From: Chloroflexales bacterium ZM16-3
GTDB taxonomy: Bacteria > Chloroflexota > Chloroflexia > Chloroflexales > Chloroflexaceae
Direction of reading: 5' to 3'
Assembly (NCBI GenBank): GCA_004138175.2
Contig: RYFE02000022.1
Coordinates: forward strand, 1-64,000
Length of the DNA stretch: 64,000 bases
The notes under the pieces are model-generated. The model was not told the origin of the DNA. It did no database searches and saw only the letters and a list, made by a program, of their open reading frames with translations. This document shows, piece by piece, positions 1-64,000 of this stretch (position 1 is its first letter; each line of letters starts with the position of its first letter). Position numbers and translations under genes: made by a program.

Positions 1-35
1 TAAGATGCGATGGCCCTGCCCCCTGGTGCGCTAAC

Positions 36-380
36 GTGAAACTTTTTATTGATCTGTATACCGACGAGGATGTCGATGTCCTCGTGGCCGATCTGCTGCG
101 TGGGCGTGGCTTTGATGTACTCACTACGCGTGAAGCTCAGCAGTTAGGTCGGAACGATGCCGACCAATTGGCGTATGCGACTGCGGGACAACGGGCCTTT
201 GTAACCCATAACCGCGCGGATTTTGAAGCACTTGGGCAGGCATATCTTGAATTAGGACAGATGCATTACGGGATCATCATTGCCGTTCGCCGACCGCCCT
301 ATCAGATCATCGAGCGACTTCTCCGCATCCTCAACGCGGTGACGGCTGATGAACTGATCAATCAAACCCGTTACATCTGA
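36..380 (+). CDS. DUF5615 family PIN-like toxin
   Basis: The 114-residue protein starts at GTG 36 and reads MKLFIDLYTDEDV, the N-terminal acidic pattern of DUF5615 PIN-like proteins. A second conserved stretch, FVTHNRADF, lies near residues 55-63. This family is a compact relative of PIN ribonucleases and is usually the toxin of a two-gene module whose antitoxin is a DUF433 protein just upstream. Here a reading frame open from base 2 stops at 32-34, two bases before this start, so an antitoxin gene may be cut off by the window edge. Enzymatic activity is inferred from the family, not shown. Confidence in the family is good; confidence in toxin function is moderate. Confidence 0.75.
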   Translation: MKLFIDLYTDEDVDVLVADLLRGRGFDVLTTREAQQLGRNDADQLAYATAGQRAFVTHNRADFEALGQAYLELGQMHYGIIIAVRRPPYQIIERLLRILNAVTADELINQTRYI

Positions 381-423
381 TCCGAAAGATGCCGTTGGTG
401 CGCAGCAGCCAGCTTGAGAACGG

Positions 424-576
424 TCAACGCGTCACGCGAACGCCACATAGCTGAAGGCCATCGACCGCGATCTGCATGGCGACAAGGTGCTGGAGGATCT
501 GGCCGGTTGCCATCTCGGCGGTGATATCCTCGTGCGACCATTGGGACAGGATCTCTTGCGGGGGCACCGTTGCCAT
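424..576 (-). CDS. Small hypothetical protein (50 aa)
   Basis: A 50-codon frame begins MATVPPQEILSQWSHEDI and is preceded by a good AGGAG ribosome binding site seven bases before ATG 576. It lies between the PIN-like gene and the XRE regulator and is transcribed away from the regulator, so the two could share a promoter region. The peptide is soluble and mixed helical, with no recognised domain. It may be a small antitoxin-like protein, but this is speculation. The strong RBS is the main support. Confidence 0.45.
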   Translation of the reverse strand: MATVPPQEILSQWSHEDITAEMATGQILQHLVAMQIAVDGLQLCGVRVTR

Positions 577-628
577 AGGGCGCTCCTCTTGGCTTGATGA
601 CTGTCAACGCCGCGTCTACGGAGTGTGT

Positions 629-844
629 GTGCAGAAAATCGGGGAAAAGGTGCGGCTCTTGCGCAAGCGACAGGGGATGACGATCAAAGCGTTGGCCTTG
701 GCGTTGGGCTTCCCCTCGCACAGCTATATCAGCGAGATCGAGAACGGGAAGAAGCGCCCATCAACGGAGATGATCATCCAGCTCGCAGATCTCTTCGGGG
801 TGACAGTAGATCAGCTCGTGCGGGATGATCTAGAGGTACGCTAA
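629..844 (+). CDS. XRE family HTH regulator
   Basis: The product is about 71 residues and is essentially one Cro/C1-type helix-turn-helix domain. GEKVRLLRKRQGMTIKALA forms helices 1-2, the recognition region is near SHSYISEIENGKKRP, and the C-terminal helix carries LADLFGVTVDQLV. The frame is open further upstream, but similarity to the family begins at the GTG codons 623/629, so 629 is chosen. It probably represses its own promoter and perhaps the divergent small gene. It belongs to the accessory region rich in toxin and restriction genes. Confidence 0.75.
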   Translation: MQKIGEKVRLLRKRQGMTIKALALALGFPSHSYISEIENGKKRPSTEMIIQLADLFGVTVDQLVRDDLEVR

Positions 845-862
845 CGGCCTATCGTAGCCGGG

Positions 863-1042
863 CTAGGCTGCGCCATCGACGAGAAAGAGTCCGGCGTCAA
901 ACCCGCCCTCATCTGCCCGCTTCGCCCTGATCAGCTCGACGATCTGCTGCTCCGTGAGCTGCGCGGTCTTTGCTATCGCCAGCAGCACATCGATCATGTC
1001 GGCGATCTTCTCCTCAAGGCGCTCAGCGCTCTCCAGAGTCAT
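863..1042 (-). pseudogene. MazG/PRA-PH-like C-terminal fragment
   Basis: The 59-codon frame from ATG 1042 contains EEKIADMIDVLLAI and ends with KRADEGGFDAGLFLVDG. This resembles the C-terminal part of phosphoribosyl-ATP pyrophosphohydrolase-like or MazG-like proteins, which carry an E-x(n)-D metal-binding helix and a K-R-x-x-x-G-G-F tail. Intact proteins are about 90-110 residues, and the N-terminal metal-binding helices are missing here. The preceding bases belong to a duplicated unrelated segment, so this looks like a remnant fused to foreign sequence. It could still be a short expressed protein, but the RBS is poor. Confidence 0.45.
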
Positions 1043-1293
1043 GGCCTGCCCGCCCGCCCGACTACCTCGGAGTGGCGTGACGGCAATCGGGTGTAGCGCG
1101 CGGGCAGGAAGTGGAAGAGCCAGCGCATCAGCGTCTGCCACGCCAGGGTCGCGTCGAAGCCCGGCGTCGCCGCGCACGGCAGCCGCGCGAGCTCGTCGCG
1201 CACCGCGCCGAAGCGCTGGGGGCGGATGAGGAACGTATCGATATGGCGCACGATCGGCTGTTGGAGCAGGAGCGCGCCGCGCTTATAGAGCAA
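1039..1293 (-). pseudogene. Hypothetical gene fragment, copy 1 of duplicated segment
   Basis: An 84-codon frame includes PQRFGAVRDELARLP and TLMRWLFHFLPARYTRLP. I do not recognise the family. The C-terminal half is encoded by DNA that recurs about 358 bp away at roughly 1402-1547, with the same reading frame largely preserved there. The two copies flank a 19-bp inverted repeat. The most likely reading is the tail of a lost gene that was partly duplicated. No convincing RBS was seen. Confidence 0.35.
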
Positions 1294-1547
1294 TCCTATC
1301 GGGGTCGTAAACCTGTCAGGTGCGGCCCCTGATGCACCAGGATGCGGTCATTTCATCGCTGGCCGCACCTGACAGGTTTCACCAGGCATGCAACGCCCTA
1401 CCCTGCGCCCCCCGCCCGACCACCTCGGCGTGGCGTGACGGCAGTCGGGTGTAGCGTGCGGGGAGGAAGTGGAGCAGCCAGCGCATGAGCGTCTGCCACG
1501 CCAGGGTCGCGTCGAAGCCCGGCGTCGCCGCGCACGGCTGCCGCGCC
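1046..1547. repeat. Pair of ~145-bp direct repeats around a palindrome
   Basis: The segment at 1046-1189 and the segment at about 1402-1547 align nearly base for base at an offset of 358, by eye close to 90 percent identical. They share the block encoding ATPGFDATLAWQTLMRWL on the minus strand. The second copy runs directly into the 3' end of the DUF262 gene. This points to a local duplication with an element inserted between the copies, in a region that is losing genes. Confidence 0.7.
1309..1379. repeat. 19-bp perfect inverted repeat (REP/MITE-like)
   Basis: The arm aaacctgtcaggtgcggcc at 1309-1327 is matched by its exact reverse complement at 1361-1379, leaving a 33-bp loop. There is no T-run, so it is unlikely to be a simple terminator. 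It sits between the two copies of a duplicated segment and may be the element that separated them. Confidence 0.7.
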
Positions 1548-1551
1548 AGCG

Positions 1552-2550
1552 TTATCCCGCATCCTCTTGGGCAAGTTCGCGCCTGCGTACCTCAAGCACG
1601 CTCTCCATCGCGCGCTCGGTGGTCGGGGTGATCACCACAAAGCAGCAGCGCCGCAGCAGCGTGTGGGCGAAGGCCCACAGCAGCACAAAGGCCTGCAGCC
1701 GATAGGAGATGCTGTCCCGGTCGCCTGTGGGGCCTGCGACGGCGGCGATGATTGCGGGGTGGATGAAGAGCTGCCGGTCGAGGTAGCTCAGCCCTGAGCG
1801 GATCGTCCATGCCGTCACATACGACTCCCCGGTTGAATGATCGGCTGTTGTGATGACATTCAGCCAGCGGTCAATCATCGCAATGTGTGGCGCAAGAAAT
1901 GATGAGGGGTCTACTGGCGGCTTCAGGGCGTCGGTCATGAGCGTGCGCAGAAACTGCCCGAGGTAGTCGCTGACAGCGGATTGATAGACGCCGCCAGATA
2001 GCGCATGTTCGTGCCAGCTATCAAACCTGCCGTGGATCATGATCGGCCTGCGCCAGGGAAATCCCGAGCGCAGGCTGAATGAGCAGATATTGAGCAGCGC
2101 ATCCATGTGTTGATCAAACACGTCTCGCAGCGTGCGGCACTCATCATCATGCGTGATAGCCCGTAGCTCATGGAGCCTCCAATAGACTCGGCTTGCTACA
2201 AGGGCGAGCGTAGCAAGTCGCTGCTGTCCATCGACAAGGGTGGAGAGCGTTGGTGGAGTGAAGTATGGGTCGAGGCGCTGGATGCTCTGATCCGAGGAGA
2301 AATCCCGCAGCAAGATAATCGAGCCGAAGCAGTGGGTCGCCGAGCGGTCGGCGATCAGCCTGACGACACAGCGGCAGATATCGCCGACGAAGCGGCTAAC
2401 CTGCCCATCTCCCCATATGTACTGGCGGTGGCGGTGCGGCACCAGCAGTCCCGCATCCCCGTGGGCGAACATCTCCTGTACGGTCATCGTGCGGGCGTGG
2501 ATGATCTGATCGGGATCAGTAGGGTACTTCTGGCCATGTGGAGAGAACAT
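1552..2550 (-). CDS. DUF262 (GmrS/SspE-like) protein, short
   Basis: The 332-residue product has a DUF262 domain. It shows TMTVQEMF and the RQYIWGDGQVSRFVGDI box near residues 40-60, and the nucleotide-binding LVDGQQRLATLALV motif near residues 105-118. DUF262 proteins such as GmrS and SspE normally add a C-terminal DUF1524 nuclease domain and reach about 550-750 residues. That half is absent here and the gene ends against a duplicated segment, so it is probably truncated. AAGGAAG precedes ATG 2550. The nearby DUF4007/ATPase pair makes an SspE-like ancestry attractive, but that is inference. Confidence 0.7.
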   Translation of the reverse strand: MFSPHGQKYPTDPDQIIHARTMTVQEMFAHGDAGLLVPHRHRQYIWGDGQVSRFVGDICRCVVRLIADRSATHCFGSIILLRDFSSDQSIQRLDPYFTPPTLSTLVDGQQRLATLALVASRVYWRLHELRAITHDDECRTLRDVFDQHMDALLNICSFSLRSGFPWRRPIMIHGRFDSWHEHALSGGVYQSAVSDYLGQFLRTLMTDALKPPVDPSSFLAPHIAMIDRWLNVITTADHSTGESYVTAWTIRSGLSYLDRQLFIHPAIIAAVAGPTGDRDSISYRLQAFVLLWAFAHTLLRRCCFVVITPTTERAMESVLEVRRRELAQEDAG

Positions 2551-2632
2551 TGCGGACTTCCTTGTTATGACTTATTGTAACAACCGGCCTACAAAAAGCC
2601 CCGGCACATTATGTGTCGGGTTTGCCGATGGG

Positions 2633-2860
2633 CTAATCAAGAACCATTAGATCTCCCAGGCCACAGTTGAAGAAGCGGCACAGCTTATCAATGGTCTCAT
2701 GATCGATACGTGTCACCCTTTGGTTTGCAATACGGTTAAGCGTATCAGGGCTAAGCTCGACTAGCTCGGCCATACGCCGAAATGTCAGGCTGCCATAAGC
2801 CTCACCATGCTGCTGCTCCCAGGATCGCATCAGATCAACTAGCCGGTAACGGATCGGCAC
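2633..2860 (-). CDS. XRE family HTH regulator
   Basis: The 75-residue protein from GTG 2860 matches the short Cro/C1 regulators that carry TFRRMAELVELSPDTLNRIANQ and the tail IDKLCRFFNCGLGDLM. GGGGG lies just upstream of the start. It sits between the DUF262 gene and the Mrr-type endonuclease, all on the minus strand, and could control their expression. A second unrelated XRE protein lies at 629-844. Confidence 0.8.
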   Translation of the reverse strand: MPIRYRLVDLMRSWEQQHGEAYGSLTFRRMAELVELSPDTLNRIANQRVTRIDHETIDKLCRFFNCGLGDLMVLD

Positions 2861-2966
2861 ATCGCCCCCTGGATACTAGACACTATACGGCACCGAAGTT
2901 TAGTTGTCAAATGTTATGACTTGTTGTATTATTGAGATGTTACAAAAAGTCAGAACAACACAATGA

Positions 2967-4166
2967 TTACCCAAGCCGCTCGTAGTAGTAGCGCAACTGT
3001 TCATCAGCGATAGTCTGTACATCCAGCAGTTCGTAGAATCGCAGCTCTTGCCAGAGCTGCGGCGCAAACCGAACGATGCCAGCCTTTTTATCATACTCAA
3101 GGAAATGTTGCAGCAGGAAGCGATCTAGCGGGTATTTAATGATTAGCTTTTGCACTGTTTCAGGTGTGATCGCGGAAGGTTTTTTGAGCGGACCATCAGC
3201 CTCAGTCATCAGGTTGTCACGCTGTCGCTGGAGATAGAATGCATGAAACTCTCGCGCAAGTTCGCCTATATGAATCTCACCGTGACGATTCACAAGCCGC
3301 AAGATAGCCTTAATCAGTACTGGCTTATACGATTTCGTGAGGCTTCTGCTACGTGCATAGTCAAGAAACGCTTGACGCCACTCGACATTGCTGGCTGGCA
3401 TACTGCTCAAGCCAAGCTGAGTACGGATAGCGCCTATACGGTCACGTCGGAAGAAATAACTCTCACGTTGCCCAACCCTAGTCACGCTATCAGGTTGAAG
3501 CTTCCCACCGCGCACCCAGTCTTGCACCGTGTATGGGTCAACACGCAGCTCATAACCAAGCGCACGCATCGAGATCAGGTCATCTTCAGGACGGGTGGGG
3601 CTTCCGCCCTCGACATCTGGTGCTACTTGATAGGGTTCCTTTGCATTAGCTATCTGCGTGGGCCGGTTGCTTGCCTGAGACTCGAACGCAAGAAAAAAAT
3701 CCTCGTCAAGCTGCAATGATGTACCTGCGGTAGGCTGCGTGCCAAGCTGGTGGAGTCCCATTAGCGCCACGACCTGATCGCCGTCAATCGTATCCACGCG
3801 TAGAAAGGGCGATGATCGAGCCTTCACCTTTGCCTGTTCAGCATATCCAGCGGTGGTTATGAAGATGCCATGCTGAAATAGCCCACCCATCGCGCCGATA
3901 AAGCGGTCAATATCGGGGCGCTGGACGTTCTGGCGGAGTCGCTTGACCTGCACTCCTGTCGGCACACTCACAAAGCCTGAGTTGGCGATCAAATCTCCCT
4001 GTGCATCAATCCCACCATCACCGATATAGCGCGTCACACTGACATTCTGAAGACCAATATAGGTAAGCAGATCGCCCGCGAAATACTCAAATGCTCGCGG
4101 CGACAGGGTGAGCAGTCGATCTTTCAGTTGGCGTCGGATGTCAGGGTTAGTTGGTAACGGTGGCAC
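2967..4166 (-). CDS. Mrr-type restriction endonuclease
   Basis: The 399-residue protein begins at GTG 4166, preceded by AGAGG. Residues 1-145 form an Mrr_cat PD-(D/E)XK fold: LSPRAFEYFAGDLL, then D54 in GDGGIDAQGD, then Q73-V-K75 in VQVKR, which is the D...QxK catalytic triad seen in Mrr proteins. Mrr nucleases cut modified DNA (type IV restriction). Residues about 205-245 (ELRVDPYTVQDWVRGGKL) look like a small helix-turn-helix region. The C-terminal 150 residues are helical and unassigned. It lies in a defence cluster opposite the HNH gene at 4239. Target specificity cannot be read from sequence. Confidence 0.8.
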   Translation of the reverse strand: MPPLPTNPDIRRQLKDRLLTLSPRAFEYFAGDLLTYIGLQNVSVTRYIGDGGIDAQGDLIANSGFVSVPTGVQVKRLRQNVQRPDIDRFIGAMGGLFQHGIFITTAGYAEQAKVKARSSPFLRVDTIDGDQVVALMGLHQLGTQPTAGTSLQLDEDFFLAFESQASNRPTQIANAKEPYQVAPDVEGGSPTRPEDDLISMRALGYELRVDPYTVQDWVRGGKLQPDSVTRVGQRESYFFRRDRIGAIRTQLGLSSMPASNVEWRQAFLDYARSRSLTKSYKPVLIKAILRLVNRHGEIHIGELAREFHAFYLQRQRDNLMTEADGPLKKPSAITPETVQKLIIKYPLDRFLLQHFLEYDKKAGIVRFAPQLWQELRFYELLDVQTIADEQLRYYYERLG

Positions 4167-4238
4167 GGTAATAACCTCTGCAAGGAGACGATCAGCATGG
4201 ACGGTGGCATTCTGACAGTTCGGGAGGCATAGTAGACA

Positions 4239-4883
4239 ATGGCGATCATATACCAGGATGGACAGGCCGGCAAGGTCTGCTCAAAGTGCAAAACATGGCG
4301 CCCTGTGGAGCGATTTCGCCCACGAACCCTCAGCCTGGATGGCTATAACTCTATGTGTCGCGAGTGCGATAACGAGAATAGTAGACGGTGGCGGGCAAAC
4401 AACAAAGAGCGCGTCGCCGAGCTAAACCGCGAGTACTATGAGGCCAACCGGGAAGAGCGCAAAGCATACCATCGCCAATATCACCGTGAGCATCAAGAGT
4501 ACTTTCGTGAGAAGCTACTAGAGTTTCGCCGAGAGAACGAGTCGTATCACCGTGACTATGTACGTGAGTGGAGTAGACGTAATCCTGATAAGGTCAAAGC
4601 CCAGGATAACGCACGCCGTGCGGCAAAAAGATCCGGTGGCAGATTCACCGCAGAGGAATGGGCGGCGCTGAAACAGCGCTATGACTATCACTGCCTGCGG
4701 TGCGGACAGCGTGAGCCTGTGATTAAACTTTCTGCTGATCATGTCATCCCTCTTAGCAAGGGTGGGATGAACACGATAGACAACATTCAGCCTCTCTGTA
4801 AGCCCTGCAACACAGCAAAACACACCGATGACACTGACTACCGGCCACTCTGGGAAGCTAGTCGAGGTGATGGCGAGGAGTAG
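4239..4883 (+). CDS. HNH endonuclease with N-terminal zinc-finger-like region
   Basis: The 214-residue protein has two metal-binding parts. Residues 10-50 carry CSKC...CREC in the zinc-ribbon-like arrangement common in phage-type HNH proteins. The C-terminal HNH domain has CLRCGQ, ADHVIPLSKGG, NIQPLCKPCN and a final TAKH. The middle is a highly charged Arg/Glu/Tyr helix, probably DNA-contacting. GGAGG lies about 12 bases before ATG 4239. It is transcribed divergently from the Mrr-like gene. HNH genes of this kind occur in prophages and restriction loci, and either origin fits here. Confidence 0.8.
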   Translation: MAIIYQDGQAGKVCSKCKTWRPVERFRPRTLSLDGYNSMCRECDNENSRRWRANNKERVAELNREYYEANREERKAYHRQYHREHQEYFREKLLEFRRENESYHRDYVREWSRRNPDKVKAQDNARRAAKRSGGRFTAEEWAALKQRYDYHCLRCGQREPVIKLSADHVIPLSKGGMNTIDNIQPLCKPCNTAKHTDDTDYRPLWEASRGDGEE

Positions 4884-4889
4884 AAATAA

Positions 4890-4997
4890 CTACACCTCGC
4901 CATCATCGCTGTCGTTAAAGATGACAATATCGCGACCGGGGCAGACAACCCATTTGGTATCAGTCTGGTGTGCCAAGTTCAAACGAAGGCTACTCAT
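4890..4997 (-). pseudogene. Short ORF related to the N-terminus of the PP-loop remnant at 5905-6015
   Basis: The 35-codon frame from ATG 4997 contains LNLAHQTDTKWVVCPGRDIV. It aligns with LSLPHQPDSDWAARPGRHIV of the PP-loop fragment 1 kb away: shared pattern LxLxHQxD-S/T-xWxxxPGRxIV. The alignment ends just where the other copy enters its SGGKDS loop, and here the sequence continues IFNDSDDGEV and stops. It looks like a second, more degraded remnant of the same gene family, not an independent gene. Confidence 0.45.
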
Positions 4998-5119
4998 CTG
5001 GCGCTTCTAGAAGCGGGCTCAGGACATCAGTGTTCGGAAGAGTCAGCTGCACGCGCATTAGTGTAGCATATTAATATCATTGTCACTGACATATTGAGCA
5101 AGGGACTTGAAGCCTTCGC

Positions 5120-5233
5120 CCCCTCGCGCATTGCCTTTGGCCCCTCGCGCATTGCCTTTGGCCCCTCGCGCATTGCCTTTGGCCCCTCGCGCATTGCCTT
5201 TGGCCCCTCGCGCATTGCCTTTGGCCCCTCGCA
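5120..5233. repeat. 21-bp tandem repeat (5 full copies plus partial)
   Basis: The unit starting cccctcgcgcattgcctttg plus one more g repeats perfectly at 5120, 5141, 5162, 5183 and 5204, with a partial sixth copy from 5225. Because 21 is divisible by three, all six frames stay open across it, creating spurious heptad peptides on both strands. I see no RBS supporting those frames, so I read this as a noncoding minisatellite upstream of the 120-residue gene at 5372. Confidence 0.9.
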
Positions 5234-5371
5234 CGACACACAGATTTTAATGCTGTGGTTCGTACAAGGGCATATAATCAATACCGTTTAGGACGGCTAA
5301 CCGGTGGCTGGAGCGGCTCCAGCGCCAAGGCACAACATCGTAGCATCAATTCATGGAAGGAGATCCGTCTA

Positions 5372-5734
5372 ATGCCGACGAGTAACAAGCGTCCGAGCCA
5401 GGCAGCTCTCGACGCCGACCGTGAGATTGTGGTGGCCCTCCAGGATATCCCCGGCTATGTGCCGACCAACCCTGCGTATAGCGTCGAGGCACTCCGCGAG
5501 CGGGTGTCCTTCCTAAACTTGAGTGAGGAGGCTGAGATCCGAGCGAAGCGGGCGTACGAGGTGGCCCGCGAGCAGGCCATCGAAGCTGCCAAGGGCGTGC
5601 ATGAAATGGTGAAGGAGACGAAGCTTCAGGTGCTGGCGCAGTACGGCAGCGACTCGCCGGTGGTTCACGCCGTCGGGCTCAAGCAGCGCTCGGAGCGCAA
5701 GCGGCCCACCCGGCGCACCTCATCAGCGCAGTAG
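5372..5734 (+). CDS. Hypothetical protein (120 aa)
   Basis: The frame is open from 5255, but AAGGAG lies eight bases before ATG 5372, which gives a 120-residue product starting MPTSNKRPSQAALDADR. It is highly helical, rich in Ala, Glu and Lys (EEAEIRAKRAYEVAREQAIE), and ends in a basic Arg/Ser/Thr tail. I do not recognise the family. The basic C-terminus would suit nucleic-acid binding, but that is only a compositional hint. A strong hairpin follows at 5831. Confidence 0.6.
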   Translation: MPTSNKRPSQAALDADREIVVALQDIPGYVPTNPAYSVEALRERVSFLNLSEEAEIRAKRAYEVAREQAIEAAKGVHEMVKETKLQVLAQYGSDSPVVHAVGLKQRSERKRPTRRTSSAQ

Positions 5735-5830
5735 CGCCTCGCCGCAGCGGGAAGCAGGCACAGGAATACCCCTAGCCGTCCTAACACACCAGCCCTGCGC
5801 TGATCTGTGTCTGTTCCGCGCTCAACATAT

Positions 5831-5876
5831 CAACAGCCCCATCGACAGCTATATAGCGCTGCCGATGGGGCTGTTG
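5831..5876. terminator. 14-bp stem hairpin after the 120-aa gene
   Basis: caacagccccatcg at 5831-5844 pairs perfectly with 5863-5876, and the loop contains the near-palindrome agctatatagcgct. It lies about 100 bases after the stop at 5734 and between convergent genes. There is no clear T-run, so factor-independent termination is likely but not certain. Confidence 0.55.
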
Positions 5877-5904
5877 TGTGAGCAGGTGATGCTTCACACG
5901 CTGG

Positions 5905-6015
5905 CTATCGCAGGTAGATCGCCAGGGCGGTGCTATCCTTGCCGCCGCTGAGGCTGACAATGTGGCGACCGGGGCGCGCGGCCCAGTCGGAATCAGGCTG
6001 GTGGGGCAGGCTCAA
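5905..6015 (-). pseudogene. Truncated PP-loop (PAPS reductase/SspD/DndC-like) N-terminus
   Basis: A TTG start at 6015 with AGGAG eight bases upstream opens a 36-codon frame that ends in HIVSLSGGKDSTALAIYLR before TAG. SGGKDS is the PP-loop of ATP pyrophosphatases of the PAPS-reductase superfamily, which includes DndC and SspD. The rest of the roughly 300-500 residue enzyme is missing. It lies on the same strand as, and downstream of, the DUF4007 and ATPase genes, as expected for the third gene of an Ssp-type operon. Intervening material (Rpn nuclease, MNT pair, MITE) appears to have displaced it. Confidence 0.65.
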
Positions 6016-6032
6016 GGCGGGGCTCCTTGTCG

Positions 6033-6168
6033 TTAAGGCATGTTTCAGAATCGGGCGATCCAGCTTGACAGTTTGTAGCACTGGCTTCTAGCCGGTGGCG
6101 GGGTTCCTGACCGCCTAGAAGGCGGCGCTACGATTACGAACTGTCAATCTAGGTTGAAACATGCCTAA
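6033..6168. mobile_element. MITE-like nested inverted-repeat element
   Basis: Outer arms read ttaaggcatgtttc at 6033-6046 and gaaacatgcctaa at 6156-6168. Inner arms ttgacagtt at 6065-6073 and aactgtcaa at 6139-6147 give a second stem, and the centre holds gccggtggc and cttctag repeats. The element is about 136 bp, noncoding and folds into one long imperfect hairpin. It adjoins the start of the truncated PP-loop gene and may mark the breakpoint. Confidence 0.65.
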
Positions 6169-6213
6169 GGCATCATGTCCTCAAGGTAGAATCCCCAGGG
6201 ACGCTGCGTGGCA

Positions 6214-6504
6214 TCAGACATGCACGGATTCTCTTTCAATGGCCGGGCGCAGCTCTGCGCGCAGCGCCTTTTCAGTCACGAGATCGATCGCGCAGCCGAA
6301 CACATCTTCCAGGTAGAACTGAACCCCAAAGTAGCGCGCCGAGGTCGCCGGGCCATCGAAGGCCACCAGAATATCGATGTCGCTATCGCTGCGCGCGGCG
6401 TCGCGCACGGTTGAGCCAAACAGCGCCAGGCGCGTCACGCCGTAGCGCTCCACAAGGATGGGTTTGGCTTGGGCCAGCAGATCAAGCGCCTGTGTCGCAT
6501 TCAT
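6214..6504 (-). CDS. MNT-type nucleotidyltransferase (MntA-like antitoxin)
   Basis: The 96-residue protein has the minimal nucleotidyltransferase fold: LALFGS at residues 26-31, then D42-I-D44 in SDIDILVAFD, the metal-binding pair. Such proteins partner HEPN toxins and can act by AMPylating them. Its ATG overlaps the stop of the upstream gene (6501-6725) by four bases (ATGA), so the two are translationally coupled. The usual HEPN partner is not obvious, and the coupled protein is shorter than a HEPN domain. A frame on the opposite strand is a shadow. Confidence 0.85.
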   Translation of the reverse strand: MNATQALDLLAQAKPILVERYGVTRLALFGSTVRDAARSDSDIDILVAFDGPATSARYFGVQFYLEDVFGCAIDLVTEKALRAELRPAIERESVHV

Positions 6505-6725
6505 TGGCGACTCCGCTGGAAGAGACGCTGCTGCTCCACGAGGCCTGAAGATGCGTGGGTTCGCAGGGGATCACGCGCAACTCCAGGTGTAAGCACGCGC
6601 TCGACCGCAGCGAGCGCCGCCACGTCACTCATCTGCGCCAGTTCCTGCTGCCGCACCTCGGCGAGCGCCAGGGCGGCGTGGAGCCAGTGGCGCATCCACT
6701 GCTGCTGCTGATGTGGCTGATCCAC
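6501..6725 (-). CDS. Small helical partner of the MNT protein
   Basis: From GTG 6725, preceded by GAGGT, the gene encodes 74 residues beginning MDQPHQQQQWMRHWLHAALA. It has a helical core with EVRQQELAQMSD and an Arg/Gln-rich end LVEQQRLFQRSRQ. The start is chosen by the RBS; the frame is open further upstream without support. The four-base overlap with the MNT gene indicates a two-gene module, probably toxin-antitoxin. It lacks the HEPN Rx4-6H motif, so its role is unknown. Confidence 0.65.
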   Translation of the reverse strand: MDQPHQQQQWMRHWLHAALALAEVRQQELAQMSDVAALAAVERVLTPGVARDPLRTHASSGLVEQQRLFQRSRQ

Positions 6726-6807
6726 GAGATACCTCGCTGTGTGAACCGGCTGTCTGACAAACAGATTGTAGCACGTCCAAGGCATATCGGCGGGATAAAC
6801 GCTTGTT

Positions 6808-7688
6808 TTACGAACTCGGCGGTGCCAATAGTGGGATGGCTTGTGCCAACTCCTGCTCGACACCAGCAAGGTTCGCTGCGCTGACGACAGCGACGATCAG
6901 CCGATGTAACACATCAGGACTCGTAATCTGGTGGATCGTTTGGGCAAGACGGAGCGGAGCTGCCGGAAAACGTGCCGCGATGGTCGCCTCGAGTGTTCGC
7001 TGGAGGTCTTCGACATAACGTGCCTCGCGCTCGGCGACCTGCTCTTCCATCAAGTAGCTCACCAAGTCTGATGCCATCAGTTGCTCCTTTCCCACGAGCC
7101 GAACAAAGCGCTCCGCCGACACGAATGGTTCGCCAAACACGCCGAGGATCACCAAGAGATCCGCCTGCTGCTCAGGTGGTGCCTGTTGCGCCACAACTCG
7201 GGCCGCCTGCTCCACAAGCGCCTCATTGGCGTTCGCCATCAGGGGGCTCAACACCATAAGGCCAAGGGCTCCGCTGGCAACAGCAGCAGCGGCATCATGT
7301 TGCCACAGTCGCACCGCACGCAGCGGCCAGTCCTGCACGGTCGCCCCATCAACAACTTGGACAAGGCGGTCCCCACCATCAGCGGTGGGATTTAGATAGA
7401 CCACACTACCCAGGACAGCGATGGTCGGCATGCGCTGCCCAATCCGCGCACAGTAGCTGGCCAGGCGCCAGAGCACGGCAGGATCGCGATACGCCTGCCA
7501 CTCCACCACCAGCAGGTACTCCTGCCCGCCGGACTCTCAAGGGTCAACACTGTGTCAAGGCGCTCGGCACTGGCCGGAAGTTCCAGGGTATCCACGCGAC
7601 GAACGGCTTTGGCGACGATACCAAGGAGTGGCAACAGATCAGCACCGCGGAGTTCCGCGAGCCGCTTTAGCGGAATATCGGTACGCAT
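6808..7688 (-). pseudogene. Rpn/PD-(D/E)XK nuclease-transposase family, frameshifted
   Basis: Two frames together make one Rpn-like protein. The N-terminal part (from ATG 7688) contains LAELRGADLLPLLG and ERLDTVLTLE. The rest continues in another frame with the motif QEYLLVVEWQAYRDP and a C-terminal region. D...ExQ is the catalytic pattern of this PD-(D/E)XK family. The break falls near 7520-7545, where a one or two base change would restore LESGGQEYLLVVEWQ. Rpn proteins promote RecA-independent recombination and some act in defence. A sequencing error cannot be excluded. Confidence 0.7.
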
Positions 7689-7699
7689 TATCTACCCTT

Positions 7700-7855
7700 C
7701 GCGTTCAGTGCTATGCCCTCGCAGTATGGTGACAGGGTGATTTTTGCGGTATGACAAGGGTACAGGGCAGAGGGTACAGGGTACAGGCCGAACGCATCAG
7801 AAAGCGATCCGTGACGCCAAACTGTCAAGTGCTTATGAACCTTGTCTATTGCCAT
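7700..7855. other. Intergenic segment with dispersed gtacagg-type repeat
   Basis: No gene is visible. The run of gggtacagg units followed by ggccgaacgcatcagaaagc resembles the segment after 23709 (gacaggccgagcgtatcagc). It is probably a dispersed noncoding repeat of this genome. Confidence 0.5.
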
Positions 7856-10800
7856 TCATGGCTGGTGATCTCGCTCGCTCGAATGGGTCTGCTCTATCGG
7901 AGCGATGCCCTGATCCGCTGGCTCCGCTAGGAGCGTGTGCAGCATATCGGCGAGCGCAAAGATCTGCTGCTCTCGGGTCAGTATATCATTGCCCTCAAGG
8001 GACTTTAGTAACCTATCTCTTGTGAAACTCGTGTCTATCGCATGGCGGTTCAACTGCACAACGACGCTGCGCTCATTCTGGGCATCTGCCACACCCACAC
8101 GCAGCACGAGGGTTTCTGGCGGCAACACCTGGCGTACCACGGCCACCTGCTCAACCAGCTTGAAGCGCCGCCCAAGGTCTGAGATCTGCGTCTCAAACAT
8201 CTTCACATCGGCGTCCTGCCAGGTGTTGAGCGGCTTGCGCGCCACCAGGGCGGCGACGCTCTCGACCCAGGCGTCGTCTGGCCCGGCGTTCTCCAGACGC
8301 ACGCCAAGCGCCCGCAGCTGCGTGTCGCTGGTCTCACCCGCAATCTGAAGGTAGCGGGTGGTGAGATCAGCCCGCAGCGCCGCGCTATCGGGCGATAGGC
8401 CGCCGAATGCGCGGCGGATCTCCTCGCGCACCTCGACAACCAGGTTCTGATAGGCTGCCTCTAGCTCATCAAGGCCCGAGCGCAGCGCCGCAAAGAACTG
8501 GTTGAAGTGCTGGTCATCCTCGGCCGCACCTGCGATGAAGGGCGGAAGATCGCAGGCGTGCGGCAGCTGATCGAAGAGCAGCTCGTCGGGCGCGCGCGCC
8601 TCCAGCATGGCCCGCCGAATAGCTTGAGCCTGTAGGCTAACCCGCCGGGTCGCCTTGCTATAGGCCGGGAGCTTGACGACAAAGCGCAGCAGCGGCATGA
8701 TCGCATCGTTGATCGCGAGCTGCCCGCCCTTCTGCAAGGCTTTTGGCGCAAAGGCGCGGGCCACCCGCTCGAACACCGCGACCCGCACGCCGCTCACCTG
8801 GCTATAGCGGACGCTGAAATTGCTCTGGTTGCGCAGGAAACGCTCGAAGATCGCCATGTCTGGCACGGGAACATAGTTGCCGTGCTCGTAGAGGGCGATC
8901 TGGCCGACGTTGGCCAGGTAGACGGCCATAAAGAGCAGCGGGAGCAGCCCTGCCTTGATGCCGTAGGGCGGCGCGGCCAGCTGGGCGTAGATCTCGCCAA
9001 CGGGGCGAGCGGCACCCGCGCTGCCCTCGATAAACGCCTGGATCGCCTCCCAGGCTGGGTCGATACCCATGTCAGGGTTGCTCGGTGGCCCAAAGCGCCA
9101 GACCCCGTCGCTCTCCTGGCGATGAATGCCGCTTTTTAGTAGCACGCTCTCGTAGATGGCGCGCTCTGGCGGGTAGCCAGTGAGCCCCAGCAGCTCCTCG
9201 TGGGCGTGATCGAGCATGGCCTCAACCAGGTTGCGCCGGGCTTTGGTGGCCGCCGATGAGGGTAATCGCCGCACGATCAGCTCGTTCCAGATCTGCGGCG
9301 TGGCGTTGTAGGCTACGTCGCACGCCCTCGACAGAAGCTCATCGAGCTGCTTTTCACTCGCCACCTTCGAGGAGTTGGCCTGCCAGTACCATTGGCTCTC
9401 CCCCGGCCCATAGATCTCCCCAATGGCCTGATCAAGCGCCCGGCTCGCCTCGTCAAGCCGCCCAGTGATCTCAAGCCGCGCGGCGCGGTCGTGCTCTAGC
9501 TCAGGCTGGGAGGAGAGCACATGGCGCAGCGCGGCCACATCGAGCAGGAGGTCGCGCAGAAGCTCGACGCGCTGCGGCAGCACCGCGACAGCCCAAGGCT
9601 GATCGGCCCGTGCCCTATCTTCCGCCCAGAGCCGTGCCGCATCAAGCGCCTCGTCATCGGCCGGGACGATATAGAGCACCTCGCCATCCGACTCGCTCGG
9701 AGGCGAGATGTGCGCCGGCAGATCTGCGGCATCGCAGAAGCGGGCCGTGAAATGGCGCAGCGAGCCAGTCTGGTAGCTGTGGCGGTTGGCAATCAGCGGC
9801 GTAGGGGAAACCTGCTGCTGAAGCAGACGCACGAGGCTGGTCTGGTCGCCAATAATCCGGCGGGCGGCGTAGATCAAGCCATCAAGATCAAGGTCGCTGC
9901 CCTCCCAGAGCACATAGCTCTCTCGGTACTTGCGGTACGTAATCAGCCGCTTATCGGCCAGCGTGCTGAGCGCCGCAGTAATATCGTCATCGCCCGTATG
10001 CTCCCTGAGGGCGAAGGCGATATGCTCTTGCCCGGCCTTTAAGCCGCGCTGCTGTCCGAGCGCGCTCAGGACACCGATTGTCGTCAGCACATCGACGACG
10101 AGCGGCGAGAGATCTGGCAGATGCTGACGCAGCGCCGCAATCTCAGCCCAACGCTGCCCGCGCGCCCGCCCAAACAGGCTTGGCCCAAGCGTCGCCTCGA
10201 CATAGGAGTAGAGCTGTGGCAGCCGGTAGATCGGCAGCGCGGCAGCGCTGGTGCGGGGAGCGCTAAGCAAAAACTCGGGGAGGCTCCACGGCTCCTGGGC
10301 GGTGAGGAAGGCGAAGAGCGAGCGCTCATTCTGGGCGATCTGCCGGAAGAGCGAGGGCAGCGCCACCAGCACCGTCGGGTGCAGGGGGTATGCCTGGGCG
10401 ACGAGCTGCGCCCACTCATCCGCGCCGATGTCGGCCGGTCGAATGCTCAGCGCATCGGCCTGCTGGGCAACCTTCGCGGCCCAAGCGGCGCGCTCCCCAG
10501 CATAGCGATCATCAGCCGGACAGAGCGCCCGGCCCACCATACGTAAGATCTGGCTATCGGGCTCCAGGAAGGGCAGGTCGATAAAGCGGCCCTGCACCTT
10601 ACGCCACTCAGTCCGCTTTGTCGCCCCCGCCGTGCCGATATAGCGATCAAACGACTGGTGCATGATCGTCACAAAAAGAAACGACGACTGCCTGCTGCGC
10701 GCCGCCATCTCGGCGATGGTCTGAAGCACAAAGAGATCGCGCTGGTCGTGGCGAGCGGCATAGTCGAGAAACTGCCCCAGCTCATCGATCAGCAGGAGTG

Positions 10801-11353
10801 CGCCGCTATGGCTGCGGTCCTCGCTGGCAACATCAGCGGCGCGCTCAACCAGATCAGCGACCCGCTGCGGGTCAACCTCAGGGTCGGCGGCGGCGGCTGT
10901 AAGATCCTCAAGCAGGGTGTCCGCAATCGCGCTCAGCTTCGACGAGTTGCTGAGCGCGCCATGCACCGCGCGCAGCACCGCGATGCGCAGCGAGCTGTTA
11001 TTGCCGCTCACCAGGATCGGCAGCAGCGTGCGCCCCTTATAGATTGGACGCTGCGGAAGATCCTGAGCGGCATGATCGCGGACAAGCTTGCGTCGGCTCG
11101 ACTCAGGAGATGTCAGGAAGTGCGCCAGGAACACGCCGAAGGCCGACTTTCCGGCCCCATACGGCCCGATAATCGAGAATGCGCGGTTGGTTGCGTTCGG
11201 CTCGATCCCCGCCATCACACGCTCGATCGTCTGGATCACCAGGGGCGTCACCTGATAGCCATCCAGGCTCGCGCGGGTGCCGAAGTCGCGCTGGAGATGA
11301 ACCGAGCGCGTGTAGCGGGCCGCGACGCGCAGGGGCGAAGGCTGGGTCGTCAT
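7856..11353 (-). CDS. Large P-loop ATPase (SspC-like)
   Basis: The 1165-residue protein has Walker A GPYGAGKS at residues 63-70 and a Walker B-like ALLLIDELGQFLDYA near residues 185-199, followed by FLFVTIMHQSF as a likely sensor region. The remaining 900 residues are mainly helical and unassigned. Its ATG shares one base with the stop of the upstream DUF4007 gene, so the two are coupled. A DUF4007 protein, a large ATPase and a PP-loop enzyme in this order is the arrangement I associate with sspB-sspC-sspD DNA phosphorothioation operons. The PP-loop gene is reduced to a fragment at 5905-6015. The ATPase call is secure; the Ssp assignment is inference. Confidence 0.7.
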   Translation of the reverse strand: MTTQPSPLRVAARYTRSVHLQRDFGTRASLDGYQVTPLVIQTIERVMAGIEPNATNRAFSIIGPYGAGKSAFGVFLAHFLTSPESSRRKLVRDHAAQDLPQRPIYKGRTLLPILVSGNNSSLRIAVLRAVHGALSNSSKLSAIADTLLEDLTAAAADPEVDPQRVADLVERAADVASEDRSHSGALLLIDELGQFLDYAARHDQRDLFVLQTIAEMAARSRQSSFLFVTIMHQSFDRYIGTAGATKRTEWRKVQGRFIDLPFLEPDSQILRMVGRALCPADDRYAGERAAWAAKVAQQADALSIRPADIGADEWAQLVAQAYPLHPTVLVALPSLFRQIAQNERSLFAFLTAQEPWSLPEFLLSAPRTSAAALPIYRLPQLYSYVEATLGPSLFGRARGQRWAEIAALRQHLPDLSPLVVDVLTTIGVLSALGQQRGLKAGQEHIAFALREHTGDDDITAALSTLADKRLITYRKYRESYVLWEGSDLDLDGLIYAARRIIGDQTSLVRLLQQQVSPTPLIANRHSYQTGSLRHFTARFCDAADLPAHISPPSESDGEVLYIVPADDEALDAARLWAEDRARADQPWAVAVLPQRVELLRDLLLDVAALRHVLSSQPELEHDRAARLEITGRLDEASRALDQAIGEIYGPGESQWYWQANSSKVASEKQLDELLSRACDVAYNATPQIWNELIVRRLPSSAATKARRNLVEAMLDHAHEELLGLTGYPPERAIYESVLLKSGIHRQESDGVWRFGPPSNPDMGIDPAWEAIQAFIEGSAGAARPVGEIYAQLAAPPYGIKAGLLPLLFMAVYLANVGQIALYEHGNYVPVPDMAIFERFLRNQSNFSVRYSQVSGVRVAVFERVARAFAPKALQKGGQLAINDAIMPLLRFVVKLPAYSKATRRVSLQAQAIRRAMLEARAPDELLFDQLPHACDLPPFIAGAAEDDQHFNQFFAALRSGLDELEAAYQNLVVEVREEIRRAFGGLSPDSAALRADLTTRYLQIAGETSDTQLRALGVRLENAGPDDAWVESVAALVARKPLNTWQDADVKMFETQISDLGRRFKLVEQVAVVRQVLPPETLVLRVGVADAQNERSVVVQLNRHAIDTSFTRDRLLKSLEGNDILTREQQIFALADMLHTLLAEPADQGIAPIEQTHSSERDHQP

Positions 11354-12261
11354 CAGATATCCTCAAAGCTGCGGCGCAGCAGGGTGGCTGCGAGCGCGTC
11401 CCCGTCGCCGCCGCTCCAGTAAACCTGCCGAATGCCAGCCTGGTCGTTATACACCAGCTGGCCGCTGGTGAGGTCGGACAGGGACAGCATACGGCTGAGC
11501 AGCCCATCTGCATCGAAGCGAAAGACCCGGCCAGGCGAGCCAGGGCTGTAGGCGAGGTCGTTGAAGGCGGCGGTGCTTTGTCCACGCTCGCGCACAAAGG
11601 CAAGGGTGGCCCAGGCCACGAGCGGATCGGGGACGCTCGGCTGCGAGCCGCTCGCGAGGTAGTAGCTGCGCTGTCCAGGGCTGTGGCGCAGCAGGCCGAG
11701 GCTGCTCAGCGGGCAAGATAGGGCGTCCTCTATGCCGCTGGCGAGCCTGCGCGCATCGGGGGCGGCGTAGGTATGCAGGAGGCACTCGACATCGCGCTTA
11801 ATCGTTGCGTCGGAGGGCACCTTCCCGCCGCGCTCGCGCACATACGCCTGGATCTCCGCCGCCAATGGCGCGGGGCTACACTCGCCGCTGCGCAGCAGAT
11901 TAAACGTATAGAACCATGTGAAGGCCGCCTCTGGCCGCGCGGCGACATACCAGTGCAGCAGCCAGCGCGCCGCCGGGGTGACAAGGTACGGGTCCCAGCC
12001 GTCATCGGCGAGCAGAGCGCGGCCAAGCTCGGTCGGCTGATGATTTCCCTCAGCATCGCGGGCGAAGACCCCACAGACGCGGCCCCAGAAGCGGATCGAG
12101 GCGGCCATATTCTTGCCGACGCCGAGCCGCACAAAGGCATCATCGCGGACGAAGAGGTCGGGGTAGTCGGCCAGCAGGTCGAACGCCTTCTTAAGCCAGC
12201 CGCCGCGCAGCGCGAAGGTCTCGTGGCCGCTGAAGGTCGGCGGAGATTGCAGGGTCGTCAT
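11353..12261 (-). CDS. DUF4007 family protein (SspB-like)
   Basis: The product is 302 residues from ATG 12261. It opens TFSGHETFALRGGWLKKAFD and continues with DAFVRLGVGKNMAASIRFWG, the diagnostic DUF4007 start. The frame runs further upstream, but that part reads through a palindromic noncoding element, so it is excluded. DUF4007 proteins occur with phosphorothioate-type modification genes; SspB is reported to nick DNA for sulfur incorporation. It is the first gene of the coupled pair with the ATPase. No clear Shine-Dalgarno sequence was seen. Confidence 0.75.
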   Translation of the reverse strand: MTTLQSPPTFSGHETFALRGGWLKKAFDLLADYPDLFVRDDAFVRLGVGKNMAASIRFWGRVCGVFARDAEGNHQPTELGRALLADDGWDPYLVTPAARWLLHWYVAARPEAAFTWFYTFNLLRSGECSPAPLAAEIQAYVRERGGKVPSDATIKRDVECLLHTYAAPDARRLASGIEDALSCPLSSLGLLRHSPGQRSYYLASGSQPSVPDPLVAWATLAFVRERGQSTAAFNDLAYSPGSPGRVFRFDADGLLSRMLSLSDLTSGQLVYNDQAGIRQVYWSGGDGDALAATLLRRSFEDI

Positions 12262-12359
12262 AGGGTCGTGGCTCGTATGGCTTGATGCGAACAGGCATAC
12301 GGGATTATACCATCGCCCGAAGGCGACCGGGCGTAGGCGATAGCAACGCCACCCTGCGG

Positions 12360-12466
12360 CCCTCACCCCCAGCCCCTCTCCCTCAAGGGGAGAGGGGAGT
12401 ATATCCCTTTCTGGAGCGAAATACCCCCCCTCGCCCAATCAGGGAGAGGGGGCTGGGGGGTGAGGG
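12360..12466. repeat. Long imperfect inverted repeat
   Basis: cctcacccccagcccctctc at 12361-12380 is mirrored by agggagagggggctgggggg and following bases at 12441-12466, giving a stem of about 24 bp with an internal small hairpin (cctcaaggggagagg). It lies between divergent genes, the DUF4007 gene and the PAS-STAS gene, and is probably a dispersed element and not a promoter part. Confidence 0.6.
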
Positions 12467-12612
12467 CTGCCCGGCGATCAAGCGACATTGCCACAGCCCT
12501 GGGTGGACAAGCCAGCCCGTAACACGCAGTATCCAGGGAGATGTTATACTTTGTTTTGACGCTTTGCGGGAGTGTGAGCGCACGGGAGCGCCTTTCCCGC
12601 GAGAGGTGCCCT

Positions 12613-13467
12613 GTGCAACTCGACACGCATATCTACGCATATCTCAGCGATCTTGTCCTCATCTGCGACAGATCCGGCACGATCCGCTTGGCGAACCCTG
12701 CCGCGCAGCGCCATGTATCCTTCCCGCTGGTCGGGCAGCCCTTTGCCCAGCTCCTCAGCCCCGACTCGGCCGCCAAATGCCAGCACTTTCTGGAGGCCGT
12801 CCAGGCCGCCACGCCCGATGCCCCAACGGCGATCTGGGAGCTGACCATGGGCAACACCGACGATTACATCATCGCCACCTTCCGGGGGTACAGCGACGGA
12901 GATGAGACCACCATCATCGGCCAGGTTGAGCCGCCGCATGTCTCGCAGATGCAGCGCGAGCTGCTCTCGCTCACCTCGGAGCTGACCGAGGCCCAGCGCG
13001 AGCAGCGCCGCCAGAACCGCCAGCTCCAGCATGCCCTCGAAGAGCAGCGCCGCATGTTCGAGACGATCAACGAGCTGACGGTCCCCGCCGTGCCGATCTG
13101 GAGTCACGTGCTGCTGCTGCCGATGGTCGGCCATATGGACAGCCATCGCGCTGAGCAGATCACGAGCCAACTGCTTGAGCGTGTCTCCCGCGAGCATGCC
13201 GCCTATGTCATCCTCGACATCAGCGGGATCAGCGTGGTCGATACCGCCGTGGCCCAGCAGCTAATCCAGACGGCCCAGGCCCTGCGCCTGCTGGGCGTGC
13301 AGCCCATCCTAGTCGGCATCAACCCCGAGATCGCCCAAACGATTGTGAACCTCGGGCTGGAGCTGACCGGCTTTGTCGTTCACGCCGATCTGCGCAGCGC
13401 TATGGGCTACCTGATGCGCCGCCTCGGCCTGATTGCGCGGCCATATAGCAATGAGAGGAACCGTTGA
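12613..13467 (+). CDS. PAS-STAS protein (RsbR-like)
   Basis: From GTG 12613 (GAGAGG upstream) the protein is 284 residues. Residues 5-110 form a PAS-like sensor (YLSDLVLICDRSGTIRLANP). Residues 115-160 are a coiled coil rich in Gln and Arg (EQRRQNRQLQHALEEQRRM). Residues 165-275 are a STAS domain with PVWSH/VPIWSHVLLLPMVGHMDS and VILDISGISVVDTAVAQQL, the latter carrying the phosphorylatable Thr/Ser region. RsbR proteins form stressosomes controlling partner-switching cascades. A B12-binding protein follows 150 bases later, suggesting a light or redox input. A second STAS protein lies at 62267. Confidence 0.85.
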   Translation: MQLDTHIYAYLSDLVLICDRSGTIRLANPAAQRHVSFPLVGQPFAQLLSPDSAAKCQHFLEAVQAATPDAPTAIWELTMGNTDDYIIATFRGYSDGDETTIIGQVEPPHVSQMQRELLSLTSELTEAQREQRRQNRQLQHALEEQRRMFETINELTVPAVPIWSHVLLLPMVGHMDSHRAEQITSQLLERVSREHAAYVILDISGISVVDTAVAQQLIQTAQALRLLGVQPILVGINPEIAQTIVNLGLELTGFVVHADLRSAMGYLMRRLGLIARPYSNERNR

Positions 13468-13616
13468 GCCACTGAGTCGCTGAACCTGGTGGCTCGCTAC
13501 GCTCGCGCCTTGCGTTCGCACGCTCAATCGATCTGCCCGTTGCGCTAGGGGCGTCTACGCGCCCACGTCATGCTATCAACCCAATCAGCGGCGTATGAAT
13601 CTATGGAGGTGACGCG

Positions 13617-14261
13617 ATGGAGATCACAACCGTCTATGATCGCTACTTTGAGGCCCTGCGGGTAGGCGACCGGCGCGCGGCCCTGTCGACGGCGCGCGAC
13701 GCCCTGGGTGGTGGCGTCGGCATCCACGAGCTGTATATGGATGTGTTCCAGCCCGCGATGTATGCCGTGGGGCATCTCTGGGAGACCAACCAGTTCACGG
13801 TGGCCCAGGAGCACCTTGCGACGGCGATCACCCAGAGCGTGATGGCTCAGATCTACGATAGCGTCGACAGCCACCCGCCGATCGGACGAACCATGGTCGC
13901 CACATGTATCGGCGGCGAGCTGCACGAGCTCGGCGTCCGCATGGTGTCGGACTTCTTCGAGCTGGAGGGCTGGGAAGTCTTCTACCTGGGCGCAAACATG
14001 CCCCCGCCGGATGTTGTGCGCATGCTAGAGAGCAAGCGGGCCGACCTGCTGGCGATCTCGATGACGCTGGGCGGCCACATCAACGATGTGCGCAACCTGA
14101 TCAGCGCGGTGCGCGAGTCTCCGGCCACAAAGAAGGTGCGGGTCATGGTGGGCGGCCAGCCGATTAACCGCTCCCCGGAGATCTCTCAGTCGATGGGGGC
14201 CGACTTTACGGCCAGCAATGCCCGTGAAGCCATTGATCTGGCGATGAAGGCGGTGGCGTAA
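13617..14261 (+). CDS. B12-binding protein with CarH-type photoreceptor motif
   Basis: The 214-residue protein comprises the MetH-like helical cap (residues 1-85) and a Rossmann cobalamin-binding domain (residues 90-214). GGELHELG at residues 99-106 places His103 as the lower cobalt ligand, with Glu101 where many enzymes have Asp. In the cap, W55 is followed by nine residues and then E65-H66 (LWETNQFTVAQEHLAT), which is the W-x9-EH signature of CarH-type B12 photoreceptors. No DNA-binding MerR domain is attached, so signalling must go through a partner, perhaps the adjacent PAS-STAS protein. GGAGG precedes ATG 13617. Confidence 0.85.
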   Translation: MEITTVYDRYFEALRVGDRRAALSTARDALGGGVGIHELYMDVFQPAMYAVGHLWETNQFTVAQEHLATAITQSVMAQIYDSVDSHPPIGRTMVATCIGGELHELGVRMVSDFFELEGWEVFYLGANMPPPDVVRMLESKRADLLAISMTLGGHINDVRNLISAVRESPATKKVRVMVGGQPINRSPEISQSMGADFTASNAREAIDLAMKAVA

Positions 14262-14318
14262 GCGGGGGTTGGGGGTTGGGGGTTGGGGGCGTGACGAGCC
14301 AGGTGTAAAGGATTATTG

Positions 14319-14432
14319 GCAATAGAGCATAAGTAACGCTGTCACCCTGAGCGAAGCGAAGAATCCCGGCCGGGATTCTTCGCTTCGCTCAGAATGACAG
14401 GACGCCTCACAGCGTTACTTATGCTCTATTGC
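14319..14432. mobile_element. 114-bp MITE with perfect termini and 8-bp target duplication
   Basis: Terminal arms of 23 bp (14319-14341 and 14410-14432) are exact reverse complements beginning gcaatagagcataagtaacg. Inside, 14348-14391 is a perfect 44-bp palindrome centred on ccggccgg. The whole is flanked by an 8-bp direct repeat gattattg at 14311-14318 and 14433-14440, as left by a DDE transposase. It carries no gene. Confidence 0.85.
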
Positions 14433-14538
14433 GATTATTGAAAGCGGAGCATCCTTCTGTTACGATGTGGTTCGCAAGCGAGCAACGTACCCACAAGGCC
14501 ACGCCGCGTAGGCTGGTAATCACTTGAAAGGACCACCG

Positions 14539-16008
14539 ATGCGCCTGATAGTCCCTCACCTCCTCCTGATTGCCGTGCTTTTGCTTGGTGCCGCCCCCGC
14601 CCCCGCCCAGGCTCAGGAGCCCATCCAGCAGATGCGTGCCTTCTGGGTTGACGCCCTGCACCCGGGCATCTATAACCACCCACAGGTTGACGAGCTCGTC
14701 GACAATGTGGTGCGGGCGGGCGCCAACACGATTATTGTGCAGGCGCGCCGCCACGGCGATGCCTGGTATAACGACAGCATCGAGCCACGGTCGGCGTACC
14801 CGTTCCTGGCCCCCGCCGCCGAGTTCGACCCGCTGGGCTATCTGATCGCGAAGGCTCACTCTATGGGCCTGCGCGTCCACGCCTGGGTGGTTGTCTCTGT
14901 GGCCTGCCGCTCAACCGACCCGCTCTGGGGCAACCCGGCCCACGTCTGCACGGCCCATGGCCCCGAGGCCCAGGGCGCTGAGCGCTGGACCACGGCTACC
15001 TTCAATGGCACGCAGGTCGGCGACCTCGACTTCGGGCACCCCGCCGCCGTCACCTATATGGAAGGCGTGGTGAGCCACCTGGTGCAGGCATACCCCACCC
15101 TCGATGGTATCCACTGGGATTTTATCCGCCTCGCCGGCGCAAGCTACGGCTACAACCAGGTGAGCATCGAGCGCTTCAACCAGGCGGTCGGGAGGCCCCT
15201 CGACAGCCGACCGCTCCCTGATGACCAGGCATGGGGCCAGTGGCGGCGCGACCGCGTGACCGAGTTGGCGCGCCGGCTCTACATCCGCGCCAAGGCGATC
15301 AGGCCGACGATCCAGGTGAGCGCGGCGACGATCACCTGGGGCGGCCTGGGCAGCAACGGCAACTGGGCGGCCTCGTCGGCCTATGCGCAGGTCTTCCAGG
15401 ACTGGCCAGCCTGGCTTGACGAGGGTATCCTCGACTTCGCCGTGCCGATGCACTACTTTGAGGAGGGCGTGCCACGGTCGCGGGCATGGTACGACGGCTG
15501 GATGCGCTTTGATCGAGATCACGTCGGTCGTCGGGCGATTGTGTCGGGGATGGGGTCGTGGCTCAACACCCCCGAGCAGAATATGGGCCAGCTACAGCGC
15601 GCCATAACGCCCGATGAGGCGGGCCGCGCCCTCGCCGGGGTCGCCTTCTACTCGTATGCCGTACCATTCGCCGGGGCCAACGCCGATTCGCGGCGGGCCT
15701 TCATGGATCAGCTACATGCCACCGTCTTTGCCCAGCCGGCCCGCGCCCCCGACTGGCCGTGGATCGTGTCGCCCAGCGGCGGCCACCTACAGGGCATCGC
15801 CACGATAGACGGCCAGGTCGTGCCGGATGCGAAGGTGAGCCTGATCCGCGACGGCGTGTGGCTGCGCGACATCTCCGCTGCGGTCGACGGCTGGTTTGGC
15901 GCGGTCGAGCTGCCCGCAGGCGCCTACACCATCGTCGTCACCCGCGCCGACGGCAAGCAGAGCTGGTACACCACAACGATCACCCCTGGCCTGGTGTCGA
16001 GCCTGTAG
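14539..16008 (+). CDS. Secreted GHL10-type (family 10-like) glycoside hydrolase
   Basis: The 489-residue protein starts at ATG 14539 with AAAGGA upstream and has a signal peptide (MRLIVPHLLLIAVLLLGAAP, then AQAQ). The body resembles the GHL10/DUF187 TIM-barrel family: MRAFWVDALHPGIY, ANTIIVQARRHGDAWY, GLRVHAWVV, DGIHWDFIR and a late FAVPMHYF. These proteins are thought to act on cell-envelope or exopolysaccharide substrates. The C-terminal 90 residues (GGHLQGIATIDGQVV...) look like a carboxypeptidase-regulatory-like beta domain. The substrate is not readable. Confidence 0.8.
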   Translation: MRLIVPHLLLIAVLLLGAAPAPAQAQEPIQQMRAFWVDALHPGIYNHPQVDELVDNVVRAGANTIIVQARRHGDAWYNDSIEPRSAYPFLAPAAEFDPLGYLIAKAHSMGLRVHAWVVVSVACRSTDPLWGNPAHVCTAHGPEAQGAERWTTATFNGTQVGDLDFGHPAAVTYMEGVVSHLVQAYPTLDGIHWDFIRLAGASYGYNQVSIERFNQAVGRPLDSRPLPDDQAWGQWRRDRVTELARRLYIRAKAIRPTIQVSAATITWGGLGSNGNWAASSAYAQVFQDWPAWLDEGILDFAVPMHYFEEGVPRSRAWYDGWMRFDRDHVGRRAIVSGMGSWLNTPEQNMGQLQRAITPDEAGRALAGVAFYSYAVPFAGANADSRRAFMDQLHATVFAQPARAPDWPWIVSPSGGHLQGIATIDGQVVPDAKVSLIRDGVWLRDISAAVDGWFGAVELPAGAYTIVVTRADGKQSWYTTTITPGLVSSL

Positions 16009-16026
16009 CACAGCATCGAGATAGCC

Positions 16027-17035
16027 TCAAGAGGGTGCCGCCGACCTGTCGTTTTCTGGCGGGGCGGCGGCCTTTCTCGCTTGCTGTTGGCGGTGCGCCT
16101 CAATCCGCGCAATCAGCGTCCGGAGGTAGACGGGTTTGGTGAGATAGTCATTGGCGCCTGCGGCCAGACAGCGCTCGCGATCCCCCCGCATCGCCAGGGC
16201 AGTCAAAGCGATGATCGGCGTCGTGTGCAGCCCGCCGGCCCGAATGCGCCGGGTCGCCTCCAGCCCGTCCATCACGGGCATCTGGATATCCATCACGATG
16301 AGCGCCGGGCGATGCTCCTCGGCGAGCGCCACGGCCTCCACCCCATTCCGCGCCACGACTACCACATAGCCGGCGGCGGTGAGTGCGTCACGTAGGATCT
16401 AGAGGTTCTCCTCGTGATCCTCGGCCAACAGGATCACCGGGCAGGCCGCAGTGTTGGCTGGCCCGCTCGCACCGAAGGGCAGCGTTGTGCCGTCTACGGG
16501 GGGCGTAGGCATGCTGCATACGTGCTCGGGCCGGGCCCAGGGCAGCGTCGCGCTGAAGTGGCTCCCCGCTCCCGGTGTGCTCTCCAGCGTCACGCTGCCG
16601 CCGTGGAGTTCGGCCAGCCGCAGCACGAGCGCCAGGCCCAGCCCGGTGCCCGCATACTCCCGGTTCAGAGCGTTGTCGATCTGCACAAAGGGCTGGAAGA
16701 GGCGGGCCTGATCCTCGGGCGCAATCCCGATGCCCGTGTCCCAGACCGTGAAGGTTACGGCCTGCCGCTCCGCATCACCCTGGACCTCCATCCCGACCTT
16801 GCCGCCCTCGGGCGTGAACTTGACCGCGTTGGCGAGCAAGTTGACCAGGATCTGCTTCAGCCGCAGCGCATCGACCTGCAGGCTGGTTACCTGCGGGTCG
16901 AGGGTAGTGGTGAGGGTGATCCGCTTGCGCGTGGCGTGCTCGACCACCAGCTGGCGGCTCTGCTGACAGAGCAGATCGACATCTACGGGAGCGAGCTGGA
17001 GCTCGATCATGCCGGCCTCGATATGACGAGCATAG
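16027..17035 (-). pseudogene. Hybrid histidine kinase remnant with in-frame TAG
   Basis: The fragment carries the HATPase_c domain ([47 protein letters not shown]) followed by a receiver domain (VILLAEDHEENL, IVMDIQMPVMDGLE, LTALAM). A TAG at 16399-16401 interrupts the receiver right after HEENL, and the same frame continues correctly on the far side. The HisKA domain and sensor are missing: similarity begins at IEAGMIELQLAP near 17035. It is a dead relative of the intact kinase at 17304. Confidence 0.85.
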
Positions 17036-17303
17036 AACCTTCTGCCGACCCGTGCGTGATGAGATCTTAACTGAGCGAGATTATTCCTCATTCGGCGCAG
17101 CCGCCTGATGCTGACTGCCAGCCAGCTGCGGCGCAATGGCATGGGGAAGGGGGTGATCGCATCCGCCATGGCACCGTCATCGTTTGAGGATATCAGCGTA
17201 CTAATGCGCAATGATCATTGTGAAGAGCATTCGCCAGCCCGAACGACAACCTGCTACACTCAGAGCAAGATTACCATATGCCAGTTCAGGCCAGGACGGT
17301 TGT

Positions 17304-19775
17304 ATGGCTCACACCCCGCACAGTCACAGCGATGATTCCGCATCGCCCGAAGACTCTCGCCCTGCCACAGAAACGCAGATCGCCCAGGCCCAGTTGGCCG
17401 GGATGCTGAGCCTTATGTCGCACGCCGTGATCGGGACTGATCCGCAGCAGCGAGTCGCCCTGGTCAACCCTGAAGCAGCGAGACTCTTCGGCTACTCCCG
17501 CGAGGAACTGCTCGGCCTGCCGCTGGCCGTACTGCTTCCCTCCCTTGTCGCTGCCGCTGGTGCGCGGACGCCGGTCGGTAGGCGTCACATAACCACCGGC
17601 GTGCGCAAGGGCGGCGCAACCTTCGCCGCCACGGCGGATATCGCCCGTATCGAGGTGGCGGATGGGGCCGTCTGCACCATCCAGATCCGCGAGCCGTACC
17701 CGTTGAGCGCGCCATTGGGTGGAGATATTGAGCAGGCGCTGCGTGAAACAGAGGCGGCGTTGCAAGATACCGAGCGCAAGCTGGGCATCCTCTTCGATCT
17801 CCTGCCGGTCGGCATCTCCATCCTCAATGCCGAGCGGAACCTAGTCTATGCGAACCCGGCCCTGGATCAGATCCTGCACATGGATCGGTCGAATTTGTTC
17901 CACCAGATCTATCAGCAACGCCAGTATCTCCGCCCTGATGGCACACCCCTGGCGTTCGAGGAGTTTGCCAGTGCGCAGGCGTTTCGTGCGCACCAGCCCG
18001 TCACCGATGTGGAGACGGGGATTGTCACCGAGACGGGCGAGGTCATCTGGACAAGCGTGAGCGCGGCTCCGGTGGACTTCCCCGATTGGCGGGTGGTGGT
18101 GGTGACTACCGACATCACCGCGCGCAAGCGCGCCGAGCAGGCCCTGGCGGCCGAGCGCACCCTGCTGGCGAAGCGGGTCGCTGAGCGCACCGCAGACCTG
18201 AGCCTGGCCAACGCCGAGCTGGCCCGCGCCGCCCGCCTCAAAGATGAGTTCCTCGCCAGCATGAGCCACGAGCTGCGCACGCCGCTCACCGGCATCCTCG
18301 GCCGCGCCGAGGCCCTCCAGGAGGGGATCTATGGCCCGGTGACCGCCGAGCAGGTGACATCGCTGCACAGTGTTGCCGAGAGTGGACAGCATCTGCTGAC
18401 CCTGATCAACGATATCCTCGACCTCTCCAAAATCGAGTCGGGCCGACTGACCCTGGAGTATACGACCCTGGATATCGATCTGCTCGGCACCATGAGCATG
18501 CGCATGGTCGCCCAGATCGCCCAGTTCAAACGCATTACGCTCTCCTCCAGCTTCGATGGCCAGGCCCAACGGGTGTACGCCGATGAGCGGCGGCTCAAGC
18601 AGATCTTGGTCAACCTGCTCGCCAACGCGGTCAAGTTCACGCCCGAGGGCGGCAAGGTCGGCCTAGAGGTGCAGGGCAACCCGGAACAGCAGACGGTGAC
18701 CTTTACCATCTGGGATACCGGGGTCGGCATTGCGGCGGAGGATCTGCCGAAGCTGTTCCAGCCCTTCGTCCAGATCGACAGCCGCCTGAACCGCCAGTAC
18801 ACCGGCACCGGCCTGGGGCTCGCGCTGGTTGCGCGGCTCGCGCAGGCCCATGGCGGCAGCGTGGCGGTGGAGAGCACGCCGGGCCAGGGCAGCCGCTTCA
18901 GCGTCACCCTGCCCTGGAGTCCGAGCATTCCCCCTACCGCGCCGGTATCGGCCACGGCCGCCGTCGACACGACGCGCCCCGCCGTCCGCCAGGCCCTGGT
19001 GATTGAGGATTCGCCCACGGTGGCCGCGCAGATCACGCGCTACCTGCGCGAGCTCGGCGCGCGGGTCGAGATCCACCCGCACGGAACCGGCACGGTCGAG
19101 CGGGCGATCGCGCTACAGCCCGACGTGATTGTCCTGGACATTCTGCTGCCCGATGATGACGGATGGACCGTGCTGCGCCAGCTCAAGGCCGAGCCGCGCA
19201 CCCACGACATCCCCGTGCTGGTGGTCTCGGTGGTGGACGCGCCCGAGCAGGCCCGCGCGCTAGGCGCGGCCGCCATGCTGGTCAAGCCGATTGACCGACC
19301 CACCCTGGAGCAGGCCCTGCGTCAGGTTCTCGTCCGCCCAGACACACCGCCGATGCCCACCGCACTAGTCGTGGCCCCGCATCTGGAGCGCCCGCGCATC
19401 CTGCTCGCCGACGACAACGAGGAGACTCTGGAGACCCTGGGGGACTATCTGCGCGCCAAGGGCTATGACCTGCGGGTGGCGCGCAACGGCTGCGAGGCGA
19501 TTGTGCAGGCCCAGGAGGAACTGCCCGATGTGATCTTGATGGACATTCAGATGCCGGGGATGGACGGGCTGGAGGCCATCCGACGCATCCGCGCCGAGGC
19601 CGATCTGGCCCATGTCCCTATCCTAGCGGTGACGGCGCTGGCGATGCCGGCCGACCGCGAGCGCTGTCTGGCCGCAGGGGCAGATGCCTATCTCCCCAAG
19701 CCGATCAACCTGCGCACGCTGATGGCCACGATTGAGGCGCACCGCCAGTGGAGAGGTGACCTTGGATCAACGTGA
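17304..19775 (+). CDS. Hybrid sensor histidine kinase (PAS-PAS-HisKA-HATPase-REC-REC)
   Basis: From ATG 17304 the protein has 823 residues. Two PAS domains lie at about 35-140 (MSHAVIGTDPQQRVALVNPE) and 160-270 (LPVGISILNAERNLVYANPA). A short coiled coil leads to HisKA with His322 in SMSHELRTPL. HATPase_c follows, with LLANAVKFTPEGG, DTGVGIAAED and [12 protein letters not shown]. Two receiver domains end the protein, with VIVLDILLPDDDG and VILMDIQMPGMDG. There is no transmembrane segment, so it senses a cytoplasmic signal. The frame is open upstream to 17211, but family similarity and GGACGG favour 17304. No dedicated DNA-binding regulator is adjacent. Confidence 0.85.
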   Translation: MAHTPHSHSDDSASPEDSRPATETQIAQAQLAGMLSLMSHAVIGTDPQQRVALVNPEAARLFGYSREELLGLPLAVLLPSLVAAAGARTPVGRRHITTGVRKGGATFAATADIARIEVADGAVCTIQIREPYPLSAPLGGDIEQALRETEAALQDTERKLGILFDLLPVGISILNAERNLVYANPALDQILHMDRSNLFHQIYQQRQYLRPDGTPLAFEEFASAQAFRAHQPVTDVETGIVTETGEVIWTSVSAAPVDFPDWRVVVVTTDITARKRAEQALAAERTLLAKRVAERTADLSLANAELARAARLKDEFLASMSHELRTPLTGILGRAEALQEGIYGPVTAEQVTSLHSVAESGQHLLTLINDILDLSKIESGRLTLEYTTLDIDLLGTMSMRMVAQIAQFKRITLSSSFDGQAQRVYADERRLKQILVNLLANAVKFTPEGGKVGLEVQGNPEQQTVTFTIWDTGVGIAAEDLPKLFQPFVQIDSRLNRQYTGTGLGLALVARLAQAHGGSVAVESTPGQGSRFSVTLPWSPSIPPTAPVSATAAVDTTRPAVRQALVIEDSPTVAAQITRYLRELGARVEIHPHGTGTVERAIALQPDVIVLDILLPDDDGWTVLRQLKAEPRTHDIPVLVVSVVDAPEQARALGAAAMLVKPIDRPTLEQALRQVLVRPDTPPMPTALVVAPHLERPRILLADDNEETLETLGDYLRAKGYDLRVARNGCEAIVQAQEELPDVILMDIQMPGMDGLEAIRRIRAEADLAHVPILAVTALAMPADRERCLAAGADAYLPKPINLRTLMATIEAHRQWRGDLGST

Positions 19776-19789
19776 CGGCCGCGCCCCTG

Positions 19790-20101
19790 CCCCTGGACGG
19801 CTATAGCATGGTCATCACTTACAGCGACATCACCGCGCGCCAGCAGGCCATGGCACGGCTATTATGACCGCGTGCTGCGCCACGGTTCCTTCAGCGTGGA
19901 GGCCACCACACGCTTTACAGCCGAGCCGCATACCGTGGAGTATCGCTTGAACCCGATCACAACCGCGACCGGACAGCGGAGGGTACCGGGCTGGGCCTGG
20001 CGCTGGTGCGGCACCTGACGGAGGCGCACCAGGGCAGCGTCACCATTGAGAGCACGCCGGGTCAGGGCAGCCGCTTCAGCGTGAGCCTGCCCTGGTCGTA
20101 G
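19790..20101 (+). pseudogene. Histidine kinase debris
   Basis: Three short pieces in different frames are recognisable: a PAS end (LDGYSMVITYSDITARQQAM) stopping at a TGA, another PAS piece ([13 protein letters not shown]), and the last part of a HATPase domain ([18 protein letters not shown]) ending at TAG 20099-20101. It is a deletion product of a further kinase gene next to the intact one. Confidence 0.75.
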
Positions 20102-20134
20102 GCCGCTGCGCCCAGCCTGCAACCTGCAATCGCG

Positions 20135-21121
20135 CTATAGGCTCACCTCAACCCCAAGGCCGAGCTGCTCGGCGCGGGCGAGGGCCAGCGCGCCGACGGC
20201 GAGATCCTGGACGGCGTTGCCCACCGACTTAAACATGGTGATCTGATCATCTGCGGTGCGGCCAAGGATCGAGCCGTCGGCCACCGCGCCGATGTCGCCC
20301 GCCACATGGCCCTCATCGATCAGACCGGCCTCGCGGGCCTGCACCAGGTCGCCGGCCTCGGCCCAGGCGGCGGCGCGCTGATCGACGATCAGCCGCGCGC
20401 GGGCGACCGTGGCCGCCGGCACCTCGGCCATCGTCGGCTTGAACGCGCCAACCGCGTTGATGTGCGTGCCGGGGCGCAGATCGCCATCTGCGAACAGGTG
20501 CGTCTCCGACGAGGTGGCGGTGCAGATGATATCGGCCTCGGCGAGGGCCTGGGCGACGCTCGGGGCGATCAGCACATCGCCCGTATAGCCCTCGCCGCGC
20601 AGGCGGGCAGCCAGGAGGGCGGCCCGGTCGCGGGTGCGGTTGACGATCCAGACCGTGTCGATCGGACGGACGGCGCAGACGGCGAGGATCTGCGGCAGGG
20701 ACTGGGCACCAGCCCCGAACACCGCCAGACAGCGGGCGTCGGCGCGGGCCATATGGCGGGTGGCCACGCCCGATGCCGCCCCGGTGCGCAGCGCGGTCAG
20801 GTAGGTGCCGTCGATCACCGCCAGGGGCCGACCCGTCTCCGGGTCGAGCAGGTTCACGAGCGCGTAGATGGTGGGCTCAGCGCGACCGCGGGCGTTCTGC
20901 GGGAAGATAGAGACGACTTTCATGCCGAGGGCGGGCGCGGGGCCGGCGATCCGCGCCGGCATAAAGAGGCTGACGGCCTCGCGCTCGGGGATCTCGACGG
21001 GGGTACGCAGGGGGACGGTGGCGTTTCCGGCGGCGAGGCTGATGAATGCCGCCTCCACCGCGTCGATGGCGGCGACCATCGGCACCGCCCGCCTCACATC
21101 ATCGCCGGAGAGGATACGCAT
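20135..21121 (-). CDS. Ornithine cyclodeaminase/mu-crystallin family protein
   Basis: The 328-residue protein starts at ATG 21121 with AAGGAG upstream. Its N-terminal half has LRTPVEIPERE and the KVVSIFPQN segment. The NAD-binding Rossmann domain has LAVFGAGAQSLPQ (GAGAQ motif), and the end has VADGSILGRTADDQITMFKSVG, typical of ornithine cyclodeaminase-like enzymes. Members include ornithine cyclodeaminase, alanine dehydrogenase and ketimine reductase, and the substrate cannot be decided from sequence. It is the last gene of a minus-strand pair after S1, but a terminator separates them. Confidence 0.85.
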   Translation of the reverse strand: MRILSGDDVRRAVPMVAAIDAVEAAFISLAAGNATVPLRTPVEIPEREAVSLFMPARIAGPAPALGMKVVSIFPQNARGRAEPTIYALVNLLDPETGRPLAVIDGTYLTALRTGAASGVATRHMARADARCLAVFGAGAQSLPQILAVCAVRPIDTVWIVNRTRDRAALLAARLRGEGYTGDVLIAPSVAQALAEADIICTATSSETHLFADGDLRPGTHINAVGAFKPTMAEVPAATVARARLIVDQRAAAWAEAGDLVQAREAGLIDEGHVAGDIGAVADGSILGRTADDQITMFKSVGNAVQDLAVGALALARAEQLGLGVEVSL

Positions 21122-21146
21122 CGGGTCGCTCCTTCCTCTATAGCGC

Positions 21147-21186
21147 AAAAGGGCGCAGCAGCCGCGATGCGGCTGCTGCGCCCTTT
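21147..21186 (-). terminator. Rho-independent terminator of the S1 gene
   Basis: On the minus strand aaagggcgcagcagccgc pairs with its complement across a four-base loop and is followed by TTTT. It lies just after the S1 stop (21206) and before the cyclodeaminase start. Confidence 0.85.
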
Positions 21187-21205
21187 CGGCATGGGTGTGT
21201 GTTGC

Positions 21206-22495
21206 CTACGCCTCGACGGGGGTCTCGGCGACGGGGGTCTCGGCGACGGGAGCCTCGGCGACGGGAGCCTCGGCGACGGGAGCCTCGGCGACAGGGGTCT
21301 CAGCGACGAGAGCCTCAGCGACGAGAGCCTCAGCGACAGGGGTCTCGGCGGCTTCCTCAGCGGCGGGCGACTTCTCGCCATCGCTGACGCGGCGCAGCGA
21401 GAGGCCCATACGCTGGCGCTGGCGATCCAGGCTGATCACCTTCGCAGTAACCTGCTGGCCGGGCTGGAGCACATCGCGGGGCTGGGTCTGCGGGTCCACA
21501 TCCAGCTCGCTGGCGTGGATAAGGCCCTCGACCGCGTCCTCAACCTGCACAAAGGCACCGAAGGGGGTGACATTCGTGACCGGGCCGGTGACAAGCTGGC
21601 CGAGGCTATAGCGCTGGTCGATCGTGTCCCAGGGGTTGGCCTGGAGCTGGCGGAGCGAGAGCCCGATCCGCTCGCGGTCGCGGTCGATCTCGACCACAAC
21701 GACCTTGACCTCCTGGCCGGGCGAGAGCACCTCGCGCGGGTGGTTGACCCGCTGCCAGGAGAGCTCGGAGATATGGGCCAGGCCATCGGCGCCGCCGAGG
21801 TCGATGAAGGCACCAAAGTTGGTGAGCTGGTTGACGCGGCCGGAGAGCACGTCGCCGGGCTGCAGCTCGGTGAGCAGGCGATGCTTCTGGGCCTTGCGCC
21901 ACTCCTGGGTCGCGCTGCGCTCGGAGAGCACCAGCCGGTTGCGCTCGCGGTCCACCTCGATCACCTTGAGCGGGATCTCCTGGTTGACCATCTTCTGGAG
22001 GGCCTGCTGGCGCTCCTCGGCGGCGGTGCGCCCGTGGAGCTGGGCGACCTGCGAGGCGGGGACGAAGCCGCGGATGCGGTTAAACTGCACCAGGAGGCCG
22101 CCCTTGTTGAAGCCAATCACCTTGCAGCGCACGATGCCGCCCTCGGTGAACATCAGCTCAGCGTTCTCCCAGTCCTTCGCCACCTGAACCATCGTCAGCG
22201 AGAGGATGAGGTCGCCCTCGCGGTTCTCAGGCTCCTGGACGTAGACCTGGATCATCTCGCCGATGCGCAGCGCGCCGACGAACTCATCACCCATCTGGCG
22301 CAGGTCCTGCGAGGGGATGACGCCCTCGCGCTTGGTGCCGATCGAGACCAACACCCCGTTGTCTTCGATCTGCATGATCATGCCGTCGCGCAGCTCACCG
22401 CGCTGCGGGCGGGCATAGTCATACTCATCAAGCAGCTTCGTCCAATCGAGATCCTCAAGCTCCTCAAAGGTCTCCTGATCCGGTTGCACAGACAT
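21206..22495 (-). CDS. rpsA: 30S ribosomal protein S1 (four S1 domains)
   Basis: The 429-residue protein starts at ATG 22495 with a strong AGGAGG. Four S1 RNA-binding repeats are visible, at about residues 33-100 (RDGMIMQIEDNGVLVSIG), 118-190, 208-277 (LSGRVNQLTNFGAFIDLG) and 294-362 (VTGPVTNVTPFGAFVQVE). S1 helps 30S subunits bind mRNA and appears in transcription and RNA decay contexts. The C-terminal 50 residues are an unusual low-complexity tail of VAEA(P/L)/VAETP pentads encoded by a 15-bp tandem repeat. Four domains, against six in E. coli, is normal for many Gram-positive and deep-branching bacteria. Confidence 0.9.
   Translation of the reverse strand: MSVQPDQETFEELEDLDWTKLLDEYDYARPQRGELRDGMIMQIEDNGVLVSIGTKREGVIPSQDLRQMGDEFVGALRIGEMIQVYVQEPENREGDLILSLTMVQVAKDWENAELMFTEGGIVRCKVIGFNKGGLLVQFNRIRGFVPASQVAQLHGRTAAEERQQALQKMVNQEIPLKVIEVDRERNRLVLSERSATQEWRKAQKHRLLTELQPGDVLSGRVNQLTNFGAFIDLGGADGLAHISELSWQRVNHPREVLSPGQEVKVVVVEIDRDRERIGLSLRQLQANPWDTIDQRYSLGQLVTGPVTNVTPFGAFVQVEDAVEGLIHASELDVDPQTQPRDVLQPGQQVTAKVISLDRQRQRMGLSLRRVSDGEKSPAAEEAAETPVAEALVAEALVAETPVAEAPVAEAPVAEAPVAETPVAETPVEA
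21210..21350. repeat. 15-bp tandem repeat encoding the acidic S1 tail
   Basis: Units of the type ggcgacgggagcctc and ggcgacgggggtctc repeat in frame about nine times, with variant units cagcgacgagagcctc. Each codes for one pentapeptide of the S1 tail, so copy number can vary without a frameshift. Confidence 0.75.
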
Positions 22496-22811
22496 GCTAA
22501 CGCGCCTCCTGCCAGAGATTTTGTTCGACCCCGTCCCGTCCAACCCAACAAAAAAGCGCCACCTGCTGCACAGATAGGCGCGCGCGGTTTTCGCGTTTTT
22601 ACTCTGCGTGATGATCCTTCAGCCACTGGCTGAAAAAACACCCTAAACCGGCGCCTACGTTAGGCTCCGCAAGGTGGTTGCCTCTCCTAATAGCCTCGTA
22701 ATCTGATAAACTGGGCTGAAGAGTTGACCGTGGCGGATGTCAAAGCTATGTTTTACAATGCCCGGAATTATAGACGAGTTTGTGAGAAATGTCAACAATG
22801 CCGACCACGCT
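22496..22811. other. Divergent intergenic region between rpsA and the phosphatase-superfamily gene
   Basis: No gene is visible. It must hold the rpsA promoter and leader on the minus strand and the promoter of the gene at 22812 on the plus strand. I see no operator or hairpin that I can defend. Confidence 0.4.
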
Positions 22812-23705
22812 ATGGCAATAACCTTTGTCTTCCTCGATGGCGTCGGGATGGCCCCCAGCACGCCCAATAACCCATTGTCCACCACGCCGATGGATCACCT
22901 ACACGCGCTGTTGGGCGGGCCGCTCACCAGCGAGTCGTCCCCGTCCCGGCGCGGCCTGCTGCTGCGCCCAATCGACGCCGCGCTGGGGGTGGATGGCCTG
23001 CCCCAGAGCGGCACCGGCCACGTCGCCCTGCTCGCCGGGGTCAACGCGCCGGCCATGCACGGGCGGCACCAGCCGAACTTTCCGCCGGTGGCCCTGCGCC
23101 CGCTGCTGGCCGAGCGCTCGCTCTTCCGCCTGGCCCTCCAGGCCGGCCATGCCGTGGCCTTCGCCAACGCCTTCGGCCCCGGCTACTGGCAGGCGGTCGC
23201 CGCCCGCCGCATCCGCCGCTCAGCCAGCGTTATTGCCGCCGAGGGCGCCGGCCTGCCTCTGCGGGACCTCGACGACCTGCGGGCGGGCCGCGCCCTGAGC
23301 TGGGACATCACCCGCCAGGCGATCCACGAGCGGGGCGAGGGCGATGGGATTCCCCTGGTCGCGCCCGAGCTGGCCGGGGAGCACCTGGCCGATCTGGCCC
23401 GCGCGCACGGCCTGGTCTTCTTCGAGTGCTTCCTGCCCGACCTGGCCGGCCACGGGCGTATGGGCGCGGGCGGCGTACCCGATGCGCTCGCCCGCATCGA
23501 CGGGCTGCTCGGCGGGCTGCTCGCCGCCCGAGCCCCCGCCGACACGATCATGATCACCAGCGACCACGGGAACATTGAGGACTCAAGCACCTCCAGCCAC
23601 ACGCGCAACCCCGTCCCGCTGCTGGTGGTCGGCCCGACCGCAGAGCAGTTCGCCGCCGTTGGCAGGATCGATGAGGTGGCCCCGGCTATCCTCGCCGCAC
23701 TGTGA
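22812..23705 (+). CDS. Alkaline phosphatase-superfamily metalloenzyme (phosphoglycerate mutase-like)
   Basis: The product is about 297 residues from ATG 22812, where MAITFVFLDGVGMAP begins the metal-binding core. Further superfamily motifs are QSGTGHVALLAG (nucleophile region), DLAGHGR, TSDHGNIED and SHTRNPVPLLVVG, the metal ligands of cofactor-independent phosphoglycerate mutases and phosphopentomutases. The protein is much shorter than iPGM (about 510 residues), so the mutase lid domain is reduced or absent and the substrate is uncertain. The frame extends up to 22737, but that part has no homology. Confidence 0.8.
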   Translation: MAITFVFLDGVGMAPSTPNNPLSTTPMDHLHALLGGPLTSESSPSRRGLLLRPIDAALGVDGLPQSGTGHVALLAGVNAPAMHGRHQPNFPPVALRPLLAERSLFRLALQAGHAVAFANAFGPGYWQAVAARRIRRSASVIAAEGAGLPLRDLDDLRAGRALSWDITRQAIHERGEGDGIPLVAPELAGEHLADLARAHGLVFFECFLPDLAGHGRMGAGGVPDALARIDGLLGGLLAARAPADTIMITSDHGNIEDSSTSSHTRNPVPLLVVGPTAEQFAAVGRIDEVAPAILAAL

Positions 23706-24059
23706 AGGGGACAGGGGTTAGGGGTTAGGGGACAGGCCGAGCGTATCAGCAAGCGGGACGGCTCTACCCGCGCACCGAACCCGCCCACATTGATGAGATG
23801 AATGCAGAAACTGTGACCTTTTCCACGTGCCCGGGCGGGCCACGGTGGTGTTTGTGGCGGGCGCGCCCCAGCGGCCACATCGGGGGTCAGAATAGCGTAT
23901 AATCCGAGCCAGCGGCATTCAGCGTAGAACAAGGTTCGCAGGTACGGTGCCGTCTGGGTACGCATAAGGCGCTCTGGTGCGCTTCGCCTGAAACCCGGCA
24001 CTAGAGACCTTGCATTGGCTGCAGAAACCGAAACCCGGCGTATCGGGAAGGGGCGCGCG
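23706..24059. other. Gene-free region with dispersed repeat
   Basis: It begins with ggggacaggggttagggg and gacaggccgagcgtatcag, a repeat seen in variant form near 7757-7810. The remainder has no supported gene. A promoter for the response-regulator gene is expected near its end. Confidence 0.45.
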
Positions 24060-24443
24060 ATGCGGATCCTACTGGTGGACGATAACCCGCTGATGCAGCA
24101 GGTGATCAGCCACTACCTAGAGTTTCAGGGCTACGATGTGGCGGTGGCCGGGGATGGCGCGGAAGCCATCGAGATGGCCCAGCGCGATGAATTCCACCTC
24201 TACCTGATCGACATGCGCCTGCCCGACCAGGACGGGCCAGAGATCTTGGCGGCCCTGCGGACGATGTCGGGGATAGGCCATCGACCGGCGGTCGCGGTGA
24301 GCGGCCTCGGCGAGGAGGAGCGGGCGATCACGGTGGAAGCGGGGTTCGATGCCTTCCTGGCGAAGCCGATCGACCTAGATGATCTTATGTCCGTAGTGCG
24401 GCGCTTCTTCGAGCCGGGCGCTGAGCATACGGTGGGGGTGTAG
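24060..24443 (+). CDS. Single-domain response regulator (CheY-like)
   Basis: The 127-residue protein is one receiver domain: acidic pair in ILLVDDNPLMQQV, phospho-acceptor Asp in LYLIDMRLPDQDG, Ser/Thr in AVSGLGEEE and the Lys in FLAKPIDL. There is no output domain. AAGGGG precedes ATG 24060; an upstream TTG at 24015 in the same frame is less likely. It could receive phosphate from the hybrid kinase at 17304 or a kinase elsewhere. The HAD gene starts five bases after its stop, so the two are probably co-transcribed. Confidence 0.85.
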   Translation: MRILLVDDNPLMQQVISHYLEFQGYDVAVAGDGAEAIEMAQRDEFHLYLIDMRLPDQDGPEILAALRTMSGIGHRPAVAVSGLGEEERAITVEAGFDAFLAKPIDLDDLMSVVRRFFEPGAEHTVGV

Positions 24444-24447
24444 CGCT

Positions 24448-25134
24448 ATGGACCGGCTGATACTCTGGGATGTGGACGGGACGCTGCTGACGACAGACGG
24501 GATCGCCGCCGAGGCGATGCGCGCTGCGATGCGCGAGGTGGTCGGCCCCTCGGCGCCGATGGAGCGCACCTCCTACGCGGGGAAGACGGACTGGCTGATC
24601 ATCCGCGAGAGCTTCCCGAGCCTGGGGAGCGACGGGGTGGCCGAGCGGCTCCACGAGTTTGCGGCGGCCTATCTCGCCGGGCTGGAACATCAGCGCGCAG
24701 CACTGCGGGCCCGCTCACAGGTGTTCCCCGGCGTGTCGGTGCTGCTGGAGACCCTGCGGGCTACGGCGCGCCAGGCTCCGCTGACCGGCAATATCGCGGC
24801 GGCGGCGCGGATCAAGCTGGAGTGTACCGGCCTGCTGCATCTGCTCGACATGGAGGCCGGGGCCTACGGGGATGACCACTACGACCGGGCGGCCCTGGTG
24901 CCGATCGCGGCCGGGCGCGCGGCCGGGCGCTACGGGCGAAGCTTCGCAGGCAGCCAGATCGTCATCGTCGGCGACACGCCCAACGATATCGCCTGCGGCA
25001 AGGCGAACGGCGCCCGCACGGTAGCGGTGGCCACTGGCCCCTACAGCGCGGACGACCTGGCAGCCCATAGACCCGATGTGGTGCTGGCTGACTTGAGCGA
25101 TACCGACGCCGCCCTGGCCGCGATTCTGGGGTAG
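24448..25134 (+). CDS. HAD family hydrolase (phosphoglycolate phosphatase-like)
   Basis: The 228-residue protein has HAD motif I WDVDGTLLTTDG at residues 8-19, a helical cap, motif II TGN near residue 111 (QAPLTGNIAAAARIKLE) and motif III/IV IVIVGDTPNDIACGKANGARTVAV. The arrangement is that of Gph-like phosphatases. The substrate is not deducible. It follows the response regulator by five bases. Confidence 0.85.
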   Translation: MDRLILWDVDGTLLTTDGIAAEAMRAAMREVVGPSAPMERTSYAGKTDWLIIRESFPSLGSDGVAERLHEFAAAYLAGLEHQRAALRARSQVFPGVSVLLETLRATARQAPLTGNIAAAARIKLECTGLLHLLDMEAGAYGDDHYDRAALVPIAAGRAAGRYGRSFAGSQIVIVGDTPNDIACGKANGARTVAVATGPYSADDLAAHRPDVVLADLSDTDAALAAILG

Positions 25135-25148
25135 ACATTGTAGATTGT

Positions 25149-25196
25149 AGAGTGCAGAGTGCAGATTGGCGCTGCCGAATCTGCACTCTGCACTCT
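25149..25196. repeat. 19-bp inverted repeat between convergent genes
   Basis: agagtgcagagtgcagatt at 25149-25167 is mirrored at 25178-25196. Each arm is itself a tandem of gcagagt. It lies between the HAD and rhodanese genes and could end transcription from both sides, but no T-run is present. Confidence 0.55.
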
Positions 25197-25207
25197 GCAA
25201 TCTGCAA

Positions 25208-26080
25208 TTAACGCTCAAGCGGCCTGCTCTCATCGTTGCCCCACTCATTCCACGAGCCGTCGTAGAGGGCCGCGCGCCTGCCGGTGGCAAGCTCCACGGC
25301 GAGGGCTGCCGGCGTGGCCGAGACGCCGCCGTTGCAGTAGGTTACTACCTCACGCTCCCCGATAGCGCCCAGATCAACCCCGGCCGCCGCGAAGCGCTCG
25401 CGCAGCTCCTCGGGTGCGGCGTAGGTGTGGTCATCGGCGCTGAGCAGGCTCTGGTAGAAGACGTTGACCGCGCCGGGGATGTGGCCGCCGCGCACCGCCC
25501 GCGACTCCTCGCCGTGGTACTCGCGGTCGTTGCGGGCGTCGATCAGCAGGGTGTCGCTGCCGATGGCTGCCAGGATCTGGTCGGCGGTGCGGCGCAGGGC
25601 AAGCTGGGGCCGGGGCGTGAAGACCGCCGACGCGAAGCTGGGCACCTCGGCGCTCATAGGCCGCCCCTCGGCCTGCCAGGCAACCAGCCCGCCGTTGAGG
25701 ATGCGGGCGTTCTCGTGGCCGTAGTAGCGCAGTACCCAGAGCAGGCGGCCCGCGTACATGGAGAACCAGTCGTCGTAGGCCACCACAATCGTGTCGTCGC
25801 CGATGCCCAGGCCGCCGAAGAGGGCCGCGATCTTCGCGGGAGGAGCCACCTGCGCCGGCACCGGGTCGTCCAGATCTACAATATCGCGCGTCCAGTCGAT
25901 GTACACTGCGCCGGGGATGTGTCCGGCGGCGTAGTCCTCGGGGCGGGCGAAGTAGTGCGGCTTCGGGTCGGTGGGCGGCAGCACCTTGCCGCGCATATCC
26001 ACCACCCGCACCTGTGGGTCGCCCAGGTGCTCGGCGAGCCAGGCGGTGCTCACCAGCGGGCCGTCGGGAAGATCGGACAC
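25208..26080 (-). CDS. Two-domain sulfurtransferase (rhodanese)
   Basis: The 290-residue protein from GTG 26080 has two rhodanese domains. The N-terminal, inactive one includes VRVVDMRGK and DYAAGHIPGAVYIDW. The C-terminal one includes DTLLIDARNDREYHGE and the active-site loop with Cys249 in TYCNGGVSAT. It transfers sulfane sulfur from thiosulfate or 3-mercaptopyruvate to acceptors. YDGSWNEWGN is the usual C-terminal family motif. Whether it supplies the decayed phosphorothioation system 13 kb away is unknown. Length and motifs are typical. Confidence 0.9.
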   Translation of the reverse strand: MSDLPDGPLVSTAWLAEHLGDPQVRVVDMRGKVLPPTDPKPHYFARPEDYAAGHIPGAVYIDWTRDIVDLDDPVPAQVAPPAKIAALFGGLGIGDDTIVVAYDDWFSMYAGRLLWVLRYYGHENARILNGGLVAWQAEGRPMSAEVPSFASAVFTPRPQLALRRTADQILAAIGSDTLLIDARNDREYHGEESRAVRGGHIPGAVNVFYQSLLSADDHTYAAPEELRERFAAAGVDLGAIGEREVVTYCNGGVSATPAALAVELATGRRAALYDGSWNEWGNDESRPLER

Positions 26081-26184
26081 GGTGGCCTCCTATTTGGCTG
26101 GTATTATACATAGAGACTTGGGATAGCTGTACTATACCAAATTTTGAGCAATAGGGCGGGGTTGGGGCACCGCCCCAGATCTGC

Positions 26185-26229
26185 TTTTTGTCGAGGCTGC
26201 GCGGCTTCGCCGCGCAGCCTCGACAAAAA
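26185..26229. terminator. Perfect 21-bp hairpin with T5/A5 flanks in the beta-CASP leader
   Basis: tttttgtcgaggctgcgcgg and one more c at 26185-26205 pair with 26209-26229 around a ttc loop. It can terminate in either direction. Its right end is only ten bases from ATG 26240, so on the plus strand it abuts the ribosome binding site of the beta-CASP gene. Confidence 0.75.
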
Positions 26230-26239
26230 AGGAATCTAC

Positions 26240-28798
26240 ATGCACATTCAGTTTCTCGGCGGTGCGAGCGGGGTGGGCGCGACATGTCAGCTCGTGGAGG
26301 CGGGCGGGCGGCGCATGCTGGTGGATGCTGGCGTGCGGATGGACGGCGCCGACCGCCTGCCGGATCTGGCCGCGCTGGCCGGGGTTCCGCTCGACGCTAT
26401 TCTGATCACCCACGCCCACGCCGACCATATCGGCGCGCTGCCGCTGGTGGCCGACCGCTACCCGGCCACGCCGATCTACGCCAGCCCGGCGACCATCCGG
26501 CTGATGGAGGTGATGCTCGGCGATGCAGTGCGGGTGATGGCCCGCCGCGCCGCCGATGAGCTGGAGCTGCCGCTCTACGACGAGGCGCTGGTGGCCGACA
26601 CGCTGCGGCGGCTGCGCCCGCTCCAGATGGGCGCGCAGCAGCTGCCCGAGCTGCGGGGGGTGATTGTGAGCGCCCAGCGCGCCGGCCATATCGCCGGGGC
26701 GGTCAGCATCGGCCTGGAGGCTGCCGACGGGCGGCTGGTGATCTCCGGCGACGTGAGCGCCACCCCGCAGCGGACGATCCTGGGCGCCGCCGTGCCCGCG
26801 CCGCGCCGCCCCGACCTGATGGTGCTGGAGAGCACCTACGGCGCGCGGCTGCACCCGAACCGCGCCGTGGAGGAGCGCAAGCTGGCCGAGGCCGTGGCGG
26901 CGGTGATCGAGCGCGGCGGCCACTGCCTCATCCCGGCCTTCGCCCTCGGCCGCGCCCAGGAGGTCATTCTCATCCTGCGGGCCGCCCAGCGCGACGGGGT
27001 GATCCCGGCCTTCCCGATCGCCGTGGACGGCCTGGTGCGCTCGGTCTGCGCGGCCTACGCGGCCATCCCCGACGCGCTCACCCCGGCCCTGGCCCGCCAC
27101 GTGCGCAACGGCGGCAAGCCCTTCTTCAGCAGCAGCATCCAGCCGGTCGAGAGCCCACAGCAGCGCGAGCGGGTGATCGCCGGGCCGCCCGGCGCGATCA
27201 TCAGCTCGTCGGGCATGCTCACCGGCGGGCCGTCGGTCTGGTACGCCGAGCGGCTGGCCGGGCGGCCCGAGGCGGCGATCTTCTTTAGCGGATACATTGA
27301 CGATGAGGCCCCCGGACGGCGTCTGCTCGACCTGGCCGACGCCCAGCCCGAGGCGCGGCGCATGACCTTCGGCGAGCGCACGCTGCCGGTGACCTGCGAG
27401 GTGGGCCGCTACAGCCTGAGCGCCCACGCCGATGGGGATGAGCTGGCGGCGATGGTGCGCGCGGTTCAGCCGCGCACGGTTGCCCTGGTCCACGGCGACC
27501 CGGAGGCCCGCGCGGCGCTGGCGGCCCGCCTGCGCGGCCTGGCCGAGGTGATCATCCCGCGCGACGGACAGGATCTCACCATCGCGCCCTCGGCGCGTGG
27601 CGGGCGGCGCGTGGCGGCCCCGCCCGTGTCCGCGCCAGCCCTAAGCACTCCGGTGGGCGGCGGCGCGCCGATCAATGAGGCTGGGCTTGAGCGGCTCTGG
27701 GCGGCCCTGCGCGACGGCAGCGGGGTGCAGGCGCTCAGCGTGCGCGAGCTGGCGCGGGCCTGGTACGGCCCCGAGTCTGACACCGCCGCCGAGGAGCAGA
27801 TGGAGGCGGCGCTGGGCGAGGGCAGCGCCCACTTTGTGGCGCTGCCCCACGCCCCCGGCCTCTGGCGGCTGCCCGCCCCCACCGAGGTGCGCCGCGCCCA
27901 GGCATCTGGCGGCACCCGCCGCAGCGGACCCCGTCCCAACACCACCGCCATCCAGGCGATCATTGACCGCTACCTCGCCCACGCGCCCGACCTCTACCAG
28001 CGCGGGATCGACCCCGACAGCGGCGCGGTGACGCTGCGCTACTTCTTCCCCGCCGCCGCCGCCGCCCGCGACGCCGAGGCTATCCGCCAGATCGCCGAGG
28101 AGATCGGCGCGCCGGTGACGGTCTGGCCGCAGCCGCACCAGGGCCAGATGGCCCAGGTCGCCCTCGACGCGCTGCCCGAGGGGCTGGAGGCCGAGCGCGC
28201 GCCCGCGCTCTACCTGGATGAGGGGCGGGTGGAGCTGCGCTGCACCGGCAGCGCCGACCCGCAGACCATCGCCGCTGTTGAGACGAGCTTCGCCCAGCGC
28301 ACTGGCTGGACGCTGAACATCCGCGTGCCGGGAGCCGCGCCCGCCGCCGCGCCCGCTGTTGACGACGAGCTGTTCGCGCCACCGAGGGGTGCCAAGCGCA
28401 GCGAGGTGAACTTCGCCCTGAGCACGGCGCGCAGCTGGTTCGGCCAGGAGACCGGCTGCTACAAGGCCAGCGCCGACCAAGACGCGGGCGTGGTGACGCT
28501 GCGCTTCCACTTCCCCGAGGTGGCGCGGGCGCGACACGGCGCACAGCTGGCCGAGCTGGCCGCCTTCGTCGGCTGGGCGGTGCGGGTCTGGCCACAGCCG
28601 CACCAGGAGGCGCTGATGCGCGCGGCCCGCGAGGCGCTGCCGCCGGGGCTGCGCGCCTCGGGCGCGCCCGCCATCCAGGGAGCCTCTCGCGAGGTGACGC
28701 TGCGCGCACAGGGCGCGGCATCGGTTGAGGAGCTTGAATCCGCCGCATGTGCCTTCGCCGAGCGCACCGGCTGGGCGCTCAGCGTTGTGATCAAGTAG
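26240..28798 (+). CDS. Beta-CASP metallo-beta-lactamase RNase with a long C-terminal extension
   Basis: From ATG 26240 (AAAGGA) the protein is 852 residues. The MBL motif H58-A-H60-A-D62-H63 is clear, followed by SAQRAGHIAGAVSIGLE and SGDVS. The beta-CASP part has LMVLESTYGARLH, LIPAFALGRAQEVI, GAIISSSGMLTGG and YSLSAHADGDEL. These are hallmarks of RNA-processing nucleases (CPSF-73/RNase J superfamily). Residues after about 480 are unusual: a helical segment like a winged helix, then two related alpha-beta units, each ending with a VWPQPHQ box and a tail with ERTGW/QRTGW. They may bind RNA, but I do not recognise the family. Confidence 0.8.
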   Translation: MHIQFLGGASGVGATCQLVEAGGRRMLVDAGVRMDGADRLPDLAALAGVPLDAILITHAHADHIGALPLVADRYPATPIYASPATIRLMEVMLGDAVRVMARRAADELELPLYDEALVADTLRRLRPLQMGAQQLPELRGVIVSAQRAGHIAGAVSIGLEAADGRLVISGDVSATPQRTILGAAVPAPRRPDLMVLESTYGARLHPNRAVEERKLAEAVAAVIERGGHCLIPAFALGRAQEVILILRAAQRDGVIPAFPIAVDGLVRSVCAAYAAIPDALTPALARHVRNGGKPFFSSSIQPVESPQQRERVIAGPPGAIISSSGMLTGGPSVWYAERLAGRPEAAIFFSGYIDDEAPGRRLLDLADAQPEARRMTFGERTLPVTCEVGRYSLSAHADGDELAAMVRAVQPRTVALVHGDPEARAALAARLRGLAEVIIPRDGQDLTIAPSARGGRRVAAPPVSAPALSTPVGGGAPINEAGLERLWAALRDGSGVQALSVRELARAWYGPESDTAAEEQMEAALGEGSAHFVALPHAPGLWRLPAPTEVRRAQASGGTRRSGPRPNTTAIQAIIDRYLAHAPDLYQRGIDPDSGAVTLRYFFPAAAAARDAEAIRQIAEEIGAPVTVWPQPHQGQMAQVALDALPEGLEAERAPALYLDEGRVELRCTGSADPQTIAAVETSFAQRTGWTLNIRVPGAAPAAAPAVDDELFAPPRGAKRSEVNFALSTARSWFGQETGCYKASADQDAGVVTLRFHFPEVARARHGAQLAELAAFVGWAVRVWPQPHQEALMRAAREALPPGLRASGAPAIQGASREVTLRAQGAASVEELESAACAFAERTGWALSVVIK

Positions 28799-28861
28799 GG
28801 GCGAAGCATCGCCACCGGATGTGTGGACATGTCCACACATCCGGTGGCGATGCTTCGCCCC
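28798..28861. terminator. 64-bp perfect palindrome after the beta-CASP gene
   Basis: Bases 28798-28829 are the exact reverse complement of 28830-28861, centred on ggacatgtcc, with no loop. It begins in the stop codon of the beta-CASP gene and lies before a convergent gene. It probably acts as a bidirectional terminator and is REP-like in form. ctgtccc units follow. Confidence 0.8.
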
Positions 28862-28884
28862 TCCTGTCCCCTGTCCCCTGTCCC

Positions 28885-30042
28885 CTAATACAGGAACATC
28901 GGCTTGCCAATCAGGTGGGTCATGTGCGGGCGGTACTCCTGCACATCGTAGAGCTCGCGGACATTCACCCGCTTGACGCTCTGGGTCGGCATATCGGCCG
29001 ACACCGTGGTGTAGACGCCGTTCTGGAGGGCCACCATCAGGCCGCTGTGGCCGCGCTCAAGCTCCTGGATGGCCAGGTTGCCGTAGGACGTGGCCACCAT
29101 GCGGTCGAGCGAGTCGGGGGCACCGGCGCGCATCAGGTAGGCCAGCTGCTGGTTCACCACATCCACGCCGCTGATCTTCTTGATCGCCTCGCCGACGATC
29201 GAGCCGATGCCGCCCAGCTTCTTGTGGCCGTAGGCGTCCTCCTGGCCGTACTCCACAATCTGCCCGCCGAGCATGCTGGCGCCCTCGGACACCACCACAA
29301 CCGCGTAGTTGCTGGGGTTGGCCTTGCGATCATCCAGCAGCATGCCGGTCAGCCGCTCAACGTCGAAGGGCACCTCGCTGATCAGGGCGCGGTCGGCGTC
29401 GGACAGGTAGGCCGAGATCAGGGCCGTCTCGCCGCTGTTGCGGCCGAACAGCTCGACCACGGCGATGCGCTCGTGGCTTCCGGCGGGGGTGCGCAGGGCG
29501 TTGATGAACTCTACGCTGCGGGTGATCGCAGTGCTAAAGCCGATGCAGTAGTCGGTGCCGAAGACATCATTGTCCATCGTCTTAGGGATGGAGACGACGC
29601 GCACGCCCTCTTTGTGGAGGCGCACGGCGAAGGAGAGCGTGTCGTCGCCGCCGATCGGGATGAGCGCATCGATCTTCAGCTTCTCGATCGCCTGTAGGAC
29701 GTGGGCGGTGCAGTCGACGGTCTTATTGTCGCCAAAGGGGTAGTTGTCGGCCAGAAAGTCGGGCATGTTCGCCTTGCTCACCTTCTGCGGGTTGGTGCGC
29801 GAGGTGTGCAGGTGGGTGCCGCCGTAGCGATCCAGCGTGCGGACATCGAGCTTCGTCAGCGGCTCGACCCACTCGCGCTGCTCCTCCTCAGTCAGGTCGA
29901 TCTTGTAGTTGAGCAGCCCGGCCCAGCCGCGCCGGATGCCCAGCACATCCCAGCCGTTCGTCGCGGCCCGGTTGACCACCGCCTTGATGCATGGGTTGAG
30001 CCCAGGGACATCGCCACCACCCGTCAGAATGCCGATCCTCAT
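28885..30042 (-). CDS. pfkA: 6-phosphofructokinase, probably PPi-type or mixed-substrate
   Basis: The 385-residue protein opens [17 protein letters not shown] and has the substrate motif [17 protein letters not shown] and [14 protein letters not shown]. The nucleotide-site motif is GGDDTLSF. An Asp after GGD is associated with pyrophosphate-dependent enzymes, whereas ATP enzymes have Gly, so PPi or mixed use is likely. AGGAG precedes ATG 30042. A second, fused PFK lies directly upstream on the same strand. Together they catalyse phosphorylation of fructose 6-phosphate in glycolysis. Confidence 0.9.
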
Positions 30043-30166
30043 GGTGTTCTCCTCTTCGTTGATGGGAACATACGGTCGATATGGTCGCTTCGATATTGTT
30101 TAGATAAGGTTCGTAGCAGCTTGACCGTTTGCCGCCGAACGGCCCTCACCCCCTGCCTCCCGCCCC

Positions 30167-32401
30167 CTACGCGCCCTCGTTCGGCGGGTGATTGAGCGCG
30201 CGGGCAACATCACGCAGGGCCATCCACCACTGCTCGCGCGGGCGGGCGTGGGCGATATCCATCATGCGCGGCATATCTTCGATGTTGAGGATCTGCACCT
30301 TGCCGCTCTTGTAGCCGATGAAGGCCCCGCTGGCCTCGCCCCGCCCGCCGTGGTCAATCAGGAACTCGACGCAGCGAACCGCCAGGCGGGTGGCCTGGAT
30401 GCGGTCGAAGGGCGAGGGGTCGCCGCCCTGCTGGAGATGCCCGAGGATGGCCTGGCGCACCTCGAAGAGTTCGCCGCCCTCCTCCTCGAAGAGCGCGCAC
30501 ATAAAGCCCGTGGTGTAGATCGGGTTGGCCTTCTCGTTGCGGATCATCAGGCTCAGGCGCTTGCCGCGCTGGAACCAGTAGCGCATCTCCTCCAGGTCGC
30601 GCTGCATATCGTGCAGGGTGATGCCCTCCTCGGGCAGGTAGACCCGCTCGGCGCCGCTAGAGAGGCCGCCCATCAGCGCGAGATAGCCGCAGTCGCGGCC
30701 CATCACCTCGATCACAAAGCAGCGGCGCGAGGCGACGGCGCTCTGTTTGATCCGGTCGACCGCATTGATAATATTGTTCAGGGCGGTGTCGGCGCCGATG
30801 CTCAGCTCGGAGCCGGGCAGGTTATTGTTGATGCTGGACGGCAGGCAGATCATCGGGATGTTGAAGGCCGGGAAGGTGTGCCGCTCGGTATAGAGCTTAT
30901 GGCATGTCTGGTAGCCCGACCAGCCGCCGATCATCAGGATGCCGTCGATAGCGTAGCGCTCAATGTTGCGGGCGATCTGGTAGAGATCGGCACCCTGGGG
31001 GATCTTGCGGTTGGTGCCGAGCTCGGCCCCGCCGAGGGTGGCCCAGCCGCTCACGCTCATCCAGTCCATCTCGTGGATATCGCCATCAATCAGGCCCTGG
31101 AAGCCGCCGTTCACGCCAAGCATGGTATGGCCGTGGTCGAGGACGAGGCGTACGGCCACGCGCACCGCTGTATTCATACCGGGCGAAGGGCCGCCGGAGT
31201 GGAGCACAGCAAGACGCAGGGGGCGCTCGGTGCTGCTGCTGATCGGCGGCTGCGACTGCACCAGGGTGCCGAAGGTGCGGAACGCCTCGCTGAAACTGCC
31301 GCCGCGCAGGTCCATAGCCCGCCCGTAGTTATGGGCGGCGATCGCCTCAGCCACAGCGCGGGTGTCGGACACGCAGGCCATCAGGGGCACGCGGGTGACG
31401 CGGTTCTCGCGCATGCCGATCAGCTGCGGCTCGCGCTCGGGGGTGGTGCCGAGCAGCTCAATCACAGCGGTGTGGCCGAGCAGGGTGCTCATCCAGCGGT
31501 CGAAGGCGCTGGGCGAGCCGCCGCGCTGCACGTGGCCCAGGATCGTCACGCGGGTATCCTCGCCGAGGCGCTCCTCAAGCAGGCGCTTGATCTGGTCGGC
31601 GGTGATCGGGTTGCCGAGCCGGTCGCAGGCGCCCTCGGCCACCACCACAATGCTATCGCGGCGGCCGCTCTTGCGCCCGGCATAGAGCACCTCACAGATA
31701 TGGCTCTCCCAATCGTCCACCTCGGGGGGCTGCTCGGGGATGAAGACCCAGTCGGCGCCGCCAGAGATCGCGCTCATCAGCGCGAGGTAGCCGCAGTGGC
31801 GGCCCATCACCTCGATCACAAAGGTGCGCTGGTGGCTGGCGGCGGTGGAGCTGATCGCGTCGAGGGCCTCGGTGATCCGGTGCAGGGCCGTGTCGGCGCC
31901 GATAGTCATATCGGTGCCGCAGAAGTCGTTGTCGATCGAGCCGACCATGCCGACGATGCCGAGGAAGGGGTGGCGCACGGCGGTGGCGGCATCGATCAGA
32001 CCCTCGGCCAGCAGCTCGACGATCAGCTCGGGCCACTCCTGGCGGAACAGGTTCGCCCCGGTGAGGCTGCCATCGCCGCCGATGATCACCAGCCGGTCGA
32101 TACCGTTGGCGATCAGGTTGGCGACGGCCTGGCGGCGGCCCTCGCGGGTGCGGAAGCCGACGCTGCGGGCGGTGCCGATCATCGTGCCGCCCTTGTGCAG
32201 GATCCCGCCCACATCATCCCAGGACATGCGCCGGATCTGCGCGCCGCCCTCGATCATGCCCTGGTAACCCTCGTAGATCGCGAACACCTCGCAGCCACGG
32301 CTGATCCCGGCGCGAACCACCGCCCGCACCGCCGCGTTCATCCCCGGTGCGTCGCCGCCGCTCGTCAGGACACCAATGCGCAATAGCTCTTGCGCGGCCA
32401 T
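30167..32401 (-). CDS. Double-domain 6-phosphofructokinase (eukaryote-like fusion)
   Basis: At 744 residues the protein contains two tandem PFK domains. The N-terminal one has IGVLTSGGDAPGMNAAVRA and GGDGSLTGA, the ATP-type catalytic signature. The C-terminal one starts near residue 390 with LAVLHSGGPSPGMNTAVRV and has GGWSGYQTC in place of GGDGS, so it is probably non-catalytic and regulatory, as in animal and yeast PFK. Both halves keep ITE/NAVDxI and the VIEVMGRxCGYLAL segment. Bacterial PFKs are usually single-domain of about 320-400 residues, so the fusion is noteworthy. It is 120 bases upstream of the other PFK gene and probably co-transcribed. Confidence 0.85.
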   Translation of the reverse strand: MAAQELLRIGVLTSGGDAPGMNAAVRAVVRAGISRGCEVFAIYEGYQGMIEGGAQIRRMSWDDVGGILHKGGTMIGTARSVGFRTREGRRQAVANLIANGIDRLVIIGGDGSLTGANLFRQEWPELIVELLAEGLIDAATAVRHPFLGIVGMVGSIDNDFCGTDMTIGADTALHRITEALDAISSTAASHQRTFVIEVMGRHCGYLALMSAISGGADWVFIPEQPPEVDDWESHICEVLYAGRKSGRRDSIVVVAEGACDRLGNPITADQIKRLLEERLGEDTRVTILGHVQRGGSPSAFDRWMSTLLGHTAVIELLGTTPEREPQLIGMRENRVTRVPLMACVSDTRAVAEAIAAHNYGRAMDLRGGSFSEAFRTFGTLVQSQPPISSSTERPLRLAVLHSGGPSPGMNTAVRVAVRLVLDHGHTMLGVNGGFQGLIDGDIHEMDWMSVSGWATLGGAELGTNRKIPQGADLYQIARNIERYAIDGILMIGGWSGYQTCHKLYTERHTFPAFNIPMICLPSSINNNLPGSELSIGADTALNNIINAVDRIKQSAVASRRCFVIEVMGRDCGYLALMGGLSSGAERVYLPEEGITLHDMQRDLEEMRYWFQRGKRLSLMIRNEKANPIYTTGFMCALFEEEGGELFEVRQAILGHLQQGGDPSPFDRIQATRLAVRCVEFLIDHGGRGEASGAFIGYKSGKVQILNIEDMPRMMDIAHARPREQWWMALRDVARALNHPPNEGA

Positions 32402-32547
32402 AGATTCTCTCTTCCCCTCAGTGACGGGGTGACACGGCGACGGGATGAAACGATGGCAGCGTTGCTTGCTTCAGTATCGCACCTCTGGCAGCGATTTATC
32501 GCATAAGGTAGTCACTCTGTCACTGTAGTTATCACCGTATCACCGTG

Positions 32548-33495
32548 TCAGGCAGGGAACATCCCGCTGATAGACTCGTGCGTGTAGATACGCCGGATGG
32601 CCTCAGCGAAGAGGGGCGCCACCGAGACGACCTCCATCTTCGGCGAGAGCTGCACCGGCTGGGTCTCAATCGTATCGGTGTAGAGCAGCTTCTTCAGCGG
32701 GCTGCTGTCGATCTTCTCGACCGCGCTGGAGGTGAACACACCGTGGGACACCATCGCATACACCTCGTGGGCCCCCGCCTCGATCAGCCGACCAGCCACC
32801 TGGGTGAGCGTGCCGCCCGAGATGGTAAAGTCATCGACGATCAGGGCCGTCTTCCCGGCGACATCGCCGATAATCTCAAGCACCTCGGCATGCTCGCTAT
32901 GGTCGGGCCGCTCCTTATTGGCGATCGCCAGGGACGCGCCGAGGTAGGCGGCATAGCGCCGCGCCGCCTTAACGAACCCGGCGTCAGGCGAGACCACCAC
33001 CAGGTTGGGCAGATCCATACTCCGCACATGGTCGCACAGCACCGGCAGGGCATAGAGATTATCGACGGGGATGCGGAAGAAGCCCTGGATCTGCGGCGCG
33101 TGCAAGTCCATCGTCACCACGCGGTCGGCCCCAGCCGTCTCGATGCAGTCGGCGCAGACACGGGCGCGGATGCTCACCCTGGGCTCGTCCTTCTTGTCGC
33201 CCTTGGCGTAGCTGAAGTAAGGGATAACAGCGGTGACCGACTCGGCGCTGGCCCGCTTGAGCGCGTCGATCCAGAACAGCAGCTCCATAAAGCTATCGTT
33301 CGTGGGGAAGACGGTGCCCTGCACGATGAATGCATGGCGGCCGCGGACGTTCTCCAGGACGCGGACGAAGGTGTTGCCCTCAGAGAAGATCTTCGTCTCG
33401 TTCCTGCCTGGCAGCTTGTTGAGGTCGGCGCAGATACGCTCGGTGAGGCCACGGCTCCTGCTGCCCCCGAAGATGACGACATCCTCAAAGCCCAT
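32548..33495 (-). CDS. prs: Ribose-phosphate pyrophosphokinase
   Basis: The 315-residue enzyme makes PRPP from ribose 5-phosphate and ATP. Visible motifs are FSEGNTFVRVLENVRGRHAF, IPYFSYAKGDKKDEP, the metal-binding TMDLHAPQIQGFF, VVSPDAGFVKAARRYA and the PRPP loop LIVDDFTISGGT. GGAGG precedes ATG 33495. The length is standard. It is the last gene before the accessory island and shares its strand with the PFK genes. Confidence 0.93.
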   Translation of the reverse strand: MGFEDVVIFGGSRSRGLTERICADLNKLPGRNETKIFSEGNTFVRVLENVRGRHAFIVQGTVFPTNDSFMELLFWIDALKRASAESVTAVIPYFSYAKGDKKDEPRVSIRARVCADCIETAGADRVVTMDLHAPQIQGFFRIPVDNLYALPVLCDHVRSMDLPNLVVVSPDAGFVKAARRYAAYLGASLAIANKERPDHSEHAEVLEIIGDVAGKTALIVDDFTISGGTLTQVAGRLIEAGAHEVYAMVSHGVFTSSAVEKIDSSPLKKLLYTDTIETQPVQLSPKMEVVSVAPLFAEAIRRIYTHESISGMFPA

Positions 33496-33851
33496 GACGA
33501 TCCTCCGTCTCGGACGGCTTCCCGGCGGCTAGTATAGCACGGGGATGGGAAGGGCTGTTGCAACGTCACCTCACGGTAGAGGTGTGGGGGCGGCAAAGCC
33601 CCAGGACTGTTGCAACAGCCCTGAGGGAGCAAGGCCGGTGCAAGAATCGCTTATAGAAATAGCCCGTAAAGCCCAGGAGCTTTAGTAGATGCTGAAATAG
33701 ACAATGCCAGGAAATACATATTTCCTGGCATTTCTAGTCACTGCGCCGCATCTTGACGCTTTCTGCTGAGCAGACTACACTATCGCTGTGGCAAATTTCC
33801 CTGGCAACAGTGATGCGCCGAGTCGCTACCTCAAGTATCTAGCAGGCAACC
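33496..33851. other. Island-edge intergenic region with three inverted/dispersed repeats
   Basis: No gene is visible. Arms of agggctgttgcaac occur at 33551-33564 and inverted at 33609-33622. A 25-bp REP-like sequence occupies 33661-33685 and recurs inverted at 44031-44055. A hairpin with 12-bp arms aatgccaggaaa lies at 33703-33732. The promoter of the CHAT gene should lie in the last 120 bases. Confidence 0.65.
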
Positions 33852-36101
33852 ATGAGCAACTTGACGGGCGATCAAGCCTTGCCAGTAGAACTCACCATCA
33901 CCTTTCGGCCATCGTCCGACAGGATCAACCTGCACTGGGAGTCCGACGTGCTCGGGGTCACATATAGCGCGTTCACGCCACCCTACCAGGGCGATGATCT
34001 AGAGCTGGTGATCCGCGGGCTCGATCACCTGCAGCACCCGACGGGCGGCCTCTCGGCGGGCGACCTAGAGCGGTTGGCCGGGCTCGGCCTACCGGTTGAG
34101 CATGGCTTTCTCGGCGAGCGGGCACATAAGGCGGTGGGCCGGGCGCTCTTCCGCGCGCTGACCGCGTACTCGGAGGGGGCCCGCGTGCTGCGCCAGGCCC
34201 GCGACAGCGCGATCGACAAGGATGTGCCGCTGGCCCTGCGGCTGCACTTCCCACCCGAGGGCGTGGCCCTGGCCGCCCTGCCCTGGGAGCTGCTCTGGGA
34301 TGACGAGGAGCTGCCGTTTCTCCTGCGCGGCCGATACCCAGTCGATTGCACCCGCTGTATCGAGCTGAATGAGGCCATCCCCCCAACGCGCCTGTCGCCG
34401 ACGCCGCTGCGCATCCTGCCGATTGTGCCGCATGCCGGCGTCGACACGGCCAGCCGTGCGGCCGAGCGTACGGCGCGCCTTGCGGCCTGGCAGCCCCTGA
34501 TCGACCAGGGCCTGGCGGTGATGCTAAAGGAGGTGAGCCCGGCCACCCCGCGCACGATCGGTGACGCCTTCCGCAATGGCCCGCCGCCCGATATTGTCCA
34601 CTATGTCGGCCACGGCGCCTACCACGACGGCAGCGGTCGGCTGCTGCTCGATGACGATAATGGCGGCCGGAGCGCGACGCCGATCAGCCAGCTGCGGCCG
34701 CTGCTCGTGGGCGCGCGCATGGTGGTGCTCACCGCGTGTCAGAGTGGGATTGCGGGCAGTGTGGGCGGCGGCGTGGCGCCCTTCAACGGCGTGGCCCCGG
34801 CGCTGAGCGCGGGCGGCGTGCCGATTGTGGTCGGAATGCAGCTCACCGTGCGCATATCCGCCGCTAATCGGGCGACCAGCCTGATTTACCAGGCGCTCGC
34901 CCAGGGCCAGAGCGTCCAGTCGGCGCTGGGCGAGGCCCGCAGGGCGCTCTACGCCGAGGAGGAAGACAATGCCTCGTGGTATGTGCCCACGCTCTACATC
35001 CGCTCGCGCGAGACCGGGCCGGTTTACCTAACCAAATGCACAGCTCCGCCCCCCGCCAGTTCTGCGCTGAGCCTACGCGAGGCGGCCCGGATCGCTGAGG
35101 AGGAGCGCCGCGAGGCTGAGCGCCAGGAGATCGAGCGAAATCGCCGCGAGGGCGGTATCTTTTATGTCCCAGACCCCTTTCCTGACAGCGACCCAATCTT
35201 CCCGCAGCTCAGCGAGACGCTGCTCGGCGATAACCCGCCAGAGCTGATCGTGATCACTGGCGAACCGGGCAGCGGCCGTACCACCGCGCTGCACTTCTTC
35301 TATGGACGGCGGCCCCGCGGCCCGGGTCTGCCGATCGAAAATACGGCACCCATCTACCTCTCGGGGGCGGGGAAGGATGACGAGCCTGCGCTGCTGCTCG
35401 CGATCATCGATGCGCTGCGAACCCTCTTGATCCAGCTGTGTTACCACGACAATGCCTTGGCCCATGAGCTTGGGCGAGAAAACTTCGACCATCTGCTTGC
35501 GCTCACCGAAACCGGCAGCGTGCCGCAGCACAACCTGAATTTCCTAGTCAGGCTGCTCGACCAGCTGCGCTGTGCCATGCTAGTAATCTGTATCGACAAT
35601 GTGGCACCGGCGATCCAGCGGGAAGAGTTATTCCTGCTGCTACACCAGGTCGTCGCCCCGCATCTGCGGCTCTATTTGCGCATCGCCTACACCAGCCCGC
35701 CGGCTGATCTAAGTCTGATCGAGGGCTGGATGCGACCGACGCGACAGCGTACATCGAACGGCACCCGGAGCATCCATCTGCTCGATCTGCACTGGAAGCC
35801 GAATGATCTGCGCAATCTCTTCCATCATCATGTTCCCCCCGAGAGCGGTATCACTGAGTATCGCGACCAGATCCTTGGCATGATCAACTCGCCTAACGAC
35901 CTGGAGACCTGGATCGCGGTCTTCAATGATGAGCAGTACCGTGACCGGATTGACGAGGATCTCTGGGAGAAGCTGTACCATGCCATGCGCAAGGTGCGTG
36001 AGCAGCGCCGGGATCGCCACCAGTATCGCTGGACGCTGAACGACTGGAAGCAGGCCCGCATGATCCTCGCCCAGGAGAGGCCACCCCATGAGCCAGGATA
36101 G
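33852..36101 (+). CDS. CHAT-domain protease fused to a degenerate P-loop NTPase
   Basis: The 749-residue protein has a CHAT peptidase at about residues 130-400: His254 in VHYVGHGAYHDGSG and Cys296 in VVLTACQSG form the caspase-like dyad, followed by GGVPIVVGMQLTV. A charged Arg/Glu helix at 415-440 leads to an NTPase-like domain with GEPGSGRTTA near residue 471, where Arg replaces the Walker A Lys. CHAT proteases are effectors of conflict and cell-death systems triggered by NTPase sensors. Its stop overlaps the next gene by 14 bases. The C-terminal 250 residues are unassigned. Confidence 0.85.
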   Translation: MSNLTGDQALPVELTITFRPSSDRINLHWESDVLGVTYSAFTPPYQGDDLELVIRGLDHLQHPTGGLSAGDLERLAGLGLPVEHGFLGERAHKAVGRALFRALTAYSEGARVLRQARDSAIDKDVPLALRLHFPPEGVALAALPWELLWDDEELPFLLRGRYPVDCTRCIELNEAIPPTRLSPTPLRILPIVPHAGVDTASRAAERTARLAAWQPLIDQGLAVMLKEVSPATPRTIGDAFRNGPPPDIVHYVGHGAYHDGSGRLLLDDDNGGRSATPISQLRPLLVGARMVVLTACQSGIAGSVGGGVAPFNGVAPALSAGGVPIVVGMQLTVRISAANRATSLIYQALAQGQSVQSALGEARRALYAEEEDNASWYVPTLYIRSRETGPVYLTKCTAPPPASSALSLREAARIAEEERREAERQEIERNRREGGIFYVPDPFPDSDPIFPQLSETLLGDNPPELIVITGEPGSGRTTALHFFYGRRPRGPGLPIENTAPIYLSGAGKDDEPALLLAIIDALRTLLIQLCYHDNALAHELGRENFDHLLALTETGSVPQHNLNFLVRLLDQLRCAMLVICIDNVAPAIQREELFLLLHQVVAPHLRLYLRIAYTSPPADLSLIEGWMRPTRQRTSNGTRSIHLLDLHWKPNDLRNLFHHHVPPESGITEYRDQILGMINSPNDLETWIAVFNDEQYRDRIDEDLWEKLYHAMRKVREQRRDRHQYRWTLNDWKQARMILAQERPPHEPG

Positions 36102-37467
36102 CGACCAGCTCTGGATGCTTAACGCTGTTAGCAGCCTGAGCAGCGAGCGGATCGATCAGTGGGCCCGGCTCTGCTATCAGCCCTCGCCGGTCGATCAGCT
36201 GCTTGCCGACCCCAGTCGCTCGATCATAGTGCTCACCACCCCCGGCTGTGGGATGAGCACCAGCCTGGCCCTGCTGCCGCGCAGCGGCATCCTGACCCTC
36301 GACTACCCGCCCGAGCGCTGGCCAGGTGTGGAGCAAGCATTCACCCGCGCTGAGAACCACTTTGGCCAGTGGATGGGACTGCTCGCCCAGCACCTGCGCG
36401 ACCGGCTCAGCGAGCAGCCCGACCAGGTCGGGCTGCTGAACGTCCAGCACCACGAGTTTCTGGCCTGGATCATCCGCAAGTACCTCAGCCCGCGCCAGGG
36501 TGCGATCTGGTTGAGCCAGATGAGCGAGCAGCTCAGACCTGCCGACTGGGCCAGCGTCCAGGCCACGATCGAGAGTGGCGAGCTCGACGAGTCCTACACC
36601 GATACCGGCAGCGGCCTGACCGGCCAGATCGAGGAGAGCGTCCAGATCGCCCGCCGCCTGGGCTACAGCGGGATCTTCGCCACGATCGACGTGAGTTGGG
36701 CCGAGTGGCTGCGCCGTAACCCCGAGCAGCGCACGGCTTTGGCGACGAGCGTCCGCCAGCTGCTTAGCACGCTGATTGTGCTCCAGCGCCGCGGCTTCGG
36801 GATCAAGGTCAGCTTGCCCGCCGTGCTTGGCCTGGGCGTGGCTGAGGTCGAGCAGCTCGTGCGTGGCCGGGCCACCATCGCCACCTACGAGTGGGATGAG
36901 GCAGCGCTGGCGCAGCTGACGCGGCGGCTGACCGGCGCGGCCAGCGCAGGTGCGGTTAGCGCCGAGCCCTGGCTGGATAGCGCGACCTGGGCGATCATCG
37001 GCACCGACCTGACCCAGATCTGGGGCGGCCCTGGCCCAGCCGCCGCCGCCGCCCTCGCCCGGGCGATCATCGACCACGGCTCCCTGAGCATTGTCACCCC
37101 TGATGCGTTACAACAGCTGCGCCGCAGCCTCTACCAGCGCCACGCGCCGATCCAGCTCGACCCCGACCTGGGCCGGCGGACGATCTGGCGCGGGCGGCAG
37201 CCGATCACCTTTGGCGAGGCTCCGTTTAGCTGCCTCGCAATCCTCTGGGCCGAGCGCGGCCGCGTGGTCGAGACATCCCGCCTGCGCCAGCATATGGGCA
37301 GCCAGGCCAACCTCGATAAGAATGTCAGCCGCATCCGCCAGCAGATCGAGCCCTTCTTTAAAGAGGGCGACTACCTCTACCTTCAGCGTGAGCAGAGCCG
37401 CGGGATCTGGCTGGATCACTACGCCGACAGCGCCGTCCCTGCGCTGAACAAGGCGCGGTTTGCCTGA
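36088..37467 (+). CDS. P-loop-like protein with C-terminal OmpR-type winged helix
   Basis: The 459-residue product starts inside the preceding gene (14-base overlap, translational coupling). Residues 45-60 contain VLTTPGCGMSTSLAL, a Walker A shape with Met where Lys is expected. The last 100 residues resemble the trans_reg_C winged helix of OmpR/PhoB and SARP regulators: an initial beta hairpin, FSCLAILWAERGRVVETSRL, recognition helix NLDKNVSRIRQQIEP and wing YLYLQREQSRGIWL. It therefore may bind DNA. Directly after its stop, and again at 45625, lie 11-bp-phased TGTC repeats of the type such domains read. Self-linked regulator of the island is my inference. Confidence 0.75.
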   Translation: MSQDSDQLWMLNAVSSLSSERIDQWARLCYQPSPVDQLLADPSRSIIVLTTPGCGMSTSLALLPRSGILTLDYPPERWPGVEQAFTRAENHFGQWMGLLAQHLRDRLSEQPDQVGLLNVQHHEFLAWIIRKYLSPRQGAIWLSQMSEQLRPADWASVQATIESGELDESYTDTGSGLTGQIEESVQIARRLGYSGIFATIDVSWAEWLRRNPEQRTALATSVRQLLSTLIVLQRRGFGIKVSLPAVLGLGVAEVEQLVRGRATIATYEWDEAALAQLTRRLTGAASAGAVSAEPWLDSATWAIIGTDLTQIWGGPGPAAAAALARAIIDHGSLSIVTPDALQQLRRSLYQRHAPIQLDPDLGRRTIWRGRQPITFGEAPFSCLAILWAERGRVVETSRLRQHMGSQANLDKNVSRIRQQIEPFFKEGDYLYLQREQSRGIWLDHYADSAVPALNKARFA

Positions 37468-37472
37468 ACCGA

Positions 37473-37550
37473 TGTCAGAGCTTTGTCAGAAGATTGTCCA
37501 GTCAATGTCCGAATAGGCACCTAGTTCCGTCAGACGCAGCGCGGCACACT
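37473..37550 (+). promoter_or_regulatory. 11-bp-phased TGTC direct-repeat operator and -10, copy 1
   Basis: TGTC begins at 37473, 37484, 37495 and 37506, exactly 11 bp apart, and a fifth in-phase unit cGTCAGA begins at 37528. A -10-like cacact lies at 37545-37550, ten bases after the last unit. The pattern resembles PhoB boxes (TGTCA units with an 11-bp period overlapping -35). It begins six bases after the stop of the winged-helix gene and precedes the NTPase genes at 37744. Confidence 0.75.
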
Positions 37551-37627
37551 ATGTGTGACATCACATGTAGGCGATCCACGCCGGCGGATGTCCATCAGTG
37601 ACGTAGGTCGTCATCGCCGCCTCGCAG

Positions 37628-37666
37628 CGAGCGCCCCGTCAGTGCTGACCATCGCCGGGGCGCTCG
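37628..37666 (+). promoter_or_regulatory. GC-rich hairpin in the leader of the 37744 gene
   Basis: cgagcgccccg at 37628-37638 pairs with cggggcgctcg at 37656-37666 around a 17-base loop. It falls between the predicted promoter and ATG 37744, so it would be in the 5' leader. No T-run follows; an attenuator role is possible but unproven. Confidence 0.4.
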
Positions 37667-37743
37667 CCTCGCCCCCGGCCTTTCAGGCGGCCGAAATCTC
37701 CGGTGGGCGGACGCCGTGAATCCACTCTAGGCACGGTGACAAC

Positions 37744-39276
37744 ATGACCACAGGATATTCTCAGGGACGCCTTACTCGCTCCAGGCAGCGTCACCACAAC
37801 CCGAAGGCGACCGATCAACAGCATAACAAGCCCTCTACGCCGGCTGGCCCCGATTGGCTAGCTCCCGGCGCATTAGCGATCCAACAGCGGGAAGGCGACC
37901 CGCCGTGCGCCGACCTCGATATATTGACGATCGAGCATAAAGAGCCTGCGTCCTCTCGTCTGCCGAAGAAAGAGCAAGGCGTCCCGCAGCCCGCTCTCGG
38001 CTGCGATGGCAGTCCGCCGCCATCTAACCCTGCCCTCCTGCTGCGCCCCGGCGAGTCCTTACGCGATCAGCTGATCACGGACATGGGCCTGGAGTTCGAC
38101 CCCTTCCGCACCAGCTTCAGCGATGATGATTTCCTACCCTTCGAGGAGATCTATGTTGATCCGCCGACCGAGCAGGATGCGGCGGACATGGGCGTGCCCC
38201 TGCTAATTGATCGGCTGCAAGAGCAGCGCCATACCTTCGTCTTCGCCAACTATGGTATGGGCAAGACGGCTACATGGCATGCGCTAGAGTATTTACTGCG
38301 CATGGCCCGTGTCGAACAGCCGGTTCTGGTAGTTCGCTATACGCCGCGCCTGCCCGCCGATGGTGCCCACATACCGGCGAGCGACACCTACTCACTTGAT
38401 GTCTTGGCCCGGGAGATGGTCGTCGATCTGCTGATCCAGTCGCTTGAGCGCAGCCATGACCGCTTCCCGCGCAGCGGCCCGCCCTCGACCGCACAGCAGG
38501 ATGTGCTGCGTCGGCTCTATGCTGCCGCACCAGGCCAGCTTAAGCGGGCGATCCGCAATCTGGCCGACGAGCAGCCCGACGAGACTACAAACTGGAGTGG
38601 GCTGCGCCCGAACATCCTGCTGCGCACGGTCGCCCCGGCCTGGCGGGCATGGCTGGCTGCGCTAGTCGCGCCGCTGCCGCGGCGGGCTGGCCCGGCCATG
38701 AGCTGGCAGGAGCTGAGCCAGGCCGCACTACAGCTGGGCTTCGCCTGTACCTTCGTGCTGGTCGACGCGGTCGACGAGCGGTCGATCGATATCCGCCGCC
38801 AGATGTCGGTGCTCGCGCCGATCATCGAGCGGCTGAGGCCGTTCGAACAGGCGCGCCTGTTTGTCAAAGGCTTTCTCCCTCTAGAGCTCGGATCAATCCT
38901 AAAACATGAGCTGCACGACCGTTTTGAAGGCTTGACAGTCCAACCTGAACTTGCTACCATTGCGCGGAGAACGCCTGAGCACCTGTATCAGATTCTTGAT
39001 CAGCGTCTCTCTGCAGCAGCAAAGAGCAGCTCTAGCTTCAAGAGTCTCGACTGGTTCCGTAGCCCTGAAATCGGCGAGAGCATTCAGGAGCGAATAATCA
39101 CCCTCGCCGATGGGTCGCCGCGCCGCCTGATCCAGCTGGTGAGTCTGCTGCTCGACGAGCACAGCGCCCACGGGTATCATACGAATCGGCAGATCGAGCT
39201 GAGCGCCACAGACTGGCAGCATTTTCTTACAAAGGCCGCAACTCACCTCCCTTCAGCATCGCCGCCGCCCGAGTAG
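37744..39276 (+). CDS. STAND-like P-loop NTPase
   Basis: The 510-residue protein has an N-terminal low-complexity stretch (about 100 residues) and then FDPFRTSFSDDDF and LPFEEIYVDPP, a linker seen before NTPase domains of this type. Walker A is NYGMGKT at residues 169-175 and a Walker B-like TFVLVDAVDE lies near 337. A KAP/STAND-type helical end (DGSPRRLIQLVSLLLDEH) follows. ATG 37744 has a weak RBS; ATG 38083 would remove the low-complexity part and is an alternative start. It is the first gene after the TGTC array and heads a run of three NTPase genes. Confidence 0.7.
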   Translation: MTTGYSQGRLTRSRQRHHNPKATDQQHNKPSTPAGPDWLAPGALAIQQREGDPPCADLDILTIEHKEPASSRLPKKEQGVPQPALGCDGSPPPSNPALLLRPGESLRDQLITDMGLEFDPFRTSFSDDDFLPFEEIYVDPPTEQDAADMGVPLLIDRLQEQRHTFVFANYGMGKTATWHALEYLLRMARVEQPVLVVRYTPRLPADGAHIPASDTYSLDVLAREMVVDLLIQSLERSHDRFPRSGPPSTAQQDVLRRLYAAAPGQLKRAIRNLADEQPDETTNWSGLRPNILLRTVAPAWRAWLAALVAPLPRRAGPAMSWQELSQAALQLGFACTFVLVDAVDERSIDIRRQMSVLAPIIERLRPFEQARLFVKGFLPLELGSILKHELHDRFEGLTVQPELATIARRTPEHLYQILDQRLSAAAKSSSSFKSLDWFRSPEIGESIQERIITLADGSPRRLIQLVSLLLDEHSAHGYHTNRQIELSATDWQHFLTKAATHLPSASPPPE

Positions 39277-39322
39277 TTGGCGTGCCGAGGGGCCGACCTG
39301 CTCATAGAAAGGTCCCCGGCAG

Positions 39323-40447
39323 ATGCCATCTGCGAGCTTCTTCGGCCGACAGGAGATCAGCGAAGAGATCTTTCAGGCGCTGACCGACCCGCAGGCGCGG
39401 GCGAACAAAGCGGCAAGCCTGCTGGTCGAGGGGCCGGCCGGGCGAGGGAAGAGCTGCCTGCTCGATCATATCCTCAGGCGGCTGCGCGGCCTGGAAGACC
39501 CGCCGATAGTCTACTTCTGCTCGATCAAGGCCGATGTGCAGCCGCCTACGCCCCAGTGGTTCCCGCTGATCGCTCGGCTCTGCCTCGCGATCAACCGCCA
39601 CGCCCCGCCCACCGGCTGGGGGCCAGACGACTGGCCCTTCAATAAGATCGGCCCCGATGATAATGAGCAGGCATTGACAGAGAAGCTGGGCGAATTTGAT
39701 GTGTCATCGATGATCGGCGCGATCATTCCGGCGCTGCGGCGCCTGAAACGGGGTTGCATCTTGATTGTCGACGGGCTCGAAGAAACCGAACTGGGGCTAC
39801 TGCGCGAATTTGAGCGCGAGGTGGTCGAGCCGCTCTTCAGCTACGAGGGCATGCGCATCCTGGCCTCGCGCCGGGTCGATAGCCAGCAGTTCTCCTGGTC
39901 GCGCTTCACCATCCGCGCCCAGACAAAGCCCATCGCGCTGCCGCGCTTCGATCAGGAGCCGGCTCATTCGAGTCGGCCCGAGACCCGGCAGATCGACCAG
40001 ATCCTGGCCGACAACGAGGTGGCGGATGAGCAACTCTCGGCCATCCGCGACCAGATCATGGCCAGCATCCCGGCCTATACGTGGGGCAACCCGCTGGCCA
40101 ACCGGCTGCTGATCGAGGCCGCCCTGCGACGGAGCCCGCACAGCCTCACTGGCGACGATATCGGCGCGGTGCTACGCCAGATCATCGCCCCACCCCGCCC
40201 CCTGTCGCCCCCCAACCAGAGCTGGGACTCCGATATGATCCTTGACATGCTGCTCCAGATCGCCCGCAGATTCCCCACAATCGACCAGGGCGCGCCGCGC
40301 CGCGAGATCGCCGCGCTGCTCAATCTGGAGAACCGTCAACGCGACGCCTTACTTGGCTACCTTCAGGAGTGTGGCGTCGGCCACTTTCGACACGATGCGC
40401 TGTACCCCATCCATACAGAGTTCGTCCAGCTCTTGCAATCACTGTAG
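39323..40447 (+). CDS. AAA/STAND-like ATPase (374 aa)
   Basis: The sequence begins SFFGRQEISEEIFQALTD, the usual sensor-ATPase lead-in, and has Walker A GPAGRGKS at residues 37-44. Walker B is CILIVDGLEETE near 140-151, and a sensor-like ILASRRVDSQ follows. The C-terminal 130 residues form a helical, winged-helix-like region (LLNLENRQRDALLGYLQECG) ending in FVQLLQSL. It lies 46 bases after the preceding NTPase gene and nine bases before the next, so the three genes are one operon. Function is inferred only from family and context. Confidence 0.75.
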   Translation: MPSASFFGRQEISEEIFQALTDPQARANKAASLLVEGPAGRGKSCLLDHILRRLRGLEDPPIVYFCSIKADVQPPTPQWFPLIARLCLAINRHAPPTGWGPDDWPFNKIGPDDNEQALTEKLGEFDVSSMIGAIIPALRRLKRGCILIVDGLEETELGLLREFEREVVEPLFSYEGMRILASRRVDSQQFSWSRFTIRAQTKPIALPRFDQEPAHSSRPETRQIDQILADNEVADEQLSAIRDQIMASIPAYTWGNPLANRLLIEAALRRSPHSLTGDDIGAVLRQIIAPPRPLSPPNQSWDSDMILDMLLQIARRFPTIDQGAPRREIAALLNLENRQRDALLGYLQECGVGHFRHDALYPIHTEFVQLLQSL

Positions 40448-40456
40448 GACCAGCAT

Positions 40457-43400
40457 ATGAGCATCCCCCCGGCCGCGTTTAGCGGCGCGCTGAGGCCACA
40501 GCGTCTGATCGGTCGCGAGCCACAGCTCCAGCAGATCCGTGCGCAGATCATAGACCCCGGCCTGGGCGACGCCTTCCGCTGTGTGCTGATCACCGCCGAT
40601 GGCGGCAAGGGTAAGACCCGGCTGCTCCAGGAGATTGACCGGACGATCGCTGCATCAGGCGAGCCGGTGATCGTGCTGCCGCTGATCGACCTGGCCGACC
40701 CGACCCTGCACAGCGTGGCCGCGTTTCTACAGCGGGTCAGCGGTGCCCTGAAGGACGCGCTGGGCACCGCCGGGCACGAGATGCTGCGCCCCTTCGACAC
40801 GGCGAGCGAGCAGTACGAGCAGGCCCACGACAGCCAGAAGATGATCAGCCTTAAACAGGCGAACGACAGCCTGATCTCCGCCTTCAAGCGGGCCTATATG
40901 CAGATCGTCGCCGGGCGGCGGGTGGTCTGGATGCTTGATACGATGGAGCAGCTCTTCGCCACGCCCCCCGAGATCGCCGATCTGATCCGCTTCGATAGCG
41001 CGATCCACCTCACCGAGATCGGGCCGACGACCTATCACTGGCTGCTGAGCTTCATCACCGACCGCACGCCGAACACGACCATGCTCCTGGCCGGCCGCCC
41101 CGTGCCCGGTCGCTGGGTCGCCGGCATCAGCAACGCTCTGCTCCAGAGCGATGTCACCAGCATCCCTGCCGACGACGATGAGGAAGAGGCGGCTCCGCTG
41201 GCCCAGGTGCTCCCGCTGAGCGTCGATGATTTTACAGTCGACCAAGTGGACGACTACCTCGCCGCGCTTCAGCAGGAGCTGGCTCAATTCCCCACCCTGG
41301 CCGACCAGGCCGATTTTGTGAGCGGCCTCCAGCAGAGTGCTGATGATCGCGAGGCGCTCTACCTGCTCACCGAGGGCAACCCGATCCGACTGGCCTTGTA
41401 TGTCGATCTGCTGATGAGCAACGGTGTCTTCCCCGAGCCCTTCCGCATGCCGCTTGCGGCGCTGAAGCAGGAGCTGGCGACGAACCGAAAGCAGATGCTC
41501 AGCTCAGTCGATGACTCGCTGCTCGACTATATCGCCAGCCAGCTCGGCGATAATCTCAGCCAGGTGCTCGACTACCTCTCGATCATGCGCCGCGGCCTCG
41601 ACAGCGAGCGGCTGGAGCGGATCTGGGGGGGGACACGCGAGGAGTCCGATGCTGCTCTGGGCCAGCTGCGCGCGCTCTCCTTCATCAAGCATCGCCCCGA
41701 CGGGCGCTACTTCCTGCACGACGAGCTCTACCAGATCTACCAGCTGGAGTTCGAGCGTCGCGATGAGCCGACCTGCGCAGCTCGCCGCGATCACGAGCGG
41801 GCGATCTACGCCCAGCTGATCGCGCTCTGTAATCAGGAGCTGCGCGCGCAGAACCAGGCCATCCTGGCCTTCCATCTCCGGCCAGATGACCAGTCGGATC
41901 AGGTTCAGGCCGAGCTACGCGCCCGTCGCATCCGCCGCCGCCAACTCCAGGCCGAGCGGCTGCACTACAGCCTCTACCTCGACCCGGCAAGGGCCTTCTA
42001 CGAGGTCTACTTCGAGCTCACCGAGCAGGCATTTACTACCTACGACTTTGAGCTCGACAGCCTGCTACAGTCTGAGATCAGCGGGTTCTTCTTCGGTGGA
42101 ACCGCCCACCTCAACTGCCTACAGACCGGCATGCAGACCGATGACTGGGAGCAGCTGCGCTTCGCGGTGCTGCACGAGCGGGTCTCGGGCTGGATTAAGC
42201 GCCTGACGAAGTCATCGCTGGCCCTCCAGGCCCGCGAGCTGGTTGAGGCGGCCCTGCGCGATCACGCCGCCCTGGTCCGACAGCACTATGCAGGACAGCC
42301 CTTCGCCGACATGCTGGCGCTCTATGATCAGCCGGTCGGGCGGCTGCTGTCCGCCGTTTTTGCCGAGGAGTGGCGGGCCTGCGGCCAGTTTGCTGCGATC
42401 TATAGCGGCAGCGCGCAGGCGGCGATCTCTGAGATTGGGCGCTTGTCCGCCTCGTTTGAGACGCTCATGCGTGGTCAGCCGCTCGTCGACCTGCCCGAGG
42501 CCGGACTGAGCCTGCTAGCACCCGAGTTCCGCAACCGGCTGCTGAATATTATCGCCCAGTGTACGATGTTCGTCGGCTACGCCCACGCGACCCTGAACCG
42601 CTTCACCCTGGCCCGCGACCACTACCGGCAGGCCGAGTATCTGCTGGTACACGCCCGGCCACCCCTGGAGACGCTGCTGGCCGAGGTGAAGAATAACCTC
42701 TCCCGTGCGCTCGGCGAGCTAAGCGAGGTGGACGATGCACTCATGATCTGCGATGAGGGCGCGACGATCAATCGGCATCTGGGTCTAGACTACAACCTGG
42801 CGATCGCATATAACACCAAGGCGCTGATCGCAACTTTAAACCAGCGCCCGGACATCGGGCTGCGCTCCGCCCAGCTGGCGCTGCGCCTGTTCCGCCACCG
42901 ACTGGATCTGCGCGGGATTGGCCTGGCGCTGATCCAGGCTGGTGAGGGGGCCAGGCGTAGCTGGTGGGCGGAGGCTGATCTACAGGCACAGGATGAGCTC
43001 GATCCGACTCTGCGATCCGTTGCGCCGACCGAGCAAGCCCTGCGCGATCTGCACAACGCGGTCACGATCTTTGCTGGTCTCAAGGAGCCGCTGCGCCAGA
43101 TGGAGAGCCACAGCGCCCTGGCCTGCCTCTACCGCGACCGGGCGAACTACCTGCACCAGGATGTGGAGGGCGCAGACTTTAAGCAGGCCCTGGAGCACTT
43201 CGGCCAGGCCCGCGCCGTGGCGGTGGGCGACGATCCCAAAGCGAAGAAATTCCCCAGCCAGGAGCTGGCCATCCTCGCCGACTGGGCCTGGCTGTATAAG
43301 CGCGCTGGTGCATACGCCGAGGCGAGCCGGATCACCGCCGAGGCCCTGTTGATCGCCCCGCCCGAGCTCCAACTCAGCAGCGAGCGCCCACTTGATATTG

Positions 43401-43801
43401 AGCTGGCACGGAAGAATATCGGGACGTTGCGCGAGCTAAGCAAGCTCGCCGCCCTCGGGGCCGATATCACGGCGGCGCAGGCCGCCGATCAGGAGCGGGG
43501 CAAGGCTGAGTTCCAGCAGCTACTACTCGCCAGCATCGAGCAGCGCATGCTGGCCATGGCCTACCTGCAGATCGTCACCCCGGCGAACAACTACCTGGCC
43601 CAGAATAGGCGCAAGCTCTACACGCTCCTCAGCCAACAACACCTGCAAAGCCCAGAGATCCGCGCGCAGATCCAGGCACATGCCATTCATGTGGTGCGCA
43701 GCTATCACCTCGATGCTGTACAAGAAAAGATTGGCCCGCTGGCATCTCTGGAGATGATCGCCGATCTATTCAGACTCCCGACCTACCTCGACTACGTATA
43801 A
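40457..43801 (+). CDS. STAND NTPase with TPR-like helical repeats
   Basis: The 1114-residue protein has an ATPase lead-in (LIGREPQLQQIRAQI), Walker A TADGGKGKT at residues 46-54 and Walker B VVWMLDTMEQLF near 155-166. A winged-helix region follows around 360-430 (LDYLSIMRRGLDSERL, FIKHRPDGRYFLHDELYQIY). From about 700 to the end there are helical repeats of TPR type (LARDHYRQAEYLLVHA, AIAYNTKALIATLNQRPDIG, ALEHFGQARAVAVGDDP). STAND proteins oligomerise on ligand binding to activate effectors; here the CHAT protease encoded 4.4 kb upstream is the obvious candidate effector. The ligand is unknown. Confidence 0.8.
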   Translation: MSIPPAAFSGALRPQRLIGREPQLQQIRAQIIDPGLGDAFRCVLITADGGKGKTRLLQEIDRTIAASGEPVIVLPLIDLADPTLHSVAAFLQRVSGALKDALGTAGHEMLRPFDTASEQYEQAHDSQKMISLKQANDSLISAFKRAYMQIVAGRRVVWMLDTMEQLFATPPEIADLIRFDSAIHLTEIGPTTYHWLLSFITDRTPNTTMLLAGRPVPGRWVAGISNALLQSDVTSIPADDDEEEAAPLAQVLPLSVDDFTVDQVDDYLAALQQELAQFPTLADQADFVSGLQQSADDREALYLLTEGNPIRLALYVDLLMSNGVFPEPFRMPLAALKQELATNRKQMLSSVDDSLLDYIASQLGDNLSQVLDYLSIMRRGLDSERLERIWGGTREESDAALGQLRALSFIKHRPDGRYFLHDELYQIYQLEFERRDEPTCAARRDHERAIYAQLIALCNQELRAQNQAILAFHLRPDDQSDQVQAELRARRIRRRQLQAERLHYSLYLDPARAFYEVYFELTEQAFTTYDFELDSLLQSEISGFFFGGTAHLNCLQTGMQTDDWEQLRFAVLHERVSGWIKRLTKSSLALQARELVEAALRDHAALVRQHYAGQPFADMLALYDQPVGRLLSAVFAEEWRACGQFAAIYSGSAQAAISEIGRLSASFETLMRGQPLVDLPEAGLSLLAPEFRNRLLNIIAQCTMFVGYAHATLNRFTLARDHYRQAEYLLVHARPPLETLLAEVKNNLSRALGELSEVDDALMICDEGATINRHLGLDYNLAIAYNTKALIATLNQRPDIGLRSAQLALRLFRHRLDLRGIGLALIQAGEGARRSWWAEADLQAQDELDPTLRSVAPTEQALRDLHNAVTIFAGLKEPLRQMESHSALACLYRDRANYLHQDVEGADFKQALEHFGQARAVAVGDDPKAKKFPSQELAILADWAWLYKRAGAYAEASRITAEALLIAPPELQLSSERPLDIELARKNIGTLRELSKLAALGADITAAQAADQERGKAEFQQLLLASIEQRMLAMAYLQIVTPANNYLAQNRRKLYTLLSQQHLQSPEIRAQIQAHAIHVVRSYHLDAVQEKIGPLASLEMIADLFRLPTYLDYV

Positions 43802-43826
43802 TTGTGATACTATCTTTTGTAGCAGC

Positions 43827-43853
43827 CCCTCGAAAAGACTCTCTTTCGGGGGC
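43827..43853 (+). terminator. Weak hairpin after the STAND gene
   Basis: cccctcgaaa pairs with tttcgggggc around gactctc about 25 bases after the stop. There is no following T-run; an earlier tatctttt lies before it. It could end the NTPase operon. Confidence 0.4.
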
Positions 43854-44081
43854 GATCACAGCCCCTCTACGTCTCGCTCCTTCTCACCACATGCGTGGGA
43901 ACGTCAGAATATGAGGGCTGTGCCCTCGATGCTGCCCAAACCGATCTACGTGTGGCTGCATTGCGCAGCCTATCTCATAGTATCGGAGGGCTAAAGCCGC
44001 GAAAGCGGGTGAAGCCCTTATATCCCAGGGCTAAAGCTCCTGGGCTTTACGGGCTGGGATTGTAAGTATCGGAGTGGAGCG
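43854..44081. repeat. REP-like region with 25-bp repeat inverted relative to 33661
   Basis: Bases 44031-44055 (ctaaagctcctgggctttac plus five more) are the exact reverse complement of 33661-33685. A partly self-complementary neighbour (gggctaaagc, gtgaagcccttatatcccag) surrounds it. The two copies bracket the CHAT/STAND module in inverted orientation. No gene is visible. Confidence 0.75.
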
Positions 44082-45488
44082 ATGCCGCCGGCTACGCCGC
44101 ATATTCTGATCGGTGAGACCGCCGCAATCTCGACTGACTGCGCCTGTCCTACACCACCCCCAACCGCCTCGCCCGTGCGAGCGGCGGGCCTCTACCAGCG
44201 CGCTGATGGGCTGCACCGCGACCAGATCGCTCCGGGGTGGGCGCTGCTCTGCAACACGCTGGCCGGCGGCGCGCCGGCCCTGCTCAGCCCCGCCGCCGAG
44301 GAGCGGCTGGCCGGGTTCGTGGGCCCGCGCCCGCTGGATCACCCCGACGACCTGCGCCTGGCCGAGGCCCGTCTGCTGGCCCAGATGGGCGCTCCCATCG
44401 GCCCGGTCGCCGTCACGGTCGACACACTCACCGCCTGGGTACATGTGACCAACGCCTGCAACCTGGAGTGCCCCTACTGCTATGTGCGCAAGTCGAGTGC
44501 GCAGATGAACCTGTCGAGCGGCCAGCGGGCGATCGATGCGCTGATCGCCACCGCGCTGCGCCGGGGCTTCCGTCGGCTGAAGCTGAAGTATGCTGGCGGC
44601 GAGGCCGCTCTGAGCTACCGCCTGATCGGCCAGATCCACGCCTACGCCGCCGATCAGGCCGCCCAGGTCGGCGTTGAGCTAGAGGCAGTGGTGCTCAGCA
44701 ACGGCACGGTGATGCCGGCCGCCTTCGCCGACTGGCTGGCCGCCTCGGGCGTCCGGCTGATGATCTCGGTCGATGGAGTCGGCGCGGACCACGACCGCCA
44801 GCGGCCATGGAAGGGCGGCGGCGCGGGTGCCTTCGCCGCCCTGGAGCGCAGCCTGGTCGAGCGACTGCTGCCACGCGGCATCCGGCCCACGGTCTCGATC
44901 ACGATCAACGGCATGAACGCCCAGACGGCCCATGCGGCGGTGCGCTGGGCGATCGGCCACGACCTGCCCTTCAGCCTGAACTTCTACCGTGAGAGCGACG
45001 CATCGGCCCACTACCGCGAGCTGCGCTACGAGGAGCAGCAGATCATCGTCGGCATGCGCGCGGCCTACGCCGTGATCGCCGAGCTGCTGCCGACCAGGCC
45101 CTTCCTCGACGGCCTGCTCGACCGGGTGCAGGCCGAGGCCCACGGCCACGCCTGCGGCGTCGGCCACAGCTATGTGGTGATCACCCATAGCGGCCAGGTG
45201 GCCCAGTGCCAGATGGAGTTGGATCGGGCCGCGCCCTTCGGGCCAGAGAGCGACCTGATCGGGCTAGTGGCCGTCGGCAGCATCCATAACCTCCCGGTGG
45301 ATGAGCGCGAGGGCTGCCGGGAGTGCCAGTGGCGCTACCGCTGCGCTGGCGGCTGCCCCGCGCTGACCCTGCGGACCACCGGGCGCAGCGATATCAGGTC
45401 GCCGAACTGCGCGATCTATCAGGCCCTGCTGCCCGAGGCGCTGCGCCTGGAGGGGCTGCGGATGCTGAGGCATCGCCTCGCCATGTAG
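44082..45488 (+). CDS. Radical SAM/SPASM enzyme (peptide-maturase-like)
   Basis: The 468-residue protein has the radical SAM cluster C126-NLE-C130-PY-C133 in VTNACNLECPYCYV, a GGE-type motif in LKYAGGEAAL, and a SPASM region with CRECQWRYRCAGGCPAL that holds auxiliary iron-sulfur clusters. Before the core lies a small region (PGWALLCNTLAGGAPALLS) like the peptide-recognition lead-in of RiPP maturases. The first 30 residues carry DCACPTPPPT, unusual at an N-terminus. GGAG precedes ATG 44082. Relatives modify peptides or sulfatases; no precursor or sulfatase is adjacent. A terminator follows, so it is a separate unit. Confidence 0.85.
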   Translation: MPPATPHILIGETAAISTDCACPTPPPTASPVRAAGLYQRADGLHRDQIAPGWALLCNTLAGGAPALLSPAAEERLAGFVGPRPLDHPDDLRLAEARLLAQMGAPIGPVAVTVDTLTAWVHVTNACNLECPYCYVRKSSAQMNLSSGQRAIDALIATALRRGFRRLKLKYAGGEAALSYRLIGQIHAYAADQAAQVGVELEAVVLSNGTVMPAAFADWLAASGVRLMISVDGVGADHDRQRPWKGGGAGAFAALERSLVERLLPRGIRPTVSITINGMNAQTAHAAVRWAIGHDLPFSLNFYRESDASAHYRELRYEEQQIIVGMRAAYAVIAELLPTRPFLDGLLDRVQAEAHGHACGVGHSYVVITHSGQVAQCQMELDRAAPFGPESDLIGLVAVGSIHNLPVDEREGCRECQWRYRCAGGCPALTLRTTGRSDIRSPNCAIYQALLPEALRLEGLRMLRHRLAM

Positions 45489-45579
45489 GGGCACCCCAGG
45501 CAGCCCACCCTAAGCTGAGGAGGTGATTTCAGGGAGGGCTATACGCCTTCCTGGCCCTCCCTATGATATGCCCCGCCCG

Positions 45580-45614
45580 AGCGGCGGGCCAGCAGAGCTG
45601 GCCCGCCGCTTTTT
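45580..45614 (+). terminator. Rho-independent terminator of the radical SAM gene
   Basis: agcggcgggccag (45580-45592) pairs with ctggcccgccgct (45598-45610), a 13-bp stem with a five-base loop, followed by TTTT. It separates the radical SAM gene from the promoter array just downstream. Confidence 0.9.
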
Positions 45615-45624
45615 GCTGTGCCCA

Positions 45625-45702
45625 TGTCAGAGCGGCGTCAGAAGATTGTCCAATTGCTGTCTTGATCCCGATCTAGACCCGTCAGAGGGCTGGCGACATA
45701 AT
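45625..45702 (+). promoter_or_regulatory. 11-bp-phased TGTC direct-repeat operator and -10, copy 2
   Basis: TGTC units start at 45625, 45636 (cGTC), 45647 and 45658, exactly 11 bp apart, and an in-phase cGTCAGA starts at 45680. cataat at 45697-45702 is a good -10 placed ten bases after the last unit. Beyond the repeats, the spacing and several bases (GTCAGAAGATTGTCCA, CTAG..CCGTCAGA) match copy 1 at 37473-37550. It lies directly after the terminator and 111 bases before the VWA start. Confidence 0.8.
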
Positions 45703-45812
45703 CCAGAGCAGAACTGCAACAACGATTGTCTTACGTCCTCTCGACAGAGCATCCCAGCCAACATCAGACACCAGTCAGCCGATGTAAGCCGCCAGATCGT
45801 CGAGGGAATACG

Positions 45813-47438
45813 ATGAAAGATAAAATTCAAAACTGGCTACATGGTCTGGGATCCTTCGCTCTTGTCGGCTATATCGGCTTCTACTCCGAGGGAAATCCAC
45901 TCCACATCCTGGGGGCGTTGATCTGGTGGCTGTTGTTTGTGATCGCGGTAGAGTTCGACCTTAAGCAATCACAGCTGGTTCAAAACATTCTTGCGATCGT
46001 GGCTCTGCTAGCGGCCCCCTACCTGACAGTCATGACCCTCAGGATGGCTGAGCAGCCTGTGGCTGCGACTACCTGCCCGTCGGGTACTCCGGTCATTGAG
46101 AATACCGCTCCGGCTCGGCCAAGCACCACGCCGGCGATCTACGTGACTATGACGCCTGTCCGCCACAACCCCCAGCAATCGCAGAGCGCAGCTGATCGGC
46201 CGACCGTTGCTGCATCAACATCGATATCGGAGCCTGGCACTCAGTCGAGCGAGCACGATCAGGGGGAGAGCGCAGAGCCACAGGAGCCCACGCCCACCAT
46301 GTCGGCAGAGGCCCCGGCCCCGTCGGCTGAGATTCTGCCGACGACGGGCTTGGCACCAACTGCGGCGAACCCGGCGTCGCTGAATGTGCCGCTCTACCCG
46401 ACGGCAACGAGCTACCCCACGCCGCTACTTGGCACGCCGATCACTGCTCCGCTGGTCATCTTGCCCGCGCCTGGCGTGAGCACTGCGCCGGTATCGACGA
46501 CGACGAGTACGCCGGTATCAACGGCCACTAGCTCACCGACCGCCACGGCCACTAGCTCACCGACCGCCACGGCCACTAGCTCGCCGACCAACACGGCCAC
46601 CAGCACCGCCACGGCCACCAGCACACCTACTAACTCGCCGACCAGCACTGCCACCAGCACCGCTACGGCCACCAGCACCGCTACGGCCACCAGCACCGCT
46701 ACGGCCACCAGCACGCCGACCGGTGAGCCGACCAACACGCCGACCAGCACGCCGACTGGCGAGCCGACTGGCGAGCCGACCAGCACGCCGACTGGTGAGC
46801 CGACCAGCACGCCGACTGGCGAGCCGACCAGCACGCCGACTGGCGAGCCGACCAGCACGCCGACCGGTGAGCCGACGCCCGTCTGTACAGCCCGCCTGCC
46901 AATTGAACTGGCGATCACCATCGATAAGTCATCCTCGATGTCTGGACAGCAACTCACCGACGCGCAGACAGCGGCGACCCGGCTGATCGAGAGCCTTGAC
47001 TTCCAGCGCGACCGGGCGGCTGTTGTGAGCTTCGCCGACGCGGCATGGGTTGAGCAGCGGCTAAGCAGCGATCAGGATGCGCTCATTGCCGCAGTGCAGC
47101 AGCTCAACACCAAGGGTGGGACGAACATCGCGGCTGGGATCGCGTCAGCACAGCACCAGCTTGAGCGGTCGGCCCGCAGCGGCGAGGTCAGCCAGATCAT
47201 TGTCATCCTCTCTGACGGCGACTCGGATAGCGGTGCGGCTATTACGGCTGCGGCACATGCCCGTGACGCCAACATGCGGATCATTAGCATCGGATTGGGC
47301 GCCAATGCGAACACAGCATTGCTCCAGAGCCTTGTGGCCGACCCTGACGACTACTACTACGCACCGACATCGGCCGACCTGCCCGCGATCTACGAGTTCA
47401 TCGGCCAGCGGCTGAGCTGTATGGGTCAGGACGCCTGA
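45813..47438 (+). CDS. Membrane-anchored VWA-domain protein with Thr/Pro-rich linker
   Basis: From ATG 45813 (GAGGG) the protein is 541 residues. Residues 10-75 contain two hydrophobic segments (ILGALIWWLLFVIAV and NILAIVALLAAPYLTVM). Residues 80-355 are a Ser/Thr/Pro-rich linker, including STPTGEPT repeats. The VWA domain begins near 365: IDKSSSMSG gives the MIDAS Asp371, Ser373 and Ser375, followed by GGTNIAAGI and IIVILSDGDSDSG. The linker suggests that the VWA domain is held outside the membrane. It is the first gene after the second TGTC array and leads the ubiquitin-like operon. VWA domains bind protein ligands through metal; the partner is unknown. Confidence 0.85.
   Translation: MKDKIQNWLHGLGSFALVGYIGFYSEGNPLHILGALIWWLLFVIAVEFDLKQSQLVQNILAIVALLAAPYLTVMTLRMAEQPVAATTCPSGTPVIENTAPARPSTTPAIYVTMTPVRHNPQQSQSAADRPTVAASTSISEPGTQSSEHDQGESAEPQEPTPTMSAEAPAPSAEILPTTGLAPTAANPASLNVPLYPTATSYPTPLLGTPITAPLVILPAPGVSTAPVSTTTSTPVSTATSSPTATATSSPTATATSSPTNTATSTATATSTPTNSPTSTATSTATATSTATATSTATATSTPTGEPTNTPTSTPTGEPTGEPTSTPTGEPTSTPTGEPTSTPTGEPTSTPTGEPTPVCTARLPIELAITIDKSSSMSGQQLTDAQTAATRLIESLDFQRDRAAVVSFADAAWVEQRLSSDQDALIAAVQQLNTKGGTNIAAGIASAQHQLERSARSGEVSQIIVILSDGDSDSGAAITAAAHARDANMRIISIGLGANANTALLQSLVADPDDYYYAPTSADLPAIYEFIGQRLSCMGQDA
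46480..46880. repeat. In-frame minisatellite of the VWA linker
   Basis: The first part repeats 18-bp-like blocks of the agcaccgctacggccacc type (Thr/Ala/Ser). The second repeats 24-bp gagccgaccagcacgccgac units that encode EPTSTPTG. All periods are multiples of three, so length can vary while the frame is kept. Shadow frames arise on the minus strand. Confidence 0.85.
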
Positions 47439-47681
47439 CTCCCCTTGTGGCGCGGGGGCCAGTTGGCCCCTGCGCCCGCCCGCACCTCCCGACCTCTTCT
47501 GATCATCTGGCGCACGCAAATAGTGATCAATATGTTGCAGTGACAGCTTGGGAATAGGATATAATATGTATACGCCGGATACGTATGATCCCAAGGTTCG
47601 TGCTACGCCGCAACACATCGCCATAGCGCATTCAGGTGCAGGTTCTCATCTGAATACCCCCAGCCTAGCAGGGACACTGTG
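47439..47681. promoter_or_regulatory. Gap before the JAB gene with a candidate promoter
   Basis: ttgcag at 47535-47540 and a perfect tataat at 47560-47565 are separated by 19 bases, slightly long for a sigma-70 promoter. The gap of 240 bases has no gene and no TGTC array. The JAB-E2-E1 genes might therefore have a second, constitutive start besides read-through from the VWA gene. Confidence 0.4.
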
Positions 47682-50120
47682 ATGCCAACAGCGCCTACAC
47701 GGCTTTACATCACGCGGCAGGCCCTTCAGGCGGTCGAGCAAGAGGCGCTACGCTACGCGGATACGCAGGGCGTCGGCCACGAGACAGGCGGGGTTCTGAT
47801 CGGCCGCCGGCTCCAGGATCAGCCAGGCACGATCCTGATCATCACTGCCACCGGGCCGGGCGAGCACGCGGTACGCACGCCGGTCGAGTTCTCCCCCGAT
47901 GTCCAGTATGTGAACCGGCAGCTGATCACGGTCCGCGCGATCTACCCAGACATCGACTACATCGGCACCTGGCATAAGCACCCCAGCACATACCGCACCT
48001 TCAGCCCGGGCGACGTGCGCACGGCCCACGAGATCTTTAGTGACCCATCGTATGCGGTCGATGAGATCGTCAACCCAATCGTCTGGGTCGATGACGGGAA
48101 GGTGACCGCGCACTACTACTACATGAGTCGCCTGATGGCGCGGCAGGGCCGGGGCTTTGAACAGCTGGATGACGTGATTGTAGCGGTCATCCCCGATGAT
48201 CACCCGCTCGTGCGGCGCGAGCGGGCCGGCGCGACGCGGGTCAGCGACCGCCTGCCCCCGCTATGGGTGGACGAGGAGTGCGGTCGTCTGCAAACCCGTG
48301 GCTACGCCGTGCAGGTGCGCCACGAGCGCAATCTACAGGCATACCTGATCGTTGTGACCATCCCGACCCTCCCCGGCGTGACGATCACCTTCGTAGCATC
48401 CGAGCAGGGCTACCCGGGCGAGCGACCGCAGATCTTTATCGAGGGTACTGGGCGCGACGAGCCGGTGGACAGCGACAAGGCGTATGCGTATCTGGAAGGT
48501 CGCCTGGGCAAGGTCTACCTGGCCGACGTCGCCGACGCGATGGTCAACTACCTGCGCCGGCGCCAGGGCGCCGGTCGCCCGGCGCAGATCAAGCCGATTG
48601 CGGCGAGCCGCCACGATCCTGCGCAGCCCGCTTCGCCCGCGCCCGAGGCAGCTCCACCGCCGGTGCTGAAGACTCTGCGCCCGGCTGCCGCCCGGTCGAT
48701 CTGGCTGCTGTCCATCCCCGGGCTGCTGGTCGTGCTCGCGCTGGCCTGGCTGCTGCGCACGAGCGCGTCGCCGACGCCCACCACCGACTACACGGCGCTG
48801 TGGACGCAGATCCACAGCGCGATTAGTGAGTCCTCGGACACGAGCCTGCGCGCCGCGATCAATCAGCTGGAGCAGATCAAGAGCGAGGACCCAGGCGGGG
48901 CCTTCCTGGCCCAGAACCGCGAAGTCACCAGTACGCTCGTCCTGGCCTACACGCTGTTGGGAGATCAGCTTACCACCACCAACCCGCCGGACCTCGATGG
49001 CGCGGATCTGGCCTTTATCAGCGCGCTCAGCCTAAGCCCGCAGAACCCGACGGCCCAGGCCGGTCGCGAGCAGGTGCGGGTCAGCCTACAGGCGACGGCT
49101 GCGGCCAGCGCACTGCAAGATGATCGCGCCCAGCGCTGGCAGAATGTCGATGCCGCCGCCGACGCCAAGACGCGGATTACCCTGATCCAGGCGCTGCTCA
49201 CCGACGGCATTGCCACCGATATGAGTGGCACACCAACCGCCGAGCGGCTTCAGGCAGCGGTTGACGCGCAGGCGAGCCAGCTGCTCGCCGAGGCGACAGC
49301 TGCGGCACAGCAGGGCGACCGGGCCGCCGCGCTGAACACGCTACAGGAGGTCGCACAGCTTGATCCGGCACCCAGCGCCGCTATCCGCGAGGAGGCCAGC
49401 GATCAGATCCAGCAGATCGAGGCCCAGATCAGCGACGAGCAGCAATTTTTTACAGCGGCGTGGGCTGCCTATGATCAGGCGATCAAGGACAAGGATGTGA
49501 AAGGGGCGATCAGCGCCCTCGATACAATTGTTCAGCGAACCACTGAGCCGCTGCCCGACCCGAAGCGCTACCCGACCGACGGCTACGATCCGCGCATTGT
49601 GCAGGCGGGCCTGCTACTGGTTGACGCGAAGCTAAGCTACGCCGGCGACCTCCAGCGGGCCGGGGATATGGCCGGGGCGCGCGCGCAGTATGACACAACT
49701 GAAGCTACGCTGCATATAATGGAGCAGTCGAGCCGGCTGAAGGATGAGGTGGCGACACGACAGCGAACCTATCAGGATCAGTATGCGAAGTTTATCCAGG
49801 GGGAGACCTACTGGAGTCAATTCAATGATCTCTATAGCGACAGGAAGCTGAGCGCGGCATTGGATGAGCTCGACGGCCTAGCAAAGCTGGCGACATTCGG
49901 CCCCAATGCGCTCAACCCGCAGAACACCAAGCAGAGCGTCAGCGGGCTGATCTCCCAGATCAACCGGCAGCTCCATCCGCCGCCAACGTCGACGCCAACA
50001 CCAACACTAGCACCGACCAGCGAGCCGACCGCGACACCGACTAGCGAGCCGATCAGCGAGCCGACCGCGACACCAACCAGCGAGCCAACCGTGCCAGACC
50101 CGACCACACCGGCCCCATAG
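47682..50120 (+). CDS. JAMM/JAB peptidase with E2-like region, TM segment and TPR-like repeats
   Basis: The 812-residue protein starts at ATG 47682 (a GTG precedes it directly). The JAB domain has the full JAMM set: Glu34 in HETGG, His98-K-His100 in GTWHKHPS and the S-x2-D pair Ser108/Asp111. Residues about 200-300 (QVRHERNLQAYLIVVTIP, EQGYPGERPQIFI, LADVADAMVNYL) have the layout of an E2/RWD fold without a catalytic Cys. A membrane segment (IWLLSIPGLLVVLALAWLL) lies near 335-355. Beyond it are TPR-like helical repeats and a TPTPT tail, probably extracytoplasmic. JAMM peptidases cleave ubiquitin-like isopeptide bonds or mature Ubl precursors. Confidence 0.85.
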   Translation: MPTAPTRLYITRQALQAVEQEALRYADTQGVGHETGGVLIGRRLQDQPGTILIITATGPGEHAVRTPVEFSPDVQYVNRQLITVRAIYPDIDYIGTWHKHPSTYRTFSPGDVRTAHEIFSDPSYAVDEIVNPIVWVDDGKVTAHYYYMSRLMARQGRGFEQLDDVIVAVIPDDHPLVRRERAGATRVSDRLPPLWVDEECGRLQTRGYAVQVRHERNLQAYLIVVTIPTLPGVTITFVASEQGYPGERPQIFIEGTGRDEPVDSDKAYAYLEGRLGKVYLADVADAMVNYLRRRQGAGRPAQIKPIAASRHDPAQPASPAPEAAPPPVLKTLRPAAARSIWLLSIPGLLVVLALAWLLRTSASPTPTTDYTALWTQIHSAISESSDTSLRAAINQLEQIKSEDPGGAFLAQNREVTSTLVLAYTLLGDQLTTTNPPDLDGADLAFISALSLSPQNPTAQAGREQVRVSLQATAAASALQDDRAQRWQNVDAAADAKTRITLIQALLTDGIATDMSGTPTAERLQAAVDAQASQLLAEATAAAQQGDRAAALNTLQEVAQLDPAPSAAIREEASDQIQQIEAQISDEQQFFTAAWAAYDQAIKDKDVKGAISALDTIVQRTTEPLPDPKRYPTDGYDPRIVQAGLLLVDAKLSYAGDLQRAGDMAGARAQYDTTEATLHIMEQSSRLKDEVATRQRTYQDQYAKFIQGETYWSQFNDLYSDRKLSAALDELDGLAKLATFGPNALNPQNTKQSVSGLISQINRQLHPPPTSTPTPTLAPTSEPTATPTSEPISEPTATPTSEPTVPDPTTPAP

Positions 50121-50158
50121 GTCAGTAGAGAATAGACCCGTATAGAGCAGGGGGAAAG

Positions 50159-50353
50159 ATGAGCGAGCAGCAGGAACCCAAGAAGCCCCGGATCAAAGAC
50201 ATGGAGGAGTTGCGCCGGGCGATCGAGAGCTCCGAGGAGGTGATCGTCGACTCCAGCGGCTCGATCCATCTCCCCAGCGACCCGAAGGTTGCCAATACAC
50301 CGCCGCAGAACCGCACTGCGCTCAAGCCACAGCGCTGGTTCGCCAAGCACTAG
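50159..50353 (+). CDS. Small conserved-context protein (64 aa) between JAB and E2
   Basis: The protein starts at ATG 50159 with a strong GGGGGAAAG. It is charged and contains a short helix (MEELRRAIESSEEV), a possible beta strand (VIVDSSGSIHLP) and a basic tail ending QRWFAKH. Its position, where such operons often place the ubiquitin-like modifier, makes it notable. However, it is shorter than a beta-grasp fold and lacks a Gly-Gly end, so I do not call it a modifier. It might be a target, adaptor or regulator. Confidence 0.65.
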   Translation: MSEQQEPKKPRIKDMEELRRAIESSEEVIVDSSGSIHLPSDPKVANTPPQNRTALKPQRWFAKH

Positions 50354-50369
50354 CTGAGAGGGAGATCCT

Positions 50370-50807
50370 ATGAGCGAGCCCACCTCTGCGGTCTGGTATG
50401 AGAGCGACCCGCCCCGGCTGGTGCAGGAGCGCGATGCCATGCAGGCCCGCTTCCAACAGTTTCGCCTGCGCCGCAGCGGGCGCACACTCTACTGGGATGG
50501 CCACCTGACCAGCAATAGCGGTGAGACCTACCGGATCGTGATTAGATACCCGGACAACTTCCCTGACCTGCCGCCCAAGGTCTTCCCGATCGAGCCGGAT
50601 ATTCTCACCTTGCATAACGAGGCGACCCGCGAGCTGAAGCACCAGTTTAGCGATGGCTCGCTCTGCCTGTTTCACCCGCACGACCGCTTCTTTGAGCGGA
50701 GGAGCACGGCGGTGACGGTGATCGCCGCCGCCGCCACATGGTTCGCCGCGTATGAGTACTGGCTGTACTCAGAGAAGACGATCTGGCCGGGCCGCGAGGC
50801 GGACTGA
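50370..50807 (+). CDS. E2-like (UBC-fold) conjugating enzyme
   Basis: The 145-residue protein has the classic E2 order: YRIVIRYPDNFPDLPPKVFPI (beta strands and the P-P turn), then HQFSDGSLCLFHPHD with probable catalytic Cys99, His91 before it and Trp124 in the final helices (AAATWFAAYEYW). This matches prokaryotic E2 families that work with a ThiF-type E1 and a JAB protease. GAGGGAG precedes ATG 50370. It accepts an activated Ubl from E1 and passes it to targets or lipids. It starts 17 bases after the small gene and ends 30 bases before E1. Confidence 0.88.
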   Translation: MSEPTSAVWYESDPPRLVQERDAMQARFQQFRLRRSGRTLYWDGHLTSNSGETYRIVIRYPDNFPDLPPKVFPIEPDILTLHNEATRELKHQFSDGSLCLFHPHDRFFERRSTAVTVIAAAATWFAAYEYWLYSEKTIWPGREAD

Positions 50808-50836
50808 TCGGCAAACGACGTAGACGAGGTAGCCCC

Positions 50837-52024
50837 ATGCTTGTCACCCTGCCCGCAGAGCTGATCGACCAGGCCATAGAGAGCGCGCTCCCCGGCGGGA
50901 CGATCTACGGCCGCCTCTGCGACGATGGCGACCTGGCCCAGGTACACGGGCTGAGTCCCGACGCCGGCGCGGCGATAGGACACTGGTCGCGGGATGGTGA
51001 GCAGGCACCAGAGCGCGGGCTCTGGCTGGTCTTCGCCGTGACCGGCGACCCGCAGGCATACCTGCTCGGCTCCGACGATGTCCACTCGCTAGAGTGTCGG
51101 GTGATCCGTGCCCGCGAGGACTACCTGGCCCGCGCACGCGGCATCCTGCCCGACGGGGCGCTGGCCGGGCGCTGTGTGACGGTGATAGGCCTGGGCTCCG
51201 GCGGCTCGCTGATCGCCACCCAGCTGGCCCGCTGCGGCGTCGGCCACATGCGCCTGGTGGACTTCGACCGCCTGGAGGCCCACAATATCGCTCGCCACGC
51301 CTGCCCGCTCGCCGATATCGGTCGCTACAAGACGCGCGCCCTGCGCGACCTGCTGCTGGCCCACTCGCCGCTGATCCGGGTGGAGACTTGGGAGGCCAAT
51401 GTGCTGGAGCAGCCGACGGCCCTAGCCCAGGCGCTGTCCAGCGCTGACCTGGTTGTGGCGGCGGTCGATGGCGAGGCGGCCAAGCTGGCGATCAACCGGG
51501 CCTGCTGGGCTGCGGGCATACCGACGGTCTACGCCGCGGCCTACAACCGGGCCTTCGGCGGCGATGTGTTCTGCGCCCTGCCGCCCGACGGGGCATGCTA
51601 CAACTGCCTGAGCAGCGTGATCGGCGAGCTGTTCGCCCCGCCGCCCACCGCCGCCAGCGACTTTAGCGCCGGCTACGCCGATCCCAGCCGCATGGCCGAC
51701 ATGGTCGCCCAGCCCGGCCTGGCCATGGACGTGGGGGTGATCGCCCTGCTCGCCGCACGGGTGGCCCTGGAAACCCTGCTACGCGGGCACGACGGTGTGC
51801 CTGAGCCGCTGCCCGACGCCTGGCTGCTCTTCGGCAACCGCGCCGAGTGGGTCTTCCGCGAGCCGCTCGACCACCACTTTGTGGCGGTGCCGCGCCGCGA
51901 CGACTGCCCGGTCTGTAACTACGCCCAGTCGGTCCAGTCCCGGCTGGGCATCAGCCCAGCGGAGGCCGTCAGCCGCCGCGATTCGATCCTGGCCGAGATC
52001 GACTCGGAGGACGCCGAGGCGTAA
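50837..52024 (+). CDS. ThiF/E1-like activating enzyme
   Basis: The 395-residue protein has an N-terminal 105-residue region without clear family and then an adenylating Rossmann domain: GLGSGG at 118-123, Asp143 in VDFDRLE, Asn150 and Arg153 in HNIARHAC, Lys165 in RYKTRAL, and Asp211 in VVAAVDGE. Two CxxC pairs (Cys254/Cys257 and Cys357/Cys360) should bind zinc as in ThiF/MoeB. Cys246 in DVFCALPP is a candidate for thioester formation. It would adenylate a Ubl C-terminus and transfer it to the E2. The N-terminal region might be a degenerate JAB fold, as in some fused E1 proteins, but I am unsure. Confidence 0.88.
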   Translation: MLVTLPAELIDQAIESALPGGTIYGRLCDDGDLAQVHGLSPDAGAAIGHWSRDGEQAPERGLWLVFAVTGDPQAYLLGSDDVHSLECRVIRAREDYLARARGILPDGALAGRCVTVIGLGSGGSLIATQLARCGVGHMRLVDFDRLEAHNIARHACPLADIGRYKTRALRDLLLAHSPLIRVETWEANVLEQPTALAQALSSADLVVAAVDGEAAKLAINRACWAAGIPTVYAAAYNRAFGGDVFCALPPDGACYNCLSSVIGELFAPPPTAASDFSAGYADPSRMADMVAQPGLAMDVGVIALLAARVALETLLRGHDGVPEPLPDAWLLFGNRAEWVFREPLDHHFVAVPRRDDCPVCNYAQSVQSRLGISPAEAVSRRDSILAEIDSEDAEA

Positions 52025-52030
52025 CCCACT

Positions 52031-53002
52031 ATGCCCACTAACCGCGACACGATCATCCCGATGGAGCGACAGCCCGCCGACCCTCTCGCCGGGCCTGACT
52101 GCCTGGGCGCGCTGAACGCCCTGCTGGGCGACTCGCAGCGGGTGGCCCTGATCCTCGGGCCGATCCAGCTGGCCGATGGCCTGCGCATCCCCACCGGCGC
52201 GGCCCTGCGCGTGCCGGTCGGCCACGAGCTCGTGGTGGTGTCCGGCCAGCGCCTGCGCGAAATCATGCCGGCCGGGGTCTACTCAGCAGCCTCCTGGCTC
52301 GGCCAGCCCGAGACCGAGCTGCACCTGGTAGATGTGCGCGAGCACAACCTGGAGTTCGATGTCCAGCAGGAGATCTACCTGAGCTACCCAATCACAGCCC
52401 ATGAGCAGATCCTGGGCCTGCAGGATCTGCGCTTCGGACTGACTTACCGGGTGCTGGCCGCCGAGCGGGCCGCCCTCGATGTCGCCCAGCCGCTGCTGGG
52501 GCTCTATGACGCGGCGCTGCACCTGCTGCTGGAGTCGCTCAACCGGGCGCAGGTCGATCAGATCATGCCGATCCTTGAGCGGGTGCCCGGCGAGCTGCGT
52601 GCGCGCGGCGACTGCTTCCGCCTGGGGATTGGCGTCACCAAAATCAACCTGATTGGCTGGCCGCAGTCGGCGAACATCCCCCAGCCGGAGCCATCGTCCG
52701 ACACGCTGCTGGCAATGCTTGAGGCCCAACTCGACGAGTTGCGCCAGCGTCAGCCGCCCGCCCTGGGCCAGGTGCGCCCGGTCAAGGACGGCTACATGGT
52801 CAGTGTGCCGCTGATTGACCATAAGAATAACGTGATGCTGCTGCGGATCATCTGCGACCGCAGCTACCCGCAGCGGGCGCCGCAGCTCAGCGTCTGGCTG
52901 GACGAGCAGCGCCAGGACTATCGGCCCGCCCTGCTCGATAATTGGAAGCCTAGTGATACGCTTGCGAGCCTGATCGACGCCGTGATCGCCCACGCCGACT
53001 GA
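52031..53002 (+). CDS. SPFH-like protein with C-terminal inactive E2/UEV-like region
   Basis: The 323-residue protein starts seven bases after the E1 stop. Residues 35-215 resemble band 7/SPFH domains: LRVPVGHELVVVSGQ, LVDVREHNLEF, LGLQDLRFGLTYRVLAAERAA and a late LGIGVTKINLIGW. Residues 235-323 have an E2-type outline (GYMVSVPLIDHKNN, DRSYPQRAPQLSVWL, LLDNWKPSDTLASLIDAVI) but no catalytic Cys, like UEV/RWD domains. SPFH domains scaffold membranes, so the protein may dock the conjugation machinery at the membrane. Both assignments are by eye. Confidence 0.6.
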   Translation: MPTNRDTIIPMERQPADPLAGPDCLGALNALLGDSQRVALILGPIQLADGLRIPTGAALRVPVGHELVVVSGQRLREIMPAGVYSAASWLGQPETELHLVDVREHNLEFDVQQEIYLSYPITAHEQILGLQDLRFGLTYRVLAAERAALDVAQPLLGLYDAALHLLLESLNRAQVDQIMPILERVPGELRARGDCFRLGIGVTKINLIGWPQSANIPQPEPSSDTLLAMLEAQLDELRQRQPPALGQVRPVKDGYMVSVPLIDHKNNVMLLRIICDRSYPQRAPQLSVWLDEQRQDYRPALLDNWKPSDTLASLIDAVIAHAD

Positions 53003-53013
53003 GAAAGCTGCCC

Positions 53014-54672
53014 ATGAGCCAGACTTCCCACCCAGAAGACGAACTGCCGATCAGCGAGGACGAGCGCCGCATGATCGAGGAGCTAAAGGCGCGCAAGCGG
53101 CTCCCGGATGAGTCCGAGCCTGATCCCGCGCCTGCGCCCCGCCCCGGCGAGCGCCTGAATTCGTATGGCGAGTGGGTATCCGAGGCAGCTGCACCGACCC
53201 CGGTGCCGGCACCCGCGCCGGTGACGCCCGCTCCCGACCCTGCGCCGGAGCCGCCCGCGCCGCCCGCGCCGGAGCCGCCCGCGCCGCCGGTGACGCCCGC
53301 GCCGGAGCCGCCCGCGCCGACGCCGCCGGTGATGTCGGAATCGCTAATCAGCCCGCGCCGCCTACCAGCACATGCGGATGAACGCCGCCAGACCGTTCAG
53401 CACAGATCAGACCCTACTGAGACAAAGCCGCCTCAGAAGAAAGGTGTCAGCTCACCAGAGAACCCCTTCGTTCGGCAACCGCAGCCAGAACCCGCCCACC
53501 TCAGGCCAAGCTGGCTCTCAGGCATCTGGCTCCCAATCATCGGGGTCGGGGGCATTATGCTGCTCCTCTTAATGGTCTTTGTGGTGCCTGGCATGCTGCA
53601 AGGCACCACGTCGGACGGCACGCCGACCGCCCTGCCCGTAACCAGCCCATCCCCATCGGTCGAGCCGGCTGCAGGGGTCAGCCCGACTGTCGCCCCACCG
53701 ACATCGACCCCCGCCATCCCGACCCTTACCATCGACCCGCTGGAGACGAAGCGGGCCGCCTTCGCGCTCGGGCTTGAGCAGTACACACAGAAACAATGGG
53801 CAGATGCCGCCGCTGCGTTTGGCCAGGTCTTTGAGCGTGATCCTGACTATGAGTCCACGCCGGTGCTGCGCGACGTGCTGACCGCCTCGCTCTACAACCA
53901 GAGCATTGGCGAGATCAACGGTGCGCTCAGCACCGAGCGCAGAGATATTCAAGCAATCCGTGATCGCTTCACGCGGATTATGACAATCATCGACGGAGCG
54001 AGCACCGGCGATCCTACGCTCCAGGACACCTACCAGGACCGACGGGATCGGGCTGCGGAGTGGGGCAATATCCTGGATGCCTACCTTGCTGGTCGCACGC
54101 AGATCGACGAAGAGAGCTGGGAGGCGGCGATCACCACCCTGGATGCTATCCCGCTCAGCCGGGATGATTATGGGAATAGCGTGCGCATCCTCGACATCGC
54201 CGCGCAGCGCATGGCCGCCTACATGGGCTATGGTGCCCAGCTCACCGCGGCGGGCAGCTACGAAGAGGCTCGCGCCCAGTATGAGCAGGCCAGCACCCTC
54301 GCCGACTCAGGAGTCAATATATCGCCTGTCCAGACGGCGATCGCCGCCCTTCCCATCCCCACGCCGACGGCCACCCCGCCTACCCCCACCGCCATCCCGG
54401 CGAAGCTGCGGGTCAGCGTGAGGAACTACAACGATGACCCGACCTGCATCTCGCTGGGAGTCAGCGGCATCAACACCAGCGGCTGGTCCTTCTCGGTGGA
54501 TGGGGTCGGGATCAGGGGGACGATCGACACCGCCGGGAACGGGCGGCTCTGCGGGCTGGCCTGGAAGCAAGAAGTGACGATCTCGATCTTCAACGCCTCG
54601 GGCCGGGTGGTCTCTGGCGGCAGCGGCGTGCCCTCGCGGGGCAGCGCGATCATGGTCGCGGTCTGGCGCTAA
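53014..54672 (+). CDS. Membrane protein with TPR-like repeats and C-terminal beta domain
   Basis: The 552-residue product starts with a charged cytoplasmic part (SEDERRMIEELKARKR), a Pro/Ala-rich stretch with APEPPAPP repeats and one membrane segment near residues 175-195 (WLPIIGVGGIMLLLLMVFVV). Outside the membrane lie TPR-like repeats (LGLEQYTQKQWADAAAAFGQ, YEEARAQYEQASTLADSG) and a final beta-rich region ending GVPSRGSAIMVAVWR. The topology mirrors the JAB protein: cytoplasmic part, single TM, external TPR. It is the last gene of the operon, 12 bases after the SPFH-like gene. Confidence 0.75.
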   Translation: MSQTSHPEDELPISEDERRMIEELKARKRLPDESEPDPAPAPRPGERLNSYGEWVSEAAAPTPVPAPAPVTPAPDPAPEPPAPPAPEPPAPPVTPAPEPPAPTPPVMSESLISPRRLPAHADERRQTVQHRSDPTETKPPQKKGVSSPENPFVRQPQPEPAHLRPSWLSGIWLPIIGVGGIMLLLLMVFVVPGMLQGTTSDGTPTALPVTSPSPSVEPAAGVSPTVAPPTSTPAIPTLTIDPLETKRAAFALGLEQYTQKQWADAAAAFGQVFERDPDYESTPVLRDVLTASLYNQSIGEINGALSTERRDIQAIRDRFTRIMTIIDGASTGDPTLQDTYQDRRDRAAEWGNILDAYLAGRTQIDEESWEAAITTLDAIPLSRDDYGNSVRILDIAAQRMAAYMGYGAQLTAAGSYEEARAQYEQASTLADSGVNISPVQTAIAALPIPTPTATPPTPTAIPAKLRVSVRNYNDDPTCISLGVSGINTSGWSFSVDGVGIRGTIDTAGNGRLCGLAWKQEVTISIFNASGRVVSGGSGVPSRGSAIMVAVWR

Positions 54673-55186
54673 TCGTCCGCCGGTGTGATTATGAGAGCGT
54701 GCCCCTTACCGTATTGGCGGTCGTGGATCGGGACGTGTCATTGGACATAGCCTCCTACTGTTACCAGGTATTGTACCCTGCCAGACTGGACGAGGATCGC
54801 AGCCCTGCACCTTACTATTACCGCTGCGTGGTCGGCTCGCACACCTTCGGCCTCATGGCGCTCAAGGCCAACCCGACCTCGCGCCAACACAGCGCCGCCG
54901 CCTCGCTGATGCGTAGGCCGGCGAAGAGCATCAGTAGCACTGCCCTGCGGTTCCGCGCCCAGACCCAGCGCTGAAGCTCTGTCAGCTCATCCGGCTCCTC
55001 AAGCGTCTTCAGCAGCCGACGCAGCTCGGCATGAGCCAGCGCGTGCGGGGCGGGCTTGCGCAGCCGCGGCCAGACGATAAGAAGGGCTCGCGCAAAGACG
55101 CAAAGGCGCAGCAAGGCGGAGGGGTAGGGGGAGCTGTTTTAGGCTGCAATATCTGACATGTGTGCTCGCAACAAAGGGGATTCACA
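54673..55186. other. Island right edge, no intact gene
   Basis: Apart from the recombinase remnant at 54818-55114 I see no gene. A mixed tract gcaaagacgcaaaggcgcag at about 55093-55115 is a simple repeat. Composition drops relative to the operon. Confidence 0.5.
54818..55114 (-). pseudogene. Tyrosine recombinase (phage integrase) fragment
   Basis: The minus-strand frame contains AELRRLLKTLEEPDELTELQ followed by LLMLFAGLRISEAAALCWRE, the box I region of tyrosine recombinases with its catalytic Arg. Box II (HxxR) and the Tyr nucleophile are missing, and the frame ends in unrelated sequence. It is a remnant lying right beside the accessory island, consistent with integrative acquisition. Confidence 0.7.
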
Positions 55187-58100
55187 ATGGCACGTAGAGG
55201 GTTGGCGTTGAGCCTGATCATGGTTATCGGCCTCGGAGCCGCCATTGCGTTTGGCCCGGCGGAGCCGGCGGTGGCGCAAACAGACTGGAGCAGCGTCGGG
55301 CTGGGCCAGTTCATCAACGCGCTGGTGGTCGACCCCCGCAACCCCGTCCAGGTCTTCGCCACGGTGGATAGTGGCCTGCGTGTAAGCCAGGACTCCGGGG
55401 CAAGCTGGGGGCCGTTCATCACTGTGAGCACCTCGGGGCCACTGCAAAGCCTGGCGATCAACCCCGTCAGCGGCGTGCTGGTTGTGGTTGTGGGCGATGG
55501 GCAAATCCGGCGCAGCGTCAATGGGGGCGTAACCTGGAGTGCTCCGCAATCCGGCCCGGAAGGGCAGATAGTGCGCGATCTACTCTACACTGGTGGCAAC
55601 CCACCCGTGCTCTATACTCACAGTGAGAGCCAGATCTTCCGTAGCGCCGACGACGGCGTGAACTGGAGCAACGTGACGGGTAACCTGCCCGACGGCAGCC
55701 CCCGCACCATCAGCCTGTTCGCGCTCGCCGCCGACTCGCGCATACCAACCCGGCTCTATGTGGGGCGCTACGGCGGTCTGGGCGGCGGCCTCTTCCGCAG
55801 CCAGGACGGCGGGGCAAGCTGGAGCCAGCCCGCCCTGACCAACCCTGGCGGCTCGACGCCCGATATTGTCAGCGTCGCGGTGAGCCCCACCAACCCGGAG
55901 ATCGTCCTAGCCGGCAGCTACGGCACCGGCCGGATCTTCCGCAGCACCGACAGCGGCGGCTCATGGAGCGCCTTCGCCCTGCCCTTAGGGCCTTTCGAAG
56001 TCGCATATGTTAACGATCTGTATTTTGACCAGACCGCGCCCGGGCGGGTTTTCGCGGCTGTGGGTGGTAGCGGCAGTCAATCAGCCGGAATTTACGTCTC
56101 GCGGGACAATGGAGCGATCTGGACGCGTCTCGATGCCAGCAGCCCATCACCCTTAACCGGAAACCTGACCATCGCAACTGTGGCCGGGCCATTTGGCGAT
56201 GTGGTTCTGGTCGTAGATGGCGGCGTGATCTACCGCCGCACCGGGGCCTCGGCTGTGCCCAATCTGAGCGTGAGTCGCATCGAAGTGACCCAGGCGATCC
56301 AGACCCCCGACCGCAGCGTCACATTGGTGCAGAATCGCCCGACGATCGCCCGGGTCTACCTCAACGTCGAGAGCGACAGCGATGTCCAGGGGGCGAGCGC
56401 CGTGCTCTACGCGACCCGCAACGGCCAGCCGCTGCCAGGGTCGCCGCTGCGCCCGATCAACCCCGGCGGGGTGATCACAGCCGTGCGCAGCCCGAATGCC
56501 GAGCGCTTTGAGCACACCCTCAATTTCATCATCCCCAGCTCATGGCACCCCGGCGGGCTCATGGCCCTCTCGGCGGAGGTCGACCCCGACAACCGGATCA
56601 CCGAGCGCAACGAGAACGACAACCGCAGCCCGAACTACCTGAACACCTTCCTGAATGTCACACGGCTGAAGACCGTGCTAATACCAATTGAATACCAGCG
56701 CAATGGCGTTGGACCAGTGCTGCGGATCAATCTGCGCGACCTGCCGGCCTTCGGCATGCAGGGCGTCTACGACACCTTCCCGATCGCGGGAGCTGCGAAC
56801 AGCGTCCACAGCCCCTATCACTTCACCGGCGACCTGACAACCGGGGCGGGCTGGAGCCAACTTCTCTACGAACTGGCATTGCTCCGTGCACGCGAACTGG
56901 CGGTGAGCAACATAGGCGATGCGCTCACGCTGCCGAAGTACTACGGCATGCTGCCGAATCTCGCTGGCTCACCCTACCTGGGCCTGGCCTATCGCAACAG
57001 CGCAGTGGGCATCGGGATCGGCTCCAGCCTTGACACCACTGCCCACGAGCTCGCCCACACCTTCGGGCTGCAGCACGCACCCTGCGGCGCAACCATGAAC
57101 CCTGACCCGAACTACCCGATCGCCGAAGGCCGGATCGGCTTTGTTGGCCTGAATGTGCGGCTGCGCCAGCCGATGCCGACCAGGTACGGTGATCTCATGA
57201 GCTACTGCAAGCCCCGCTGGATCTCGGCCTATAACTACGAGAAACTCTTCGATACCCTGAACCAGATCTCACTGGCGCAAGCCGGGCCGGCCCAGGCCCC
57301 CGAGCCAGCCTGGCTAGTGGGCGGCGCGATCGGGCCTGGCGGACTATCCGGCGCGCTGAGCCTGGCCGAGCCGCTGGCAAACGCCATCACCGTCACGGCA
57401 AGCGGCAGCGGGGCCTACCGCCTGGAGTTGTGGAACGCCGGCGGTGTGGCCTTCGCATACAGCTTCAACGCCGAGCTCCCCGAGGCTCCCACAACCAGCG
57501 GCCTGAGCGCAGGCTTCGCTTTTGTGGTGCCCCGATCGAACGACATCACCGAACTGAGGCTGCTGGCCGGCGACACCCTGCTCGACAGCATTAGTGTGGC
57601 CCAATTTGCCCCGAGCGTGAGCGCCCAACTAGCCTCGTTCAATCCCAGCGACAGCCGGCGCAGTGTGACCTGGAGCGTTAGCCCGGCGCCGGGCGAGTCG
57701 GACACGACGAGCGTGCGCTACAGCGCCGACGGCGGCCAGAGCTGGCAGGTATTGGGGCAGACTGACGACCTGGCGGTCAGCAGCCTCGACTTTGATCTGG
57801 GCGACCTGGCCGCGAGCGCCGACGGCCTGATCGAGGTCGTAGTTGTGCGCGGGGCAACCGCCGGTAGCGCCCAGGTGAGCATCGGGCCAGTGGCGAACAA
57901 GCCGCCGGCGGTACAGATCGTCCAGGGTACGCAGTTACAGGTTGCCACGAACGAGCCACTGGTGCTGCAGGGCAACGCCTACGATCACGAGGACGGCACC
58001 ATCCCCGACGGCAACTATAGCTGGCGCGACGAGGCCGGGCAGTTCCTCGACAGCGGCCCGCTGCTAGAGCTGCCGCCGCTGGATGCGCTGACCAGCCGCG

Positions 58101-58201
58101 TGATCAGCCTGAGCGTCACCGACAGCGCCGGGGTCACAGCCCAGGCCAGTGTGACCATCACCGCTGGCGAGCGGATCTACCTGCCGCTATTGCGGCGATG
58201 A
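55187..58201 (+). CDS. Secreted metzincin-like protein with beta-propeller repeats
   Basis: The 1004-residue protein from ATG 55187 (AAGGGG) has a signal peptide (ALSLIMVIGLGAAIAF, then AVAQ). Residues 25-370 contain BNR/sortilin-type propeller repeats (SQDSGASW, RSVNGGVTW, RSTDSGGSW). A CARDB-like region follows near 375-480 (RPTIARVYLNVES). The protease core has HELAHTFGLQH at 620-630, the metzincin HExxHxxGxxH zinc motif, and a Met-turn-like GDLMSYC. The C-terminal 350 residues are Ig-like domains. It probably acts at the cell surface. The substrate is unknown. Confidence 0.82.
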   Translation: MARRGLALSLIMVIGLGAAIAFGPAEPAVAQTDWSSVGLGQFINALVVDPRNPVQVFATVDSGLRVSQDSGASWGPFITVSTSGPLQSLAINPVSGVLVVVVGDGQIRRSVNGGVTWSAPQSGPEGQIVRDLLYTGGNPPVLYTHSESQIFRSADDGVNWSNVTGNLPDGSPRTISLFALAADSRIPTRLYVGRYGGLGGGLFRSQDGGASWSQPALTNPGGSTPDIVSVAVSPTNPEIVLAGSYGTGRIFRSTDSGGSWSAFALPLGPFEVAYVNDLYFDQTAPGRVFAAVGGSGSQSAGIYVSRDNGAIWTRLDASSPSPLTGNLTIATVAGPFGDVVLVVDGGVIYRRTGASAVPNLSVSRIEVTQAIQTPDRSVTLVQNRPTIARVYLNVESDSDVQGASAVLYATRNGQPLPGSPLRPINPGGVITAVRSPNAERFEHTLNFIIPSSWHPGGLMALSAEVDPDNRITERNENDNRSPNYLNTFLNVTRLKTVLIPIEYQRNGVGPVLRINLRDLPAFGMQGVYDTFPIAGAANSVHSPYHFTGDLTTGAGWSQLLYELALLRARELAVSNIGDALTLPKYYGMLPNLAGSPYLGLAYRNSAVGIGIGSSLDTTAHELAHTFGLQHAPCGATMNPDPNYPIAEGRIGFVGLNVRLRQPMPTRYGDLMSYCKPRWISAYNYEKLFDTLNQISLAQAGPAQAPEPAWLVGGAIGPGGLSGALSLAEPLANAITVTASGSGAYRLELWNAGGVAFAYSFNAELPEAPTTSGLSAGFAFVVPRSNDITELRLLAGDTLLDSISVAQFAPSVSAQLASFNPSDSRRSVTWSVSPAPGESDTTSVRYSADGGQSWQVLGQTDDLAVSSLDFDLGDLAASADGLIEVVVVRGATAGSAQVSIGPVANKPPAVQIVQGTQLQVATNEPLVLQGNAYDHEDGTIPDGNYSWRDEAGQFLDSGPLLELPPLDALTSRVISLSVTDSAGVTAQASVTITAGERIYLPLLRR

Positions 58202-58273
58202 GGGTCGGAAAGGTTTGACCAAATGTAGGGCACATTTATGCCCGGCATTGTGGGATCGTATTAAGGTGCTTCT

Positions 58274-58499
58274 ATGGCGACAAACCCCAGGCTGGTGGCG
58301 AAGATCGAGGCGGAGGATTCCTCACCCAGCGGCTCGCGGCGGGCAGCCAGTCGACCGCGAGGCCAGGGCGGCCTACTCGCGCCGCCACGATGTCGGGCGA
58401 GCGCTGGAAATTGTGACGCGTGGCACCCTACAAGCAGGGATCGCCTTCGCCTTGCAGGAGAGCACTGAGTTCATGCGCGGGACGCTCGGCAGCCGCTAA
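58274..58499 (+). pseudogene. Frameshifted small hypothetical gene
   Basis: MATNPRLVAKIEAEDSSPSG begins at ATG 58274 in one frame. In another frame the sequence ends RRHDVGRALEIVTRGTLQAG...TLGSR before TAA at 58497-58499. A frame change near 58330-58360 would join them into a protein of about 75 residues. I do not recognise it. A hairpin and the tmRNA follow. Confidence 0.4.
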
Positions 58500-58617
58500 A
58501 GCGACACAGCTACTTTGTGCCGGTTCGCGGGAGAAGGGAGCAAAATGGGCTCCCACGCCGCCACCCCGGTGTCGCCCGAATGGCAAGCGAGTCGTCATCG
58601 CCACCCCCAGATGCTCA

Positions 58618-58659
58618 CAAAACAGCAGCGCCCGGACGATACTCGTCCGGGCGCTGCTG
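58618..58659 (-). terminator. Terminator of tmRNA
   Basis: cagcagcgcccggacga (58623-58639) pairs perfectly with 58643-58659 around three bases. On the minus strand the stem is followed by TTTTG, which fits termination just after the tmRNA 3' end at 58677. Confidence 0.85.
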
Positions 58660-58676
58660 TGAGTATTGGTGGAGAT

Positions 58677-59038
58677 GGGGGGAGTCGAACCCCCGTCCAG
58701 AAAGTTGGACCGCACACGTCTACAGGTTTATCCCATCGTTTGAGCTCGCCCGCGGCCATACGATGAGCAGAACAGCCTTTGGGCAAGCCGGTTTATCTTA
58801 GTCTCAGGCTAACCGGCGTTTACCCGAGAAGCACCCGACTTGCTGACGTCGTACCCCCAGCCATCGGGTGAACTGAGGACGACGCGCTACCTAATTAGGC
58901 GGCGAGGGCCATGCTCCCATAAGAAGCACGGGCCCAGTTCTTGTTGTTGGCAGTTATTGCCGTTTGCCCCTTTAACGTGACTGGGCGGCACGACCTGCAA
59001 TCTACGGCTTGCGCTCCCTGTCGAGACCAAGCATCCCC
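58677..59038 (-). ncRNA. ssrA: Transfer-messenger RNA
   Basis: The minus-strand transcript begins GGGGATGCTTGGTCTCGACA at 59038, with the tRNA-like acceptor stem GGGGATG pairing with CATCTCC. It ends with the T-arm GGTTCGACTCC and an encoded CCA at 58679-58677. The tag frame runs from 58951 to 58895 and encodes ANNKNWARASYGSMALAA followed by TAA. tmRNA rescues stalled ribosomes and marks the nascent protein for proteolysis; ALAA is the protease-recognised end. It is a one-piece tmRNA of about 362 nt. Confidence 0.95.
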
Positions 59039-59129
59039 GTACACGCTCTTATTATACCGCGCCGCCGCCCGCCGTCAATGCGCCTAGCGATGGAGCTGTG
59101 TTAGAATCGCGCCGCCGCATCGGATGGCG

Positions 59130-59142
59130 TATAATCGGCGCT
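59130..59142 (+). promoter_or_regulatory. TATAAT -10 element for a leaderless esterase mRNA
   Basis: A perfect TATAAT at 59130-59135 lies only seven bases before ATG 59143, so transcription would start at or next to the start codon. There is no Shine-Dalgarno sequence. This predicts a leaderless mRNA. Confidence 0.5.
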
Positions 59143-60054
59143 ATGATCATCGACCCCTCGCCCCACGACCCGCGCGCCCGTCTGCTGCGCTTCCCTAGCC
59201 CCGCCCTCGGTGTCGCCAGGGGCGCGTATATCTACCTGCCGCCCGAGTACGCTCAGGCTGATAGGCGCTTCCCCGCGCTCTATCTGCTGCGCGGCCACGA
59301 GCGCGAGTGGGTTAACCCGCACGAGGACGATAGCCGCGGCGGCACGACGGTGATCGATGTCTATGAGCGCCTGCGGGCCGCCGATCTGATCGGCCCGATG
59401 ATCCTGGTGATGCCCGGCATGTCCAGCGATGATAACGCCGTCCCCGGCATGCTCACCGACTTCCGCCACCCCGAGCGCGCCGCTGCGGCCCCCGGCATCG
59501 GCAGCGGTCTGTTCCAGCGCTTCTTCTTCGATGATCTCATCCCCGCCATCGACCGTAGCCTGCGCACGATCCCTGCCGCCCGCGCCCTGGACGGATTCTC
59601 GCTCGGCGGCTATATGGCCGTCAAGGCTGCTGCCCTCCGCCCCGATCTGTTTGTCAGCGTCGGTGTCTTCGACGCCTCCATCCCCTACGCCAGCGACTAC
59701 GGGTGCGCCGCACGGCTCGGTGATAGCATCTTCGCGATGCCTATGTTTGACCCGGCCCTCGGCGTCCCGCGCGACCCCGCGCACCTCGCTGACCAGAGCC
59801 CGGTCGTCCTGCTTATGCGCGCCGACCCGGCGGCCATCCGCCGTATCACATGGGCTGTCCAGTATGGCCCCGAGCATATCGAGCCATGGGGTTCCAACTT
59901 CTACCGGGGCGAGCATCTGCTGCGCGCCCTGCGCAGCCTTGGAGTGCGGAACGCCGCTCCGATTGCCGCCATCCCCGATGGACAGCATACGTGGCAGACG
60001 GCTGACCGGCATATCGAGCAGGCGCTGCCCATCCACTGGCAGGCGATGAGATGA
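59143..60054 (+). CDS. Esterase-type alpha/beta hydrolase
   Basis: The 303-residue protein resembles putative esterases of the EstD/Fes group: YIYLPPEYAQADRRFPALYLL near the N-terminus, PMILVMPGMSSDDNA, and the nucleophile elbow DGFSLGGYMA (GxSxG). A probable acid and His follow, the latter in PDGQHTWQTADRH. There is no signal peptide, so it is cytoplasmic. ATG 59143 fits the homology and the leaderless promoter. The substrate is not deducible; members hydrolyse siderophore or acyl esters. Confidence 0.8.
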   Translation: MIIDPSPHDPRARLLRFPSPALGVARGAYIYLPPEYAQADRRFPALYLLRGHEREWVNPHEDDSRGGTTVIDVYERLRAADLIGPMILVMPGMSSDDNAVPGMLTDFRHPERAAAAPGIGSGLFQRFFFDDLIPAIDRSLRTIPAARALDGFSLGGYMAVKAAALRPDLFVSVGVFDASIPYASDYGCAARLGDSIFAMPMFDPALGVPRDPAHLADQSPVVLLMRADPAAIRRITWAVQYGPEHIEPWGSNFYRGEHLLRALRSLGVRNAAPIAAIPDGQHTWQTADRHIEQALPIHWQAMR

Positions 60055-60100
60055 TAGAACACCGATGGGCGCAGCAAGCTGCGCCCATCGGTGTTCTATC
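60053..60100. terminator. 23-bp bidirectional terminator
   Basis: gatagaacaccgatgggcgc plus agc at 60053-60075 pairs perfectly with 60078-60100 around a two-base loop. It overlaps the esterase stop and lies 14 bases from the end of the convergent membrane-protein gene. Confidence 0.8.
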
Positions 60101-60113
60101 GGATGAGAAAGCC

Positions 60114-60797
60114 CTACGGCTTGCTGCTGTCTGGCGGTGTCTTGGGCATGGGCAGCAGCGGCGAGATCGGGTTCACCAGCCGGCCGACGATCGCCCCGAG
60201 GCGCTGGAACTGCGGGCCGAGCTCCGTCTCCGCCAGCGGGATGCTTACCGGCACGTCGAGCTGCACCGGGATCGTCACGCTGTCGAGCGAGATGTCCATC
60301 TTGAGCGCGATCTGGAGCGGCGTGCCCTCGGGCAGGGTCAGGTTGATATTGTTGGCGCGCAGAAGGTTGCCGTTGCCGAGGTCGATATCGGCACCGCTCA
60401 GCACCAGCGGCACCGGCTGGGTCAGCCTCACCTCAGTCACCTGATCGACCGGGACAAAGATGCCCTTGCCCGCCAGCGAGAGCGGTTGGCTTAGGGGGAT
60501 GGTCGTCCTGATTGTGGCACCCTCAAGCTGAGTCACCACATCCTGAAGCTCCGAAAGGTTGTTGGCGGCGAAGGTCGTCGTGTTGCCGGCGAGGCCGACG
60601 ACCTGGCCCCGGTTGGTGAGCAGCACGCCGGCCAGGACGCCGATGATGATCAGCAGGACAACATTGATCAGGAATGAGGTCCAGATCATGGCTTTGTAGA
60701 GGGGTGGAAGGCGGGCGTAGCGCTTCGGGGTTCGGCCTGCCGGGCGGGCGGATTCGGCGTTGGGGTCAGCTATGGCAGGATGTGTCTGCTCGGCCAT
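60114..60797 (-). CDS. Single-pass membrane protein, unknown function
   Basis: The 227-residue product is taken from ATG 60797 because AGGAGG lies eight bases upstream. It has a short Pro/Arg-rich cytoplasmic N-terminus, one membrane helix at about 38-60 (MIWTSFLINVVLLIIIGVLA) and a beta-rich external part with repeated hydrophobic strands (LSLAGKGIFVPVDQ, VRLTQPVPLVLSG, NNINLTLPEGTPLQIAL). It resembles lipid- or polymer-contacting domains in shape only. No family is recognised. Confidence 0.7.
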   Translation of the reverse strand: MAEQTHPAIADPNAESARPAGRTPKRYARLPPLYKAMIWTSFLINVVLLIIIGVLAGVLLTNRGQVVGLAGNTTTFAANNLSELQDVVTQLEGATIRTTIPLSQPLSLAGKGIFVPVDQVTEVRLTQPVPLVLSGADIDLGNGNLLRANNINLTLPEGTPLQIALKMDISLDSVTIPVQLDVPVSIPLAETELGPQFQRLGAIVGRLVNPISPLLPMPKTPPDSSKP

Positions 60798-60925
60798 ACC
60801 TTCATCCTCCTGCACCCATCTGCCACAAGGCGATGGCGCATGTGATATATGTCCTCTTTCCTACGCCGCATCATACCACGCGGATGCGTATATTCAAGAA
60901 CCTGCCAGTTCGCTTCTCAAACTCA

Positions 60926-60979
60926 TAGTATTTCGCGGAAATGGGCCAGCGAAGCTGGCCCATTTCCGCGAAATGCTAT
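60926..60979. terminator. Long hairpin upstream of ruvA end
   Basis: Arms of about 24 bp containing tttcgcggaaatgggccagc are separated by a gaa loop and centred near 60952. It lies between the ruvA stop (61006) and the start side of the membrane-protein gene, so it likely ends the ruvA operon. Confidence 0.65.
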
Positions 60980-61005
60980 ACAACCCTGGGCTCGTATGCC
61001 CTAAG

Positions 61006-61599
61006 CTACACGCTGCCGAAGTAGCGCAGGGCCAGGCGCAGGCGCTGCTCCAGCTCCTCGGGGGCGTCGGCGGGCAGCGATCCGATCGCCGATGCCGCCT
61101 CGGCGCCGCTGTAGCCCAGGCTCACCAGGAGGTCGGCCAGGTCGCTGTTCACCCCCGCAGCCGCCGGGCTCGACCCGGATGCGACGGGTAGCCCCTTGAG
61201 GTCGATCTTGCCCTTCAGCTCAAGCACCAGGCGCTCGGCGGTCTTCTTGCCGATGCCGGGCACCCGCGAGAGCCGGGCCGTGTCGCCCTGGCCCACCGCC
61301 GCGCGAATCTCGTCGGGGTCGCCCGATGAGAGCAGGTTCATGGCCACCTTGGGGCCAACCCCGCTCACGCCGATCAGGCTCTCGAAGAGCACCCGCTGCG
61401 CCACTGTGGAGAAGCCGTACAGAGTCATCGAGTCCTCGCGGACGATCATCTGGGTGTGGAGAAAGAGCTGGTCGCCCACGGCCCCGGCCGCGCCTAGCAC
61501 GGTGCGCGGCGCGTAGACCAGCCAGCCGACCCCGCCTGTCTCGATGACCAGATGGTCAACGCCAATGTGGATGAGCGTGCCGCGCAGCGATGCGATCAT
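61006..61599 (-). CDS. ruvA: Holliday junction branch migration protein RuvA
   Basis: The 197-residue protein begins [20 protein letters not shown], the RuvA OB-fold. It has two helix-hairpin-helix motifs ([16 protein letters not shown] and [18 protein letters not shown]) and the C-terminal RuvB-binding domain ending LRLALRYF. RuvA tetramers hold the four-way junction for RuvB. Its start overlaps the stop of the upstream GNAT gene by four bases. ruvB and ruvC are not in the window. Confidence 0.95.
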
Positions 61600-62258
61600 A
61601 GGGGTTGTAGCTCCTTCCGCATCAGGTAGGTCGGCCAGGCGATGGCGCGCAGGTAGCGCGGCGACTCCCAGATGGCCTCGTAGCCGAGCCGCCGGTAGAG
61701 CTGGCGGGCCGACTGGTTTGCCTGGAGCACCTGGATCATCGCCGTAGGCAGGCCCGTCGCTCGGATCTCGCCCTCGATCACAGCCATGAGCGCCCCCCCC
61801 AGGCCGCGCCCGCGCTGGCCCGCATCGACGACCACGCTGTGGATGAGCGCGCTCCCATGGGGGCGCTCGCGGTGGGCGGCGACCATGCTGCGGCCGACGG
61901 TCAGTAGGAGCCGCACGGTGTCGCGCAGGCCGATGATCTCCAGCGCCTTGCGCACCGTGCCGTCTGGCGCGCGCTCGTAGGGCGGCTCGCCGGGCATGTC
62001 GATCGCAGCCGTGGCCAGCACAGCGCCTGCCCCGTCCACCATCACGTAGCGCTGGCGCAGCCCCTGCCCGCCGCCCGCCTCAAGGGTGAACTGGAGCAGG
62101 CGACGCTGGGCCTCGCGGTTGCCGGAGAGCGCACCCGGCAGCTCGGCCTCGTACAGCTGCGCCAGCAGGCCGGCGACCTGCGGTAGATCCTCGGCGCGGG
62201 CGGGTCGTGTGGACAGGCTCTGACCTGCGAGCGAGTCTGTCACCTCAATAGCGCTCAT
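61596..62258 (-). CDS. GNAT family N-acetyltransferase
   Basis: The 220-residue protein has the GNAT acetyl-CoA fold: [19 protein letters not shown] at the N-terminus, then [20 protein letters not shown], where the R-G-x-G-L-G type pyrophosphate loop sits. A final [18 protein letters not shown] completes the fold. It is coupled to ruvA by a four-base overlap. The substrate is unknown; a link to recombination is not implied. Confidence 0.85.
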
Positions 62259-62266
62259 ACAATCCT

Positions 62267-63364
62267 CTACTCTACGCTTGCGCGCCCTCCCGAGCTGTGG
62301 GTGTTCATCATCGCGGACTGGATCGCCTCCTGGAGGGTAGAACGGGTGGCGATATGCTCAAGGTCAATCCCCAGGCCGACGATTGTCTGGGCGACCTCCG
62401 GCTGAATTCCGACGAGCATCGTCTGCGTGCCCATCAGGCGGCAGCTATCGACTGTGGCCAGCAGCGCCTGGGCGGTGGCCGTGTCGAAGGCGTTAAGGCC
62501 GGTGACATCCAGGATGAGCACGCGCGCTTGGCGGCGGGCGATCTGATCGAGCAGATCGCCGGAGAGCGCGCGCAGGCGTGCCTGGTCGAAGGAGCCGACT
62601 AATGGCGCGACCACGATCTCATCGCTGATCGGGATCACCGGGGCGGCCAGCGATTCGACAGTGCGCAGCAGATCCTGGCGCATCGCCTGCTCATCGCGCA
62701 GCTGCGCGTCGCGCTGCTGCACCTGATCCAGGCTGGCCCGCAGCTCCTGGTTGAGCGCCTCCTGCTTGTCGAGAAGCTGCTGGTTATCGGCGAGCTGCTG
62801 CTCGCGCGCCGCGCCGAGCTGGAGCGCCGTGTCGTACGACTGCTGCTGCTCGCGGGTGATGACCGAGATGATCGACGCCATAGCGATCGTCACCATGACC
62901 TGAATGCCAAGGTTGAGCCAGAGAATATCTGGCCCGACAGTCAGCTCGACGGGGATGACCCCAGTGATCTGAAGGGTGGCGACGGCGACAAGCGTAGTGA
63001 CGGTGATGGCCATGACAATAACCGTCGACCGGAAGCGGCGCAGGACAAGCGTCGCGAGCGACGGCCAGATCTGGTACAGCGTCCAGATTGAGCCGCTGAG
63101 CGTGCCGCTGAGCGGGTCGACGACAGCCAGGAGGACGAGCATCAGAAGGATGTTGAGGTAGACAAGCGGCTCGACGAAGGCGCTCCGGCGCAGCTGGTAG
63201 GTGATGCCCGCGCCGACTCCGCCGATGAGGCAGAGCAGACTCGTGAGCATACGAATGTCTGGCAAGGCCAGGATGCAGGTGACAAACACGAGTGCCAGGA
63301 TACCAAACTCAGCGATAGCGAGAACCTGAACACGGAATGCGGTACGCTCAAGGGTGTTCTGCAT
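62267..63364 (-). CDS. Membrane STAS-domain protein (RsbR-like)
   Basis: The 365-residue protein has five or six membrane helices in residues 10-180 (ILALVFVTCILALPD, LVYLNILLMLVLLAVV, TVIVMAITVTTLVAVATL). A Gln/Glu-rich coiled coil covers about 185-240. The C-terminal STAS domain (245-355) has PVIPISDEIVVAPLVGSFD and VLILDVTGLNAFDTATAQALL. It resembles the soluble PAS-STAS protein at 12613, with the sensor replaced by a membrane module. The GNAT gene follows after eight bases. Confidence 0.85.
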   Translation of the reverse strand: MQNTLERTAFRVQVLAIAEFGILALVFVTCILALPDIRMLTSLLCLIGGVGAGITYQLRRSAFVEPLVYLNILLMLVLLAVVDPLSGTLSGSIWTLYQIWPSLATLVLRRFRSTVIVMAITVTTLVAVATLQITGVIPVELTVGPDILWLNLGIQVMVTIAMASIISVITREQQQSYDTALQLGAAREQQLADNQQLLDKQEALNQELRASLDQVQQRDAQLRDEQAMRQDLLRTVESLAAPVIPISDEIVVAPLVGSFDQARLRALSGDLLDQIARRQARVLILDVTGLNAFDTATAQALLATVDSCRLMGTQTMLVGIQPEVAQTIVGLGIDLEHIATRSTLQEAIQSAMMNTHSSGGRASVE

Positions 63365-63582
63365 AGTTGCTCTGATTGTTCATTCGTCTTGGCGCTTACG
63401 TGGGAGACTCAGCTGACACATATCCGCGAAGACAATCATAACATATGGGCTGTGTGCGCAAAGGCACCAGCGTAGAAAGACACCAGCCAGATGGCTGGTG
63501 TCACTGGACACGCGCTATGTTGGGCGATACGGCCCCCACACGCCTGATCACGGCTGGGGATGCGCTGAGTGTCATGAGGATC
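63365..63582. other. Intergenic region with a 10-bp hairpin
   Basis: gacaccagcc (63479-63488) pairs with ggctggtgtc (63493-63502) around four bases. It lies near the end of the minus-strand gene at 63583 and may terminate it. Nothing else is supported. Confidence 0.55.
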
Positions 63583-64000
63583 CTATACAAACCCCTCATC
63601 AAGCAGGACGCTGCCGTGTGGGCTCACCAGGTGGCGCTGGCCCGAGCCGCCAACCACCCGAGACCAGCTCTCGCTGATCAGCGCCGGGGAGCCAGCGACA
63701 GCGCTAAGCTCGTAGGAGAAACCGCCGTACATGCCTGGCACGGGAAACCACATTGTTGGCCGCTCCAGCTCAAGCAGCGGCTCTAGCTCGGGCAGACGCA
63801 TATCGACGGCGAGATTGCGCTCGGCGAGCCTCGCCCAGATCACCGCGTGAAAGTGGTCCTGGATAGCCTGGAGTATCGTCGGCACGATCTCCCGCGCAAG
63901 CACGGGGGTGAGCAGCGGCAGCAGTTCCATATGGCCCTGGCGCAGAGCGATGTCTACGGCGCGCTCGGCCTGCGACGTGCGCAGAGTACGCCAGGCACCA
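63583..64000 (-). CDS. Hypothetical protein, C-terminal part (runs off the window)
   Basis: The minus-strand frame is open from the window edge and ends at TAA/TGA near 63583, giving at least 138 residues. It includes AERAVDIALRQGHMELLPLL and VLAREIVPTILQAIQDHFHA, then LELERPTMWFPVPGMYGGF and a beta-rich end. An internal ATG at 63930 is not the real start. I do not recognise the family. Confidence 0.6.
   Translation of the reverse strand, partial: GAWRTLRTSQAERAVDIALRQGHMELLPLLTPVLAREIVPTILQAIQDHFHAVIWARLAERNLAVDMRLPELEPLLELERPTMWFPVPGMYGGFSYELSAVAGSPALISESWSRVVGGSGQRHLVSPHGSVLLDEGFV

Follow-up and report, generated by a model that had tools for sequence, protein, structure and literature searches.

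We have identified an operon that probably encodes (we put the chance slightly below 60%) an E1/E2/JAMM conjugation system, with P0003, a short, non-beta-grasp protein with an aromatic end, as the modifier on a membrane scaffold. The window (the whole 64,000-nucleotide stretch of DNA that was analysed) contains the seven + strand ORFs that the first-pass annotation had listed within 45813-54672, at their places (Table 1) and in the close order claimed for them (intergenic gaps of 240, 38, 16, 29, 6 and 11 bases). That annotation had described a membrane-linked E1-E2-JAMM system matching neither Bil nor CBASS, which is supported here. Its view that no modifier is visible is probably wrong, as the 64-residue P0003 looks like the precursor of a short modifier that lacks the beta-grasp fold. 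Its narrower statement that a beta-grasp modifier is missing holds in so far as the seven proteins gave no ubiquitin-like Pfam match, but the 64-residue protein had been overlooked as a modifier. No description of this system was found in open-licence PMC articles.

Table 1 Features of the operon, in positions of the window
Feature	Position	Strand	Basis
P0002: JAMM domain, inactive E2/RWD-like domain, one TM, outer TPR-like and Pro/Thr-rich part	47679..50120	+	
RWD/E2-like domain of P0002, model residues 194-297	48261..48572	+	Profile match 1.1e-20 (region itself in the seed of the profile) and AlphaFold topology
P0003: 64-residue small protein, proposed modifier precursor	50159..50353	+	Homologue beside 10/10 E2 copies
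KPQRWF, conserved C-terminal motif of P0003	50324..50341	+	Alignment of nine
AKH, variable tail after KPQRWF, proposed to be removed	50342..50350	+	
P0004: catalytic-type E2, Cys99	50370..50807	+	PADLOC E2 1.5e-19; best PDB profile match 8hsb_B
P0005: E1 (ThiF/MoeB type), N-terminal part of ~95 residues	50837..52024	+	
P0006: SPFH-like protein, inactive E2/RWD-like tail	52031..53002	+	Homology to Chloroploca Band_7 protein
E2/UEV-like tail of P0006, residues 221-323	52691..52999	+	AlphaFold and structure match
P0007: long cytosolic tail with LNSYGEW motif, one TM (166-200), outer TPR-like part, C-terminal domain	53014..54672	+	

Enzymes and membrane scaffold

The E2 has the claimed Cys99, a residue invariant in all 12 aligned E2s, and its E2 fold, on which the annotation had made its reading depend, was found by profile match (sequence profile only). 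Twenty PADLOC families (E2, E1-E2 and one cyclase model) match it at E up to 0.1. In the PDB, the E2 profile matches best the E2 of the CdnG-E2 complex 8hsb (5.4e-12; the next match is at 2.8e-5), and this is the only match not named ubiquitin-conjugating enzyme. The search of the same genome with Pfam Prok-E2_B gave no match, and the controls of that search likewise matched nowhere.

P0005 carries a ThiF match (Pfam, 2.8e-33), and the glycine motif and two CxxC pairs noted earlier are kept in the seven E1s aligned, as GLG(S/T)GG, C254/C257 and C357/C360. MoeB is the best PDB match of the E1 profile (4.6e-24), and the peptide-adenylating relative MccB is found among the other matches. Two observations count against the conjugation reading: no conserved cysteine lies between the two CxxC pairs (C156 is the sole other invariant cysteine in these seven proteins), and in one related operon (G442 C56) most of the E1 has been lost.

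P0002 starts at GTG 47679 or at ATG 47682, and its residues are numbered here from the latter. It has a Prok-JAB match (Pfam, 5.7e-6), and Rpn11, BRCC36-type and Caldiarchaeum Rpn11-homologue structures are among the Foldseek matches listed for it. E34, H98, H100, S108 and D111 are all present, as had been reported, and are also kept in the Chloroploca homologue; by these zinc-binding and catalytic residues of JAMM isopeptidases (E, HxH, S and D) the protein is a predicted isopeptidase.

The claim of three E2-like regions with one of them catalytic was borne out: besides the catalytic P0004, profile matches cover residues 197-292 of P0002 and 230-322 of P0006, both regions being themselves in the seed of that profile. 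The P0002 region runs, in the AlphaFold model, in the order helix, four strands, two helices. A structure comparison of its residues 200-300 had been proposed; the domain is RWD by topology and profile, and the assignment rests on these two because JAMM structures fill the Foldseek matches listed. For the tail of P0006, the AlphaFold blocks (pLDDT 62-83) show the helix and strand order of E2 type, all 50 PDB entries listed are E2, UEV or FANCL structures by title, and VIA gave Z 11.8 to Ube2W with an rmsd of 2.8 over 101 residues. The tail of the described SPFH-like protein is therefore real, but P0006 itself matches nothing in Pfam at E up to 1. Its SPFH label comes from 27-29% identity to a Chloroploca protein that matches Band_7 at 2.5e-8, and the SPFH part of the AlphaFold model, mostly below pLDDT 50, is too poor for use.

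At least three proteins with membrane segments had been expected, and hydrophobic segments are found at P0001 27-79, at P0002 335-364 and in P0007; further stretches at P0002 221-241 and E1 289-315 fall within folded domains and were not counted as membrane segments. The TPR matches of P0007 lie below their Pfam cut-offs, and its C-terminal domain is common to L006 and to a YukD-repeat protein in L056. Relatives in the class Chloroflexia have TPR and RWD membrane proteins in addition to E2-JAB-E1. In the loci searched, 19 ORFs contain E2/RWD-like domains, 15 of these being seeds of the profile, and the TPR membrane proteins have short motifs repeated in their tails, whose likeness to small-protein motifs was judged by eye. 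The RWD-like domains and these tail motifs are well suited to a membrane-tethered machine. At E 0.01 no E2 or RWD profile match was found among the ORFs of the Omnitrophota and archaeal E1 loci (L017-L020).

The conserved neighbourhood in related genomes, on which the annotation had also staked its reading, was found. The VWA gene that it had included is probably a separate neighbour, because a 240-base gap follows it and the other 14 loci compared have no BLAST match to it at E 1e-3; this absence, together with a GC-rich hairpin in the gap (fold z -2.0), led us to reject it as an operon member. The gap also holds a promoter-like site, such sites being no commoner than in shuffles. By eye, L055:4227-5843 is VWA-like.

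The 64-residue protein

P0003 has no match in Pfam, NCBIfam or PADLOC, and it is the constant companion of this type of E2. Ten E2 copies (E 2e-48 or better) occur in seven of 158 genomes of the class Chloroflexia, and ten strong P0003-like matches lie at the same ten places. All ten homologues contain (K/R)PxRWF, with P57, R59, W60 and F61 invariant in the nine aligned. The motif is the exact C-terminus in the seven copies of family f8, without any tail, and is followed in the three Chloroflexales copies by tails that differ from one another (AKH, ALFTRA and SSRRLVWR). A second motif, VxVDxxGRL, is found in small proteins of this type. The small-protein gene G444 C438 is interrupted by a stop in frame, a point against the conjugation reading.

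For the conjugation of P0003, its cut site and its targets we infer the following route. The tail after KPQRWF would be removed by the E2 or by the JAMM domain; in E2-only CBASS the E2 trims the tail itself. The E1 would then adenylate the new C-terminal residue, aromatic Phe61 or, with a cut one position further on, Ala62, and P0003 would pass as a thioester to Cys99 and on to a target, with the JAMM enzyme reversing the conjugation. The inactive E2/RWD domains of the JAMM and SPFH-like proteins would hold the machinery at the membrane, as may the short tail motifs of the TPR membrane proteins, and the purpose may be the control of an envelope or secretion machine.

The same kind of motif, (K/R)PxRW(F/Y), stands at the N-terminus of some E2s (LKPTRWYAAW in L038, LRPMRWYAAW in L005, less clearly in L006), which points to a docking motif and counts against the conjugation reading. 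P0003 could accordingly be an adaptor whose RWF end mimics this N-terminal extension and docks on E1 or E2, while VxVDxxGRL docks on the RWD/TPR scaffold and brings the E2 to the membrane, something else being the modifier. Two other proteins of G445, one of them with an FHA domain, have the N-terminal module of P0003 without RWF, and the similar motifs seen by eye in the TPR protein tails fit as well. We consider the adaptor role unlikely, as it accounts neither for a C-terminal motif with a variable tail in two lineages nor for the likeness to a cyclase that is joined through an aromatic residue (see below).

It is more improbable that the substrate of the E1-E2 pair is a small molecule or the C-terminus of another protein of the operon, or that the pair belongs to a peptide-modifying pathway in which P0003 is the precursor of a natural product. 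A radical-SAM SPASM-like gene (44082-45488) does lie upstream of the operon, the end of a homologue with 69% identity borders the L006 operon, and the E1 profile matches include MccB. However, no radical-SAM match was found in the 13 other loci compared, and a pathway of this kind would not be expected to use JAMM and E2 enzymes. Radical-SAM peptide maturation, with its gene bordering the operon in two of 15 loci compared, was therefore set aside as the main explanation and kept as a minor rival.

Type VII-like neighbours and a compact form

Some relatives lie near type VII-like genes. No FtsK/EccC ATPase or WXG gene was matched among 14 window genes scanned; on contig C55 of the same genome, a gene with a YukD domain (7.5e-8, above the cut-off) stands next to one for an FtsK-type ATPase that has three FtsK stretches, and a WXG-like ORF of 123 residues on this contig has no Pfam match. 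L041 has WXG100 and YukD matches below their cut-offs (YukD 1.2e-4), L042 has an FtsK-type ATPase ~5 kb from the E2, and one relative locus lies near a gene that weakly matches a CDI-type toxin domain. A YukD-like beta-grasp modifier encoded at another place in the genome seems highly improbable, despite the C55 gene and the YukD-TPR gene in the gene run of two family-f8 E2 loci (L041, and L040 by its likeness to L041): G030, G444 and G445 have the E2 and gave no YukD match at E 0.01, in an insensitive search that missed the L040 and L041 copies, G002, G004 and G009 have YukD and no such E2 was found in them, and PMC1779556 describes B. subtilis YukD as not conjugated.

In another order of Chloroflexota (that of genome G279) the unit is compact, an E2-JAB-E1 run followed by a small protein. 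In 10 of 11 complete loci the latter ends in SLRKRRAWY or SLKKRRAWY with 0-5 further residues; the tails after AWY are AR, VKK, G, none, G, LPE, DTE, TPARQ, GR and LE. Between the RWF and the RAWY small proteins the similarity is only weak (hhalign E 0.001, probability 22%). The E2 is found in 133 of the 151 genomes of the order, the small protein in 132 and both in 128 (Fisher 1.6e-12, for genomes related by descent), and in hand-picked genomes the two genes co-occur even ~14 kb or more apart or on separate contigs. Of 13 JAMM proteins examined in this order, 12 show the pattern, and 10 of these have HKQ in place of HxH, which makes deconjugation there doubtful. A protein of 113 residues beside the E1 of L021 (ending LFGNVPE) was rejected as the modifier, being present in one of the 151 genomes; the RAWY protein of that genome is on another contig. 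Draws across the phylum matched the E2 in 6 of 400, 8 of 400 and 5 of 340 at E 1e-10, and these are not prevalence estimates because they seem to sample the G279 order thinly, G279 being the sole match placeable in it. One scan of viral contigs with an E2-only profile returned 23 stretches that fit the pattern, none of which encodes a relative.

The earlier leaning towards phage defence finds no support in the neighbourhoods read, where some relatives lie near type VII-like or CDI-type toxin-like genes, and the compact form is near core in one order, which is unusual for a defence system. Tentatively, and with less than even confidence, we suggest a whole class of E1-E2-JAMM conjugation with a dedicated, short, probably disordered modifier that is attached by an aromatic residue at its C-terminus. 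The class would be near core in one order and, in Chloroflexia, would have grown into a membrane machine that bears many inactive E2 domains and is linked to type VII secretion.

If the conjugation reading is true, it would break the rule by which the modifier of an E1-E2 cascade is either a beta-grasp protein with a terminal glycine or a second-messenger cyclase, and ubiquitin-like conjugation would need neither the ubiquitin fold nor a terminal glycine. A unit of four small genes, present in most sampled genomes of one order, would show how such cascades can begin. The reading would also point to a role of RWD/UEV-like domains in the membrane proteins of bacteria and to a layer of post-translational control for type VII-like secretion.

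Comparison with known systems

Pup is likewise a short modifier of about 64 residues without a beta-grasp fold, but it ends in GGQ or GGE, whereas P0003 ends in KPQRWFAKH, and no Pup-ligase match was found among the seven proteins scanned. Burroughs, Iyer and Aravind reportedly proposed in 2011 a YukD-like modifier for other prokaryotic E1-E2 sets. The prokaryotic E1-E2-JAB sets with YukD or poly-Ubl partners resemble the operon in bringing E1, E2 and JAB together (such sets are described in Iyer 2006); here, in contrast, no Ubl was found in the operon, and it has a short aromatic-ended protein and RWD membrane proteins.

Bil shares with the operon separate genes for modifier, E2, JAMM and E1. 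According to PMC11354881, BilA contains two ubiquitin-like domains, and a CEHH motif (C, E at +6, H at +8 and H at +13) is found in BilB. P0004 lacks this motif, having D105, F107 and S112 at those places, and sequence profiles gave no sign of a ubiquitin-like BilA in the seven operon proteins (Pfam, E up to 1).

Type II CBASS with Cap2/Cap3 is alike in its E1, E2 and JAMM activities and in a modifier without the beta-grasp fold. Jenson 2023 and Kruger 2024 give a cyclase joined through Gly or Ala, a precedent for such a modifier; the end of P0003 differs from this, and Cap2 is an E1-E2 fusion, whereas E1 and E2 are separate genes here.

The E2-only type II CBASS is similar in its related E2, in the aromatic pair and short tail that end the upstream protein, and in having no beta-grasp modifier. 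An entry in a review table citing Yan 2024 gives Y405 as the joined residue of a prokaryotic cGAS and E2 as the enzyme. The chain of the 8hsb cyclase has 407 residues, with VPKNTFYG up to 406 and Tyr405 just before Gly406. We take the cyclase of the table to be this protein, reportedly that of the Serratia marcescens system (Yan et al. 2024), and the numbering fits. Apart from this cyclase, no modifier with Phe or Tyr as its C-terminal residue is known to us. Upstream cyclases of E2-only CBASS end in [FY][FYH]G with 1-7 further residues in 17 of 20 cases; the aromatic end there includes a Gly that KPQRWF-AKH of P0003 lacks. The chance of the likeness between the RWF and cyclase ends is 0.002-0.01 per protein, for a short match that was spotted before testing.

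In a tree of 26 E2s, 15 E2-only CBASS rows are split by a 99/96 branch from eight rows of the P0004 type (eight of its ten copies, two being left out). The P0004-type E2s thus lie outside the E2-only CBASS group, and CBASS chemistry is carried over to them by analogy because of this separation. No CD-NTase was found directly upstream of the E2, where P0003 is encoded. In E2-only CBASS the modifier is the cyclase and no E1 gene stands next to the E2, whereas the operon described here combines the E2 with a 64-residue protein, an E1, a JAMM enzyme and membrane proteins.

Operon enzymes and their inactive E2-like domains

All seven genes of the operon are present as the first-pass annotation gave them, in a genome of 6.27 Mb. 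The closest operons were found in 'Candidatus Chloroploca sp. Khr17' (locus L005) and in a Chloroflexales MAG, both of the window's family. The activating enzyme is of the ThiF/MoeB-type, and its N-terminal part of ~95 residues is matched by BLAST in L005 and in another related locus, L006. The E2 with the catalytic Cys99 matches PADLOC E2 models (best 1.5e-19), and against Pfam Prok-E2_B it stays under that model's cut-off. The JAMM residues described as intact (E34, H98, H100, S108 and D111) are all five in place; the predicted model of this domain, built from an input of two sequences, has an Rpn11-like fold (mean pLDDT 71). All six proteins of the window and related loci in which the pattern was found keep the HxH element; the seventh, from L006, reads HSH by eye.

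The SPFH-like protein had been assigned an inactive E2-like tail, and this holds. In a fold search with the tail, all 50 PDB entries listed are E2, UEV or FANCL by title (Z 9.9-11.8); the blocks of its model have pLDDT 62-83, a fair confidence. In the seed alignment the inactive copies have no LCL cysteine motif such as the E2s carry. A profile seeded with 15 E2/RWD regions, picked by eye from the window and its relatives, was run against 1154 ORFs from 16 loci. Nineteen ORFs matched at <=1e-6, including its own 15 seeds. Nine matches followed at 3e-4 to 0.02, namely the catalytic E2s of eight loci, a class absent from the seed, and one JAB protein (the second of L005); the profile missed the E2s of L040, L041 and L021. 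Pfam RWD, searched at E up to 1, recognises two of the 15 seeds singly (best 9e-4), and profile-profile comparison of the E2/RWD and E2 alignments gave E 1.7e-5 at a probability of 78%. The Chloroploca locus encodes five clear E2/RWD-like copies and one weak match.

The small protein as a candidate modifier

A search by C-terminal motif located, directly upstream of the E2 in loci of the window type, a short ORF related to the 64-aa protein of the operon, and a profile was made from nine such sequences. Across 158 genomes of the class it gave ten strong matches, each adjoining an E2 copy of E <=2e-48, and each of the ten E2 copies at that level has the small protein alongside. The four remaining E2-matching genomes of the class encode more distant E2s: those of G028, G428 and G496 adjoin putative CD-NTase genes (by eye) and are E2-only CBASS, and that of G431 is part of an E1-E2 fusion. 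Three weaker small-protein matches comprise the N-terminal half alone (L096), one in L097 (see the table for an FHA protein there) and one of doubtful frame (G004). Damage is seen in two of these operons, with the E1 reduced to a remnant (G442, contig C56) or an in-frame stop within the small gene (G444, contig C438), and the operons of L036 and L040 are incomplete, as a contig end falls inside them.

All ten copies share the end (K/R)PxRWF. It is the exact C-terminus in seven copies from one family of the class (f8), whereas the three Chloroflexales copies continue with AKH, ALFTRA or SSRRLVWR. The precursor of a modifier would be expected to combine a constant motif with a variable tail in this way.

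A compact near-core form occurs in another Chloroflexota order, that of genome G279, where a wider E2 profile (A5) matched 133 of 151 genomes drawn from the order and 87 of the 90 good ones. Of 13 regions examined, L121 holds a copy of E2-only CBASS; 11 of the other 12 have the order E2-JAB-E1, and the contig of L119 stops early. A small protein lies 3' of these genes in 10 of the 11 loci; its middle is conserved, in most copies as ITPEEFARLQKAGQVHIDxRGRV, and near its end stands S-L-(R/K)-K-R-R-A-W-Y followed by 0-5 residues. In the L115 genome the small gene is 152 kb distant. The small protein was found in 132 of the 151 genomes: 128 carry it together with the E2, five have the E2 alone, four the small protein alone (these genomes are 74-84% complete) and 14 neither, a co-occurrence with a Fisher value of 1.6e-12, which is no true probability because the genomes are related. 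In several of 14 hand-picked genomes the distance between the two genes is ~14-36 kb or more, or they sit on separate contigs, so the link is more than positional.

At E 0.01 the RWD profile finds nine of 11 JAB proteins of the compact loci. Throughout L112-L124 and L021 their HxH is mostly HxQ, with the other pattern residues kept: HKQ stands in 10 of 12 proteins with the pattern found, L021 included, and HKH in L117 and L124, and a pattern search did not find the motif in L115. In this order zinc binding may be impaired or lost, and the domain looks as if it had turned from a peptidase into a binding module.

We favour the small protein being a modifier within a working E1-E2 cascade, at a rough probability of 0.58. 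The strongest doubt on this reading is that at two loci the N-terminus of the E2 carries the same motif as the small protein, which would suit an adaptor.

Membrane assembly and gene surroundings

Membrane segments, outer TPR-like parts and repeated motifs in cytosolic tails point to a tethered assembly. In L037, one TPR protein has four copies of a W(M/T)xE(K/N)-type motif and the Ser/Thr kinase has eight; a TPR protein of L042 also has eight, where shuffled sequences predict close to none. Several tails contain a (F/V/I/L)-(D/N)-x-x-G-E-(L/W)-like motif (LNSYGEW in the TPR-like membrane protein of the window), by eye similar to VxVDxxGRL of the small protein; both patterns were defined after the sequences had been inspected.

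Several features recall type VII secretion. WXG100 (0.003) and YukD (1.2e-4) matches in L041, both under cut-off, stand in the same run as an RWD membrane protein, and L040 is read likewise by likeness. An ATPase with five FtsK stretches lies ~5 kb from the E2 of L042, and the C-terminal domain of the window's TPR-like protein is common to a YukD-repeat protein of L056. A separate locus of the window genome encodes YukD over cut-off and an FtsK-type ATPase, and the WXG-like ORF there has no Pfam match. The Chloroploca operon instead adjoins a HerA-type ATPase (4e-8); another gene downstream of that operon encodes a small product that weakly matches a CDI-type toxin nuclease domain (0.0015, under cut-off), which suggests surroundings concerned with export and toxins. 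In the type VII-like cores of L057 and L058 (family f8), the RWD membrane protein is flanked by the YukD-TPR and FtsK-type genes; YukD of L057 scores 3e-4 (under cut-off), and no E2 was matched or noticed within the 20 kb covered. The type VII links lend support to a role in secretion or at the envelope but fall short of demonstrating it. Reportedly, a 2011 proposal had YukD conjugated by some prokaryotic E1-E2 sets.

Elsewhere in the window, the CHAT-AAA cluster is probably a separate conflict system, with no BLAST match across the other 14 loci compared. The L006 operon is also bordered by the end of a radical-SAM homologue (69% identity to the window's product).

Features of the window and of compared loci
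Locus	Positions	Strand	Feature
Window	33852-43801		Upstream of operon: CHAT-AAA protein (CHAT 8.9e-24) and two proteins over AAA_16 cut-off
Window	44082-45488		Radical-SAM protein; SPASM-like cysteines (by eye)
Window	55160-58201		Downstream of operon: ~1000-residue protein, BNR/sortilin-like repeats; metallopeptidase-like HELAH motif (by eye)
Window	58667-59038	-	tmRNA gene; tag ANNKNWARASYGSMALAA
L005	1731-2372 and 2956-5769		Downstream of operon: HerA-type ATPase and small protein with weak CDI-type toxin domain match
L037	1373-4882		Ser/Thr kinase-WD40; linker with eight WMxEKxG-like motifs, also in tail of neighbouring TPR membrane protein
L057	10038-15910		Type VII-like core: YukD-TPR membrane protein, RWD/E2-like membrane protein, FtsK-type ATPase
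L058	4734-10577		Type VII-like core, same gene order
L097	7521-8822		FHA protein (genome G445) in which the small protein's N-terminal half occurs twice; one stretch resembles tail of L038 TPR membrane protein

Comparison with E2-only CBASS

E2, ThiF-type E1, JAMM and RWD are each of a known kind. In the open-licence literature covered, no account was found of an E1-E2 set whose partner is a short protein with an aromatic end, and the system described here has a fair chance of being a new class. Precedents for modifiers without a beta-grasp fold are given in Jenson 2023 and Kruger 2024.

The E2 profile matched 12 PDB sequences at E 0.01. Chain 8hsb_B, which is the E2 in a complex with CdnG, scores far better (5.4e-12) than the rest, which carry the name ubiquitin-conjugating enzyme and score no better than 3e-5. 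Structure 8hsb presumably shows the Serratia marcescens system studied by Yan and colleagues in 2024, in which the E2 itself reportedly processes the cyclase tail. The cyclase chain of 8hsb has 407 residues, and its sequence VPKNTFYG runs to residue 406. We collected 20 cyclase ends upstream of E2-only CBASS E2s, several of them near copies of one another: five from Chloroflexota genomes and 15 from plasmids (16 of 42 matching records were taken, and L070, with a transposase-broken cyclase gene, was left out; L073, cut at the record start, and L075, a 204-aa ORF, are partial). Seventeen of the 20 end in [FY][FYH]G plus 1-7 residues, the exceptions being FAG-GPR (L074), FHCG-VQDK (L080) and L077 without such an end; the cyclase of L121, outside this set, ends SPSHRFYGD. 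A 2025 review (PMC12135389), citing Yan et al. 2024, names Y405 as the residue through which a prokaryotic cGAS is joined and the E2 as the enzyme. A related E2 thus couples a protein via an aromatic residue after removal of a short tail, and the RWF and RWF-tail forms suggest exactly this. The f8 form has no tail to remove; this would account for the E1 in those operons, which E2-only CBASS lacks.
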